A stretch of DNA of 64,000 nucleotides from Bryum argenteum (Eukaryota; Streptophyta; Bryopsida; Bryales; Bryaceae). Location: the NCBI GenBank assembly GCA_037043015.1, contig CM073326.1, forward strand, positions 18,856,345 to 18,920,344. The letters run 5' to 3'. The notes under the pieces are model-generated. The model was not told where the DNA came from. It saw only the letters and a list, made by a program, of their open reading frames with translations, and searched no databases. Both the position numbers and the translations under genes were made by a program. Of this stretch, positions 1 through 64,000 are shown in pieces; positions within the stretch are counted from its first letter, which is position 1; each line of letters begins with the position of its first letter.

Positions 1-153
1 CTTTTCGATATCTGTGTCTGTAGCAAGCACTAGGAGCCTTTGTTTGGTGTAGTAGTCATCTTTGCAGTTCCAGCTAGCACTCAGTCTGGCATTGTGGTTT
101 CAGTTAAGATGGGGATCATGGTGCGTGGCCGCTCATCGCAGGAGTCTACGTTG

Positions 154-1236
154 ATGGAGTCCAGTTGCCGCTTCTTCCTTCGCTCTGGCTCTCTGCAACC
201 TGAGCCTCAGCTCCCTTGCTGCTGGGAGAAGTGCCTGGACCTCAAGGTAGAAACTCGTTCACATCGATCAAGTGCGCTCTGATTAGAGTTTCTATAATCG
301 ATGTCTAAATCTCCTCGGTGATGGTTTTGCGCTTTTCTGAAGTTTGCTGTCTTTGATGAGGTTTATTTGTAAGCTTTCTGTGAGCTTGTGGTCCTTTGCT
401 GATGTTTGTGGTGCTCTCGTTGGTTGTTTGCAGTCTGGGCTCATCTACTACAAGAATTGGAACTCGGGGACGATGACGTACAGGGACAGGCGGATGAGGC
501 GGGTGTGGAGGGGTTCTTGTGCAACAGAGACGATAACACCCTCAACGACAGCGGCGCTGCAGATCACAACGGACGACGACGAGCAGTTGTTGGAGCTTTC
601 TCTCAACTTACCGGGGAGCAAGAGCTTGGAGGCGGTGGCTCCAGCCAAGAAGATGAACTTACCGGGAATTGAATACCGTTCAGCTCGAACCAAGATGAGA
701 GTGTGTACACAATGGAGAAGGTCCGCCTGGCTCTGGACCGGTTATCGAACATCAACAACAAGATGCGATCGGTCTCGTCCTCCTCCTGCGAATCGAATTC
801 TCCGACAACATCGAAGTACTCCGAATGCTTCACTTCCCCGTCCCTGATGAGCCACAAACGCGACGACGAGGTGCAGCAGCATCTGCTCCAGCTACGCGCT
901 CCTGATCTTTCGAAAGTTACTGTTGCCGTTGTTCCTGAGGTGAAGATGAGCATCGCCGGATGCAAGAGCTGCCTCATGTACGTGATGCTGTCGAAGTCGC
1001 ACCCTTGCTGCCCCAAGTGCGGCAACACCGACGTGCTCCTGGAGTTTTCTAGCTTGAAGGGCCGGTCTCGAAGAAGCAACCCACGCTTGAGAGCTCGAGC
1101 CGCACCACCTGGAGCTGGTGCACCGCTTGATCGATCGACCGATCAATCTATCTTGTATCATAGCCAGGACGTCAGTTCGACGAGAATTACAGAAAGGTGT
1201 TTGTTCTTTTTTTTCTTTTTTTTCTTAACTTTTTAA
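154..1236 (+). CDS. WW-domain / CURLY FLAG LEAF1-like regulator, frame broken once
   Basis: Exon 1 (154-246) ends in LPCCWEKCLDLK and a GT donor. Exon 2 starts at 434 after a TTTGCAG acceptor and reads SGLIYYKNWNSGTMTYRD. Together they resemble the degenerate WW motif of plant CFL1-like proteins (WEQCLDLKTGEIYYINW in family members). An LxLxL EAR-like repression motif (LELSLNL) follows near 595-615. The family's C-terminal cysteine motif, GCKSCLMYVML plus CPKCGNTDVLLEF, is at about 958-1044 but lies in another frame. The frame must change between 672 and about 703, with no room for a normal intron, so there is an indel (real or assembly error). The start is uncertain: in-frame ATGs also lie at 40, 109 and 118, and the window edge is close. 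Family members are leaf or epidermal transcriptional co-regulators; that role here is inferred. The true C-terminus is probably soon after LLEF, before the T-rich tail. Confidence 0.6.
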
Positions 1237-3107
1237 AACTGAACAGTTGAGCCAGAATACAACTGCAACCTTTAGAAACCCCGCAGTGTGTTTTCTCGGT
1301 GCTAGATCCAGTCTTGTAAATAGAGGTGATTTTCGATGATGCCAGAACGAAACCAAAGGCTGTTTACTTTATAAATGAATCCGCAATATTTCCGCTCGTC
1401 GCTGTGATCAGATAGTTAGGATTGGGTAAAGCTAGAATGCTACTGAATGCTCGTTCTTCTTTACAGTATTTGCAATGTGGTGCCTGTGAGGGTGATTCAC
1501 TGATTCCTCAGTCGAGTAGTCAGGAGTGAGTCTCGTTGAACGTTGAGGAGCTACCAGTAGTTAGGGGTTGGTAAGCCAGATTAAAACCGAAAGTCCTTTT
1601 TCCTTATGCGGCGATGAGAATGACCTCTTTAATCGAGTCTTATTGGTCATTAAAGTCCAGTATTTAGGAGTGGGTAACTGAACATTCTTCTTCCTTTACA
1701 AGCTCCGCAATGTGTTGCTTTCTCTGATTCAGACTGTGACGTTGATCTCTTTCATTGAATCTTAAGTCGTTACCGGCCAGAATACATTCTCCATTACAAA
1801 GGTCCGCACCGTTTGTCTCCGTGATTACGATGTTGTAACACTTCGATTTCGTGTTTGAAGTTTTGAGCTTACATTGAGAGTTGTGGTTTTAGTACGAAAG
1901 GGCATCTTATGTGAGATTGAAGAGGTGACCTTGAAAAGTAACATTGTCTATTGCATTAATCCCCTCTGACTCTTTCACACCAAAATCTTTCATCGTTTCA
2001 TAGTATGTTGAGTATTTCGTGATTCTTGAACGGTTTTGTGCTACTTAGTTGAGCAATTCTCATTATATATGAGGAATTACGATTCAAATTCAAAAGTTCA
2101 TCATGTCATATTTGTATATTTGTTTTTGGTGAAGTTGAAATTATGGGATATGCAATCAATATGCAAGTTTTTTGCTTTTCAATTCTGCATATTATTGGAG
2201 ATTTACAGCATGTCCTTCGTTTGTGTCTTTTTGGTCCCCCTGTTTTTTAAGTCTAAAACGTTATAAATTCAAAGGGGTAGTGTTTAGTATTCAGCAACCA
2301 ATGTTTTGCAAAAATTTGAATTGATGGGAAATTATTCCTATTAAATGGTAATTTTCCAAGTATCCTATTAAAGATAGTTACTGAAATTGTGATATTGTCA
2401 TTCTGGTGATATATTTGGTTATGCTTCCAAACTGATATGTCCTATGCCAGTACAAAGCACTTGATGCTTATTTATGATTTTACAATCCTTTAATATCATA
2501 GTTTCTCTTAACTCAAGTTCTAGCCCTACTAAGAGAGTCGTTTTGTGAAATATTACCATTTGAGTTTACTAGCAACATGTTGTTGGAACGTCTTGAATTA
2601 GGAAGATGACATTAAAAAATAACTAATGTTGTAAGATTATTAAAAAAATAAAACTAATATTGTTTCTCACATTTGATTTGATATTGAAGCAAAAATGCTT
2701 CAATTTTGTGTGAGCAATGTTTCATATGGACACAAATTGCTTAAAAAGATCTTCAAACAATCTTATGAAAACTAAATGCAAATGTTCATAAAAAAGGTCT
2801 CAAAGTGCTTATCTTAATGCTATTGCATGAAAAGTGCCTCCACACGTCCAAGAACACTTATCTCTTAGCATGTCTCACTATTGCATGAAAAGAGCCTCCA
2901 CGGAGTGAGTCCAGGCTACCAAGAACACTTATCTCCTAGCATGTCTCACATACATCCTCAATGATATATTAGCCAACAGGCTAGGGGACACATGTTTTAA
3001 GATAGAGGAACTATTTTTGAAAAGAAGTTCATTCTCTTTAATTCTTTTGTTATGCAATTAACAAAAAAAAAACTAAGAATACATGTGCTCTAAGATGGAG
3101 AGAATAC
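1237..3107. other. AT-rich intergenic DNA
   Basis: No supported gene. Only short, low-complexity open frames occur (for example 2036-2266). A direct repeat containing GAACACTTATCTC and AGCATGTCTCAC occurs twice, at about 2820-2880 and 2879-2950. Confidence 0.6.
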
Positions 3108-4043
3108 TTAACCCCTAAACGACCATGGTGTTTTGAGAGCTCCAAACTCCAAAACTGCGATTTCATACCACCTTGTAAACTTTGGTGTATGAGAATTTTT
3201 TTCACAATTTTTTGAAACTATTAACCGTAGGATCTTAAAGATAACTATCATGAGAGATAGTGTTTAAAATTTCATCCGCTGGATCTTTGCCATTTGTAAG
3301 ATCATAACATTCAAAGTTGATGCAAACTTTTTTTCAGCAGACATAGTCTACTTTGTGCAAAGGATAATGTGATGCTTAATACCTCAAACATCTTGCTTAT
3401 ATTTTTTTCCATGCAGATAACTAAGTTGAGCATTACCATGCAAGATTTTAGACACTCATTTGGCTTTTTGAACCTTCATGCAATTTATTTACTAGAAGAA
3501 GGTAGAAATCAAGGATTCGGTAAAACATGCACCACATTTGTCGTATTTGGTTTAAGAGAAAAATGAATGGTGAGTAGGTGCCTTCATGAGTTTGTGAATT
3601 TTAAGAAAAAGGAAATTCAAAAAATTCCTAAATCTCAAATTTTAGCAAATTTTGAAAGAAAAAATTGTAATATTACAGAAACTTTGGATCTAGTTCTTGT
3701 AATTTTTTGAAGGGTGCCCTTGTAGAATTGGTAATTTTTTTGACTTGGGTCACTTGGAAACCTAAGTAGGAAATCAATCAAGAAAAGAAATTTTTAAAAA
3801 AATCTCAAAAAAAAGTTAAAAATAAAAAGTTTTTTTCTGCCCGCCCCAAAGCCGAAAACGAAAATTTGCGTTTAAAGACTCCAAAAGTGGAGTTTGACTT
3901 TGCAATTTTTCCCACATACTCCTTGTAGGATAGGGAACAACCAATAAAAATCTTAAGCAAAAATATTGATTCTAACCCCTTCATCTAGGCTGCCCGAAAT
4001 AGCAAAACAGCCAAATCGGAGGCCTTGGTCGTTTAGGGGTTAA
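3108..4043. mobile_element. TTAA-flanked MITE, about 0.93 kb (copy 1)
   Basis: The left end TTAACCCCTAAACGACCA (3108-3125) is the exact reverse complement of the right end TGGTCGTTTAGGGGTTAA (4026-4043). If TTAA is the target duplication, the terminal repeat is CCCCTAAACGACCA, as in piggyBac-like elements; a TTA/TAA duplication of Harbinger type is the alternative. No transposase is present. The interior (about 3480-4010) is similar to sequence at about 22,690-23,200 and, inverted, to 34,524-35,083, so this is a dispersed family. Confidence 0.75.
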
Positions 4044-4580
4044 TCATTTTGAACACACAAAATTTCTTCTCTCTCATTTTCACTAATACAAAGAAAACAC
4101 ATCACACATTTCGTCCCTCTAAACTAAAACCAATGTTACAAAACGAAATGCACATTAATGTTTTATACTTTCCAATTCAATTTGATGAAAAGGAAAAAAA
4201 AAAAAAAACGTAATCATTTCGATAAGCAATGTTATGTAGATTTCCATGGATTTGGGGTTGAAAACATCAACAAAACAAATGTACAAGAACGTTGCCACAC
4301 TTCAACAACGCTTGTACAAACATTGCATATCCTCTCAATATTAGTAGTGTCGTCTTACTTACCAGAACATCACAACTCATGCTACGACTGTACTATTCTA
4401 TAATGTACCACATGATATTACAACACAACCTCTCGATGCAAAGCAAATGAATACAATCTTATCAATTTTATCTTATTCCATTATTCCATAATCATTTTTT
4501 CTCTTTCTTTTTATGCTTGATAGTTGCAAGTTTCATATCATCTAGTGTTGTCTTAAAAACAAATTTCCTATTAATTTGTT
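4044..4580. other. AT-rich intergenic DNA upstream of the lumen-protein gene
   Basis: No coding signal is seen. The segment is AT-rich, with a poly-A run near 4194-4208. Confidence 0.5.
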
Positions 4581-4655
4581 AGACTCAATGTAGATGAGAT
4601 GTAAATCTAAGACGTCAACAATATATCAAATGTACATCTCATCTACATTGAGTCT
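4581..4655. repeat. Perfect 23-bp inverted repeat (hairpin)
   Basis: Arm 4581-4603 starts AGACTCAATG. Arm 4633-4655 is its exact reverse complement, with a 29-base loop between. It lies immediately 5' of a TATA box and may be a MITE footprint or a cis element. Confidence 0.8.
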
Positions 4656-4662
4656 ATAAATG
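4656..4662 (+). promoter_or_regulatory. Candidate TATA box
   Basis: TATAAAT directly follows the 23-bp hairpin arm and lies about 250 bases 5' of the start codon at 4909. This leaves a leader of about 220 bases. No other good TATA match was seen between it and the gene. Confidence 0.45.
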
Positions 4663-4908
4663 AATAAGAATGTTTGTCTGATAAGACAACACTTATATCA
4701 TTGCCATGATATCAGAACAGCGACTACCGGTAGGACAGCTGCCGTCCAGTGGTCGACCCACGAACAGGATTGCCCGTCAATGGATAAAATCCATATACCC
4801 GCTAGTATTTCAATAGCAATTGCCGCATTTCGATTTGGGATCGATTACAGTTACAATTGCTGCGATCCTCTATTAGAATTTGAAATTGTGGTCACCTCGG
4901 TTGCAGCG

Positions 4909-6768
4909 ATGGCTTCGCTTCTCGCAGCAGCGCAGCTCGCAGCTCCCGTCGCAAAACAACAACAACAACATTCGCAGGTTCAGATTTCGTGCTCAAGAAA
5001 TTGCGCAGTTGCTCTTAACAGACGAGAAGTTTTTATGGCCTCTGGTGCCGCTGCTGCCACGGCGTTCCTCTCCTTGGCTGATGGAGCTCACGCTGCTAAG
5101 GGCGAAGTCGAAACCGCGGAAGAAATTGCTTCTAATCCTCTTATACAGAGTATGTCATTCTTTAGAGACCTTTTTGTTTTAATCAGCACGTTGTTAGAAA
5201 TCAGATAATCCTACTAATTCTCTTATACAGAGTGTTGTTCCGTATTCTATTCCGAGGTACTTCTTGTTTCACATTGAGATTGGTCATTTGAGAGCGCAAG
5301 AAGCTGCTCCGCCTTCGCATATGCAGAGTGTGTTTATCTGTAGTTGATTCTCGAACAATTTATTTATTGTTTTGATAAGTACGTGATTTTCTACACTAGG
5401 AATTCGATCATCCTTATTTTAATCGCCATAGAAGCAGCTATGGATTCTCTTATACAGAGTGTGCTGATCCGTATTTCATTCTAAGGAACTTCTTGTTTAC
5501 ATACTTTTCATGTTAGAGTGTGGATCATTCTAATCGAAAGCGCAGAATAGGCCGCTACGATTTCTCTTATGCAGAGTGTGTTCGACTCTTCAAGACTTTA
5601 TTTTATGTTTCGATCCCTACATGATTTTCTGCATTTAAATTTAAATCATTTCAATCGAAAGCGCACAGGAAGCTCTACGAGATGTCTTTTCCAGAGTGTT
5701 AATTCGTTTTTTATTCCTAGAAACTTCCTATCTGATTTGTTCGACACATGCTTTTCACTTTAGAAGTTAAATTATTCTGATTGAAACTGCCGAGGAATCC
5801 GCTATCAATACAGAGTGCGAAGTTCAGTATGTCATTCTTAGGGGCTTTCTCTTTGTTTCTATCATCGAGTTTGATCATTCGGACCTTTGCTATCCGAGAA
5901 GAGCTCAATGGTGACGGCTTCGGATCGAAAGATCCGAGCCTGCTGTTTCTTTAGGGTTGTCGAATCCATTCTGACATTATTTACTGTGATTTTGAGCAGA
6001 GCTTCTGGAGAGCTCTCGCGCCAACAAAGCTGCTTATGATGCTGCGGTACGTCTCCTCTCTTTCTTTGAAGCTTTTTTCGTGCTGTAATTTCTTTTCTCT
6101 TCAATCTTCCTGGGAGGACACTTTTGAAAATACTCTATCTACTGTGGACCGAACAAGGAATCACCAGGTTCAAAAGTGGGAGCTTGCAGATCACGTTGAT
6201 TGTACACTGAACCTTATATCTACTCGATTATTGGTTATCATAACATTTTGCTAGTGTATGAGTAGATGAGGTCAGTACTGTTGTAAATTGTATAAATTAA
6301 ATCATTTAGCAACAAGAACGATGGGGCTGATGGATTGGTGATGCACTTGTATGTAATCGTTCGGTCACCTCCACGAGGTGTACATTCATCTGTAATGTAA
6401 CACAGTATTTGTATAATCTTCGTAAGAGAGTGGATCAGGTTCCTCACAACCTCACAATCTTGAGTTCAGTATTGTGAAATGCTGATGCCAAGGCTGTGCA
6501 TTGAGTTTGCAGCGACTGGAAGACTACTACAAGCGCAACTTTAAAGAATATTTTGAGTTTGTGGAGGTATTGATGTTGCCTTCCTCCCTTGCTAGATGTC
6601 AAGAAAATGACTGTTAACAAAGTTTGTCTCGTAAATTTTTTTCCTAGGAATTGCTTTTACGCAGTGGTGCTGATTTGTACGTGAAAATTTCAGGGCTCCG
6701 TGAGAAACAAGAAGGAGATGACGCCGGGTGAGAAGGCTATTGTGGAGTGGCTGGCTTCTCACAAGTGA
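4909..6768 (+). CDS. Small thylakoid-lumen-targeted protein (PsaN-like?), 4 exons, 138 aa
   Basis: Exons 4909-5149, 6000-6046, 6513-6566 and 6694-6768 join in frame at GT-AG borders to 138 codons plus TGA. The N-terminus is Ser/Ala-rich (MASLLAAAQLAAP), like a chloroplast transit peptide. It is followed by NRREVF and an alanine-rich hydrophobic stretch ending AHA-AK, which looks like a lumenal (possibly twin-arginine) signal. The mature part reads NPLIQKLLESSRANKAAYDA, then RLEDYYKRNFKEYFEFVEG, and ends EWLASHK. The spacing of LLESSRANK and of R-L before aromatic-rich helices recalls photosystem I subunit N, but PsaN's cysteines are absent, so the name is tentative. I prefer the ATG at 4909 over upstream in-frame ATGs because the transit peptide starts there. 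Intron 1 is unusual and is listed separately. Confidence 0.8.
5150..5999 (+). repeat. Intron 1 built of about six degenerate copies of the exon-1/intron-1 boundary
   Basis: The exon-1 end (TTATACAGA followed by GTATG) recurs as CAGAGTG-type motifs at about 5227, 5322, 5452, 5571, 5692 and 5812. Spacing settles at about 120 bases. Upstream of each motif lies a decayed copy of the exon text GTCGAAACCGCGGAAGAAAT; for example ATTGAAACTGCCGAGGAATC at 5781-5800 and ATCGAAAGCGCAGAATAGGC near 5532. Each copy therefore includes exon 3' end, donor and early intron. The copies are diverged and some carry in-frame stops. Confidence 0.8.
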
Positions 6769-7417
6769 ACCCCAGACTTCCTTGAGAAATTCGTCGACGA
6801 AGCTGCTTTTACTCTGTAACGTATCAGGCATATTGTTTTGAGTTTTTGTTCCTGTTCTTTTTGCAATATCTCTAAATCCTGTTCTTGATCGAGAATCCTT
6901 TCTGGTTTGTCGAGTGAGCCCTTTCTTATCTTTGAGTTGTTAGTTGAACTTGCCAAGTATGTCTCTTGCGTAAGGTGTTCTCTCGTTCATGATTTGTTGC
7001 ATTCAAGTTTTTTCGGGTTTGGATTGGGAGTTCAACCACTTCCTTTAATTTCAGTTTTGAGCATTTTATTGCATAACAATTTACAGGAGTGTAGCGAGTG
7101 TAGAATTGTGGTGTGACGAAAGGAATGTTCATTTCTCCGTTCATATGGAGCCAAGGAAGTAAGACGCTTGAGACTCCTCTAGATACATTGCTCAATATAT
7201 AAATATACTTACACCAAAAGATTCTGCTAATTAATTTGTAAGAGAACATATTTTATGCTTTTGGTTATATGTACTTTTAGCTTATATAGATACTTTCATG
7301 TATCCATACTCTTTCATAAGGAATGTGTAATGTTGAAGATGAACTAATATTTATCTATGACTTGTAATTGATAATGAGAAATTTCTACTAGAATAATCTT
7401 CTTGTTGCCATGCCTTC
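6769..7417. other. 3' flank between convergent genes
   Basis: The segment lies between the lumen-protein stop and the TPR gene stop, which converge. No coding exon is recognised; it presumably contains both 3' UTRs. Confidence 0.5.
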
Positions 7418-10400
7418 TCACAACTCTTCGGGAATGGCAAAGATGCTTTGTGGCTCGACACACTCTGCCAAATCCTTCAAAGCAAGACTGCCCTTGCAGA
7501 TTCCAATCTCTACCTTACACAATGTTTGTATTGTTGTGTCTTTTCCTTCTTCAGCAGCAACTAGAGCACTTTCAAATTGAGCTAACGCCGTCTTATATCT
7601 ACACAAAAAGGAGCAATGTTATCAATTAATACGTCTCCATACATTGAAGGACCCTAGAGATCTATTTCTGTTGTAGATGTTATATGGTTGATGAAAGGCT
7701 CTTTCTTGCATTAACCAATTGTTACTAGATGTCATTATGGTCATCAATTTGTTTCTTTAATTTCACATAGTAAATAAGTCTGTTTGTTCCTACTCATTGT
7801 CAATGGTAGTTGCTTCCAAATATGATAACCATGATCCTTTCACTAGTTAATATGGATCTAATTTTGAGCCCAAATTACAATCCAATAGCAAGGCACAAGA
7901 GTTTACCTTTTGAATTGTGCTTCGATATCTCCTAAATAGAAGTGTGCCCTTGCTATTCCAGGTATAAATTGTATCAACCTGCATATTTGAAGGTACCTGT
8001 AACAAGACAAACTATTTTGAGTACACCCTAAAGGAAATTTATCTAAAAGAATTCTCCACCATCTTTAGACTTAGGGACCTATACTATCCTTTAATCTGTT
8101 TCAATGAATCTCATCAACCAAACCATAAGTGATGGATGAGTTGGTAGTCACCTGATCATGCAGGCTTTGGCAGCCTCATACTTCTTTCGCTTGTAAAGAA
8201 GAAACCCTAGGTTTCCTACTGAGGCACATTGCCCCCTTGGATTTTCCAAGATAGTTGCACACTTTAATGCCATCTAAAAACACATAAAATAAAATAAAAT
8301 AATTCTTAAGTTTTAATAGGTTTCAAAAGTGAGATAGAAAGTTCCAAACCAATCTTTGTAAGGAATAGAATAGGATATATGTTCAAAAAGAATCTGCATT
8401 CTTCCAATTTAATTAAACTAACAATTATTTATGTATCCGAGTGTGATGGGGATTGTTAGTACTATGGTAAGACAACCTAAACTATGGCTCCCTCCCCATA
8501 GTCAAGCAACCTATTATTGCACGTTGGAATGAAGGTTTCCTTGAGACTGTATGTTCCTCATACTCTACATGGAGTAGAGTGAACAAAGTATAGGTATACC
8601 TATATTAGTCCCTTCTAACATTTTGTTTAAGTCTGTAAGAGCTGAAACATACCACAAAAATAAGGAACTTTGTTTTTTCCTTCTCCTAATTGGTGAAATT
8701 AGTGATCACTCATTCAATCACTTTAAGTATAGTGAACGTCTTAAATGCACAAAATGTGTGGTTCTAGGCAGGTACCATACCAAGGCATACACAGAAGATC
8801 TCGAGTGGAAAGCCTACAACAAGTGGAAGAAGTAGATTTCCGTGAATAGGGTGTCCGTTTGACCTATTCTTGAATGCAGCCCCGGAAGTCATATCACCGC
8901 CTCCACTGCAATCGTGGGACTACTACCTCGTCTTGGAGTAAACACTACGTTGAATCGTACCTAGCTACTAGTGCTTTAGAGATACCCGACGTGGTATCCT
9001 GCAAAGCGCATTGACGACTACCATAAAAGAGTGGGTCTAAATGTATACCTTGTGGTGCTTGGCAGCTTTTGCCCACATGGAGAGCGTCGTGCAAAGTAAT
9101 CCAAGATTGGTGTAACAAATGAACTTCCCCTCCATATCACTCTTCTCTGCCGCTCGTTTGTGGTGCTCTAGTGCTCTTTCATACTGCCCAAACAATCATT
9201 AAATTGTTAGTATAATCAACTAGAATTATGACAATCCATCATGATAAAAATAAGAAGAAGGGTGTTAGTATTTCGCACCTCAGCAATCGAAGATTCAGGA
9301 ATTTGCCTCTGGAGTGACTCGGTTTTCATGGCAGACAATTTGATGTTCTCCTTTTCTTGGATAGAGCAGCCTATGAAATTATGAGCAAGAGCTTGTCCCT
9401 CTACATCACTCAATCTTTCACAGATGTCCAGGTACTTCTTGTACATATCCACCGCTTGCGAGAATTCCTGAAAGGGTCACCACACTTCGAATATTAAAAC
9501 TTGAGTGTTATTGAACTCTTGGACTTACTATAAAGATTGAAGATTCATGGGGAATGATGATCTCTACAAAGAAAATAATTGATAAAGTATGAAGAAATTT
9601 GAGACAAGAGAGATTGAGGATTCCTCCATCTCTTTTGGTTGTTACATTCTCCAACTCTAATAAAATACTTAGTCGTGTTTTCTAAGGGCCCGTTTACACT
9701 ACGGTGGAGAACTCCACTAGTCAAAGAAATGGAGAAATCTCAAATGTGATTGGTTGAAATTTAAATTCTTGATCGATTGGTGGCCTTTACCACTGTTAAT
9801 AGTGTAAACCAACCCTAAGAATTGTTCATAATTAGTTCTATATGAAGCCTTCAACCTTGTCTAGATTCACTAACAGAAAAGAGGGGGGTTTGCAACGTTA
9901 CAGAAGTTGCTTTTCGCGTAAATGGTGCTAACTTGAGCAATGTATTGAAACTTGTTTTACGCTCACCAATCTCAAGAGAAAAAAAATAATAAATAAATAA
10001 AATAAATTTCAAACTCAAATCTACTAAATTGTAGATTTGAGGTTGAAAACATTGCTAATTTTCTTGAGAACAGTGCTAAAGCAAGTTTCAATACGCTATT
10101 CACATTAGCAATGTTTACACAAAAAACAATGTTTGTAACATTACAAGCCCTCCTCTTTTCTAGTAGTGATTGGAAAAATAGGAGTAGTGTACCTGAGCAT
10201 TATCATGCAAAACACCCTTGCACATGTATGCTCGCGCTTCTTCCTTGTATTTAGCAGGATCCATTTGACGTCGTAAGGCCTCAGCTTTGGTTGCAAAGTC
10301 CAGCATCTGAGTCTTTGCTCCTATCTAAAGCAAGAATCGCTCATCAGACAACTTTGTCTTCTACAATTTCATGTTCACAAGCAAAACCAAATTAAAGGCT

Positions 10401-13400
10401 ATAAAGCAACCAAGCAGGCATTAAACTGCTTACCTATTCCTAGACCTTTTTGAAGGTCCAGCTTCTGTTCTTCCGGGCTGATTCTTGTGACAGTCCGAAG
10501 CTCTTTAGGTGGCATCATCCTCAAGAAGACACTCATAGGGTACATCTTCTCTGCACCCACCATGTATCGATAAGAAATCAAGCAAGATGACGATTCCAAA
10601 ACAACAGGGGTTACATTTTTCTTCCTGTACAAAGTGATATAGTGAATACAAAGTGATATAGTGAATACTCAACCAGGTTGATTGGTTTTCCGTTTTGTTT
10701 ACCTCCGGGTGGTGTAGGTCCAAATGCAAGCTCCATGTGAACTTTTTGAGCAGCAGCTGCCAATCCTATGAACGGAGCTGGTTTCAATGGTTTCCCCGAT
10801 TTTGGATTCACCGCATCAGCCCTGCAAATCCCGTCTTCTCAATCATTTTCAGACCACATGTAGTACACCACTTTCATTTGTACTAGATGGTAAATCCAAT
10901 TGAAATCACTAACCATATGGTGAGTTTGTCAGCTCTTTTATTTAGCCTTTTTCCAACGGGTGAAAATACCGTATCCGGTTCTGCCAGCACCACCATAGAA
11001 ATTATCGCAAAGCTGGCCAAAGACTATCATCTTGTTGGACTTTTTCAATATCATACAAAGTAACATACTATTAGAACTACAAGACTTTATCAATAAGCAC
11101 TGTGCAAAGAGAAAGTTGATTAATTTATCTAGAGGTTAATTCTGTAGGCTCACTACTACAATTTGAGGGGGTTTGCAACGTTTTCTTCTCAAATGTTGCA
11201 CAAGTTTAGTAACGTTTTGGAACTTGCTTGAGCAACGTTCTCAAGAAAATAAGCAACGTACGTTAACTAGAACTTGGTGATCCAATAATGTTGCGTATTT
11301 TCTTGAGAACATTGTTCAAGCAAGTTTCAAAACGTTGCTAAACTTTAACAACGTTTACATAAAAGCAACATTTGTAACGTTGCGAACCCCCCTCTTTTCT
11401 AGAGGTGGGCGCTAATGGTAGGACAATCATGTGTACTTTTGAAGTTCTAATTCTCATTGTAGACTGCAAATTTGACCTTGAGTTATGAACTTTCAATGGG
11501 TAACTAAAATGCTGACCTGGCTCGTCTTGGCCATCAGTAGGACTGATGCCAGCCTGCTTTACAAGGGAGAGATTATAGATGGGGTCCTCAACATCATCGG
11601 AATCTTCCCAAAACCATTTTCTTTGATAGATGGGCGAGTTCACTCGGCCAGTGCCAATTCCTTGCTCCACTGAGAAGAAGCCTCCCTTTAATTCCTCGGG
11701 GTCGAAGTGAAGCTTATTGTCCAACAGGGCAGCTGACGACCTCCGTTGCTCGGGGACTTGATGCAGTCGGATTTTGGTGGGTTGTACACTTTTCCTTGCT
11801 TCTTTCAACACCTAAAGAGGCAACCTATTCTTACTCTTACTTTTGGGTTCAAGCTCAATGCTTCTCAATCATGTGTTTGTTACTGATAAATATATTGTAT
11901 AGATGATTTGCTTATCAATCCCTAAATGCCCCGTCCAAAAAACACACTTTCGTATAAAGTGTCGTAGACGAAAATCAAGGTAAGTTGTTCACCTTCATCT
12001 CAATGATATCATTGTATCTAAGTAATCCAAAAAGTAAACATCTTGGCTTACTTGATAGCCTTGCAAAGTTGCAATGGTAAAGACTGTATAAAAAATAGAT
12101 TACTAGTCCAAAACTAGACTCTTTGCACTCAAATCTATGCCTTATCTTCTAAACATCTTTGATGTTCTTTTCAAGGTCCTTACCACTCAAAGTAGAGTGA
12201 CTCTAATTACAAGTCTTTCCAAGAAATAAAGTTGAAATCTAGCCGTGGATAAAAGCGACATATAGCTGCTCAAGTATTGTATATTTTTTCATTTTTTTTT
12301 GTTGTAAAAACAGCACTCGAAATCTAATACCAAAAGTATTTGGATGAGAAGTATTCGAGCTAGAAAGTTGATATTACCTTAGTTACTCCAACTTCTTTTT
12401 GCTCATCCAAGGAAAATTCAAGTAGAGTTCATGCGATGCATGTGATATGTTAACCCCTAGATTTTCTCAATGCAAAACGGCCTAAACTATGAAATTGGAC
12501 CTTCCTCTACTTTAGGCCTAAAAAATCTAAATCTAAGCATTATGTAGAAAATCTAATTGTAGATCTCAGAGGTCATAATTAGCTTAACTTTTTCGAATTA
12601 ACATGTCAACTTTGAAATCGTTGATGTTTCTTCATTTGTGAGATTATAATGGTCAAAGTTGACTGAATTACTCTGACATGGAACCTTTTAAAACCCGTTT
12701 TGGGTTTTGAGAAAGGTTAGGAGATATATTTTATGTTTGGAAGCGAAAAATTAAATATTTTGTTTTATGGTCTAGAATGGAGAAAATGAATTATATGAAA
12801 TATGAATTTAAAATAAACCTGCCGAAGTGGAAACACTGGCACTTCGTCTCGGATCTCCAGTTCTTGCACATGGATTTGGCTTGGCCGCCTAACTGGGTAG
12901 AAGTAGTCTTGGTGGTAGCGCTCCGTGATGTGGCCCATATTCAAGTGCCTCAACCTAAACAATGTTTTTCGCATGAATGGGTCAAATATATGATCACTTG
13001 AAAGTTAGGAAGGTTTTGAAAACCAAAGATAATTGTGTAAGTAGCTATACATAAGAATTATATGTCCACTACATTCACATAAAAATCTATGCATTTTTGT
13101 ACTACATAGACCGTCTATCTTTGGATTCTTGCCTATACTCTAGATTTCATCATAATAATGTACCTTGTAAGGACATAGAATCTACAGTTGGTTTCAAGTG
13201 ATGTGGTCTTTTTTATCTTTAGTACTTACAAGTATTGGCAATCTTTCTAAAATTATAGAAAGTTCTCTTCTTATATTTATTTTTGTGTAAGTGAGAATTC
13301 TGATTTTAAATCTCCTAAACATTTTAGTATAGTGCATGGCTTGAACGTAGGGTCTACCTTAGTATGTGTTTGGTGAAAAACACATCAACATGAGCTTATC

Positions 13401-13768
13401 TCTTGTTATTACTTAATTGCATCAAGATTGTACGCAAGAGCAAAAAATGCTACAGTCTTTGCAATTTTTGTCAAGCTAACACTTATTGCAAATGTTCTGA
13501 ACTCTTTATTGGAAAAATCAAAAGAAATTGAAGATGAGATTCACCTATCCAAGTGCACAACGCCAGCGGATCCAAAGGTGCGTGGCTTCGTAGGAATCAT
13601 GAAGTTTGGATGCAACCCCAAGCCTGTAGCAAGGATGGCATCGTCGAAGTGCTCCGGGTTTATGAGGCTGAATCGTGACCATAGCGATGGTCTCTTTACC
13701 TTTGGCTTCTTGGTCAAGGTGCTCGCTCTCCTAGCTGACGGCAATGTCTGTCTCTTTCCGCGCCACAT
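7418..13768 (-). CDS. Tetratricopeptide-repeat protein, 12 exons, 594 aa (ciliary TTC29-like?)
   Basis: Exons on the minus strand are 13768-13545, 12954-12819, 11811-11517, 11023-10970, 10834-10703, 10550-10434, 10320-10193, 9467-9279, 9183-9049, 8273-8152, 7978-7907 and 7598-7418. They total 1,785 bases, exactly 595 codons, with GT-AG borders and matching phases, so the model is well supported. The start MWRGKRQTLP is the first ATG. Residues 1-340 are basic and Pro-rich with no known fold that I recognise. Residues about 345-580 are TPR units, for example AVDMYKKYLDICERL, EGKFICYTNLGLLC, ASVGNLGFLLYKRKKYEAA and IARAHFYLGDIEAQFKRY. The arrangement recalls axonemal TPR proteins such as TTC29, which would fit a plant with motile sperm. 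The TPR fold is clear; the family name is a guess. Confidence 0.8.
9868..10168. mobile_element. CACTA-type MITE, 301 bp, in a TPR-gene intron
   Basis: It starts CACTAACAGAAAAGAGGGG and ends CTCCTCTTTTCTAGTAGTG. It is flanked on both sides by ATT, a 3-bp duplication typical of CACTA elements. The arms form a long imperfect palindrome containing GCAACGTTAC-type blocks. No coding capacity. Confidence 0.75.
11151..11407. mobile_element. CACTA-type foldback MITE, about 257 bp, in a TPR-gene intron
   Basis: It starts CACTACTACAATTTGAGGGG and ends CCCCTCTTTTCTAGAGGTG, with a nearly full-length internal palindrome around TTGCAACGTT and AACGTTGCGAA. It belongs to the same family as the 9,868 copy. 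The target duplication is not clean. Confidence 0.65.
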
Positions 13769-14698
13769 CTTGCAAGCTTACTAACTATACCACAGAAGAA
13801 CTTAATACTAAAATTTCAACCTTTCTTTGAACTCAAATTTCATTATTGTTCGACAATTTGATAGCTCTTGAAGCCTACATGGACTTTTTGTCATTTTGAG
13901 ACTCTTGACTCTCTCATTTTCATCCCTTAAGTTTATGAATGAGATACAAGAATGACTTGCTAGTTTGAATATGTATTGCTCGTTTTCTCACATTCATTTT
14001 TCTAAACTACAATTGTTGTATGAGCGTAAATAGAAATAGTATTTTTTATAATCTTCTATACTCTCAAAAATCTATAATGTGTCTCAATCTAGTAAGAAGT
14101 ATCAAATCGTCTCCATGATTTTAAGATTTTTTGACGTAGTATTAATAGTGATTACAAGGTGCACAATTCAAAATTTCAAGTAGTATAATTTGCAAAAGTT
14201 TTGAAGTGCCAAGACTTGATTTGCTAGAGTGAGAATTCAAGAAGGAAAAATAAGCATTGTGTATCAAGATTTCTTTCATTTTGTAAATATTAGACGTCTT
14301 GATAATATGATTAAAATCCTTATTTGATTTTGTAAGAATTCTTTTTAAATGAAAGCTTTAGAGGTGGTAATATTATAGAAATATATATATTATTAAATTC
14401 TTGATGAGGAGTTGGTCTAAACAAATTTCTTGAATTTTTTTTATCAAGAATCTAAGAACAAGGATCAATTGTGAAAGGACAAACAAATTATATGCTTCAG
14501 TGTCTCTTCAAAGACCACATCATATTCAATCTCAACAAAAAAAAGTGATGGAATAGTAAGTCTTATAGTGTGTATCGCCTACCCCATGCAATGTACACTA
14601 CTACTCAAATTATATCACATAAATACCAAAAACTCTAAAAACATATGTGCATTTGAGCCAAATTTTCAAATTGGGGAAGGAGGTGATATAACCTAGAT
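13769..14698. other. AT-rich intergenic DNA 5' of the TPR gene
   Basis: No exon recognised. It should contain the TPR gene promoter, but no convincing TATA box could be assigned on the minus strand. Confidence 0.4.
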
Positions 14699-14957
14699 AA
14701 AACCCCAATTCTGTTAAAATGGCACTATGCCATGTGCCATTTTGTCACACTAGATTTTACATTTGTGCTCATATAAAATGGTATATTCTGTAATATCACG
14801 ATTTTTTTGTAATATCACTTCTTTATATACATTGTCACTCATTTTCCCTAATATCACCTTAAAATTCTGTTATATCACATGGTTTTTGAACTACAGTTCA
14901 GAAAGTTGAGGTGTGCCATTTTTCCGGAATAATGCCATTTTAACGGAATGGGGGTTA
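14699..14957. mobile_element. Short inverted-repeat MITE, about 260 bp
   Basis: The left arm AACCCCAATTCTGTTAAAAT continues to GGCA. The right arm TGCCATTTTAACGGAATGGG continues to GGTT and is its imperfect reverse complement. The centre repeats TAATATCAC/TATATCAC several times. No coding capacity. Confidence 0.65.
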
Positions 14958-15458
14958 TAACCAATATGGAAACATTGGTGAAACTATAAAAGGCAAATGA
15001 TGGTGATAATACAGAGAACCAATGATACTACAAAAAGCCATCATTTTGCAAATGTATAAAGCACAAATTTTGGTACAATGAAAAAACACTTGAATTACCA
15101 TATTTTTATAAAATTGCATATATACATTCACTATGTTTGTTTGAGTACACAACAAAGAAGATCCTTATCAAGTCCAACTTACTATTATAATACTAGTGAT
15201 GTCCAATTTTTGAAGTACAATCTCACCTTACCTCTTGTTATTCACATCTCTCCACACATTCATCCTCCACCACAACACTCTTTATAACAATGCAACTATG
15301 CTCTGTTCGTGTAAAGTCTTGTGGAGAACCTGTAGGAGAAAATCTACGGTCAACACTTCTTGCAAGACATCTTCCAGAAGTGGATCACCCGCGCTTAATA
15401 CCAAAGGAGCTAATCCTGCTTCAAGTTCCGATTGAAGAAATCGATCGACTACAAGTGC

Positions 15459-15790
15459 TGTAAGCGATCGCGGACAGAGTTGACATGGTGAAAACAGATG
15501 GTTTCATTAGTTTCACAGGGGAGTATATATACAATCAGAGTGGCGCACTCAGCAGGCTTTCTCCAATAGTACTTACTATTAAGGTCTACCCAACTATCTA
15601 CCACGATCTGACTAAACTATTTAGACTGCTGCTAATAGAGGGTTAAAGCCTGTTACAGCCGTCCAGCCAGCCACCTGAACTAGAGCACCCTAAGACCATT
15701 CGGCTTACCGGGTCACGTTTGCCAACTAGGCCAAGCTGGGTCACCAGGAATGACACCTGGATACCACCTGGATGTTCCATGTTGTCAACA
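15459..15790 (-). repeat. 3' LTR of the copia element
   Basis: 332 bp. It is the downstream LTR in element orientation and nearly identical to the other LTR. Differences include CAGATGG versus CAAATGG, ACCGGG versus ACTGGG and GCCAAG versus GCCGAG. Confidence 0.95.
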
Positions 15791-15800
15791 CCCCCCCTCG
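15791..15800 (-). other. Polypurine tract
   Basis: On the minus strand this reads CGAGGGGGGG immediately before the 3' LTR. This is the expected primer site for plus-strand DNA synthesis. Confidence 0.75.
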
Positions 15801-15837
15801 CTCAGATTGCCAGGGTTTGATGACTTTGTAGCTGGCT

Positions 15838-16530
15838 ATGGCGACACCAGATGAGCTGTCGGTAGAGAATGCTTTGGCTTCACTTGACAGTTTGTCTGCT
15901 TGGCAGACTTTCCTTCTCGCCCTTTGGATATTTTGTAACTTACTCCATAGGCTGGCAGGATCAGCAAAGGAGTTCTTGAAGCGATGCTTTCTCGCAGCAT
16001 CAATTGAGCGTCGCCCTCTGAGCGGTCATGGAAGTTTGGCGAGTGAGCCCAGCGAGAGGCTTGCATCAGTCTCCGATTCGTGTGAAGCTCCGCTGCTGCA
16101 GTTGAGCGGGTCGAGTTGTTCGCGTGGCGTCCTTATTTCAGCTTTACCCGACGAAATTGTCAAGAGGAACATTTGGCCGTGTCTCTTGCAGTTTCCTTCG
16201 GTCAAACTGCTCTTGGGCCTTCACAGTTTGAATGCACCTTGGAGACGCTTTGTGGGAGAAACACTTGAGTGGCAGGTGTTGGAATTCCTGTGGTTAGACT
16301 CAGAGGGATACAATAGTTTTGTATTGAGGCATAAATCAGTCTGGCTTACACCGAATCAGCGACTGGTTTATGAGATTGCCCACTTTAGGGTTTTGGTCTC
16401 TGAGTGTATGGAGGAAGTAGAAAGTAGAGTCCAATATACTAGAAAACGGAGAGGATCTTTGCCGTTTTATGTGTCGATGCAGGATTGTCCTCCTGGTTGG
16501 GGTGAAAATCCTGAATACTATGAGCTTTAG
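15838..16530 (+). CDS. F-box-like ORF carried antisense inside the copia element, 230 aa
   Basis: This intact ORF lies between the polyprotein stop and the 3' LTR, on the opposite strand to gag-pol. Residues about 100-150 read ALPDEIVKRNIWPCLLQF, then LLLGLHSLNAPWRRFVGET and LEWQVLEFLWLD. That pattern (LPDE, WP.L, SLN..WR.FV, EW..LE) is an F-box-like helix triplet of plant type. The C-terminal part contains PPGWGENPEYYEL. F-box proteins normally recruit substrates to SCF ubiquitin ligases. Whether this one is expressed is unknown; it may be captured host sequence or a conserved antisense ORF of the retroelement lineage. ATG 15838 is the only upstream start and begins MATPDELSVENALAS. Confidence 0.65.
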   Translation: MATPDELSVENALASLDSLSAWQTFLLALWIFCNLLHRLAGSAKEFLKRCFLAASIERRPLSGHGSLASEPSERLASVSDSCEAPLLQLSGSSCSRGVLISALPDEIVKRNIWPCLLQFPSVKLLLGLHSLNAPWRRFVGETLEWQVLEFLWLDSEGYNSFVLRHKSVWLTPNQRLVYEIAHFRVLVSECMEEVESRVQYTRKRRGSLPFYVSMQDCPPGWGENPEYYEL

Positions 16531-16556
16531 CTCTTATCAATGAACTGCCTTCGAGA

Positions 16557-19460
16557 TTACTCTACCAAAGCTTCTTTTATCTCTGTGTCCACTAATCCTA
16601 GTTTCTTTCTCAATCTCTCAAAACTGATCTTTCCTAGTGCTTTTGTGAGAATGTCTGCAAGCTGGTCATTGGTAGGAATGTAGTCTAAACTTATCTCACT
16701 AAATTGTACTTTCTCTCTGATAAAGTGGTGGCGTACCTCTATGTGTTTGGTGCGCCCGTGGTACACCGGGTTGTGAGCAAGATTCAGGCTTCCCTGGTTA
16801 TCACCAAGGATTTTTGTTGGCTGTTGCAGGTCTTGCATGTGGACTTCTCTCAGCAATCTTCGCAACCAGATAGCTTCCTTCGCGCCCTCTGTTAGAGCCA
16901 TGTACTCTGACTCAGTCAAAGAAAGGGCAACAGTAGGTTGTTTGCGTGAGTTCCAGGTGATCGGAGTATCTCTCAGAAGAAAAACAAAACCGGTGGTTGA
17001 CCTTCTGTCGAACGCATCTGATGCCCAGTCTGCATCAGTAAATCCGGTGAGCTGACTTGATTCCCCCCTTTGGTACAAGAGACCAAGTCCCGCTGTGCCT
17101 CGTAAGTATCGAAATACATGCTTGACAGCCTGGTAGTGAGGCTCTTGAGGATTTACCATGAATCGACTGACAGTGCTAACTGCATAGCAGATATCTGGGC
17201 GCGTATGAGAGAGAAAGATTAGTTTCCCAACCATTCTTTGGTACCGGTGGGTATCAGTAGCCGGTGCCTTCATGTCTGGAACTAGTTTGAGTTTCTCAGC
17301 CATCGGTGTTGATACTGGCTTGCAATTCTCCAGTCCAAATTCGCGGAGAATTTCTTGGATGTACTGGCGTTGAGTGATGATGATCCCTGCAGGTTTGAAC
17401 AGGAACTCGATGCCCAGGCTGTAGGACAGTAATCCAAGGTCAGACATATCGAAGGCCTTCTGGATGTTTGATCTGATAAGAGCAATTCTCTTGGTGTCAT
17501 TGTCGGTAAGATAGACGTCATCGACGTATAGTAAGAGAAAGGTAAACTTTCCGTGTTCCTCATGAACATACAGATTAGAATCTGCCTGGGACTTGGTTAA
17601 ACCTTGGCTAAGTAAGTAGCTATCAACTTTAGTGTACCAAGCCAGTGGCGCTTGTTTTAAGCCATAAAGCGCCTTTTTTAATTTGCAAACATGAGTTGAT
17701 GGAGAGAAAGAGAAACCAGGAGGTTGTGAGACGTAGATGTCTTCGGTAATAACGTCATTTAGAAATGCTGTCTTGACATCGAGGTGGTGAATGTGCCAAC
17801 CTTTGTGCCCTGCTAGAGCAACGATAGTACGGAGAGTATTCCATTTCACCACTGGGGCGAAAGTCTCTGAATAGTCCTGCCCTGCCTGTTGCTGAAAGCC
17901 GCGGGCCACTAAGCGGGCTTTGAGCTTGGCCGTGGAACCATCTGCCTTAGTTTTAACGCGAAAAACCCACTTAGTCGAAATAGCTTTCCTGTCAGGAGGT
18001 AAAGGAATCAGATCCCAGGTATCTTTTTTTGAGATGGATGCTAATTCTGCTTCCATGGCTGTTTTCCAACCAGGGTGGAGAAGAGCGGCTTCAACCGACC
18101 CAGGAAGGCAGGTAAGCTCCGAGGACTCCAAGACGTTGAGGTGGTAGTCGCTGAACCTGGCAGGTGGTTTGGGAGCACGACCGCTTCTTGTCGTTACCGG
18201 AAACGGATCAGAGCTGGAGGCCGCAGACTGGTTCTGTCGAGATTGAGACTCCCGACGGTGGTAAGTGTGCAGCGGTAGTTGAGCTTTGGACGAGATGTCT
18301 GGATGGAGCTGAATATCCACCGAAAAGTCATGAATTGGAGAGCCAGGGGCGTCATTACCGAATACAGGCTGTTGTTGGGGACTTCTGGTCAGTGGATTGC
18401 TCAGGGTGTCTTCCATGCTTCCGTTGCGCTCCACTTGTATCGGAGAGGAAGTATCTTCCTCAGCTGAACAGCTTGGACCGGCACTGTTGGGGTAGGGCGG
18501 CAACGGTACTGGTGAAGATGTGATATCTTCAGATGCATCGGTTCTTGGTCCTGTGAATGTGGGATCCGAAGAAGGAGGGCTGACTGCTTCAGGAACAGCA
18601 GTGGAACAGTCACTTGAGGGGTAGTTCGGCAGTAGCGACTGCCAGTCAGCTGAAGCAGAAGTCGGAGAGCTTGTACTTTCAGTAGATAAATACGGGAAAG
18701 TAGACTCATCAAATTTAACGTCTTTGGAGACGATGATTTTTCGAGAGCTTCGATGATAATTTCTAAATCCGCATGAATTAGCATCATAGCCGAGAAAAAT
18801 ACACTCAGTGGAGCGTGAAGTCCACTTTTTGCGGTCAGGAGAGGTAATCAAGACAAAGCTTCGACAGCCAAAAACACGAAGATGCTTGATAGATGGTACC
18901 TGACCAGTTAGCCGCTCAAATGGGGTGATGCCTCCATTTGCTTTTGTGGAAGTTCGATTTGTGATGTAGTTGGCTGTAGCCACCGTCTCTGACCATAGGT
19001 GAGTTGGAATGCCGCTTAAGAAGGCCATGCATCTAGCCTTGTCGAGGAGAGTTCGATTTTTTCGTTCTGCCACGCCATTCTGATGGGGTGTGTAACTCTG
19101 AGTCAGTTGCCTGAGGATGCCTGAGTCATCACAGAACTTCACAAACTCATGTGAGATATACTCGCCTCCATTGTCTGATCGGAGTGCTTTGATGCGATGT
19201 GAGCTTTGTAGTTCAACCATAGCTTTGAATTGCTTGAACTTCTGAAATGTTTCTGACTTCTTTTTGAGAAAGTAGATCCAGGAAAACCTGCTGAAGTCAT
19301 CTGTAAAGAGAAGAATGTACTTGGATCCTGATAGTGACTTGGAGCCAAGAGGACCGCATAGATCACTGTGGATCAACGCTGGGAGTCTCGAGTCGGGTTG
19401 TCTTTGCTTGAGGTGCGAGTGAGAGCCCGACAAGTCGTGGTTTGTTGAGTTTGAGGTTTC
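16557..19460 (-). CDS. Copia pol: integrase, reverse transcriptase, RNase H
   Basis: From LIHSDLCGPLGSKS the frame runs through the integrase core (FTDDFSRFSWIYF, LRSDNGGEY, TPHQNGVAERKNRT) and a Ser/Pro-rich linker. The RT follows (KARLVARGFQQQAG, HHLDVKTAFLND, LLYVDDVYLTDND), then RNase H (GFTDADWASD, LSLTESEYMAL). It ends at 16557. The open frame extends upstream to 19754, but that part is not coding. The DDE residues and the YVDD motif are present. It is out of frame with the gag-protease ORF. Confidence 0.92.
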   Translation of the reverse strand, partial: ETSNSTNHDLSGSHSHLKQRQPDSRLPALIHSDLCGPLGSKSLSGSKYILLFTDDFSRFSWIYFLKKKSETFQKFKQFKAMVELQSSHRIKALRSDNGGEYISHEFVKFCDDSGILRQLTQSYTPHQNGVAERKNRTLLDKARCMAFLSGIPTHLWSETVATANYITNRTSTKANGGITPFERLTGQVPSIKHLRVFGCRSFVLITSPDRKKWTSRSTECIFLGYDANSCGFRNYHRSSRKIIVSKDVKFDESTFPYLSTESTSSPTSASADWQSLLPNYPSSDCSTAVPEAVSPPSSDPTFTGPRTDASEDITSSPVPLPPYPNSAGPSCSAEEDTSSPIQVERNGSMEDTLSNPLTRSPQQQPVFGNDAPGSPIHDFSVDIQLHPDISSKAQLPLHTYHRRESQSRQNQSAASSSDPFPVTTRSGRAPKPPARFSDYHLNVLESSELTCLPGSVEAALLHPGWKTAMEAELASISKKDTWDLIPLPPDRKAISTKWVFRVKTKADGSTAKLKARLVARGFQQQAGQDYSETFAPVVKWNTLRTIVALAGHKGWHIHHLDVKTAFLNDVITEDIYVSQPPGFSFSPSTHVCKLKKALYGLKQAPLAWYTKVDSYLLSQGLTKSQADSNLYVHEEHGKFTFLLLYVDDVYLTDNDTKRIALIRSNIQKAFDMSDLGLLSYSLGIEFLFKPAGIIITQRQYIQEILREFGLENCKPVSTPMAEKLKLVPDMKAPATDTHRYQRMVGKLIFLSHTRPDICYAVSTVSRFMVNPQEPHYQAVKHVFRYLRGTAGLGLLYQRGESSQLTGFTDADWASDAFDRRSTTGFVFLLRDTPITWNSRKQPTVALSLTESEYMALTEGAKEAIWLRRLLREVHMQDLQQPTKILGDNQGSLNLAHNPVYHGRTKHIEVRHHFIREKVQFSEISLDYIPTNDQLADILTKALGKISFERLRKKLGLVDTEIKEALVE

Positions 19461-20968
19461 GGTGTCCTTGATTGTTTGCCTTTGCAGCAGGAAGAGCAAA
19501 AAGGCAGCCGTGCTGATAGCGACGGTAAGCCTCCAACCTTCTTGTGATTTCGCATAAAAGAGAGAACTTTGTAGCTGGCATGAGCAAATCGATGATGCCA
19601 AAGAAGGGTGAGAGATTCTGTGGAACTTACTTCGATGTTGTTGATTGATAGATTTGGCGGTCGGAATTTGTATAGGCCATTCCCTGTGTCTCGCCTTCCA
19701 GTGGTGATGACTTGATGGTCTGCTGGAGAAGGAAAATTCCGCAGTATCCAGCATCGCTTAGAGTCAAAGAGAATCTTGGGGTGATCCTTGGCATCAGCTA
19801 TCGAACCAACAGAAAGAAGGTTCTTTGTAATACCCGGAACATAAAGAACATTATCGAATTGTATTCCTCCAGAAGGTGTGAGAACTTCCACTTTGCCCTT
19901 TCCAGCAACATTCAGCATGTCTCCTCCTGCAGTGCTGATTTTGGATCGGCTGTTTGCTTCTAGATTGCTCAGAAGGCTTTTGCGTCCAGTTACATGTTTG
20001 GACGCGCCACTGTCTATGAACCACTCACTATTGCTATTTTCAGCTATATTTAGCTCTGAGAGGTTAACTGCTAGATCAGTGACAGACTCAACGAATTCTT
20101 CTTCTTCACTACTGTTCGATCCCATTTCAAAGTTGTCTACAATATTGATAGTGGTTGTCTTCTCCAGCCGTTTTGCTTTGCGGATCTTCACTTCTGCTGC
20201 AAGTACGGGACAGTTCCTCATCCAATGATCTTTGGATCCACAGAAATGACACTCACTTGAACTGTTTTTCTTTTGCTTCTGACGGGAGTCGCTAGATCCG
20301 GAGCCGGAGCCGGAGCTCTTTCTTCCTCCAATGTTCTTCTTGTTGTTGATCAGTAATGCCTCCTGATCACTTCGCTTGCTCCCTCGGATCTCTCTGCGGA
20401 TGTCGTCTTGCAGCAGAATAACGGTGAGTTCAGCGACAAAGGGTAGCGCCGAGTTGTACATCACTGAATTCACAAGTCCTTCGTAACTTTCAGGTAATGC
20501 CATGAGAATGTGTTCGACAGCTTCAGCATCGTTGATGGTCTCCCCGATACAAGCAAACTCGTTAATGAGTTCCTTAACTTGCTGCAGGAATTTGGGAAGC
20601 GATGCACCCTCGTCCATTTTCAGGTTCGTGAGCTTTCGTCGGAGCAGTAGCTTCCTGGAGTTCGTTCCTCCAGTATAAAGATTCTTCAATACCTTCCAGC
20701 ATTCATCAGGTTCCTTGATGTTGGCGATGTACGGTATGACATTATCCTTGACGGATAATGCGATCATTGTCAACGCTCGGTTCTTCAGAGCCTGCAGAGC
20801 ATCTAGATCGGCCTGAGCAGTCGGAGCTACGGTCCCCGCTGGCGGATCGACTACTCTCCATGTATCATCTCTGGCCATTAAGTTGTGAATCTTGAAACTC
20901 AAGACACTAAAGTTTGTGATCCCCTCTAGCTTGCTTGCTTCACTCATGAACATATCCCTGGAAGCCAT
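19373..20968 (-). CDS. Copia gag, protease and start of integrase
   Basis: I take MASRDMFMSEASKLEG at 20968 as the gag start; the frame is open to 21067. The UBN2/gag region is followed by a zinc knuckle CHFCGSKDHWMRNC near 20,240. The aspartic protease motif WFIDSGASKHVTG is near 20,010. The integrase zinc region includes LLWHHRFAHASY and CSSCCKGKQ near 19,480. The frame then closes at 19373, while pol continues in another frame. A single indel at about 19,400-19,490 explains this; programmed frameshifting is not usual in plant Copia. Confidence 0.88.
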   Translation of the reverse strand: MASRDMFMSEASKLEGITNFSVLSFKIHNLMARDDTWRVVDPPAGTVAPTAQADLDALQALKNRALTMIALSVKDNVIPYIANIKEPDECWKVLKNLYTGGTNSRKLLLRRKLTNLKMDEGASLPKFLQQVKELINEFACIGETINDAEAVEHILMALPESYEGLVNSVMYNSALPFVAELTVILLQDDIRREIRGSKRSDQEALLINNKKNIGGRKSSGSGSGSSDSRQKQKKNSSSECHFCGSKDHWMRNCPVLAAEVKIRKAKRLEKTTTINIVDNFEMGSNSSEEEEFVESVTDLAVNLSELNIAENSNSEWFIDSGASKHVTGRKSLLSNLEANSRSKISTAGGDMLNVAGKGKVEVLTPSGGIQFDNVLYVPGITKNLLSVGSIADAKDHPKILFDSKRCWILRNFPSPADHQVITTGRRDTGNGLYKFRPPNLSINNIEVSSTESLTLLWHHRFAHASYKVLSFMRNHKKVGGLPSLSARLPFCSSCCKGKQSRTPKPQTQQTTTCRALTRTSSKDNPTRDSQR

Positions 20969-21090
20969 TCTGATGCAGGGAAAAATGTGATCTGTTACAG
21001 CTGTCAAATGAAGGCAAGTAACTCGGTTCCTGCTAGAGACTTGAAGGCAGCAAGACTCTCTATGCACAGACTAACAGTTACAAGCGTACC

Positions 21091-21103
21091 CGCTCTGATA
21101 CCA
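21091..21103 (-). other. Primer-binding site
   Basis: The minus strand reads TGGTATCAGAGCG directly after the 5' LTR, matching the 3' end of initiator tRNA-Met as in most plant Copia elements. Confidence 0.9.
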
Positions 21104-21435
21104 TGTAAGCGATCGCGGACAGAGTTGACATGGTGAAAACAAATGGTTTCATTAGTTTCACAGGGGAGTATATATACAATCAGAGTGGCGCACTCAGCAG
21201 GCTTTCTCCAATAGTACTTACTATTAAGGTCTACCCAACTATCTACCACGATCTGACTAAACTATTTAGACTGCTGCTAATAGAGGGTTAAAGCCTGTTA
21301 CAGCCGTCCAGCCAGCCACCTGAACTAGAGCACCCTAAGACCATTCGGCTTACTGGGTCACGTTTGCCAACTAGGCCGAGCTGGGTCACCAGGAATGACA
21401 CCTGGATACCACCTGGATGTTCCATGTTGTCAACA
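21104..21435 (-). repeat. 5' LTR of the copia element
   Basis: 332 bp, upstream in element orientation. It is followed by the AGTGC duplication and then by the resumed host exon. Confidence 0.95.
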
Positions 21436-22092
21436 AGTGCCAGTCGATACTCCGGCGTTCGAAAACCTGGACATGCACATAGAGAATGCCATAGGCGACA
21501 TTTTAGAATCGCAGTATAGGAAGCACTTGGAAGAAGTAAGTACTCGTGAGTTGATTCCGGAAGATCTGTACAAGCAGTGTGCCTACATGGTTACCTCTCA
21601 CGACCATTTGGGTGGTCGAGCGAGACGAGCAGGAGAGTTACTGGACGAGTACATCGAGATGGTGAGTGTTGAGAGGGAGATTCGTCCTGCACAAAGTGCA
21701 TTTCTTCCTCGCTATGGCAATCCCCCTGACATCAGGATCGAAAAATTTATGGAAAAAAACAGACATTCTGCGAGTTCCGGCATCTCCTAGTTTGAAAGAG
21801 GACGTTAATGCACTTTCTCGGGAGCTTGCTCTCAATTGCTCGGTGATGGCGATTTTGTCAGGAAATGAACCCCTGATTCTCGATCCTTCCCCGAAGGATG
21901 ATTGTGGACGCCATTTACACCGACCGGGCACCTGCACCTTTGCCTCCTCCCCAAGAAGAAGGTGGAGCTCTTTGTAGACAGGTGACTTATGGTAGATATG
22001 AGTGGTTTACACTTACAGTGCAGGATCCACCTTGGGCAGCCGGATACTCTGAGGAAGTGCGTGCTCTTGATGAGATGATAGCTAATGAGTAG

Positions 22093-22640
22093 AATCAGAA
22101 TTGCCCCGAATACGCCCTTTAAAACAAGCAAGTTGAGACACATGAAAAGAAGGGAACTAAATTTCTACAAGACTTTCTCACCTGTGCAAGACTTGTAGAA
22201 AGCTAGTGAGCTATTTGCAGCGCTAGTTTTGAGAGGCGCAAGGTCGGGCTATCCTCTCATGTGCAAAGGCGGCTATCATTTTTCCTCAATGCCCATGCAA
22301 AATTTTAGAGATCTTTTCGGTTCACAGTCTTTTAGCGCTAAAGCAACAATATGATGTTTGTGACCTTTCTAGTGACGTGATTACCGTAGTCGATCTTTCA
22401 AGGATTGTGATTGGTCAACCTTTTAATGGCAAGGGTTGTAATTGTAATAAATCCACCTTTGAAGGGTTGTGATTGGTCGACCTTGAAGGTTTGTGATTGA
22501 TCAATCTTTGAAGGATTGTGATTGGTTGACCTTTTAAATGCCATGGTTGGTTAAATTCTTTGCTTCAATAAATGATAACCATTTTTTTTATTTGTATATT
22601 AATACATGAGCCTATTTACTTACTAACGGCAAAAAGACGT
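22093..22640. other. Intergenic DNA with repeated GATTGGT units
   Basis: No gene. Between about 22,394 and 22,545 a unit resembling TTTGAAGGATTGTGATTGGT recurs four to five times. Each contains ATTGG, a reverse CCAAT box. Confidence 0.55.
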
Positions 22641-23206
22641 GCACTTGCAAATTACGTAGTTAGTCTCACCGCACTTGTTTGAACCCACATGCAATTTTTT
22701 TTAAAAAGAAGGTATAAAAAGAGGGATCCATAATAGCAAGCACTAAGTTTTATTCTATCTAATTTATAGAAAAAGTGAACTGTGAGTATGTACCTCTATA
22801 AGTTGTTGCAAGAAACTCCAAAATCTCAAATTTTGACAAATTTTGAAAAAAATAATTCATAAATTACTAAAAGTCTTGAAGATTGTTAATGTAACTTTTG
22901 GAGGCTACTCTTGTAAAATTGATAGACAATTTGACTTGGGGTGCTTTGGAACTTGAGCAATAATTTATTTTTAAAAAAAATAAAAATAAATTAAAGATTG
23001 TCCTTTTTGGACCTGAGACCTAAATTTTTTGGATGAAGGTTTTAAGATTGGATTTTGGCTTTGCAAATTTTACTACATACACCTTGTAGTATAAGGAGTA
23101 CCTAGTATGAGGAGTACTTAGGCAAACTTATTATCTTTAAGTCTTCCATTTAACCTGCCGAAAATCGCAAACCTCTTTTGGATTTTATGGACCTTTAAGG
23201 TTTAAT
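22640..23206. mobile_element. MITE copy 2 (family of 3108-4043), probably left-truncated
   Basis: The interior matches copy 1 in order: CATGCAATTT with AGAAGGTA; AAATCTCAAATTTT with CAAATTTTGAA; TTGACTTGG; CTTGTAG. The right end is TGGACCTTTAAGGTTTAA. No matching left terminal repeat was found, so the left limit is approximate. Confidence 0.55.
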
Positions 23207-24448
23207 GAAGGACAATGCCTAATTCATGCTTACATAAATCTACAATTACATTATTGTTTTCAACATTATGCAAAGATTGTTTTAGAAAAATGTATTCTTG
23301 AGTTTTTGATGAAAATAGCTAGTAAGAATTTTCGATTTTTCATAGCATTCAACGCTGACTTCCAAATATAGTTTTCTACGTCTATTGGAAGGATAGGACC
23401 AATGACCTTTAGATAATCCACATCAATAAAGAGTTGGCTTTCAAGGTTCTATTTGTCTATATTGAAAGAATAGCTACATAAGTTCTTATTGAGAGTCATA
23501 TATGAAGTCTTTACCTAAAAGTATAAGGTATAGCTATTGGATTTTATCTTGCGTGATTGCTTGGATTAGCCATGTTATAACCTAATCGAGCTAAGTCCTT
23601 AGAATAAGATCCTTGAAAACCTCACATGTTTGTTTTTATGAAGTTATTGGAGGGCATGAACTTTTTCATAAATAGCAAGGTCATAACATATTGATACACC
23701 TACGTGGCATTGCCACGCTCACACATTTAATCTTATAATATTTATAAAACCAATACTTTGAAATTCAATATCTTGAGATTCAAGAACCCAATCCGCGATC
23801 CAATTGTTGTCCGCACTCCTTCAAAAGAACCTACTTCTAACGATATCTTGTGCACTTGAATCCATCTCACAATCTCTAAGATCATAATGATTGTCACTCA
23901 TACACTCACACATTCACACACTTATATATTCACTTACTCGCACACGCACAAAACAAACTAGACAGTACTTGGCTCAAAATAATAGTCAGACTCCTACAAC
24001 ACAGAATTAGGAATTTTTGCACTTGGGGGTAGAATCATGCACTTGCAAATGGATGGTTCAAAAAATCGCATTTAGTGAAATTAGGTGTACCATTTCATCC
24101 TTGAATGTCGTATCCTATTTTAATATCAAAATTCTAAAGAAACATTCATTTCTGGTAATTATTGAACCTCATGATTGGATGCAATGTATCTTGAAAATTT
24201 TCATGTGTAGCATTCATTTCCCAGATTTTAGACTCCTTCAAGTGGTATAAATGGCCAAGTTATCCAAAACTTTATCGCATCTTTGTAACAAAAAAGACAT
24301 GTAATGTATAAGAAATCTAATACTTCTAAAACTCCTTTAGTTAGCAACCATAATTTATGATTACCACTAAAATAAACTTACATTGCTAAAAGTACACCTT
24401 CTCTTCTCTAAATATCTATTTCTCCCTAATTTCTATACTAATAACGGT
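23207..24448. other. AT-rich intergenic DNA
   Basis: No coding exon recognised. A CACTCATACACTCACACATT-like simple-sequence tract lies near 23,896-23,945. Confidence 0.5.
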
Positions 24449-27400
24449 CTATATCATTTGAAGGCGTTCGTTATCTATGTATTCAACTTGCATTGCAATG
24501 TATGCTAGAAGGTGTGGTTTTGCAAAAGTTGGAATTTTCATGTTTCGCTCCGTTGAAACACCGTGTATTGGGATACAAAGTTGTTGCGGTTCTTTGGTTC
24601 TTGCATGTTGTGTTTCATCCACCCATGAATAAATCGATGCTTCTTTCTCCAGCCATCCATGTCTTTCACCCGATGGCTCCCACTTTGACTCCATGCAATT
24701 CGAATACCGTTGTTTATCAGGAACCGATGATATTTCTCGCAATCCCCTCCATTGCGGCCAATACCACACTACTTTCATTTTTGTTGCCCACCTTCTATGA
24801 CCAAATTCCAAAACTTTTCCAATATAAAACGGTACACCTGCTTGAACCTCCGTGGGATCCACCGTCAGCGCTACAAAGTGTCCAACCTTCACATCATCAT
24901 CTGGACTAAAATGGGTAAACGGAGCTTCTCCATTCTCTGGTGTAATTAGTACATGCGACTCTAGTATTGAAGTTCTACGTCTCGTTGGTGCTCTTGTCGC
25001 AGCCTCTTCTAATGGTCTCTCCCTACGAGGACCAAAATATTGCCTTCGTTTTGGATCAGGCATTGTTCTCATTATAAGATCCACCGTGCTCGTGTCCAAC
25101 GTTCCATCTTGATTTTCGATAGAAGTTGCAGGTGCATTTCTGGTTGCTCTATTTGGGCTTTGGTTGTCTTCTAGCCAAAAAGGGGCATTTGTTGCCGTGC
25201 TCCTATCTTGTTCAGGAAAGTGTTCCAAATAATCTGCCAACCACTTTGCTTGATCAATGGCTTCCAAGTTCTTCTCCACGTTTTGGAATCGTTCTACACA
25301 CTTCTCCTTGTAGGCCACAAAATCTTCTAATGCCCTCAATTCCCTTGCATCAGCTCCAAATACCTCAGCTAGCATTGGCTTCTCGGCTCTAGTAGGCATT
25401 GATCTCAAACATGGATGCCCATCCGCTGGTACCCAAGCATCCTTACTGAAAGTCTTAGACTGTACTCGAGGTATTCCACCCACCATGTAAAATCGCATGT
25501 AATGTAGGAAAGTTATGCCAGTCAAAGTATCGCCTCCTCTGAGCAAATGAGGAGTGATGAAAGACTTCCAATCTCTCACATTCTCTAAATGCCTCGCACT
25601 CACATACGCTTCGGTATACGAGGTTCCTCTCTCGACTAGTGATAGTAACTCCTTCATGGAATCAATGTCGCTCCTCTTCAATGTATTTGAAATGGTACTA
25701 AAACGTTGGTCTATATTTTCATGTGTGTGTCCAACCAATAGAAAACATAGCCCCACCTCTTGGAAAAACCCAAGACCCACTAGTGCTGCACACAAGGCGA
25801 ACATGTATATGTTCTTGTTCTCCCGAGACAGTCGTATTATCCGCTTGAATTCGTAAAGTTGGTGGCAACATTCCTTTCCTCCTCTTCACATCCGTAATAA
25901 CATGCATCAACGAGGTAACAACTTGATTGCTATTGTGCTTGTGGTGTGCATCGAGCCATACATCTGCATAAAGCCCAATCCCGTGCACAAGCACTCCGCA
26001 TAGGTGTGTTTTCACGAACCGCCATTCAATGTTTTTCACTGTTTGCTTCATCTTTGGCACCATTGTTGTATTTTGGTCCATCCCATCTACGATTATGCTC
26101 ATGAAAAGATCCGGAGTTATGATAGCTGACCTTTTGAAAATCCAATAATCTCGACGCTCTTCCATTTGACGGTTAATGTGTACCAAAAACAATTTTTGAT
26201 TTTACGCCTTGGCCGCCTCATTCGTTGTGGATTCCATGCCACATTTGTACTCCCAGCAATGAAAGCACTTTGAAAACCTTGAGAATGGTGGAATTTGCAC
26301 GTGGGGAAAGTCTGTCCTCCACATTTTGTGAAACGAACTTATTGATATTAGATGTCCGTCAACTAGCTTCTTCACCTCCTCATTCACATAATGAAAGACA
26401 TCAGTTTTTGTCGTATTCATTGGCAATAGTATCAAAGGCAGTATTGCATCATCTGATCTTCTCTTCACTTGTCGATGCGGTTGGGTACACCCCACTTCAT
26501 TGACAAACACCGCAAAACTTTCTCGTCTTTGCGAGATATCTTCCTTGCTCCTTCGCTTACCATTATTCCCATGTACGCCAGCTACCCTTCCATATAGTGA
26601 TCGTGCTTGCTTGAGTTGTTTGAAACGCCTTTGGGAGTATCCTAATGCTCGAGCATAGCATGCGTTGCATAGACGATGGCCATCCAGCTTGGTGTCAAAC
26701 TTTTCCTTCCGTTTGGTATTTGTTCGTGTGTAAAATGAATTCAGCATTTGCATAATCCATGTAGCTCTGCTCTCATACTTTTGTGCCCATGCCATGTACC
26801 GATTATCCAAAATTACTCTCTCGTTCACATGCTGCAAACAGTTTAATGTACAACCTCCTGTGACCTTCACGCCCGTGACGCTTTCAATTGTCACTTTTGT
26901 TTGCGCCGATTCCCCCTCTCCCGTACTCTTGTTGGTCGACTCCTCCGGTTTTGCATCGAATATTTTCTCCGAGGTCTACCTTCCACCAGTCCTTCCGCTT
27001 CAAATATACCTCCAACACTAGATTGTGACTCCGGTGTCACTGGTAGTGATCGTTCCCCGACACTGCTGCCCACTAGGTTGCTTTCAGACATTGGAATGGG
27101 CATTCCATGATTAAAGTCATCGTCAAAATCAAACGCAGATGTTCCCACATTTTGAAACGTAAATGGTTGTCTTTCCTCTAAACCAATGTTTCTTTGTGGC
27201 AATCCACTTCTTTTTCGCAAATTTGATGCCTTCCAACAAATGACCAAACCTACACATTGTTCAAGGCGTTCTCCAACAACTTCACCAACCCAAAGTGATC
27301 CTTGAAAAACTTCCGTTACACACACTGCAACCTCGTCCGGAGTTAATTTCAAATAATGTAATTCCATCCCCGGTTTGTAGGTTTGATCTACGAATCCTTG

Positions 27401-27601
27401 CCCCACCAATACGTCGTCCTCTACAAGAAGCTCTACAACTCCATCTCGCCTACTCAAGTTCTCTTGCTCTCCTAGAGTTTGTCTGTCAAAATCTGTTGCA
27501 AGACTACGTACAAGTCTTCTACCCACCGTATTTGTTCTTGCTGTGGGAGGTGCTACATTCTGATACCCAACAACCGGACTTCCAAAACCCAAATTCTCCA
27601 T
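24449..27601 (-). pseudogene. DUF7869-type transposase-like gene, broken
   Basis: Four minus-strand segments form one protein. 27601-26891 is an N-terminal region (MENLGFGSPVVGYQNV...). 26894-26202 contains LCNACYARALGYSQRR and CFHCWEYKCGMES, a cysteine-rich zinc-binding part. 26192-25800 contains SIIVDGMDQNTT, DVWLDAHHKHNSN and LRIQADN. 25804-24449 contains LLVGHTHENIDQRFSTIS and a long C-terminal region. D-G-M-D, Q-A-D-N and GHTHENIDQRFS are the acidic/His signature of the DUF7869 domain, seen in plant, algal and animal mobile elements. Breaks: a frame shift near 26,893, an in-frame TAA at 26,202 and a frame shift near 25,803. No terminal repeats were identified. Confidence 0.75.
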
Positions 27602-28244
27602 TTTTATCTACCTACAATAAACCCACAAACACTATGTCATTCATAATGTAAAGCTTAGAAATCTCAAGGTAAGCATTGTTTTTCAAACCCTACTAACAAT
27701 GTCCAAATCATCAAGTTCACTTGATTTTGAACTACAAATTGATGTAATATCTATGAGATCCTAGTTGGAAACTTTGGATGACAAGCTCAAATCCAGTACT
27801 TAAGAGACCTGAAACTTTTTCATAGCATTCAATGTTGGGAGATTAGAACTAGGTTGGACTCCAAATCAAGTGTAGGTTTTTTGCTACAAGTTACAAAGTT
27901 GAAGAAGATCATATGAACGTATAGCATGCAATAATATGAAGGTAGCTCTATTTTGAGAGACTTAAAACATGAGGTTTGTTTTACAATTGGAAGCCAATTA
28001 AATTCCAAATCCCGAGAAGGGTGTTACACATGCCACAATCTTTGAAAATAAACTAGTAAATTTTGTATAGTGTATGACATGCACTCTATATGTCTCGCAT
28101 ATGGAAAATCATTATGTGGTAAGAGATAGAATTACATATTTGCCAAGATCTTTGATTCTAAGCATAAATTATTATTAGTAAAATATGTGCATGCCCCTTG
28201 TACCTCAAAGCTTGTATTCATGTATGGAAATTTATAAAGAAAAC
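27602..28244. other. AT-rich DNA 5' of the DUF7869 relic
   Basis: No gene or repeat structure seen. Confidence 0.45.
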
Positions 28245-28493
28245 CACTAGAACGCTACTAGGGATTTGCAAGATTTTTTGAAAATGTTGTCCAAGCGAAA
28301 CAACGTCTTGGTACTTGCTCTAACAATTTTTTCAATTCTAAATACTTGAAATTGTAAACAACGTTTCTCATCAATACAATAACTTTCCTTATTTTTGTAA
28401 GAACATTACAAAAGCAAGACCTAGGACATTCCTTTACTTGCGTAGCGTATGACAAAAAAACGTTGAGGATCCCATTTTAGTTTTTGGTAGTGT
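28245..28493. mobile_element. CACTA-like MITE, about 250 bp, degenerate
   Basis: It begins CACTAGAACGCTAC and ends TTTTTGGTAGTG. Internal blocks (ACAACGT, AAACGTT, GTTCTTA-like) resemble the two MITEs in the TPR gene. No clean 3-bp duplication. Confidence 0.45.
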
Positions 28494-28766
28494 AAAAATG
28501 TATATTTTGGTTTGATAACACAAATAAGAGTAGATTATCAAAAGATTTCGTCTCCATGATTTTAATTCACTATAAAATGTCATATTTATGGAAATTCTAT
28601 TTTATTTCTAAAAAACCGAAAATCGTCGAAGGTGCTATTAATATTGTGCCACCGGCGCTCCCAAAAAATTTCAAGTCAATTGTGAGCTAAAAAATCCTCC
28701 CACCGTCTTTCGAGGAATTAATAACAACACAACGAGTTGAAAAGATCGACGAAAATAATGTTGGAG

Positions 28767-28889
28767 GATGAAAACAGCGCTGCTGGATGAAAAAAGCGCT
28801 GCTGGATGAAAACAGTGCTGCTGGATGAAAACAGCGCTGCTGGATGAAAACAGTGCTGCTAGATGAAAACAGCGCTGCTGGATGAAAAC
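28767..28889. repeat. 19-bp tandem repeat, about 6.5 copies
   Basis: The unit GATGAAAACAGCGCTGCTG is repeated head to tail with few substitutions (AGCGCT/AGTGCT, GGATG/AGATG). Confidence 0.9.
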
Positions 28890-30430
28890 AATTGGATGAC
28901 TGTTTTGAGAAAAACAGACTGGGAGCAGAGTTTAGGAAAATAAAAACTTCCTAACTAAAAACCTTCATAACTTCCTCATTTTAACTCCGATTTTGATCAT
29001 TTTTGTGTCTCACCTTACTAATTTTCCTACATCTACACAATGAACAAGTAAAAATTAAATTTCGCCTTCAAGCACCAGCCTTCTACGAGCGCTTCCGGAT
29101 CTGGTCCAACAAGAACAACACCGGCGAGCTCGAGATGTCACGACTTCCTACACCTTGTCCGTCGCCGCACCATCACTCTTCTTCGCAGGATCGCCTCACA
29201 AACCCCGCGCACCTCAACAACGACTTCTCTTCCGGCTTCAATCCGACCGACCACATACACGCCAAAGATCACATCGAACAACGTCGATCCACGAGTCACA
29301 TTATCTGTCGCGGCAATTGCACCTTCGGGAAGAAATCGAGAGCGATGAAGAGCCAAAAAAAGATCGGTAGGCGGAATAGCAGGACTCCAGATATAAGAAC
29401 CACAACGAGAGAGCGACTCCAGGCTGCACGAGCATGAGAGATTGAAATACGCAAAACACACGACTCAGAAGCGATCGCTCTTTTCTCCAGCCGTCCCTTC
29501 CATCGAGAACCGGCCGGCAAATGCACGAGATGATTGCACCAACCTTGCAAAGCACTAATTTGTCACACATCAGAATGAACCGCCATCATTCGCGTTCATC
29601 ATTTGCGAAAAGTACGCGCGCGGAGGAGCTGCGAGAATGTGATGCGTGATCCGGTGACAAGAAGACACCGTCGACAAGGCTGCCGCAAAGCTCCTTGAAC
29701 TTCTACCGATCACAGAAACAGAGAACTAAATGGAAACTAAATTGAAACTACAATTGAAACTAACATGCTAAGAAGGGAGGATTTTCTTCCTTATATCTTC
29801 AAATTTAGAGACCCGGTCACCTCAATCAGTGAGGCGGCCGGCAGAATTATTACAGAAGAAGAATCATGGAAATTAGTGCGGTCGCCGGCCCGTATAGTGT
29901 GGGCGGATGTTAAATAGTGTAACCGGCCCGTATAGTGTGGGCGGAGGTTGAATAGTGCGGCCAGGGATTAGTGTGGCCAAGAATTAGTGTGACCAAGAGG
30001 GAATTAGTATGGGCTGCGCACAGTTAGTGAGGTCTGTAGAAATAGTGTGGATAGGGAAACTTAAACGTAACCTATCTAATAAATACTGCAGCAAGGAATT
30101 AGAGTGGCTGCACTTACAAAATAGACTATATAAACATAAATAAGAGCTTTGAGCACTCTAAAAATTAGATGAGGTATTATATTGCAACGATTCGGCCTAA
30201 TTAGGCTAGAAATTAGGTAGTTATCTCAATTATTTTCATATACACTCTAAATACGCACGATTTAGCAATTAAAGGCTATTGAGCCGTTTAAGCGGCTCAC
30301 ATCAATATCATCAAATTTGAGTAAATTAGAGCCATACAGACTTGGGAATCTCACAGCATAAGTAAACTAAAATTTGAAATAAACGGTTGCTTTAAGTATC
30401 TTATAAATACTACATGTATGTTATTTATCC
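28890..30430. other. No gene supported; GC-richer segment with short repeats
   Basis: Overlapping open frames on both strands (29,003-29,570) show no recognisable domain. At about 29,885-29,990 the phrase CCGGCCCGTATAGTGTGGGC occurs twice, followed by degenerate GAATTAGTGTGGCCA units. It may be decayed retroelement sequence. Confidence 0.4.
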
Positions 30431-30669
30431 ATACTATATAACATGAAGATGCAACTTCCCAACGCAAATACTAGAGCAAACCATAAAAAGTACAAGAAAA
30501 TAGAAAAAGAAAAGAAAACAACAAAAACTGAGAAGAAAGAAAGAAAAAGAAAAAAAAAAGGAAAAGAAAAAAAAAATTCAAAAAGTAATAAGCAATGGTT
30601 TCAAATAACTTCAAAATATTCTTGTAAAGTTAGTTTTTTTTTTAAATTAAAAAAAAAATTAAAAAAACT

Positions 30670-30940
30670 GCCGCCAGACAGCCCTGTTTGGCCGCCCAGC
30701 GGCAGCCTACCCTCCGCACGCGCGGAGGGGTGGGCTCTGCAAGGGGCAGGCTGGCCGCCTGGCCGGCTGGCTGGCCCCCGTCTGGCAGCCCTAGCCGTCG
30801 GGGCAGGTTCGCAGCCTGGCCGCCGGAGCAGGTTGGCAGCCTGGCCGCCGGGGCAGGCTAGCGGCCTCACCGCCTCGCCGCCGGGCCCCTTGGCAAGGTA
30901 GGGTCGCCTCCCTTGCGGCAGCGGCGAGGCGGCACGGGGA
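30670..30940. repeat. GC-rich low-complexity block
   Basis: In AT-rich surroundings, units such as GCAGCCTGGCCGCCGGGGCA repeat imperfectly. It follows a lysine-codon-rich A tract (30,470-30,580) and ends in a TATA-like motif. Confidence 0.6.
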
Positions 30941-30943
30941 GGG

Positions 30944-30951
30944 TATAAGTA
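30944..30951 (+). promoter_or_regulatory. Candidate TATA box
   Basis: TATAAGTA follows the GC-rich block. The next 400 bases have several AGGGTTTCATTGCAAA-like leader repeats (near 31,066, 31,135, 31,249 and 31,384). It could serve the gene starting at 31,845. Confidence 0.3.
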
Positions 30952-31844
30952 CCCCTACCCATATTTTATTTTCATGAGTTGAAAATTCTCAAATACCTTG
31001 AAGGTGAGATTTTTTTGAAACAAGAAAAAATGATCACCATTACAACCTTTTATACCAAACAAATTAGGGTTTCGTTGTTAAGAATCTACATTTTACATGA
31101 TTTCACAAGTTCATGTAAATTTTCTTTTGCAATGCTAGGGTTTCATTGCAAATTCATGTTTTTGTAGTTTTAGGGTTTTGTATTTTATTTTAGTTTTTTG
31201 GTTGTTACATTGTTTTTAGTGTTTGTATAAATTGTTCATGGGATACTAGGGTTTCATTGCAAATTTATTTTGAAGCTTTAAGAATTTACATTGTTTATTT
31301 ATTTATTTATTTATTTTTTATTTTTTTTCTTCCATATTGTTATGTGGTTTTACGGGTTATTAGATTAAAGCTTTATGTAACCCATGAGTTTCATTGCAAA
31401 ATCATTCTTTGAATTTATTTGTGATGGTTTGTACCCTTGAGGTTTTTTGTAATTTGTGGATTTTTGTGGGTATAGATCTTTTTTATATTTTTTATAGTTT
31501 TAATATTTGATTTTCCAAAATCTACAAAAAAAAATTCAGTTAACTCAAAAGTTATATGTGTTTGTGAAATCATTCTTTCTTACAACATTGTTGAATTCTA
31601 TCCTACAAACTTAATTTTTTTTTCTTTTTTTTAATTTTTAAATTACTTTTACAAAAAACCAATGTAAAAATACAAACTTTTATTTTTTTCATTTTATTCA
31701 CTTTTAAAATAATAAATACTCATAAATATATTACATTGATGAATGTAAATTATCACATGATAGTTTATTACTTAAGAACTTCTATTCATTTTATATACAT
31801 ATACTGATTATCGTTTGTTTATTAGATACTTCTGCACACTAAAC

Positions 31845-33484
31845 ATGGCACCTCAAAGTCAATGGAGTGAGCACGGGTGGATGATATTGGCTCCCAATAA
31901 GGACCAAGCTCGATTATGGATTTCAGACTACCCGTTGGTACGGGGTCAGGAAATTTGTGCAATCGGCAAGGACGTCGGGCAGATTGAACAAATTGTAGCA
32001 ATTCCAGAGGGGTTGGTTCAAGTGAAAGTCCGAACTCGTGCACATGTAGCGACCCTGTACAAGATTGAGAAGGGGAATATGTTGGCAGAAATTCCCAATT
32101 TGTTGTTTGAAGCTGCAAAACCGCTCCGAACATTGCGCTCTTTAGCATCTTTTTGGAAAGGTTTTGAGAAGATGTGAGGATGGAACATCTCACGCCATTG
32201 TGAAAGCTAGGCAATGCAATCCTCAGGAGGTTTTAGAAATGAGAAATCGGTATATTCAAGAGAGAAGGGATATAATCGAGCAGCAAGAACGAGCTAATGT
32301 AGCAGATTTCATAGTGTCAGGAGCGGCATCACATGGACCTCACACTAGTCCTGATCGATCATATGCAGATGTGGTCAGTAATAGAGCAAGGGATGATATT
32401 CCATCACAAACAGAGCATGTCACACATCCGGTCCTGCAGACAGAGCCAGTAGACGCACCTTCTTCACAAACACAACCTCCAAGTGCGACAAGACGAACAC
32501 CTACACAGAGGGCTACTGAAGTAGGTCCGTCTACTAGCGTGAGGAGGGCGAGAAGTGCAGCACATGCTTCTACTGAAAGTCCAGCATCCACATCACGTGT
32601 ACCTAATGTTGCAGTATCGAGGGGATACAGTTCAGGTGGAGGAGGAATATCACGAGGGCGACCTGAAAGTTCTGAAATTGGTACACATGGTGGAGCTCCA
32701 GTTAGAGCAGAAGTTCGAAGTGATCATAATATTACTACTCATACGAGTATTAATATTTCAAGGAGTGGAAGACTAGCTACATCAGTAGCACCAACTCAGA
32801 CTGGCAGCGGATCGACTAGAGGACGTGGAAGAAGACCATCCATATCAAGAGCTCCACAAACTCAAACACCTGCAGCTAGAGTGCAAGCACGCGTTGTACA
32901 ACAAAACACAGCAATAAGGGAAAATCCCAGAGCAGAGCAAGAGGGCGGGGGATCAGAAGATTTGGACAACCCTTCATCCGATGAAGAAGAACCAAGAGAA
33001 GTGGAGAAAAATACTAAAGGCCCTATAGTTGCATTTCCAACAGAGGAGGAATTTAAAGCTGGATATGTGTGGGGATGGAGGCGGTGTTTAAGATTCGCAC
33101 GGAGAATGTACGACGTGCAGTTAGTGCAGAAACTAACCATCGGGCATTGTCAAAGAAGCGTGTGGCTGAGATATATGAGCGGCTACGGGGAGATGATGAG
33201 GATCTCGTGTCCCCCATTACACTTTGGCCAGTTGCATTTCTTGAAAAGAGAGTGGATGGTGATGGCAATATAGTAGGAAAAAGAGGTTCCATTCATGAAG
33301 GAGGATACAGTGAACCATTTCAAAACCGTATTTGAGAAGTATCAAAGGCAACAGGACAATACAATGGGCATTTTAAAAACGGAGTGGTTACGAAATGCAA
33401 TAATATGGGAACCGATGGATGGGAAACACATCATAGAAGCATGCAAGTTTGCAAAACAACAATTGGCTGCCCAAAGACTATCTC
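31845..33484 (+). pseudogene. Broken gene with a ParB-like segment, cut by a MULE derivative
   Basis: It starts MAPQSQWSEHGWMILAPNK. The frame changes near 32,165, where CEDGTSHAIVKARQ resumes. A coiled basic stretch and a Ser/Thr/Arg-rich low-complexity region (32,330-33,000) follow. The frame changes again near 33,070 (KIRTENVRRAVSAETNH) and near 33,330 (FEKYQRQQDNTMGILKTEW). The last piece reads WEPMDGKHIIEACKFAKQQ. The DGKHIIEA core has the shape of the ParB/sulfiredoxin motif (D/E-G-x-H/R-x-x-x-A); this is an inference from one short motif. The reading is lost where the 588-bp element begins at 33,485. The upstream AT-rich leader starts near 30,950. Confidence 0.5.
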
Positions 33485-34072
33485 GGACGTTGCTACCGTG
33501 TGAGCGTTGAGCGGTGAGCGGTGAGCGGTGAGCGGTAAGTTTTCAAATTTTTAGGACCGAGTTTGTATTTTTAGCAAAAAAAAATCTAAAAATAGATAAA
33601 TTTTTGGTATTACAGAATCATTTTTGAATATTCACAGGAATATTCGAATATTCTTGACTTATTACCGTGGATTTATTGACCCAAACCCGTGGAAATAAGG
33701 CTTACATTCTCTGAATTAGGTTGGATTTGATCTACAAAACTCGACAGTAAATCACACTTTGAAAATGACAAGACGTTCCCAAGGTAATATTTCTAAGTGA
33801 ATAGTACTCCAAGTTAGACAAATTGGCAAGGTTTGTTGTACATGTAGGTATTGATATAATTAATTTTAATAAGTTGTGAAACAATATCACATACAATGTG
33901 GAGCACCTAATCATAGGACTAACATATAGCGTATGTAGATGCGGAGATTCAATCCAAACTAATCTGTAGCATGGTCTAGGATTCATGGTCTAGCATCCAA
34001 AAAGTTTCGAAAAATTTGCTCACCGCTGGTTTAAAATCTGCTCATCGCTCACTGCTCGCACAACTGCAATCC
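33485..34072. mobile_element. 588-bp non-autonomous MULE derivative
   Basis: The left end GGACGTTGCTACCGTGTGAG is followed by GAGCGGT heptamers. The first approx. 490 bases match the left end of the 14.2-kb element (36,998 onward) through GCATGGTCTAGGATTC. The last approx. 100 bases are a right end with inverted heptamers (CTCACCGCT, CTCATCGCTCACTGCTCGCA) ending GCAATCC. It is thus an internal-deletion copy. No clean target duplication is left. Confidence 0.8.
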
Positions 34073-34267
34073 TGACACTATACCTCCGCTAGTTTCTAGC
34101 TAGTTACTAGTGCCTTGAAGATACTTGACATAATATCCCCCCACATGGGCTTTGAGGTACCCATACAACAAGGTCCAAGGACCCCGCACAATAGTTGGGT
34201 GGACTATAGTGGTGAGCACATGCCGGCATGGGGAATAAAACCCACGAACTCCTTTTTGTGGACTATG

Positions 34268-34342
34268 AGCCCTAACCAAAAGTAGTTACAAAATATGTAA
34301 AGAAACATGCAATCGCTACTTTTGGTAACTACATTTGGGCAT
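34268..34342. repeat. Imperfect hairpin
   Basis: GCCCTAACCAAAAGTAGTTA pairs with TAACTACATTTGGGC and GCTACTTTTGGTAAC downstream. Possibly a MITE remnant. Confidence 0.45.
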
Positions 34343-34523
34343 GAGGTAGAAGAAGGTCGATTTTGATAGTTTAAACACTTTTGTATCTAGGATCTTTAGA
34401 AGTTAAGCATTGCGAAACACTCCAAAAAGTCTCTAACATGGTCAACTTTAAATATCTTATGAATACCTTATAACTTCCAAAGTTTGATTACTTTCTTTGA
34501 ACTAAGACATCACTCTCACCATT

Positions 34524-35083
34524 AACCCCTAGAGGTCAAGAAACGTTGATCATACATTTTGTTATTTGAGTAGCTTAGATGAAGGGGTTTAAATTAGTAT
34601 TTTTTGCCTAAGAATTTTACTAAACTTTTCCTAGTATACTACAAGGTGAGTGTGTGGAAATTTGCAAATTCAAATTCTAAACTCAAAATTTTCTAATGTA
34701 AAATTAAACTTTCAAGTTCAAATAGGGCAACAAAAAAGAAATGGTTGTTCCAAAGTTGGCTACCAATGATACTACTACTCAAATTTAAAATTATCTAGGT
34801 TGAAGCTCTTACCAATTTTCAAGGGCAACCTTCAAATCTAGAAGAGCTTCAAATTTGCAAAAAACTTGTCACATCAACTTTGAACATTATAATCTCACAA
34901 TTGATACAGATCCAAAGGTTGAAAATAGTACCTAGTGCAAGTAGCCATATTGAACATCTTATCGATGGAAATACCAAAATAGTGAAAATTACTAAACTAT
35001 ACATGAACCTACAAAAAGTGGACAAAAATTGCACTTTTGGATTTCGAAGGCTCAGAATACGCTTGGACCTTTAGAGGTTAAGT
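34524..35083. mobile_element. TTAA-flanked MITE copy 3 (inverted relative to copy 1)
   Basis: The left end TTAACCCCTAGAGGTCAAG and right end TTGGACCTTTAGAGGTTAA are inverted repeats with TTAA at both borders. The interior (GATGAAGGGGTTTAAA, TACTACAAGGTG) matches copy 1 in reverse orientation. No coding capacity. Confidence 0.65.
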
Positions 35084-35408
35084 ACGCTCATATCAAGATC
35101 TTGTGATTGGATTAGCAATTGTGTAAAATAGCGTTTGGCTAGTACCATGCCCCGAAAATTTCGGTGCCGAAACGGGATAGGGGAGGTGCAGGGCAGTCTT
35201 GGGGAGGTGCCGAGTGCAGTGTGCAGCGCGCCAGTGCGGCTCGAGCGGTCGCGGAGGATGAGCTTCGCCGGAGGGTGAGATTCGCTGGAGGATGCCGCCG
35301 TTCCCGGTCGCGCCCGATGGGCCGCTTGCCGAAGAAGGAATACGAGCACCTCGGACCTTGAATGAGCTCTTGATATTGAGTTTATCCTGCTCGCATGGTC
35401 TTGGGTTT

Positions 35409-35577
35409 TGCAGGTGGAAGTTGCCATCGGAGAACATGAAGAAATGGCGAGAAGGGTAGGAGATGAGCTCACCATTCTGGAGGCAGGCACGCAGAGCTCG
35501 GAGGTCGTGCTGAACGCAGTAAGTAGATTAAATTCCGAATTCAGCCTTTGTATCGAGGTCAACAGCATGCTGGCGGT
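35409..35577 (+). CDS. Possible exons of an unknown gene
   Basis: After TTTTGCAG the text reads VEVAIGEHEEMARRVGDEL and TILEAGTQSSEVVLNA, then a GTAAGT. A second piece, SRLNSEFSLCIEVNSMLA, ends before GTGAGT. The splice-like borders and coiled-coil-like composition suggest real exons, but no partner exons or family were recognised. Confidence 0.25.
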
Positions 35578-35599
35578 GAGTCTATGCAGACGTCTGTAG

Positions 35600-36986
35600 T
35601 GAACGGAACTCCAGTCGAACGTGAGGTCGAAGGAGCTGCGGCCATTGCGCGATGAATGGCGATGTACTGGAGGTGAGTCATTGTTCTCGTCACTTTGTTA
35701 TGTAGTGAATCGTGAATGTCGATTTGTAAACCATAAACCCTAGTTTGGTCAGTGTATCATGTGAGGTCGAGGCCCAGTGACACGCAGCATTTATGCTGGT
35801 ATTCTTTTGCTCCGAAAGAGGGGAGGTCCTCCAGTGGCGGCGCAGGTGACGGAGTTGATGCCGAGGCCTTCATAGATATCGATGTATTTTTCGGACTGGC
35901 GTGTATACCGCTTTGTATGTATCAGTTTACTACGGGGAGCTCATCGCAACTCCTGCCCCTCGCAACTTCAAGTTGATATGCCTGGTATTAGCACGACGAC
36001 TATTAATACGGAGGGTGTCTTTCTTGCATCCGGTGGTTGGGATTTCTGGCCCGACGCTGTGAGTGTGTCGTCAGCAAGCACTGTGACTTTGACCCGAGTC
36101 CCGGGATCCTTGGCTGGTCCTATTGGACTGGAGAATTGTGTAGAGGCTGCGGAGTGTAGCAGGTACATGCGCTGTCGAATGTGTATGTCGAATGTGTATG
36201 CTTGCTCCGAAGCTTGACTTGCTGTAGGATTTTGCACAGGCTCTCCTTCGAGCCGGTAGTTGTTGAGTTCGAGTCTTACGAACCCGCGAGCAGATCCTAG
36301 TCCTGCTGTAATGTCACCGTCGAATGAATTTACCTGCAATTTGGGAAGGTTACTCGTCTATTAGTATCACAGAGCACGTCGTCGACGGTGGTCGGTGAGT
36401 GTCGGTGAGTTCCCAGTGACCCTGCACTCACCACTCAGATGACGTCGACACCCAGGGAGGTTTGGGCTCGCACAGACGGCACATGTTAGGAGACTGCTCC
36501 CCGAAAGTTCAAGCTTGTACTTGCGCCGTCGAATGTGTTTGATTGTGTGACAGAACGTGGTATCATCTTGGATTTTGCAGAGTCGCTAGAGCTGTGGAAG
36601 AGAGGGTCATTGTTATCGTGTCCGAGTGACCCCTGTGCATTTCTGTTTTTGCTCTCTATTACTTGCGTCGTCGATTGTGTTGCCGTACCGTTCGAAAAAG
36701 GTCATGATCTTGGGTTTCATAGACTCCTCCTTGGAGGCGATGGTCGTTGAAGTGAAGTCCCAGTGAGACCTAAGTCCCAGTGAGACCTGTGCGTTTATAT
36801 TGCTGGACCAAATTCACTTGCGCCATCGAATGTGTGTGCCTGCGTTCAGAAACAGGTGACCCCTGTGCATAGAGGTTATTCGTTTTTGAGTGAGACAGAG
36901 GAGAGCTCTTGCATTCAAGGCACAGTCAACATCAATGCCTAGTGAGGGGAGGGCTCATTCATTCCGATTTCCTGTGAATTGTGTGT
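35600..36986. repeat. Left part of a tandem array split by the 14.2-kb element
   Basis: Degenerate units carrying GCGCCGTCGAATGTG (near 36,519, 36,667 and 36,821) are followed by GGTCATGATCTTGGGTTT-like and CCTCCTC-like blocks. The same unit continues after 51,233. No supported gene; open frames on both strands at 35,880-36,340 show no known domain. Confidence 0.65.
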
Positions 36987-36997
36987 CATCTGCTAAG
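36987..36997. repeat. Target-site duplication, left copy
   Basis: CATCTGCTAAG, repeated exactly at 51,222-51,232. Confidence 0.9.
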
Positions 36998-37009
36998 GGA
37001 CGTTGCTAC

Positions 37010-37052
37010 CGTGTGAGCGTTGAGCGTTGAGCGGTGAGCGGTGAGCGGTAAG
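37010..37052. repeat. Left terminal heptamer repeats
   Basis: GAGCGTT and GAGCGGT units repeated head to tail (about five) at the left end; the mirror set is at about 51,167-51,210. Confidence 0.85.
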
Positions 37053-37458
37053 GTTTTGAATTTTTAGTGGGGAGTTTGTATTTTAGCAAAAATATTTCTA
37101 AAAATAGTTTTTTCAAAAAAAATTGAGAATAATTTTCGAATATTCTCAAGAATATTTGAATATTCTAGACTTATAACTGTGGATTTAGTGACCCAAACCC
37201 GTGGAAATAAGGCTGAAATTCCCTGAATTTTGTGAGACTTGAGCGGCAAATCACAAATTTTTAAATGTTAAGAGGTTTCTAAGGTAATATTTCTAAGTGA
37301 GTAGTACTTTGAGTTAGACAAATTGGCAAGGTTTGCTGTACATGTATGTAATGGTATAATAAGTTTTAGTAAGATTTGAAAAAATATCACATGTAGTGTG
37401 GAGCACCCAATCGTAATAGTAACATATAGCGTACGTAGATGAGGAGATATAAGGCATT

Positions 37459-40400
37459 CTAATCTGTAGCATGGTCTAGGATTCCTCCCTCCAGAATCTT
37501 CTTCACCTCATTGAAACTAAGAGTGGCCGCGTGGATGAAGAGGTCTGCATCCGGATCAAATTTGCAAACCAATACCGTGATGTAGTATAGGTGCTTGCAA
37601 GGTCGGTATGGATCTCTCCGTCCTAACGAAGAGATTGTTTTCTTGAACACTGGGCATGAGCAATCCGGGAATTTACTAATTGATAGTCTATAAACTGCAT
37701 CCGAATCCGACTCCAAGTCTACGATACACCCAAAACCTGGCTCCTGCGGGATCATGGTTACCTTCAGAATTTTGGCCCGCATTGAGGTGGCAGACTCAAT
37801 ATTCTTCATGTGCTTTGAAGTCATCGCTGCAATGCGTTTCATGTTCTTCGATCTTCTTGACCTCGGGAACACGTCCGGCTTCTCCGGGACAAGAATATGG
37901 GACAAGTTTCTTGGTGGGGCAGCATTATTGAAAGTACGGTTCGTAGGAAGTCGTTTTCTTTTTGTGGTAGTCGAAAGCCCGCATTCTCCAACGCCTCCAT
38001 TTCATCTCGTGTGAGGTTAGTCCCTATCTTAATGTGCCATATTGAAGGAATAGGGGTCTATCCTCGCTTTGAGAGAATGGCTCAATCCACTTGCGACGAT
38101 GACCCTTCACTTTTTGTCAATATCATCCGCACAAAAAAAAACTCGATCAATTTTTCTTGGCCCCTCTTGAGGGCGTTGCCATACTCCGGTGTAAGTTTGA
38201 GCCGCGGTCGCCTTCCCCTTCGAATAATTCGTGAGTCACATCTTTTTTTTTACTCTTTCGCATGATACCCCAACAAGCCTTGGCGTAATTCTCCTCAAAC
38301 GGGCAATGTGCCACAACCTTTCGTCAACTTTAGTCTCCCGAAGCAGCGGTCACACGTTCAATACTAGGTCCAAGCAAAAGTGGATGGAAATGTCGGTGGC
38401 TCCTCAACTTCATCCTCTTCATGGATAGTACTGATTTTCAGCCAAGGCTCGGTAACCCTTCTCCCAATTCGGGGACGTGAGTAGCTCACGGTGTCAGTCT
38501 GTCTGCGTTTCATCATCGGCCCAATCGGAACATCGCCCTTACGTTTCTTTGATCCGAACACCTCGCCCCCTCAAGGTGGGCGTCTCGGTACAAATCTTCT
38601 CGGCTCCCGGATAGTCGACACCGCTTTGTGAGGCCTCGATGGATCGCCGATTCGTAAAGCTTTATGGGCAAAGACGAAGTAACAGATTCTTGAGATGTTG
38701 GTCCACTACCACCCTTGCCACCTCCGTTGAAGTCGTGGTAACCGACAACTTGGAGGAAAGCACGAACATAATCATCAACGGTACCGCAACGCATCAAGTC
38801 CCCACCCTTGTTGCCGGACGCTTGCAACCATTTGTTATGGATAGATTCCGCAAGGTTACATGAAGGCATCTCCATGACTCTTCTGCCGAATATTTATTTT
38901 CCTGTAATGTGCAAAGACATTTAACTTTGTAACAAAAAAACTTGGTCAAGATATCCAGAGTTGTTAGACTTTCGTCACCGAAAGGCTGATCTAAAAATAG
39001 ATTTTTTAAAAGTTTAAATATTTTAAAATGTTGTTACAGTAATCGTAAAAATAAATACTCTATGATAAAAAAGTAAATAAAATTTGCGGATTTCCATGAC
39101 ATAAACGCACGTGAACATAATTGTATAGTGGCTGCGGACTCACTAGTTCCATGAAGCCACCCCATTGTCTGTATCGGAAGTGCCAGAATGCCAGCCAGTG
39201 TTCAAGGTGACCTAATCCAACTTCCGAGGTGGCCTGCGCCGACGCCCACCACGCTCGGATCGCCCAGTATCTTGTCTCCGCCTCAGCCATGGTGCGTGCA
39301 TCCTTGTATTGCTTACAAAGATGTCGATGTTGATCTTGCAGCTCGTGCACGATGTATTGTTTGGTGTGTTTCTCTAGGGATTGCGTCCAATGGAAGTAGC
39401 AAGTTCGTTCGCGGCCTTCCATAGGGACTTTAGGGTCACCGGAGCCGTAAATGATCCGCACAGCGTTCAGCTTGGCTTCACATGACCGTCGGCCATGAAC
39501 CCTTGAAACTCCGGCGCTTCCACCCCGTTCCCTCGCCATGACGTGGTTTAGGTTCTTCCGGAAGACGATTTGAGCTTCTCCGTCTTGATCGGGAAATCAC
39601 AAAGCATGCAATAGTTAGAATGCGGCATTTTTTGAGTCATAAACGTGGCACGCCATGGTGGTCCGATTCTTGACACGCTTGACGTGGTCGAACATTAACC
39701 ACGCGTGGGACGGTGTCGCCCCGGATCGTGATACGACGAACAAGGTCAACACCGCTTCCGGGGCCGACCTCGGACATCTTGAAAATGAAAACTTTGTCAC
39801 CTTCATCTCCTTGGCCCGGGAACTGGTTACGTTGGATGTAAGCCCAGTTGCTGAGGCCTCGAAGTTTGGTGATCCCATCGAGGACACCGTATCTGCGCAA
39901 GTGCTTAAAAGTGGTAATACGATTCCTGACGCTGGGAGAGTTCAACTCTTTACATTGATCGAAGATAGGTTCTAGCTCCTGGAGGGTGAGCTTGGAGGTT
40001 ACAGGGTCACCTTCTTCACGGAGAAGTAAGTTTCCGAGTAAGTCCTTGCTAGCCTCCATGACTATTTTGGACGTTGTAGCTTGTGGGTTACGTTCTACGT
40101 GCTCCTCTATTAACTCATCAATTATTTTACGTGCACATCTGTAATCTCCGACTTTGACAGGATGTTCGTGGGTACCGATATGCACACACGCCCGCTCTTG
40201 ACTCTCATCTCCAAATATGTAGAATATTTTAGAAGGGCATACAGCAACACAAACGGGAGGTTCTTTGCAGATCTTACAGACTAGTGTTGAGGAAGGAGGA
40301 GGCGCGTGGCCGATCGGGAAGGGGTCCTTAGTAAAGCCCTCGAACTCCACCTCATTCACCTCTGCTCTGCGGTCAGGCCGTAGTAAGTAGCCGCAATTCC

Positions 40401-41271
40401 CATTGTGGCATTGAAGATGACCAACACAATTAGAGTAGCGGAAAGACAAACCGAGGTTGTTACTAATGTTAGTAGTCATTGTCCTGGTCCACACATGACC
40501 GTCGTATCTTTTGTCCATCCCTTCCATAGATTTGGCTACCTTGACAGCAAGAGTGTGGTTGGTACAACGGGAGGGAGAACATAGAGGACATCACCGTTGA
40601 AAGTGGGAGGCAGGAAAGAGACGTTGTGAGTACGAATGGAATGGAAATCTATTTTTTTGAGGATAGTTTTGTTGCGAGACATACTACCAAGTCTACGAAG
40701 AGAGGAAAGAATGTTTTTGGTTTTTACGACTTTGGACGCGGGAAGAGGAACGGGGGTGGTTCTGCGACTGCGTTCAGAACCAGACGAGGGTGGATGCAGA
40801 TTCGATGATAGTCGACGGGACTGCATGGACGCTTTTCTTTCATCGTCGGATGAATCAGAAATATCGATTCGGACTTCGAGTCCGGGTTCGACCTTGACAC
40901 GAGCAAGAACTGGAACAACTGTGGAGATGGTAGAAGAACTACGAGGAGTGAGGAGGACGGTGGAGGCGTTCATGACAGATTCTGTCATGCCGAACAGTCG
41001 ATACTGTCCGGGCTGTAGCTTATATATTCTACAATTACTGTCTAGGTCGACTGGTTCGACAAGCACAGAGTACTGGACAAGATTAGTGTTTGGATCCATG
41101 ACATGTTTCTCTAACCAAAGAGATGACTCATCAAAACCGAAACGAATTGCTAGCCAAGACGGAGTGACTTCAGCCACTCCGTCCACCCCCGGAGGAATGC
41201 AGATGGGAGGACTTAAGTCTTCAGACCTAATGGCAATGACGTCTGCCGCGGGAGGTAAGGGAGTAGAGGAT
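37459..41271 (-). pseudogene. MULE-type transposase of the 14.2-kb element, decayed
   Basis: It is homologous throughout to the intact gene at 54,882-58,591. Segments: 41271-40536 (MASSTPLPPAADVIAI..., with VKVEPG and IDISDSSDDE); 40527-39637 (MEGMDKRYDGHVWTRTM, zinc-finger cysteines, MSEVGPGSGVDLVRR); 39539-39060 (VRIIYGSGDPKVPMEGRER, TCYFHWTQSLEKH, AEAETRYWAI); 38875-38364 (MPSCNLAESIHNKW...); 37905-37459 (SWIM finger). Several frame breaks separate them and the first catalytic Asp region is damaged. The C-terminal SWIM motif is complete here: DCSCPVF with a downstream RPCKHLYYI (CxC...CxH). The divergent partner genes start upstream of its ATG. Confidence 0.82.
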
Positions 41272-41639
41272 GCCATGATAGACGTAGGGGAAGAAGACAA
41301 CATCAACAAGTGTGCGGAGAAAGAGAGTCTCAGGTGCGTTTCGGATGTTCAAATATGAGACATTGGTGTACGGTGTTTGCGTACGTATTGAATACATATC
41401 AAACGTTATTTCTTATAATAAAAAGTCCAGATATCGGATACTCTTAATCGTGAGCATGATGATTTTAAAGCACTTTACTTAAAATACTTAAATAATATGA
41501 ACTGAGAAAACTGCATTAAGTACAAACGATTAAAAATATTGGATTCCACGATTAAAAAAGTATGGGTAGACGGTAAAGTGGCGGCGGCAGTCATTGTCAA
41601 AGGTTTAGTTGGATAATAGATGCGGTCAGAAGTTAGCTT

Positions 41640-42530
41640 ATTTTGAATTGTCAGACACCATGATGGCGGGAATTAGGGAATACGCGTTGGGTGATTAGGG
41701 TATCGTAGCCGCATGGAGCAACTTATATAATGGAGTTGAGAATTAGGGTTCGACAACTTCATATGCATAGAGAAGTTTTGGACTCGGTATGTGAGACGAG
41801 TGATAAGTTATCTCTCATTGCAAAGATGGATGAAATCGCTAGCGGTAGTGATAGAGGAAAGGAAATAGGTCGAGAGAAAGAAGAAGCGGAGGGGTGGTAC
41901 GAAGTTCACTAACTCTAAAGCACGAGGCGTAGTGCTATGCGGAAGCGTGATGAAAGAAGCTCAGCGGCGATGATCGGGAGCCGACGGGTACGATTTCATC
42001 GATCGACGATGATGTGCTACCGCCATTCGGGCGGACTATCAAGATGCGCTCGCTCAACCTCGATGTTGTTCCCAGAGTGTGGGGACGGACGAAGGTGAAG
42101 AAGAGGAGGACGATGGGCGAGCAGCGAGCGGTTCAAGACGTCTCTCGATACTCTTTGCGTGGATGGGCATGACGATGGAGGTGTGGAATCTACGCATGAG
42201 GTACTAAAGTTTTCTATGATACAATTATGTAAATATTTGTAAAGGTCAACATATTCCTAAATACATATATGGATTAATTACAAAATGGGTTGTCTTCGAG
42301 GATCGTGTAGGATTGGAAGAGGTAGACGATGGATCGGGAGATGAAGTAGCATCTTTTGAAGAGAAGAGAGCCACTCAAATCGGTGAGGGAGTCAAGCCAC
42401 TTGTCGCCAGGGACACAAGATGAGGTAGCGGATGGTTTTGAGACAAGCGTCGAAGAAGTAGAGGAGGTACATGATAAACCTTACTTCTTGGTTTCTTGGG
42501 AGGACGTAGGGTCAAGTTAAGTATACGATC
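41640..42530 (+). pseudogene. Remnant of a small acidic gene divergent from the transposase
   Basis: A 60-codon frame (41,730-41,912, MELRIRVRQLHMHREVL) is followed by acidic stretches with possible GT donors near 42,200 and 42,468. Its position, head to head with the transposase, matches the acidic plus-strand gene at 59.5 kb in the second element, but clear homology is not visible. Confidence 0.25.
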
Positions 42531-42888
42531 AACGAGAGTTCTTTCTTCATGATGTAGCGTAGTTCAATTTTGACATGATATAGATACTTGATATATAAGG
42601 ACATAGGATCGAGTAATATATGTCGTAGAAGCGCAAATAATACGTAACAAGCGTAATTCAAATTCACATAACTTGCGTATTCAAATGTATGAGAGATGGA
42701 TGCAAATATTAGGACTTTTCGGAAAAATATTAACGAGTGTCATGATCTCTTGGTGTCATACATTTTATTCATATTTATATTAAGTGTACAACCTAAGTGC
42801 GGTAATAAAAATACAAAGACATTGTGTTTATGAATTCATTGGAGACATAGTGTTGTACTAGAAAATTTTAAAGAGGTATTGTCCCAAG

Positions 42889-43250
42889 GTTATCCGCCCC
42901 ATGTCCGTCCCCATCGTATCCGCCCGATGTCCGTCTTGATGGTATACGCCCGATGTCCGTCTTGGTGGTATCCGCCCATTGACCATCCCCATGATATCCG
43001 CACGATGATCGTCCCCATGTTATCTGCCTGATGTCTGCCCTATGGTATCCGCCCGACGTCCGTCCACATGGTATCCGCCACATGTCCTTCCGAATATATA
43101 CGCCCGATGCGGGTCCCCATCGTATCTGAACGATGTCCGTCCCCATGGTAACCGCCCGATGTCGGATCTTCCATGGTATCCGCCCGATGTCCGCTATTCG
43201 ATGGTACCCGCCCGATGTCCAGTAGGCCATGGTACCCGCCCGAACATCAT
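42889..43250. repeat. 25-30 bp tandem repeat inside the element, about 13 copies
   Basis: Units like GGTATCCGCCCGATGTCCGT recur with substitutions and small length changes. Open frames here on both strands are products of the repeat. Confidence 0.85.
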
Positions 43251-43697
43251 GCTTCCCACCGAGCAGGCCACGCCAGGCTCCGATGATTCCTGCGAGGTCC
43301 CTGTTCGCAGTCCGCAGACTTCTCCACGGCAGCTGTTTCGGCGTAGCTATGGCAGCCTCAGGTCCCCATACATCGCCGCCATTGCTAGAACCTTGCATTA
43401 AATTGTTCCAGCCGATTCGGTTGGGTACGCGAAGTTAACAGCTCGGCAGGATTATATTTCTAGAAAGTGTCAGGTAGTTGAGAAAAAGCCTTGGAGGAGA
43501 AATTGTCCCACTCATAATAGAATCCAGCTTTGTCAGAGAGGTAGCTATATTTAACAATAGCAATTGAGTGGACGTCATCAATCACGATAAGAACAATGAA
43601 CGTTCAGGGCCTCTCTTTCCTTCTGAAGTGAGGGTGTTTCATCAATTTCCAGTTAGGGTTGGAGGAAGGAGTGCGGTAGCGAGAAGTGCAGAGAGGA

Positions 43698-45967
43698 ATG
43701 GCGCGAATGCGTGAACAAGATGAAGTAACGAATCGGCTAGAAGAAGAGCACGTCGAGTTGGATCTGGAAAATGTGAGTACGCAATCGTCAGAGTCCAGCT
43801 TGTTCGCGGAGTTTTACACGGAGTATTACAGATCACATAGTTGTCCATCAAAACGAGATGCAATCAAAACGCGGGCCGAATTGGAAGCTTTCTACTTCAA
43901 CCGCTTGAATGTGAGTATGGAAATCTAGAATCCTTGAAATTGGGTCATTGCCGCTGGCTTGACTTCGAGCTTAGAAGTGCTGGACTGCATTGGACCTTTT
44001 TGCATGAATCGGTTTGCTCCAGGATGATGATCGAGCTGGTAGCAGAGCTTAGATGGTCGGATGTGAAATGAGTGGGAGGGGTGCATGAATTGAATGTTAT
44101 GTGAGAGTGCCCTCCTGATGTTTTTCGGGCGAAGTCAAGCTCTGTTCTTGCCAATGGTTGATTGAATTTGAGCCCTCGAGGCAGTTGTTGGCACGATGGC
44201 ACGCCCAGGAGCACGTCTCAGTAGAGCTGGCTTGACTTCGAGCCTCTCGGGATGCAGCATGTGGAACCAAGGCTGAGCCCTTGAATCCTCTCAGTTATGC
44301 TTGCTCGGACTTGAGCCCCCGGGGGAAGCAGATGTTGGCACGAAGGGGCCCTGCTGTGAGCTTGCTTGGTCCTGGTGATGGCTTTTGCGGGGAAGTGGAG
44401 CGCTGCCTGCCAGCCTTTCGTCCACGCAAGGCTGGGGGAGGCTAGCTCGTTTGTGATTTTCGTTATTGTTTTTTGGCACTTTTGTGAAGTTTGTGCAAAG
44501 ACCTTTGACGGGGAGTTGGTCGTTTTTGGTGAAGAGCCCCGTTGTTCTTCTTCTCGGGCAAAGTCAAGCCCCGTTGTTGAGATTGGTTGATGGAATTCGA
44601 GCCCCGGGCAAAGAATTGTTGGCACGATGGCACGCCCGAGCACCACGTCGCAAAGAGAGAGCTGGCTTGACTTGAGCCCCGGGATGCGGCATGTGGAACC
44701 GAGGCGAGCCCTTGAATCCTCTCGATTATGCTTGCTCGGACTTGAGCCCCGGGAAGCAGATGTTGGCACGAAGGGGCCCCCCGTGAGCTTGCTTGGTCCT
44801 GGTGATGGCTTTTTTGCGGGGAAGTGGTTGCCGCCATGACCTTTTCGTCCACGCAAGGTCGGGGAGGCTAGCTCGTTTGTGATTTTCGTTATTGTTTATT
44901 GGCACTTTTGTGAAGTTTGTGCAAAGACCTTTGACGGGGTTGGTCGTTTTTTGGTGAAGAGCCCCGTGTTGTTCTTCTCGGGCAAAAGTCAAGCCCCGTT
45001 GTTGAGATTGGTTGATGGAATTCGAGCCCCCGGGGGCAAAGAACTGTTGGCACGATGGCACGCCCGAAGACCACGTCGCAAAGAGAGCTGGCTTGACTCG
45101 AGCCTTCGGGATGCAAAGATGTGGAACCAAGGCTGAGCCCTTGAATCCTCTCAGTTATGCTTGCTCGGACTTGAGCCCCCGGGGGAAGCAATGTTGGCAC
45201 GAAGGGGGCCTGCCGTGAGCTTGCTTGGTCCTTGGTGATGGCTTTTGCGGGGAAGTGGAGCGCTGCCTGCCAGCCTTTCGTCCACGCAAGGCTGGGGGAG
45301 GCTACCTCGTTTGTGGTTTTCAATCTTTCAACATTTTCTTTTACTTGATTGAAAGTTAGTGAATTTCGGCTAAGTTGAGGCCTGATCTTGGTTTTCTTTG
45401 TGGAAGTAGTGCTTTGTTTTTTGTTTTTGGGGTTGAAGTGGAGCGTTGTTCTTGGTTTGCTTGGGTCAAGTGTAGCCATCATTTAATTTTTCTAGTTTGA
45501 AATTTCATACTCATTGTTCCATTACATATGACTATTTGGTATATGAAAGTTAATGTTCAATATTGGTGTTCGCTTACTGGGAAATTACTTACCTTTGATT
45601 TTTTGAGGTTTTGCAGGATCCGTTGAAGCGACAGAAAGTTCATCGTGAGGAGGATTCTGATGCTGAGAGCGATTTGTCAACTTTGAGAGATCATGTCATG
45701 GCTGTAGTAGAGTCTCGTCGTTTAGTGATACCTTTGTCTTCTGTACCCGAAACTCCTCCTCCGGCCTCCCCTGTCCGTCTCACTTCACGTGTTGACGTTG
45801 ATCGGGTTGCACGAGCGGTTAACATGCAAATTAACCAAAATGAGGCCAAAGCTAGACGTACTCACGCAAATGCATTAGCAAGAGTTACCCCAAGACGCTC
45901 TCCCGTCTTGCCGCAAAATTGCGCTCAACTCAATTGTATTGTCGATGATTTGATGACTTTATCATGA
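43698..45967 (+). CDS. Two-exon accessory gene of the element, about 186 aa
   Basis: Exon 1 43,698-43,910 (MARMREQDEVTNRLEEEHVE ... ELEAFYFNRLN) ends at GTGAGT. Exon 2 45,617-45,967 follows TTTTGCAG and reads DPLKRQKVHREEDSDAESDL to a TGA after DDLMTLS. Both are phase 0. An in-frame ATG at 43,686 would add four residues. The protein is charged, with an acidic coiled N-terminus and a Pro/Arg-rich C-terminus; no domain recognised. The intron holds three 430-bp repeats. It sits directly 5' of the ParB-methyltransferase gene on the same strand. Confidence 0.5.
44100..45320. repeat. About 430-bp tandem repeat, three copies, in the accessory-gene intron
   Basis: Landmarks GGCTTGACTTCGAGCC-like (44,228; 44,663; 45,090) and GTGAAGTTTGTGCAAAGACC (44,483 and 44,908) recur at 425-435-base spacing. 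Long minus-strand frames here are repeat artefacts. Confidence 0.85.
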
Positions 45968-46274
45968 ACTTAATTATAAAGTCGTTATGTTTCTTATATC
46001 TTATCGCTTTGTTAACTTCACACATTCTTATTTTTTTGCGTGTTGTGTTGTACTTGGTTTCTATAATGCCAGATGAACATAGCTCAAGTCCATACCGATG
46101 AAGATGACAATACCACCCCGCTCTTCTTCTTCCTTCTGCACGACCTCTCTCGTGCGTTAGAGATGAACACGATCGTGAATCTCTCCCAAATGATGGTAAC
46201 CTTTGCAGTGGAGTCCCGGAAGATTGTCCTTCCGAAATTCACCGTCATCCTCAAGCGTTGCAAGAACATGATGG

Positions 46275-46900
46275 ATGGACACTATTTTCGAAGATGAAGA
46301 CACTCCGTTGCCTGGGAGTGTCAATGTTGGAATCGTCCATATGCCAACTCATCTTCAAGACAAAGATCCCGATTGGAGTGCAAATGAAATGAGAATGATT
46401 CACAAAAGTGACTCCATTGCTATCATTAACAGGTTTCGATTCAAACCTGTTAAAAAGTCTCGCATGCTAATTCCTTTGTGTCGTCTCGTATGCTATCCTA
46501 AGGTTCGTCCTATTTCGGAACAAGACGTGAGGAAGTTGGAGAATGAGTTCAACAAAGGCTATCGGGAGGGCGATCGGGTGATGTACGTTTCTCCCTTCGA
46601 TAGGAAAGGGAGAGAGAAGTCAAGTTCTTGACGAAGATGCAAAGTGTGGACAAATCCTCGTGGAAAGTCGCAAATGAAGAGTTCGAGACGATCTTTCAAG
46701 TCTCGATCTCGATCTTCAACACCAGAGTGGCAAGTATTATTATGTGTACGAAGGTAACCACCGGTTACCGCTTGATGCGTCATATTGAAAGGTACCACAA
46801 GATGGATCCTTCTTGGTACATATCAGTTGACTGCATCGTTCTCGATGCTCGTGGAGAAAGCAATCTCCTCCTGGACGCCATGAACGACATAAATTGGTAA
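46275..46900 (+). other. ParB/sulfiredoxin-like N-domain of the cargo gene
   Basis: MLIPLCRLVCYPKVRPISEQ followed by DVRKLENEFNKGYREGDR has the ParB box I layout (I.L..L, vRp, dV..L...f..G). The next part, at 46,731-46,773, reads YYYVYEGNHR, matching the box II core (v.dG.hR). It continues MRHIERYHKM and SVDCIVLDARGESNLLLDAM to NDIN, the usual end of the fold. The three parts lie in different frames and are ordered as in ParB. Confidence 0.7.
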
Positions 46901-49034
46901 GTACTTGTCACATTCATTCTAATTATGTTCTTGTATATTCAACTATGATATATCTGATATCTGATATCGATGTGTAGGTCTACGGAACATGACCATGTTG
47001 AAGACGGTCTCGTGTGCAAAATTACAACGCATGAGAAAATTTGGAAAATCGAAACTTGAGGACTTCAAGGACCTTATCTCCCGGAGGATTACAGAATTTG
47101 CAAGAACGCCAAAGCTAAAAAGAAACTTGGTATCCGGTTACACTTGACGTTTTCGTCAAATTCTTGTATGCGGTAGGTTTATGTTTATGTGCTATATCGT
47201 TATAATTTGCTTTCGATTTTTTGCACCTTTTAACTACGTTATAAATTATTTACAGAGGAGGTTAGCGAAAGCATCCGACGAGGCTGAAGCATCTTACTAC
47301 GCCACTGTTCCGAAGGATAAACAAACAGGGGCGGGAGTTTGAGTGCCATGGACAACGCCATCAAATCAGAAATTAAGTCCATTCGTGGCAAAAATTTCGA
47401 CAAAATGGTCGCTGTCGCCAACAACAAACTTGGGAAAGTATTCCCAAAAGAGGTATTTTTCGCATTCTACTCAAATTCAATATAAGCCTAATCGTCTTTT
47501 TGACCTTTATCACATTCAAACTTTGTCAATCTCCTTCATGCGCAGATATACTCTCATTACAGCAATAACCACAAACCGGATATGACAATTGATCGTTTGC
47601 AAATGGTAGCCACCACGAACGTGCACTTCGATTACAAGGGAAAGTGGCTGCAATGGTGGAACTCATCCTCCGAAGCTCGTCGATCTGTTCACTTTCCAGA
47701 GGACCGGCCAATGAAAGATAAATCATTGCTTGCTTTCCTCCATCGCGCATCACTTTGGGCACATGTAACTTAAATGTATTTTCCGTGTTTTCTATTTTAC
47801 TGGCTTTACAATATTTTAATTTCTAACGAAAATTCTTCTTTTTTCGCCTAGAGCAATCCCTTTCAACTGAATTGCAGAAACTAGCGGAAGATGACAATCT
47901 CAACATTCAATGGAATGATTCCGTCTTAAAACCATCCGAGTACGTTGAGAAGTGGAGGTTGCTTTTATGGGAGAAGGCATTTGGGAACTACCTTTCTCTT
48001 AATGCTAGCCCAAGGTTCATTAAAGGCTCCGATCTTCAAAGGATTGGTGGTGGCAAAGTTACAATAAAACGTCTTTTATTCCGGTAAGTATATCTATTAT
48101 GTTTTCAATGTAACATAATTTTTGTTTATCATTCAATTTCGTCATTCTAATTTCTTCCTTGAATGTAGGTACTTGAAACAAGAGCTTCTTGCGAAAGGAG
48201 CACTAGCTTCTTGGTCCATTCCCGTCGAGTTCGATGACGTCTCGCCGCCAACGATCCCTCCACCTTCTTCTCCGGTGACCAACAGAGGCGGTTTACCACA
48301 ACACACCATCGATCGGTGGTTGGTTCCTTGAGTGCCAGGATAACCGTTCATAAGGAGGAGAAGCATCTTATTCGAAACCTCGGTACAAGCGCCGCCGGCA
48401 CCGCACCTATGGAGATAGACAACGATGACGACGACGAGGACCTCTCCATTTTGCCACCGCACCGCCCTTCTCTCTTCACCTCCTTCTCGCTCAACCGCTC
48501 AAACGTCGGGCCAACAAAAACGACGCAACGTCGTAGCGGAGCCTCGTAGTAGATCTTCAAGAAGAATCCAAGAAATTCCTCCCTCGCAAGAGACATCCAA
48601 GGTCCGAAGAAGCTGATTTGACTCGGGCATCGATGGTGCGACCAACAATGCACGTAGACGCGGTCGACAATTGACTCGACTTTTCGCAGCGCTCTTACAA
48701 ATGCGGTGGTCTCCTCCTCAATCATCACACACCGATCACAACTCCGGAAAGAAGTTCGCTTCACTCCCATTTCTTGAACCAAGTATGTTCTTTGAGTGTT
48801 TGTTGTCGCCGAGATTACAATTTCTCTTCCAATGTACTTGGAAAAAGGGGACATCGGAGCTTCTGTTCAAAAGGCAGCTCATGAAACCAAGGATTGGGAC
48901 ACACAAGTCATGGACATCATCAACCACATCAGAAAGGTATTGTGTCTTAATTCTTTTCTTACATTTTTTTATTTCTTAAATTTTGATGGGACAGATCGCT
49001 TACAACATGTGTCATTTTCTGTGATTTCCAAAGA

Positions 49035-50003
49035 TTGGAAAAGACATGCAAGGAGATGGGTACGAAACACCCCCATCCCGGCATTGATCTCCTCTACGCA
49101 GACGTTCCCGAGAACTTACCCGTACCTGACGTGTCGCCCGCCGAAATCCCGTCATGGAACAAGCGTGAGAAAAGCTACTTCGAGAGTGTGTTCTTTTTTG
49201 CTTTCTACAACTTGACAGACGAGGGTGCGATACTTGTTATGCATCCCAAGGACCGTCGAGTCGAGAAAGCTCTGGATGCCGAGTCAAAGGCTTTCGATTT
49301 CCGAATGGTGCGAGATTGGTGGGGATATAATCCCATGCCAATGGCCTCAACAAACCCACACGTGAAAACGGTGTGGTCTTTATTATTCTGCATTAAAATC
49401 ATCGTCTATGATTATTTACAACGTTTCTTTAAATCTCTCTCATCTATTGAATTTTGCAGACACACAACTTCCACATTAAGGTTTTTGTTTGGAAGTCATT
49501 TGCCACGAGATTCTCCATAAGACAGGTTGCGAAAGAGTACGCAGGTGTGCCTATTCTTCCCGACGAGGAAGACCATGTATTTAATTTTGCGAGCAATGAC
49601 TCCATTCGTAAGAAGGAAGATGGTACTCCGTAGCGTGGCTCGCGAGAGAAGGATCCCTCCTTCATCCAGTGTTTTATTGATTCTCTCACAGACGAGCGGG
49701 GAATCGTCTTTGACTGGAGCCCTAGTACTGGTTAGTTGTTGCTAATACCAACTCTCATTAAACTTATTCAATACTGTAGTTCTGATGTTGGTTGCTGGTA
49801 TGTAGGTGCTTCCGTGATTGCCTGCGCGCGATCGAACCGTCATCTCATTGTTGTTGAAGCTGATGAAGAGATATTTGACGGACTTTTATCGGCATACGTC
49901 GATGGTACCGCTTTTGAGGAAGAAAGCGGCAATTCGGGTCCAGTATATGACTACGATAGTGACACATCTGAACCGCTTCAGAAGAAGCTACGCCCAACAT
50001 TTT
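49035..50003 (+). other. Permuted DNA methyltransferase domain of the cargo gene
   Basis: Motif IV-like GIDLLYADVPENLPV comes first, then ESVFFFAFYNLTDEGAILVM. It continues over introns with THNFHIKVFVWKSFATRF and ends with a motif I-like GIVFDWSPSTGASVIACARS and NRHLIVVEADEEIFDGLL. IV before I is the beta-class order of bacterial N6-adenine and N4-cytosine methyltransferases. The catalytic (D/S)PP(Y/F) is DVPE here and the motif I DPFxGxG is DWSPSTG, so activity is doubtful. TAG at 49,631-49,633 follows DGTP. Confidence 0.7.
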
Positions 50004-51166
50004 GTGCGTACTTATCTCTTACTTTCCTCCCCTTCTATTGTCACCTTCAATTGGTAGAAATTTATTGGTATTGACTTTTCTGTACTTTTAGGATCGCAGG
50101 TTCCAACCAACGTTTGATTGGCGGCGGAAGTCTCTACAGCAGTCCTCCGCAAACTTTCACCCTTCCATCTTATGCGGAGTGGATAGCTTAAGAATTTGTG
50201 GCTGCCCCTTCTCCCGTCTTATCGGACAGTAGTAGACGTCAACGCTTTAACTCGAGAGTGCTTGTGTTTATAGACGATGAGGCTGATCAGTGTGACCAAC
50301 ACTTTAATGGTCGTTTACCATCAGCATCCTAGGTGATTTTATTTTCTTAGTTTGGTTTGGACCATGTAGGGTCATATATTTATAGTTGACCTACGGCATT
50401 GGTCATACGTGTGGTTTTGCTATACCTTTTTTATATATATATATGACGTTTACCTATTACTTATCAACGTTTTGATTTCTTAATTCATGTAAATGTTAAA
50501 CTTTTAAACTCGATGCCAACTAAAAGTTTCTAAACATTTCTTTATTTCGTTTGAATTTTTGAAACTTGCCAATGATGGTAGGGGTTCTAGTCTAGTATTT
50601 GTATAGCTCAGGATAGCTGCAGACGACGCAATGCAACGCTCAAACGAGGCCGAGGAGAATCGAACTCGGACCACTACAATGCCACGTGAAATCATGAATG
50701 TCTTTCTGTTCACCTTTCAAGGAGACATGGAAGGACGACCCGTAGTTATAATTTTCAGATTATATAAACTGAATCATCTGCATATAATTCTAACATGTGA
50801 AAGAGGAAATTGATGACGTCAGCCCTAATTAGTCTCTAAATCCTAAAACAATAAATAAAACTTATTGATTACCGAAATGGCTATCTCAACTTTTGGTTTA
50901 TATTTTGTATTTGATTTAAATTGAATTGGTTACACATGATGATGCGAGCCCATAATTTAATTGACTTTCATTTAAATTTGCAAATGTGGATTAATTATGT
51001 AATATTGTAGGACCCCATTACCATATATCGAAATGGATACAGTACCCTATGTCCACGGTTTTGGGTACTTTTATGCCTAAAAATAACCATTTCAAAATTT
51101 TAAAACCACCTATTCCATGGTAATAGGGCCATTAACTTTTAAAATTTTTATTTCTTACCGCTCGAA

Positions 51167-51221
51167 CTTTACCGCTCACCGCTCACCGCTCACCGCTCAA
51201 CGCTCACACCCGTGGTTTCCC
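51167..51221. repeat. Right terminal heptamer repeats of the 14.2-kb element
   Basis: TACCGCTC, then three CACCGCT units, CAACGCT and CACACCCGTGG: the inverted counterpart of the left end. Confidence 0.88.
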
Positions 51222-51232
51222 CATCTGCTAAG
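51222..51232. repeat. Target-site duplication, right copy
   Basis: CATCTGCTAAG, identical to 36,987-36,997. Confidence 0.9.
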
Positions 51233-53800
51233 TCCCTGATAGTGAGTTTGCTCCCCGTATGTGCTGTCAAGTTCATTTGTTTGTTGGAGATTTTCGGAGA
51301 ATGCTTTTATTCTCTGTATCACTTGCCTGGTGGAATGTGTTTGGCTGCACTCCGAAGCATGTCATGATTTTGAGGTTTGATGAGCCCCTCCTCGGGGGTG
51401 ATGGCCCGTGAGGAAGAGGGAAGCTAGTGACCGCAGTGAAGTTCTGATGCTGGTCTTGGACTCAGACACCGGGGTACTCATGCACTCACGACTCTGTCAT
51501 TGTTGGTCGCTTCTTAATTGCGACGTCGAATGTGTTTGCCGGCATTCCAGAAGAGGTCATGTTCATGGGTTCATCAGTCCCCGTACTGGGAGGCGATGGC
51601 CAGTGAGGGAGAGGAGAGGTAGTCACCCATGTGCAGTTATGTTGCTGGACCTTGGACAAAGGGATGCTACTAACCCCTGTGCATCTTGGTTGCTAGTCAT
51701 TGACTCGGCAATACAGGAGCTTGTGCACCCAAGGGGCGTGGGCTCACTCAATCGGCAGTTATTGTGAATTCAGTGACATATGCCGAGTCCCATATAATCA
51801 GTGTGCTACTGGAATGTGTTGTCAATCTTACTCTTTTTACTTGCGCCCTCGAAAGTGATTCGGTATATTCCAAAAGAGGTCTGATCTTAGGTTCCGCAGA
51901 GTCTCTCATGGGAGGTGAATGTAGGTGAGATCCAGTCCCAGTGACCAGTATGCATTCCAGATGAGTTATCTCATACTTGCGCCGTCGAATGTGATTGCTC
52001 GATTTCCGAAAGAGGGCTTGATATTAGTCTGGTGAGGTGATCTGGGATTGGTTAGTGCCACTCCTTGGAGGTACTGGCCGGCGAAGTGAAGTTCCAGAGA
52101 CCCCTCTGAATCTTGGTTTTTTGTCATCTTGTTTACTTGCGCCGTCGAATGTGTTTTCCAGAATCCTTAAATAGGTCAACATCTTGGGTTAGCGTCGGGT
52201 CCCAGGAGGGGTGGGCTTACTCAATCGGCCATTCCTGTGAAGTGTGTGATACGTGCTGAGTACCACGTTGTTAGTCTGCTTCCTGAACGTGCTGTCAAGA
52301 TCATCTTTTTGTCGTGGAATTTTTTTGTGGTGGATTTTTTACTTGCTCTCTTTCTCCTGCGGCAACGAATGTGTTTGCCTACTGATTGTAAGCAGTCATG
52401 GTCCTAGTCTTTGTAGAGCCCCTCCCCGGATGAGATGGCCAGCGAGGTCCAGTCCTAGTGACCTTTGTGCATTTTGCTGCTTGTCATCTTTTGTACTTGC
52501 GCCGTCGAATGTGATTGACTGCTACCGAAATAGGTCATGATCTTTGGTTTTGTCGAGTCCCTCCTCAAAGGTAATGGCAGGTGAGGAGGAGGGTAGCTAG
52601 TGGTGATGGTCTGGTTCTTTGGTCCTCTTTAACTTGCGGCGCGCCGAATGTGTTTTTTTTTTTGTACTTGGAATCGGTCATGATCTTAGATTTTGTAGAG
52701 CCCTTCCTCGAGGGGGTAGATGGTGATGGTCAAGTTCTTTGGTCCTCTTTAACTTGCGGCGCCAAATGTGTTTTTTGTTTTGGAATCGGTCATGATCTTA
52801 GATTTTGTAGAGCCCTTCCTCGAGGGTATGAGTAGTGATGGTCAAGTTCTTTGGTCCTCTTTAACTTGCGGCGCCGAATGTGTTTGCGTGCATTTTGAAA
52901 TTGCATTGTCAGGTCATGATAGTGGGTATTCACGAGGCCCTCCAGAAGGTCATGGTTGGTGAGCTAGGGGAGCTAGTGACCAATTTGCATTTTGTCTGCT
53001 GGTTTGCTTTTACTTGTGCCATCGAATTTGTTTCCCTCCATTCCGAAATTGCATTCTCAGTTCATGATCTATGATCTTTGGTATTGACAAGGCCCTCCTC
53101 GAAGGTGAAGTTCAGTGAACTTGGGGTAGCTACTGACCCTCCTGCATTTTGATTGCTGGTTTCGTTTAACTTGCGCCGTCGAATATGTTTCCCTGCATTC
53201 CGAAATTGCATTGTCAGGTCATGATAGTGGGTATTCAGGAGTCCCTCCGGAAGGTGATGGTTGGTGAGGTAGGGGGAGCTAGAGACCCCTCTGCTTTTTG
53301 TCTGCTAGTTTGTTTTTACTTGCGCCGACGAATTTGTTTTCCGTGCATTCCGAAATTGCACTGTCAGTTCATGATCTCTGATCTTTGGTATTGACGATGC
53401 CCTCCTCGAAGGTCATGGTCGGTGAGCTAGGGGAGCTCGTGACCCCTCTGCATTTTGTTTGGTGGTTTCCTTTTACTTACGCCGTCGAATTTGTTTCCCT
53501 GCATTCCTCGGTAGTGGCCATTAATTCAGCTTGGCACAAGCTTATTAGCTCTCAAAACTTCTGTGGTTCTTTGGCGTTTCGTGCTTAATAAGATGGCTTC
53601 ACCTAAATTCTTCGATGATCACTCTGAGAATTGGAGTCAACGGGCTGCCCCTCTTCTTGTGAAATGTGTCTAATGACTACCTGTATGTTTGTGCAGATTG
53701 TATTCATGGAGCTGAAGTGGAGCATTGAGAGCGAAACAGATTTTGACACTTGCGGTGTCGAATGTGTTTGCCTGCAGATCAATTAGATTCATGTCTATGT
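51233..53800. repeat. Right part of the split tandem array
   Basis: About 14 units carry GCGCCGTCGAATGTG or close variants, near 51,520, 51,844, 51,979, 52,140, 52,365, 52,499, 52,637, 52,757, 52,868, 53,017, 53,174, 53,325, 53,480 and 53,756. Spacing is mostly 110-160 bases. Units also share GGTCATGATCTT, CCCTCCTCGAAGGT and GGTGAGCTAGGGGAGCTAGT. Units at 52,581-52,860 are the most alike. Confidence 0.85.
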
Positions 53801-53944
53801 CTACTTAGTTTAAACTTGGTTGACTCTTGATATGAGTATTGTATTCTAATCACATTTTGATCTATGATAATTTCTATTATGTTATTTTGCCCGTTCGAAG
53901 TTTACTTTTTATTTCTGTCTCAATTCGCTATTTGAAATTGATAG

Positions 53945-54220
53945 ATGGGAGGCCCAAGCGATCCTGAATTCAATGAAGAGGCCGCTCGTGAACCGCCGTC
54001 GCCCTCTGGACCGATTCCTTCCTTCGACACTCAGAAGATACCTCCAAGTGATGACATTCAGGAAACTCCCACGGGTGACATTGACTCCGGAGAATTTGAG
54101 GCATTGCTCGTTCAGCCTCTTTCACCTCAACTGCCCACTCAAGAGCGCTCACGACACGAAGTTACGACTGTTGAAGGTGATGTTGGGTCTCCTCTCTCGG
54201 AATCAGATGACGGAGGGTAG
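53945..54220 (+). CDS. Acidic Pro/Ser-rich ORF, 91 aa, possibly a terminal exon
   Basis: It reads MGGPSDPEFNEEAAREPPSP and later SGEFEALLVQPLSPQLPTQE, ending PLSESDDGG-stop. The stop lies just before the heptamers of the second MULE, so the true end may have been altered by that insertion. No domain. Confidence 0.3.
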   Translation: MGGPSDPEFNEEAAREPPSPSGPIPSFDTQKIPPSDDIQETPTGDIDSGEFEALLVQPLSPQLPTQERSRHEVTTVEGDVGSPLSESDDGG

Positions 54221-54881
54221 CTAGGGCGTGAGCAGAGAGCGGTGAGCGGAGAGCGGTGATTAGAAAAATGACACTGCGGAGAGCATAAATATGACCAAAA
54301 TGGGAAGATTTTGAGTATATTCTGAGAATATCAAATATAATCCCTATTACCGTGTATTTTTTATATTTTATATTTGAAACTTTATATGTAAAATTTTGCC
54401 TATAACCGTGGATGTTTGGACCTGTAACCACGCATATTAAACCCTTCTACATTTTGATATATCAAACTTAATCTTAAAGTTTCCAATTTATAATTTCCAC
54501 GTAGCACACTTAATATGACTATAAGGAAATGCGTTTAAAATCGACCATGTGCGGGAAGAAGTTGGAGGTCGTTTGCAACAATTTTGGCTAATTTCGTTTA
54601 AATCATTTCTTCATCAAGTACAAAAACGTATGACTAATTGACAAGGTAATTAAAAAGTTCATGCAAAAATTGACAACCACACAAACTTGGCATATTTGAA
54701 TCTACGAGCAAGGAAGCATGCTAATTATAGCTACAAGAATAGTAATAAACAAGTGGATTGGCATATATATTATAATATATAAATCATATTATCAAGGATT
54801 ATAAACTCATAACACTTACAACAATATATCATCATATGCCTAAATCTGGCCTATAAGTAATAGTACCAAGAGAAATAGAGC

Positions 54882-57800
54882 TTATGTAGTTGCATGTAGT
54901 AGAATACCCGACTCTAATGCTAACTTGATCTCATTGAAGCTGAAGGTTGGTGCGTGAATAAACAGATTCACGTCAGGATCAAGAGCACACACGGTTAAGA
55001 GAATGTAGTACAAATGCTTGCACGGTCGAAAATGCTTCCCTTTTCTACCGAACTCTGACATTGTAACCTTAAACGATCGCGATTTGCAATCCTGGATAAG
55101 AGTGATCACCACGTTGTAAACGGTTTCCGTTGGACTTGGTTTGACCGCAAACGAACAAACAAAACCAAATCCAGGTTGGGGTATCATGGTCACCTTAAGA
55201 ATGGTCGCGTTCATTGCTGCTGCAGAACCGATATTCAACTTCATCTTCGAAGAGGGGACCGTCAAACTCCTTCGAATATTCTTAGACTTTCTCGACTTGG
55301 GAAATACATCTGGATTGGGCGGAACTGGGACATTTGAGAAGTTATGAGGAGGTGGAGGGGCATTGTTGAAAAGACGGTTGGGTGGCAAGGTTTCCTTCTG
55401 CGGGAGTTGAAAGCCTGCATTCTCAAGTGCAAGGATCTCTGGAAGAGTAAGCTTGGTACCAATCTTGACAGGCCAGATATTTGGGATTGGTGGGCGATCA
55501 ATCGTATTATTCAAAAACGGCTGGATCCACTTGCGGCGAGATCCCTTCACACACCTCTCGATATCATCCGGACAGAAAACGAACTGCATGAATTCTGGAG
55601 CTGGCGCCTTGTAGTGTTGCCAAACACCAGAGTAGGTTGGTACCGGTGTGCTCTTCGCGTTTTGGATAAGTCGATTCTCGCATTTCTTCTTCGTCACAGC
55701 CTGTTGCGCCCAACAAGATTTGCCAGAAGATGCTGGAAGTCGGGCAATATGCCAAACTCTTTCATTGACCTTCGATTCCTGCACGCTTGTTACTCGACGA
55801 ACATCTCCTGCTACGGCGACGGGTTCGGCAGCAACATGCTGAACATCTTCTGGAGTCTCAGCGATTGGAGGTAGGGTACTTGTGCGAGCTCTAGAGACCC
55901 TCTTCCCCACACGAGGATGAGAGAAATTAACGGTATCTGGTCGATGCGTTTCTTCTTCAGCTCCAATCGGGAGATCAACATGACGTTTTTTGGAACCAAA
56001 TACTTCCTCTCCTTCCAAATGAGCATCCCGGTTGCAAAACACCTCAGCAACTGGCATATCCATGACCGCCTTGTTGAGGCACAAGGGGTCCCCTGTACGA
56101 TTTGCACGTCGTTGGGCAGCCCTCAAGGCATTCCTAAGACGTAATTCTTCGACGCCGGGTCCATTGCCGCCACCTCCAATTTTGAAATGGTGGTATCCAA
56201 CAACTTGCAGAAATGCTCGCACGTAGTCATCCACGGCTGCAACGTAGAGATCCCCACCGTTCTTGTCGGATGCTTGCATCCACTTATTGTGGACCGTCTC
56301 CGCAAGATTGCATGATGGCATCTCGGCGATTTGTTCTGGCGTAAAACGTTTCTCCTATAAAAAATTGAGGACAAAGATTTCAGCACATAAAATCAGCAGT
56401 TGGCATTAACTTCATGAACCAATAAAGAAATAATTGTGACTAGATATTATCGATTAGAACCTACCAATTCCATGAAGTTCCCCCACTGCCGATAACGATA
56501 ATGCCAGAATACAAGCCAGAGGGTCAGGGAACGAATTCCAGATTCAGATGCTGCTCCAGCCGATGTCCACCAGGCCTTGATAGCCATGAACCTTGTTTCA
56601 GCTTCAGCCATTGAACTTGCATCCTTGTATTGTTTGCACAGAAGTCTATGTTGATCCTGCAGATCATGAACAATGTACTGTTTGGTGTGTTTTTCCATTG
56701 ACTGTGTCCAATGGAATAAACATGTTCGTTCACGACCCTCCATTGGGATGCTTGGATCTCCGCTGCCATACACAATCCGAATAGCATTCCAGTTGGCTTG
56801 TGCACTGTCCGCCATGAAGCCTTGAAATTGAGGATTGGGAATCCCGTTTCTGGCCATTACATGGTTAAGATTCTTCCAGAAAAGGATTTGTGCTTCTCGA
56901 TCCTCGGATTGAAAATCACAACATGCGATGGTCATGACGCGCTTGTATATCGAATCATAAACGTGACAGGCCATTGTGGTCCACTTGGCAATGCGTTTAA
57001 CATGGTCAAACATGATCCATGCGTCCTCAAGTTTGCCACCAGGTTGCATCCTGCGGACAAGGTCCACTCCACTACCTGGTCCAACCTCGGACATTTTGAA
57101 GATGAACACTTTGTCTCCGTCATCGCCTTGGCCAGGGAACACGTTGCGCTGCACGTACGCCCAATTACTAAGTCCTCTGAGCTTTGTGATACCGTCCATG
57201 ACACCAAACTTACGGAGATATCGAAACGAAGTCACACGGTTCCTTAAGGCCGGGGAATTGAGCTCTTTACAGCTATCAAAGACGGGCTCCAACTCTTGCA
57301 GCGTGAGAAGCTTAGGATGTTCATCCTCATTGCGAAGAAGGTAGTTGCCAAGCAGCTCTTTGCTAGTCTCCAGAACTATCTTGGAGCATGTTGCTTGTGG
57401 TGTACGTTCGACTTGCTCTTGAATAATTTGGTCTATGGTAAACTTCACCTCTCTGTCGTCTCCAATCTTAACGGGATGGCGATGTTCTCCCAGATGAATG
57501 CATTCACGTTCTTGATCATCTGCGCCGTGAACATAGAATATCTTGGCATCACAATTAGAAATACAAGACGGAGGCTCCTTACAGATCTTGCAGACGATAG
57601 TCGATCTTGCTGGTGGACATAATCCAATGAGAAAGGAGTCCTTGGAGGTTCCTTCAAATTCCACTTCGTTTGTTGCTAAAGCTTTATCCGTCCGCTCCAA
57701 GTAATTGCACTTGTTGTTGACGCATTTGAGGTGGCCAACACAGTTCGAGGATCGGAAAGACAATCCAAGAGAGTTGCTGATGTTGGTGGTCATGGTTCTC

Positions 57801-58591
57801 GTCCAGACGTGACCATCATACCGCTTATCCATGCCTTCCATCGAGCGAGCATTTTTGTGAACGGAAGCAGCAGCAGCAGGGGGTAGAATGAAAAGAACAT
57901 TACCATCAAATTGGGGAGGTAGGAAGTCAACCTTGACAGTTCGGATTGCATCATAGTTGATCTTCTTCAACATTGTTTTGCTTCCCGACATACTGGCCAG
58001 TTTGCGGAGGGAGTCTAGGATGTTTTTGTTGTTTTTGGAAATAGAAAGTTTCGAATGGGAGGGTGACTGTAGAGAATGACGTGAGTACTGGGAGATAGTA
58101 GATGGAGATACTGATTTGATGGGGAGCTTAGTTGGTCGGAAAACTAAGTTTCTCTCATCATCTGATGAGTCTGACAAATCTATAGTGTGGCGAATATCTG
58201 GCTCTATTTTGACACGGACTACAGGTTGTGTGGTCATGGTACAAGTTGAAGACTCACGTGGGGTTAATAGAACTGTAGATGCTTCAATGACTGACGTAGA
58301 GGTGCCATAGAGTTTATACTTTCCAGGAAGGAGATGATACACCTCACGGCCATCCTCGTCACTGAAAGCATTGACAACTACAGAGTGTTGGAGCTCATTA
58401 GTGATAGGATCAAGGACATCGCGCTCGAGCCACAACGAGGAAGTTTCATAGCTAAATCGAATAGATAAGCGATCAGGGGGAATACGTAGAAGACCATCAG
58501 TGTCTGGACATAGAAGGAGGGGCAATCCTAAACCGGCAGCACGAATTTCAATCATCTTTGCTGTGGACGCTGCTTTGCTAGACTCGGCCAT
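54882..58591 (-). CDS. MULE-type transposase with WRKY-GCM1-like zinc finger, 1,199 aa, two exons
   Basis: Exon 1 is 58591-56465 and exon 2 is 56354-54882, joined in phase at ...WGNFMEL / EKRFTPEQIAEMPSCNL. I chose MAESSKAAST at 58591 because the other copy starts at the matching MASS; the frame is open to 58702. Residues about 126-147 hold VKIEPD (SUMO acceptor consensus) and IDLSDSSDDE (SUMO-interacting type). Residues 250-375 have a Cys/His zinc module (CVGHLKCVNNKC; CKICKEPPSC; HLGEHRHPVK) like WRKY-GCM1 fingers of MULE proteins. The DDE core has D529 (IMFDHVK), D595 (FMADSAQANW), CxxH (TCLFHW, 624-627) and an Glu near 663-665 (AEAETRF). The C-terminal SWIM-like motif has DCKSRSF where the other copy has DCSCPVF, so one zinc ligand is missing. 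Apart from that it looks intact. Confidence 0.85.
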
Positions 58592-59523
58592 TGAACTCAA
58601 GACGCAGAAGTTGACAGTTAGAGAGAGGTGCAGGAAGAGGGAGGACGTAGTTTTATAGTGTTGGAGAGTTAGTAATGTAATACGACCTATGCAATCATGC
58701 ATACCAGCTGTTGCACAACAAGTTGCATATGGAGGAAGTAGGACATATTACATATTGATAACATATTTATTTCTAATTTGGAGTTCTAACTTTTAAAGGA
58801 GAAGTTCAGCAGTGACCTCCAGCAAACCATATATGAAATATGCAAACAAAGTTTCTTTGAATAGATTGATTTAATTGGAGTTAAACTTCCATTTGGGGTA
58901 AAGTATAGGAGAATCATTCAAACCAAATGATATAGTTATATATATTCCAAACGGGGAAGCAAATCGATGATGGTTTGAAAAGGTGACGGCGGCCGTCTTT
59001 GTCAGGTTAGTTCTATATTTGAAATGGCGTTTAGTTAATAGATTAGCCGATATGAATTAGCCAAATTTTATAAGCCTATCATCCAAATTTTATAATCCTA
59101 ATTATCATTAATTCGGCTATTATCTAAAATAGTAGCTCTGCAGTCATAGATTAGAAGGAAGGTCTTTAATAGCGCTGTGACGACCTGATAACTGACTGCC
59201 GTCATATATTTATTACTTAACAAGTTGTACGACAATCAGTAATAGTCATAATTTGAACACTACCAAAATAATGGTTACAATATTCACGCTACCAAACATA
59301 AGGCACAACAAAATAAGCTCTCCTTGATTATATCTTAGCGCCGGCAAATTCAGTGTATTATTGGATTGATTTATCTCTTACGATAAATATCTCGTGATTG
59401 AAAAAAGTGTAGATTGATTTGGTATATCTATGGAATTATGAAGATTATGCGAGCTGAAGAATATTCATTATCTCAGACCTGACTAAGATATATAGGGTCT
59501 GTACACTTCAGTTTTTGGTAGAG

Positions 59524-60120
59524 ATGATTACTAGATCGAGAGCAAGAGCAGATAGGGAAGTGAGGAGGACCATTGCAAAACAGAGGCGCAAAGAGAGGAT
59601 GCAAAGGTTAGAATCAGGAGAGAACGTCGAGACTCCGTATAATTTGCGGCAAACAATGGGTAGACAAGGGGGTACTTCTTCTAGGGGTACAAGTAGAGGT
59701 TCCAAAGGAAATAAGGCGTTTGATGTCTCGGCGGTTGCTCCCATCGTTCTATTTCCAGTTACAGAGGAAGAAACTCTTGTTTACGAAGGGAGAAGTGAGG
59801 TGTTGTATATTTTCAATCCCAATGATGTTTTTTTAATTGCATTCGTAATGTTATGTTTTATGTAGGATTATTAATACGGTTAAGGCCCATAATCATTCTT
59901 TGTATTAACATCTATTCAATCAGAGTACTTTGCCGTTTGTAACAAGTTTAGCTTTTGTTTGCATTCAAATCATGTTTACAGGTCAAGTTCTTAGCTAATG
60001 ATTACTTACCCTTTCTTGTTGTAGACTCAGCGTAGCAAGGGAGCATTCGATTGTGTTGATGAAGGTCTAGACGATTGTGAAAACGACATGGATAATGATC
60101 TGCATAATTATGCAGAAGAG
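59524..60120 (+). CDS. Divergent accessory gene of the second MULE, partial model
   Basis: Exon 1 from ATG 59,524 reads MITRSRARADREVRRTIAK, QRLESGENVETPYNLRQTM and a Gly/Ser-rich part to about 59,790. A later exon 60,025-60,120, after TTGTTGTAG, reads TQRSKGAFDCVDEGLDDCEN and ends LHNYAEE before GTATAT. The basic N-terminus and acidic second exon suggest a nuclear protein; no family is recognised. Its head-to-head position suggests a shared bidirectional promoter with the transposase (58,592-59,523). The end is not defined. Confidence 0.35.
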
Positions 60121-60200
60121 GTATATACTTCCAGCCATATGTTAAAGGTTACAATTGCGTATCGTTTGAGTAGTTAACAGTGCATCGTATCGAGAAAATA

Positions 60201-62391
60201 GGATTTTCACGGGCGAGGGTTTTAAATGGTTTCCATAAGACTAGCGGAACCACCCAGTCGGACCTTGAAACAGAATGATCTCTTTCAATTTGATGTTGCT
60301 CCCAAAACCCGTCAAATATTCTAATTATCTACCCCAACCCCTACCACTACTATTCGACAACACCTTTTCCCTCCACGCCTCCTTGAAGTCTATGTAGCTA
60401 GTCTCGGTGCCGAGAACCATATTCTCCATCTCCGAATGTGGTCTGTACTAATCCGTAACCTAATCCACGGACGGTCAATGGCATATCGGGCTCACTTTGG
60501 ACCCCATCTCCGATCCAGTCGACGTGGCCGAATGCTGAAGCAGAGACCTCTTTCGTACTCGTCCCGCCACTGTAGTGAAAAGTTGCCTGCTCTGCTTTGC
60601 ATCGCTTACCCTCTCTCTTCCCCTTCCGTGTGTAATTGATTCCCGGACGCCACCCACCCCCCCTCCCCATCCAAGTGCACAGGTTGCGCCGAAGTGATAA
60701 TTCTCAGGTGCATTCCGATTACGAGCGCAGAAAGTGGAAAAAGTGAGCTCCCTGCATAGCCGACCTCCGGCACAGCTCTCTCATCGCACTCCCGACTCTC
60801 TCTCCCATCGACACTCCCGATTCTCTGAACTGCATTGTCGATTTAGAGTACCTCTCTACTGCTTCCGATTAGAGTCAGCGAAACCTTTTATGCTGCTGTG
60901 TCCGCATTAGAAGATTGATCTCATTGCTCTTATATACGCAAGGTCTGTGATCGACATTGCCAACTCATGTAATTGTTCCGTTGTTGCGGATAAACGAGAT
61001 GGAGTTGGAGATCACGCACACTACACTTTCTGCAATGCCTGAGGTGCGTAATCATCACAAAATTTTGTGGTTCAATTTTAGGGTTTCAAGTTTGAAGTTG
61101 TCGTATTCTTCCTTTGCCACTTTGCCTAGAATATGTTGTCTCGGTACCGAGATACTATCAAGCAGCTTAGAACTACACCAAGTGATCAGACTTCGTCGAA
61201 GATTTCCACCGACACCGCCACAAGTATTTCGTGGATGTTGTCACCTTTCTGAACCAGGAAACACTTGGCTCAAAGTCGATTGTGTACCTGCTCACAATCC
61301 CACAACAGATGTTCCAACAATCTCGACCAGTACACAAGTTTCTTAAGTTACGCATGGAAATTTCGCTACTGGAAAGAGGAGGAGAAACTGACAAGATTTT
61401 TTGCTTTCAACTCTAGGAATGTAGATGTACACGATCTTTGTCTTCACTAAGCTTTCGTGGTCGGCTTGATCAAGACTTCCAATCTGTTTTTGCGGGCATT
61501 CATTGAGTTCGAGAATTGCAAACTTATCCAAATTGTGAACAATCGCGAAAGTGAGAAACATTTTACTTGGAGTGAGTTTGCGGCTTGGCGAGGTTGTCTT
61601 TCTTGTTAGACTTGTGCAACCAGGCACCCAACTGCAGGACGACGATCGAAAGCAACCTACTCCAGGAAAACAAAGACTTCCGCACGGTTGATTCTGTCGT
61701 CAAGGAAGTAATTCATAGTGGTCCCTGCACAGAAAAAAGAAATTTTAAAAAAACCATCAGCAAACTCCATAACCCGACATCGTCAGAATTAAAATCCGAA
61801 CCGAGAAGGAGGCTCGGTGACTGGTGATGTTGGCACTTGATACGATCGAAGTGAAAGCAAGCGTTGGAGTAGAGGAGGTGCTATGTGCATGGAGGAGATG
61901 CAGAAATCTGCACTTTGGGTGTGGATTGATTGACAGTGATTCAAGGATTATGAGTTTTTTAGCATGCTTACACCATAGAATGTAATAGAACATGGTAGAC
62001 CTTTTATGATATTCGATCTAGGAACTCAGTTGTTTGAGGATATTAATTGTATGCAATCCATTCCAAAGGCGAAGAGAATTCACTACATTCTCTCACCACC
62101 GCCACATTCACTACACTCTCTCTCTCCTGATGGTGACAGAGCTGTGACAAGTAGGGTCGACGGAGGCAGGAAAACTTGGATTACGCTAGATGCACGACAG
62201 CAGATGGGTAGAGCGATGATTGGGAAGTGTGTGTTCATGGATGGTCTTTAGAGATTTCTTCAGTGCTTTACGGGCAGTGGGGTGGATGATGTGCATGAGT
62301 CGGAAAGTGGTTGTGTCTCGGTTGGTTTTGTTAAGCACATGAAAACTCTCGCACAAATTCAACAAAGAAGAATAAAGAGGTAGGTGGGAAC
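60201..62391. other. Mostly unassigned; possible 5' leader or regulatory DNA
   Basis: CT-rich stretches (60,760-60,840) and a short ATG frame MELEITHTTLSAMPE ending at GTGCGT (about 61,001-61,045) look like 5' leader sequence. The frame 61,231-61,416 (VVTFLNQETLGSKSIVYLL) might be coding but is not recognised. Palindromes at 60,401 and 61,137 are listed separately. Confidence 0.3.
61137..61165. repeat. Palindrome-bearing 29-base repeat, copy 1
   Basis: TGTCTCGGTACCGAGATACT continuing to AAGCAG; the core TCTCGGTACCGAGA is a perfect palindrome. Copy 2 is at 63,695-63,723 and a relative, GTCTCGGTGCCGAGAAC, is at 60,401-60,417. Confidence 0.7.
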
Positions 62392-62551
62392 ATGCAACAG
62401 CAAAATCCGGCGACTCCGCGACAGCAACAAAGAATTGCAGCAGGATCGGGTGGGGCAAGTGAATATGGACGTTTGAACTCATTCCGTCCGAACGCCCCTG
62501 TTTACGGTGGGATGGAGCCGAGTCCGAGCACGAACAAGACCGGCACGGCAA
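62392..62551 (+). CDS. Candidate first exon of a gene
   Basis: The ATG opens MQQQNPATPRQQQRIAAGSG, then GASEYGRLNSFRPNAPVYGG and TNKTGTAR, before a GTATGG donor-like site. Gln/Pro-rich composition and codon use look coding, unlike the surroundings. The following exons are not recognised and may lie beyond the window. Confidence 0.35.
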
Positions 62552-64000
62552 GGTATGGTGTTGAATTACTCGTTAAGCTCGCACTTATTTGTTCCTATGG
62601 AATATGGCATTCGCGAATGTGAATGGCAACCTTGGGGGTTATGAAATGTGCTCGTTATGGAATGTGCTTGTGTTCATTTCATGGGAGCTGCGGAGCCGAC
62701 TTGAGCCTACGTCCATCTCTTTACCCAGTGTACTAGGTGATCGCAGTGTTGTGTGGTAGGGATCGGATACATGCGGGGACCGTGTGGAGTGTGGAGACGC
62801 GTTCTTTGTTATGAGATGGCATGGTTCGTGGGTGGGCTCTGGCCGTGCATGTTGCCTTGGTTGGGAGAGTGTTACTGCTTCGTTGCTCTTGCTTGACCTA
62901 CCATGCTTCTGCTGCATGATTTCGTTGCCGTGTTTTCTTGTCGTGATGGTGTGCTGGTTTGGTGTTAGCTGATTTCGGGAATTTCAGCCGGTTGTATCCG
63001 GTGGATGCTTAGGTGTGGGTGCTGATTGTTATGGGTTTGGATGAGCGTGTGAAGCTGAGAAGAGATGACGTTGAGGCCGTACTTGTGTGAAGATGAACGG
63101 GGATAGAGTACTTGTGGTTGAAGTAGCTTTGCACTGTTTGGTTGTAAGGGCAGGTCTGAGCGGTGAACGATCACTTAAATTGACGCGCATTCTGTTAGCA
63201 GAGGTCCCGACACAGCCCTTACAGTACCGGTTTGACATTCCAACCTGGAGGGTAGTCTGGATTTGTAGAATTAGAACTCCCTCTATCCCATTTCAGCACG
63301 TAGTTGTAAATTATTCAGCGAGGAGCCAGTGACATCGACTTGTTTGATGTCAAGCTTTGCCATAGCTCATCAATTCTGTAGAGATTCATTTTGCAATAGG
63401 ACTAGGATAGCAGTGCACAATCGTGTAGATACGAGTGTTTACGGTATGTAGCTTGCAGTTGAGGAGATTGTTGCTATGGCCGCAGCAATTGATGAACGAG
63501 CTTGAGCTAGGTTTACGAATTCATGAATGGAGGCCGCAGTAAGCCCGAGGCTCGTTCAGTAGCGTGTTGCATTATTATCATGAAAGTATATAAAACACAA
63601 ACACAGCGGCTTGCAAATCAATTGAGGGTTTTTATATATTTTATTGAAGCAGTTAACCCGCAAGTTTTTATTGCATGGGTTCCGTGGATTATACTGTCTC
63701 GGTACCGAGACACTATCGAGCAGGTCACAGGGAGTATCAACGTTCAGCTCCAATCCGGAGAGTGCATTATTTTCGTAGCCTTCAGCTGTGGAGTATTGCA
63801 CACCGCCCGATCTGAAATTTTACGCTTGAGCAATAGAATCCCGATTGGCGAATTGATAGTTCGGTGAGAGAGTGTAAGCTACGGGAGAATCATGAGTCAT
63901 TTATCAGCTTGCGAGGAAGTGGGCCGCATTGTTGTCTGAACAGGTTAATTCCCAATGCGGTTAATGTATCGAATAGTGACTAGTAAGCTACCTAAAAAGG
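62552..64000. other. No supported gene; perhaps intron of the 62.4-kb gene
   Basis: Open frames on both strands (for example 63,523-63,867) show no domain or splice support. Confidence 0.35.
63695..63723. repeat. Palindrome-bearing 29-base repeat, copy 2
   Basis: TGTCTCGGTACCGAGACACT continuing to GAGCAG. It differs from copy 1 at about two positions. Confidence 0.7.

Follow-up and report, generated by a model that had tools for sequence, protein, structure and literature searches.

Background

Accessory genes that join a ParB-like region to a DNA methyltransferase are known from algal transposons, among them Sola1-1_Ec32 of Ectocarpus, and their function has only been proposed (PMC12477816). 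Comparable fusions occur in phages, where an N-terminal ParB-like part is followed by a C-terminal PF01555 methyltransferase (PMC12704722); of the 934 phage records that matched one ParB-N6_N4 methyltransferase fusion in our search, 295 do so over 80% or more of its length. Among eukaryotes, bdelloid rotifers possess N4CMT, a captured bacterial-type amino-methyltransferase with a catalytic SPPY motif and a chromodomain, which is reported to deposit 4mC at transposons and which loses its activity when the Ser and Tyr of SPPY are changed (PMC8885841). The VANDAL MULEs of Arabidopsis have a three-gene layout, non-coding tandem arrays and a non-transposase gene, VANC, whose function is known from experiment (PMC5735166, PMC6446971); their tandem-repeat binding sites are located in introns and upstream of genes (PMC5735166).

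A transposon in the 64,000-nucleotide stretch of Bryum argenteum DNA analysed here (the window) shares features with each of these systems. Like Sola1-1_Ec32, it is a large eukaryotic DNA transposon with an accessory gene (gene C) coding for about 1100 amino acids, which lies inside the transposon copies on the strand opposite to the transposase, as do the algal accessory genes; ParB-like plus N4/N6 methyltransferase domains are described for the Ectocarpus gene. The Ectocarpus element is however a 21.5 kb Sola-1 element of a brown alga, whereas the Bryum element is 14.2 kb long, has a duplication of about 10 bp, heptamer ends and an unassigned transposase, and resides in a green plant; moreover, motif IV is lost in Bryum gene C, the Ectocarpus protein being known here by description and not by sequence. 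The phage fusion examined has 419 residues and a DPPY motif, whereas plant gene C is split by introns, codes for 1161 residues with a long middle region, has no DPPY and resembles ParB only at the motif level. Unlike N4CMT, gene C is transposon-borne and has DVPEN in place of SPPY. Like VANC, gene C is a gene other than the transposase in a plant DNA transposon with three genes and non-coding tandem arrays, but the role of VANC comes from experiment and that of gene C is inferred; no VANC homology was seen in gene C with Pfam at E-values up to 10. An earlier note had described the transposon-borne combination of ParB and methyltransferase at this locus. The kind is already in print for Ectocarpus (PMC12477816), and the Bryum locus adds a green-plant variant that is probably catalytically altered. 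What it adds to the algal cases is the green plant genome, the different type of element, a measured purifying selection, the presence of two subfamilies and the likely loss of a catalytic motif.

Structure of the element

Positions 36998-51222 of the window are a full-length copy of a multi-copy nuclear DNA transposon of 14,225 bp, whose termini, GGACGTTGCTACCG...GTGGTTTCCCC, are common to all eight copies for which both ends were read; subfamily B shows minor differences. Eleven stretches were assembled, and the three not read as full-length (C1_1517, C5_13516 and C5_21703) were set aside in this count, C1_1517 being retained for the gene C comparisons. The earlier claim of a complete 14.2-kb element between flanking duplications holds: ATCTGCTAAG stands on the plus strand at 36988-36997 and is repeated exactly at 51223-51232. 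It had been given as an exact 11-bp duplication, a length observed in three of the eight copies only (the window copy, C2_31614 and C1_21509). The remaining five have 10 bp, in one case judged by eye; as the additional base in the 11-bp cases is identical to a base of the element's end, 10 bp can be taken as the length in all eight. The inverted heptamer ends were also correctly recognized, with five [GT]TGAGCG units at 37013-37047 (plus strand) and five inverted units at 51173-51207 (minus strand). Two-heptamer matches with at most two mismatches number 18 in the window, where 0.14 would be expected.

Three genes are present in complete copies: the transposase-like gene A, the small gene B and the 1161-residue gene C. 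Gene A (37459-41348, minus strand, several exons) was delineated from open reading frames in the window and in less broken copies, with omega values of 0.14-0.25. MULEs typically have terminal inverted repeats and duplicate about 8-11 bp of the target, and the SWIM zinc finger is associated with Mutator-like elements. The Bryum element has MULE-like duplications of 10-11 bp and inverted ends in all eight copies read end to end (one by eye), and gene A shows a SWIM-like CxC...CxH motif near its C-terminus (CSCPVF...CKH, seen by eye; Pfam SWIM E 0.62). Three transposase pieces of gene A gave no match to a MULE model in Pfam, and a genome search with PF10551 at E-values up to 10 gave 74 matches, all of them at least 36 kb from the 40 gene A copies on our list; one transposase piece also found no match in phages. 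Thus the minus-strand transposase of the earlier note stands as a set of transposase-like reading frames, but its assignment to the MULE type does not find support in the Pfam model.

A 26-bp tandem array of about 13.7 copies (42883-43243, plus strand) separates gene A from the divergent gene B. The latter, on the plus strand, codes for a small protein; the region in which its first exon was found (43429-43941) is conserved between subfamilies and open in copies (omega 0.36-0.51), and its last exon (45618-45967), whose start was set by eye behind an AG, is under weak constraint (omega 0.78-1.84). The presumed intron of gene B holds a 426-bp array of 2.8 copies (44125-45321, plus strand).

The second gene claimed on the strand opposite to the transposase proves to be the multi-exon gene C on the plus strand. 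Its frame is open in a copy elsewhere in the genome, C3_19391, with 10 exons and 1161 codons, and alignment to this copy gave the exon borders in the window. Exon 1 (46073-46896) encodes a disordered-looking N-terminus and the ParB-like region (KVRPISEQDVRKLE ... VYEGNHR), and exons 2-6 (46978-47165, 47258-47452, 47546-47764, 47848-48083 and 48169-48936) a conserved middle region with an acidic linker. Exon 7 (49034-49370) carries the methyltransferase motif IV region (LLYADVPEN), exon 8 (49460-49730) the mid methyltransferase domain through the initial half of motif I (FDWSPSTG), exon 9 (49806-50003) the remainder of that motif (ASVIACARSNRH...VEAD) and exon 10 (50100-50332) the C-terminal tail and the stop.

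Gene C as a selected component of the element

Each of the 18 left ends that reach 93% identity or more, the window's included, has downstream and in the correct orientation a gene C copy from our list, which comprises the best 40 of 472 candidates; the distance is 7.7-16.7 kb in 15 cases and 25-52 kb in three, and 22 further left ends of 86-89% identity lie outside this count. Because the linkage extends to all 18 of these closest ends, gene C can be regarded as part of the element. It is present in two subfamilies and in all eight copies read over their full length, in regions picked for matching gene C, and its region is retained in C5_16881, where about 2.5 kb of gene A are missing.

Between C3_19391 and C1_21509, omega is 0.17 for the ParB-like part of gene C, 0.10 for the middle and 0.14 for the methyltransferase part (one-sided binomial p 1.6e-5, 5.8e-12 and 2e-9); for gene A it is 0.14-0.22 in the same pair and 0.22-0.25 between C3_19391 and C1_10100. 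By these estimates the core domains of gene C are under purifying selection similar to that on gene A for the same copy pairs. The recent pair C1_10100/C1_21509 has an overall omega of 0.80, as it should have if active lineages are the ones under selection, and the methyltransferase part gives higher values in comparisons with C1_1517 (0.26, 0.49 and 0.53). Constraint on the methyltransferase domain is also compatible with a working enzyme.

It has been described that plant MULEs capture genes by chance (PMC6431247), and gene C might accordingly be a Pack-MULE-like passenger or an unrelated gene on which the element landed. Its position after all 18 closest left ends, its presence in two subfamilies and the purifying selection contradict this and render it very improbable. 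Gene C is very probably a selected accessory gene that probably benefits the transposon, and the earlier attribution of the methyltransferase-like gene to the transposon is thereby supported.

Frame breaks and the CAG/CTG pattern

Relative to C3_19391, gene C of the window has 29 frame-breaking indels and two stops. Counts were made on 15 of the gene C loci L001-L020 (L001 being the window copy), with L004, L006, L010 and L012 omitted as short or rearranged and L020 counted with subfamily B. Differences between copies concentrate on CAG/CTG (40% of cells, against 13% for the next 3-mer), a pattern replicated in the transposase region (41%), and include changes of CAG to CG. In the right part of gene C, the zone within two columns of a CAG/CTG makes up 20% of columns but contains 215 of the 376 indel events and 646 of the 878 substitutions; loss of CAG/CTG tracks gain of CG (Spearman -0.93), and frame breaks in window-type copies are about threefold enriched at these sites. 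In other repeats, which bear on whether the pattern is specific to this element, one LTR pair differs at 1 of 18 CAG/CTG sites and a second repeat pair at 2 of 8, with mixed results in five tandem or other repeat pairs.

The breaks might be viewed as the natural decay of an old pseudogene, as would be suggested by the load of 29 indels and two stops and by the indel events that have no CAG/CTG within two columns (161 of 376 overall, 11 of 24 for the window copy). The clustering at CAG/CTG in both genes, the CAG to CG changes, the correlated gain of CG and the low number of stops relative to indels all speak against it, so that decay is improbable as an account of the breaks and disfavoured as their entire cause. 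Long-read miscalls at methylated cytosines would produce such an enrichment, and if they explain the breaks, gene C may be less broken than the assembly shows. The pattern also points to present methylation of many copies. If this reading is true, frame breaks in long-read plant assemblies can in part be a methylation artefact, which masks open transposon genes while reporting their silencing.

Domains of the gene C product

The C-terminal part scores 13.6 bits against PF01555, below the cut-off of 26.7, but an in-genome paralog of 27% identity (L065) exceeds that cut-off with 32.7 bits. Further evidence comes from a PHROG methyltransferase match to gene C (7.5e-5), from hhalign with the gene C family alone (44.6 over 62 columns, decoy maximum 20.2), and from a PDB search with a profile of two gene C copies and L065, which recovered DpnA (2.2e-5) and CcrM (2e-4); a PDB search with a single methyltransferase sequence gave no methyltransferase and only immunoglobulin-type chains at E 0.8 or worse. 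Motif IV (LLYADVPEN) precedes motif I (FDWSPSTGAS) in a colinear alignment. Descent from the permuted N6/N4 amino-methyltransferases (beta class, PF01555) is thus established at the level of sequence profiles through the paralog, and the permuted methyltransferase of the earlier note is upheld as to ancestry.

The ParB identification fared worse. Pfam at E-values up to 10 gave no PF02195 match in this region, the PHROG ParB match has an E-value of 0.015 over 40 residues, and the hhalign score of 16.0 is no better than shuffled decoys (maximum 19.7). The region matched no ParB chain in PDB and nothing in phages, with one weak match (E about 1) in plasmids. The Box II arginine of the GxxR-type motif is present as EGNHR in five of the six proteins compared and is replaced in EGNHH of C1_21509 (read by eye). 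Of the two families proposed for an HMM check, PF01555 is therefore supported, over its cut-off only via L065, and PF02195 is not; ParB in gene C is a motif-level match only. The one weak PF02195 match across the genome, at L061, was discarded as a relative, the locus having by eye no open reading frame resembling gene C.

PF01555 is the sole Pfam family found in gene C at E-values up to 10, the large middle region giving no Pfam match; PADLOC gave no match and NCBIfam none near a cut-off. A peptide-pattern search for viral relatives in IMG/VR matched one stretch, and none was confirmed.

It is conceivable that gene C encodes an active amino-methyltransferase, which would bind its own transposon and mark it with 4mC or 6mA, as the earlier note proposed and as suggested for the algal proteins (PMC12477816). 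The conserved domain with its permuted motif order would fit this, as would the more normal motif IV of L065 (DTPF) and the variant DLPY of a phage protein whose annotation is putative DNA restriction methylase. However, the motif IV codons read DVPEN in 22 of 24 gene C copies and are disrupted in the other two, so that the expected [DNS]PP[YFW] is not found and the aromatic position is occupied by Glu in every one of the 22 readable copies. The usual methyltransferase motif I is FxGxG, and five of the six proteins compared have SPSTGAS instead; the subthreshold Pfam score likewise counts against activity. We consider an active enzyme unlikely and somewhat favor a protein that no longer methylates by the usual chemistry. 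The proposal that gene C marks DNA is accordingly not supported, and given the altered DVPEN motif it most likely acts by DNA binding.

Proposed role

We propose, with a probability of roughly 0.4 for the mechanism as a whole, be it anti-silencing or help in transposition, that the gene C product is an accessory protein whose ParB-like and methyltransferase-fold parts would bind the DNA of the element at the terminal heptamers or the internal tandem arrays. The bound protein may then aid expression or movement of the element without methylating DNA, as VANC does for VANDAL elements, and gene C is perhaps a DNA-binding helper of that sort. A more specific version is that a bacterial-type DNA methyltransferase, co-opted by the transposon, has become a helper which binds DNA sequence-specifically without methylating it and counters the silencing of the element's family. 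Arisen independently on a prokaryotic methyltransferase scaffold, it would be the equivalent of VANC and recognize the heptamer or the internal arrays; this we regard as doubtful.

Alternatively, gene C could be a transposition factor devoid of any epigenetic role, namely a second subunit which would attach to the heptamer arrays and bring the ends together or shield them. This option is favored by the presence of such arrays at both ends, by the maintenance of gene C beside the transposase under similar constraint in comparisons with C3_19391, and by the retention of gene C in the copy missing about 2.5 kb of gene A, but the binding is putative and the large middle region has no Pfam domain, and we hold this option to be unlikely as well.

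As to the evasion of silencing envisaged in the earlier note, the copies carry the pattern read as CAG/CTG methylation, which, if that reading is right, speaks against effective evasion; it suggests that any anti-silencing activity of the DNA-binding helper is ineffective for methylated copies in the tissue sequenced, and evasion is thus not supported. The locus allows a clear test of whether this class of proteins writes DNA marks or only binds DNA and protects its own transposon. The VANC-like binding view draws support from the tandem arrays, since one of these separates gene A from gene B and the other occupies the presumed intron of gene B, positions like those of VANDAL binding sites. 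Additional repeat units of the 426-bp array are present in C2_31614 and C2_22842.

Structure of the element and its linkage to gene C

The transposon of the window (G000:C6:18856345-18920344, in a genome of 258.8 Mb on 25 contigs) begins at 36998 with GGACGTTGCTACCG, followed by five heptamers, and stops at 51222 with GTGGTTTCCCC, preceded by five inverted heptamers, in agreement with the matching inverted ends described in the earlier note; the target duplication ATCTGCTAAG is found at both ends. Ten more genome stretches were retrieved, every one picked for its match to the accessory gene C, and in three of them (C1_1517, C5_13516, C5_21703) no full element was resolved. A duplication is present in all eight copies readable end to end, the window's included: by script it measures 11 bp in three and 10 bp in four of seven copies, and in the eighth (C1_10100, read by eye from the flanks) it is 10 bp. 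The duplication reported earlier thus stands, but its exact 11-bp length holds in three copies only, and 10 bp is consistent with all eight.

The copies fall into subfamily A (the window, C4_4012, C2_31614, C2_22842 and C5_16881; 94-97% to the window copy) and subfamily B (C1_10100, C3_19391, C1_21509 and C1_1517). The three B copies with both ends readable match the window at 86-91% in the blocks of gene C and the transposase-like gene A and at 75-79% in that of the small gene B; their array region is different.

A left-end search blind to gene C, in which the best 40 of 711 candidates were scored, returned 18 left ends of at least 93% identity, the window's among them. Every one of these 18 has a gene C copy downstream in the correct orientation, at 7.7-16.7 kb in 15 cases and 25-52 kb in three, and 16 lie about 1.5 kb from a gene A copy among those listed. 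Among the gene C copies listed, at least three of the remaining 22 left ends are linked within 60 kb. A deletion of about 2.5 kb in gene A (window 38130-40612) has left the gene C region of copy C5_16881 (L047-L048) in place; this internally deleted copy is presumably non-autonomous.

Selection on gene C

The copy C3_19391 reads as ten exons (splice sites chosen by inspection) that yield 1161 residues without a stop; in eight other aligned copies the acceptor AG is kept at 70 of 80 sites and the donor GT at 72 of 72. With author-set domain borders, five comparisons of diverged subfamily B copies gave omega values of 0.23-0.36 for the whole gene, 0.17-0.25 for the ParB-like region, 0.10-0.18 for the middle, 0.34-0.63 for the C-terminus, 0.42-0.82 for the linker and 0.83-1.81 for the N-terminus. 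The methyltransferase region gave 0.14, 0.15, 0.26, 0.49 and 0.53, the three highest being comparisons with C1_1517. A one-sided binomial test for fewer amino-acid changes than neutral returned p values of 1.6e-5 (ParB-like region), 5.8e-12 (middle), 0.42 (N-terminus) and 0.2 (linker), and 2e-9, 4e-6 and 0.036 for three pairs in the methyltransferase region. The recent pair C1_10100/C1_21509 is near neutral (0.80 overall, 1.48 in the methyltransferase region). Gene A shows omega of 0.14-0.25, and gene B 0.36-0.51 in exon 1 and 0.78-1.84 in exon 2.

Frame breaks and CAG/CTG sites

Relative to C3_19391, the reference and hence 0 by definition, gene C carries 24-35 frame-breaking indels and 0-2 stops in subfamily A copies, and 0-2 indels and 0-3 stops in subfamily B copies. 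CAG/CTG corresponds to the plant CHG context. Across 15 A copies, differences affect 40% of majority-CAG/CTG cells and 13% of those of the next 3-mer; 501 of the 840 CAG/CTG cells show no change, the top changes being CGG (59), CGA (43), CG (34) and CA (31). The transposase region behaves alike (41% for 13 A copies and 38% for seven others), and in five B loci CAG/CTG is unexceptional (13.8% vs 13.2% for the next 3-mer). The fewer CAG/CTG a copy has, the more CG it contains (Spearman -0.93, p 7.6e-7; in the transposase region -0.59, p 0.035), and the change rate is similar in exons (270/660) and outside them (95/255). Columns within two of a CAG/CTG are 20% of the total; they hold 215 of the 376 indel events and 646 of the 878 substitutions. 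Indels are thus enriched about threefold at these sites, but not all lie there; in the window copy 13 of 24 do. Other repeats have too few CAG/CTG sites to serve as a control. We read this pattern as probable miscalls of long reads where cytosines in CAG/CTG are methylated, 4mC and 5mC being indistinguishable here; for bacteria, nanopore errors caused by methylation are on record (PMC11610573). Natural decay of gene C is an improbable cause of the frame breaks, to which we nevertheless give slightly more weight than initially because many of the indels fall outside CAG/CTG sites. If the methylation reading is true, many copies are silenced now. CAG/CTG sites in 36998-51222 and its copies change preferentially towards CG, a shift that might serve, from the assembly alone, as a methylation fingerprint for each transposon copy.

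Affinities and possible function of the gene C protein

The earlier assignment of a DNA methyltransferase is upheld, as regards descent, by profile comparisons, though not by Pfam on gene C itself, where N6_N4_Mtase (PF01555) scores under the cut-off (E 0.066). PHROG methyltransferase families match the region with E values of 7.5e-5 and 6.9e-4; tblastn against 50,697 phage records returned 78 at E <=1, the best 20 all being annotated as methylase, methyltransferase or ParB-like nuclease. The gene C family aligned to seven phage enzymes in hhalign with a score of 44.6 over 62 columns, the maximum of 60 column-shuffled decoys being 20.2. A PF01555 search of the genome gave 32 matches at E <=10, two above the cut-off, one of which, L065 (E 9.8e-8), is 27% identical to gene C and has the motif IV DTPF. 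Two gene C copies combined with L065 reached an hhalign probability of 97.6 over 198 columns against three phage enzymes, and a profile containing L065 found DpnA and CcrM in the PDB, which a single gene C sequence did not. L065 1-1500 (G000:C4:20498201-20499700) is a diverged paralog of the methyltransferase part; L065-type sequences, present at three genome places and 98-100% alike, may represent a second, less altered mobile family. The 15 best of the 32 matches all lie more than 20 kb from the 40 listed gene C copies, so further methyltransferase-like families may exist in the genome. The genome also has 90 matches to the chlorophyll a/b-binding family at E <=0.001 and 17 to C5-cytosine methyltransferases, which makes a green plant its likely source.

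The ParB claim fared less well: against ten phage ParB domains hhalign gave 16.0, below the best decoy (19.7), although it did align the expected box, and PHROG ParB matched with E 0.015. We retain ParB identity as a lead.

Among 24 copies the codons for DVPEN at motif IV are present in 22, three of them altered just upstream, and disrupted in two; an aromatic residue is absent from this site in all 22. The rotifer N4CMT becomes inactive upon the double change SPPY to APPA (PMC8885841). On motif evidence, activity of the gene C protein has likely been lost, likely rather than certainly because a phage protein annotated as putative methylase has the variant DLPY.

The three-gene layout, with tandem arrays between genes A and B and in the presumed intron of B, recalls the VANDAL elements: their VANC protein attaches to short motifs within tandem arrays and brings about loss of methylation (PMC5735166). 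As catalysis is doubtful and the domains are constrained, our leading explanation, at roughly 40%, is that the gene C protein would act as a DNA-binding helper. An active methyltransferase we consider unlikely given the doubtful catalysis; a pure transposition factor ranks somewhat lower still. Phages carry ParB-methyltransferase fusions (PMC12704722), and the main text of that source has no words starting with plant, moss or transpos. A search of the open literature, with subscription papers mostly outside its scope, recognized no land-plant case of such a gene and no paper devoted to the Marchantia methyltransferase.

Neighboring features

Near the element, 33484-33984 is a lone left-end fragment that belongs to this transposon family (81% to the window's own copy), around which no duplication was seen by eye. 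Tandem arrays with 112-bp and 157/306-bp units lie directly to the right of the element (52599-53507). An LTR retrotransposon-like unit occupies 15459-21435, with two 332-bp direct repeats that start with TG and end with CA and, by eye, AGTGC at either side of the unit; its repeats are 99.1% identical, and the insertion is therefore probably recent.
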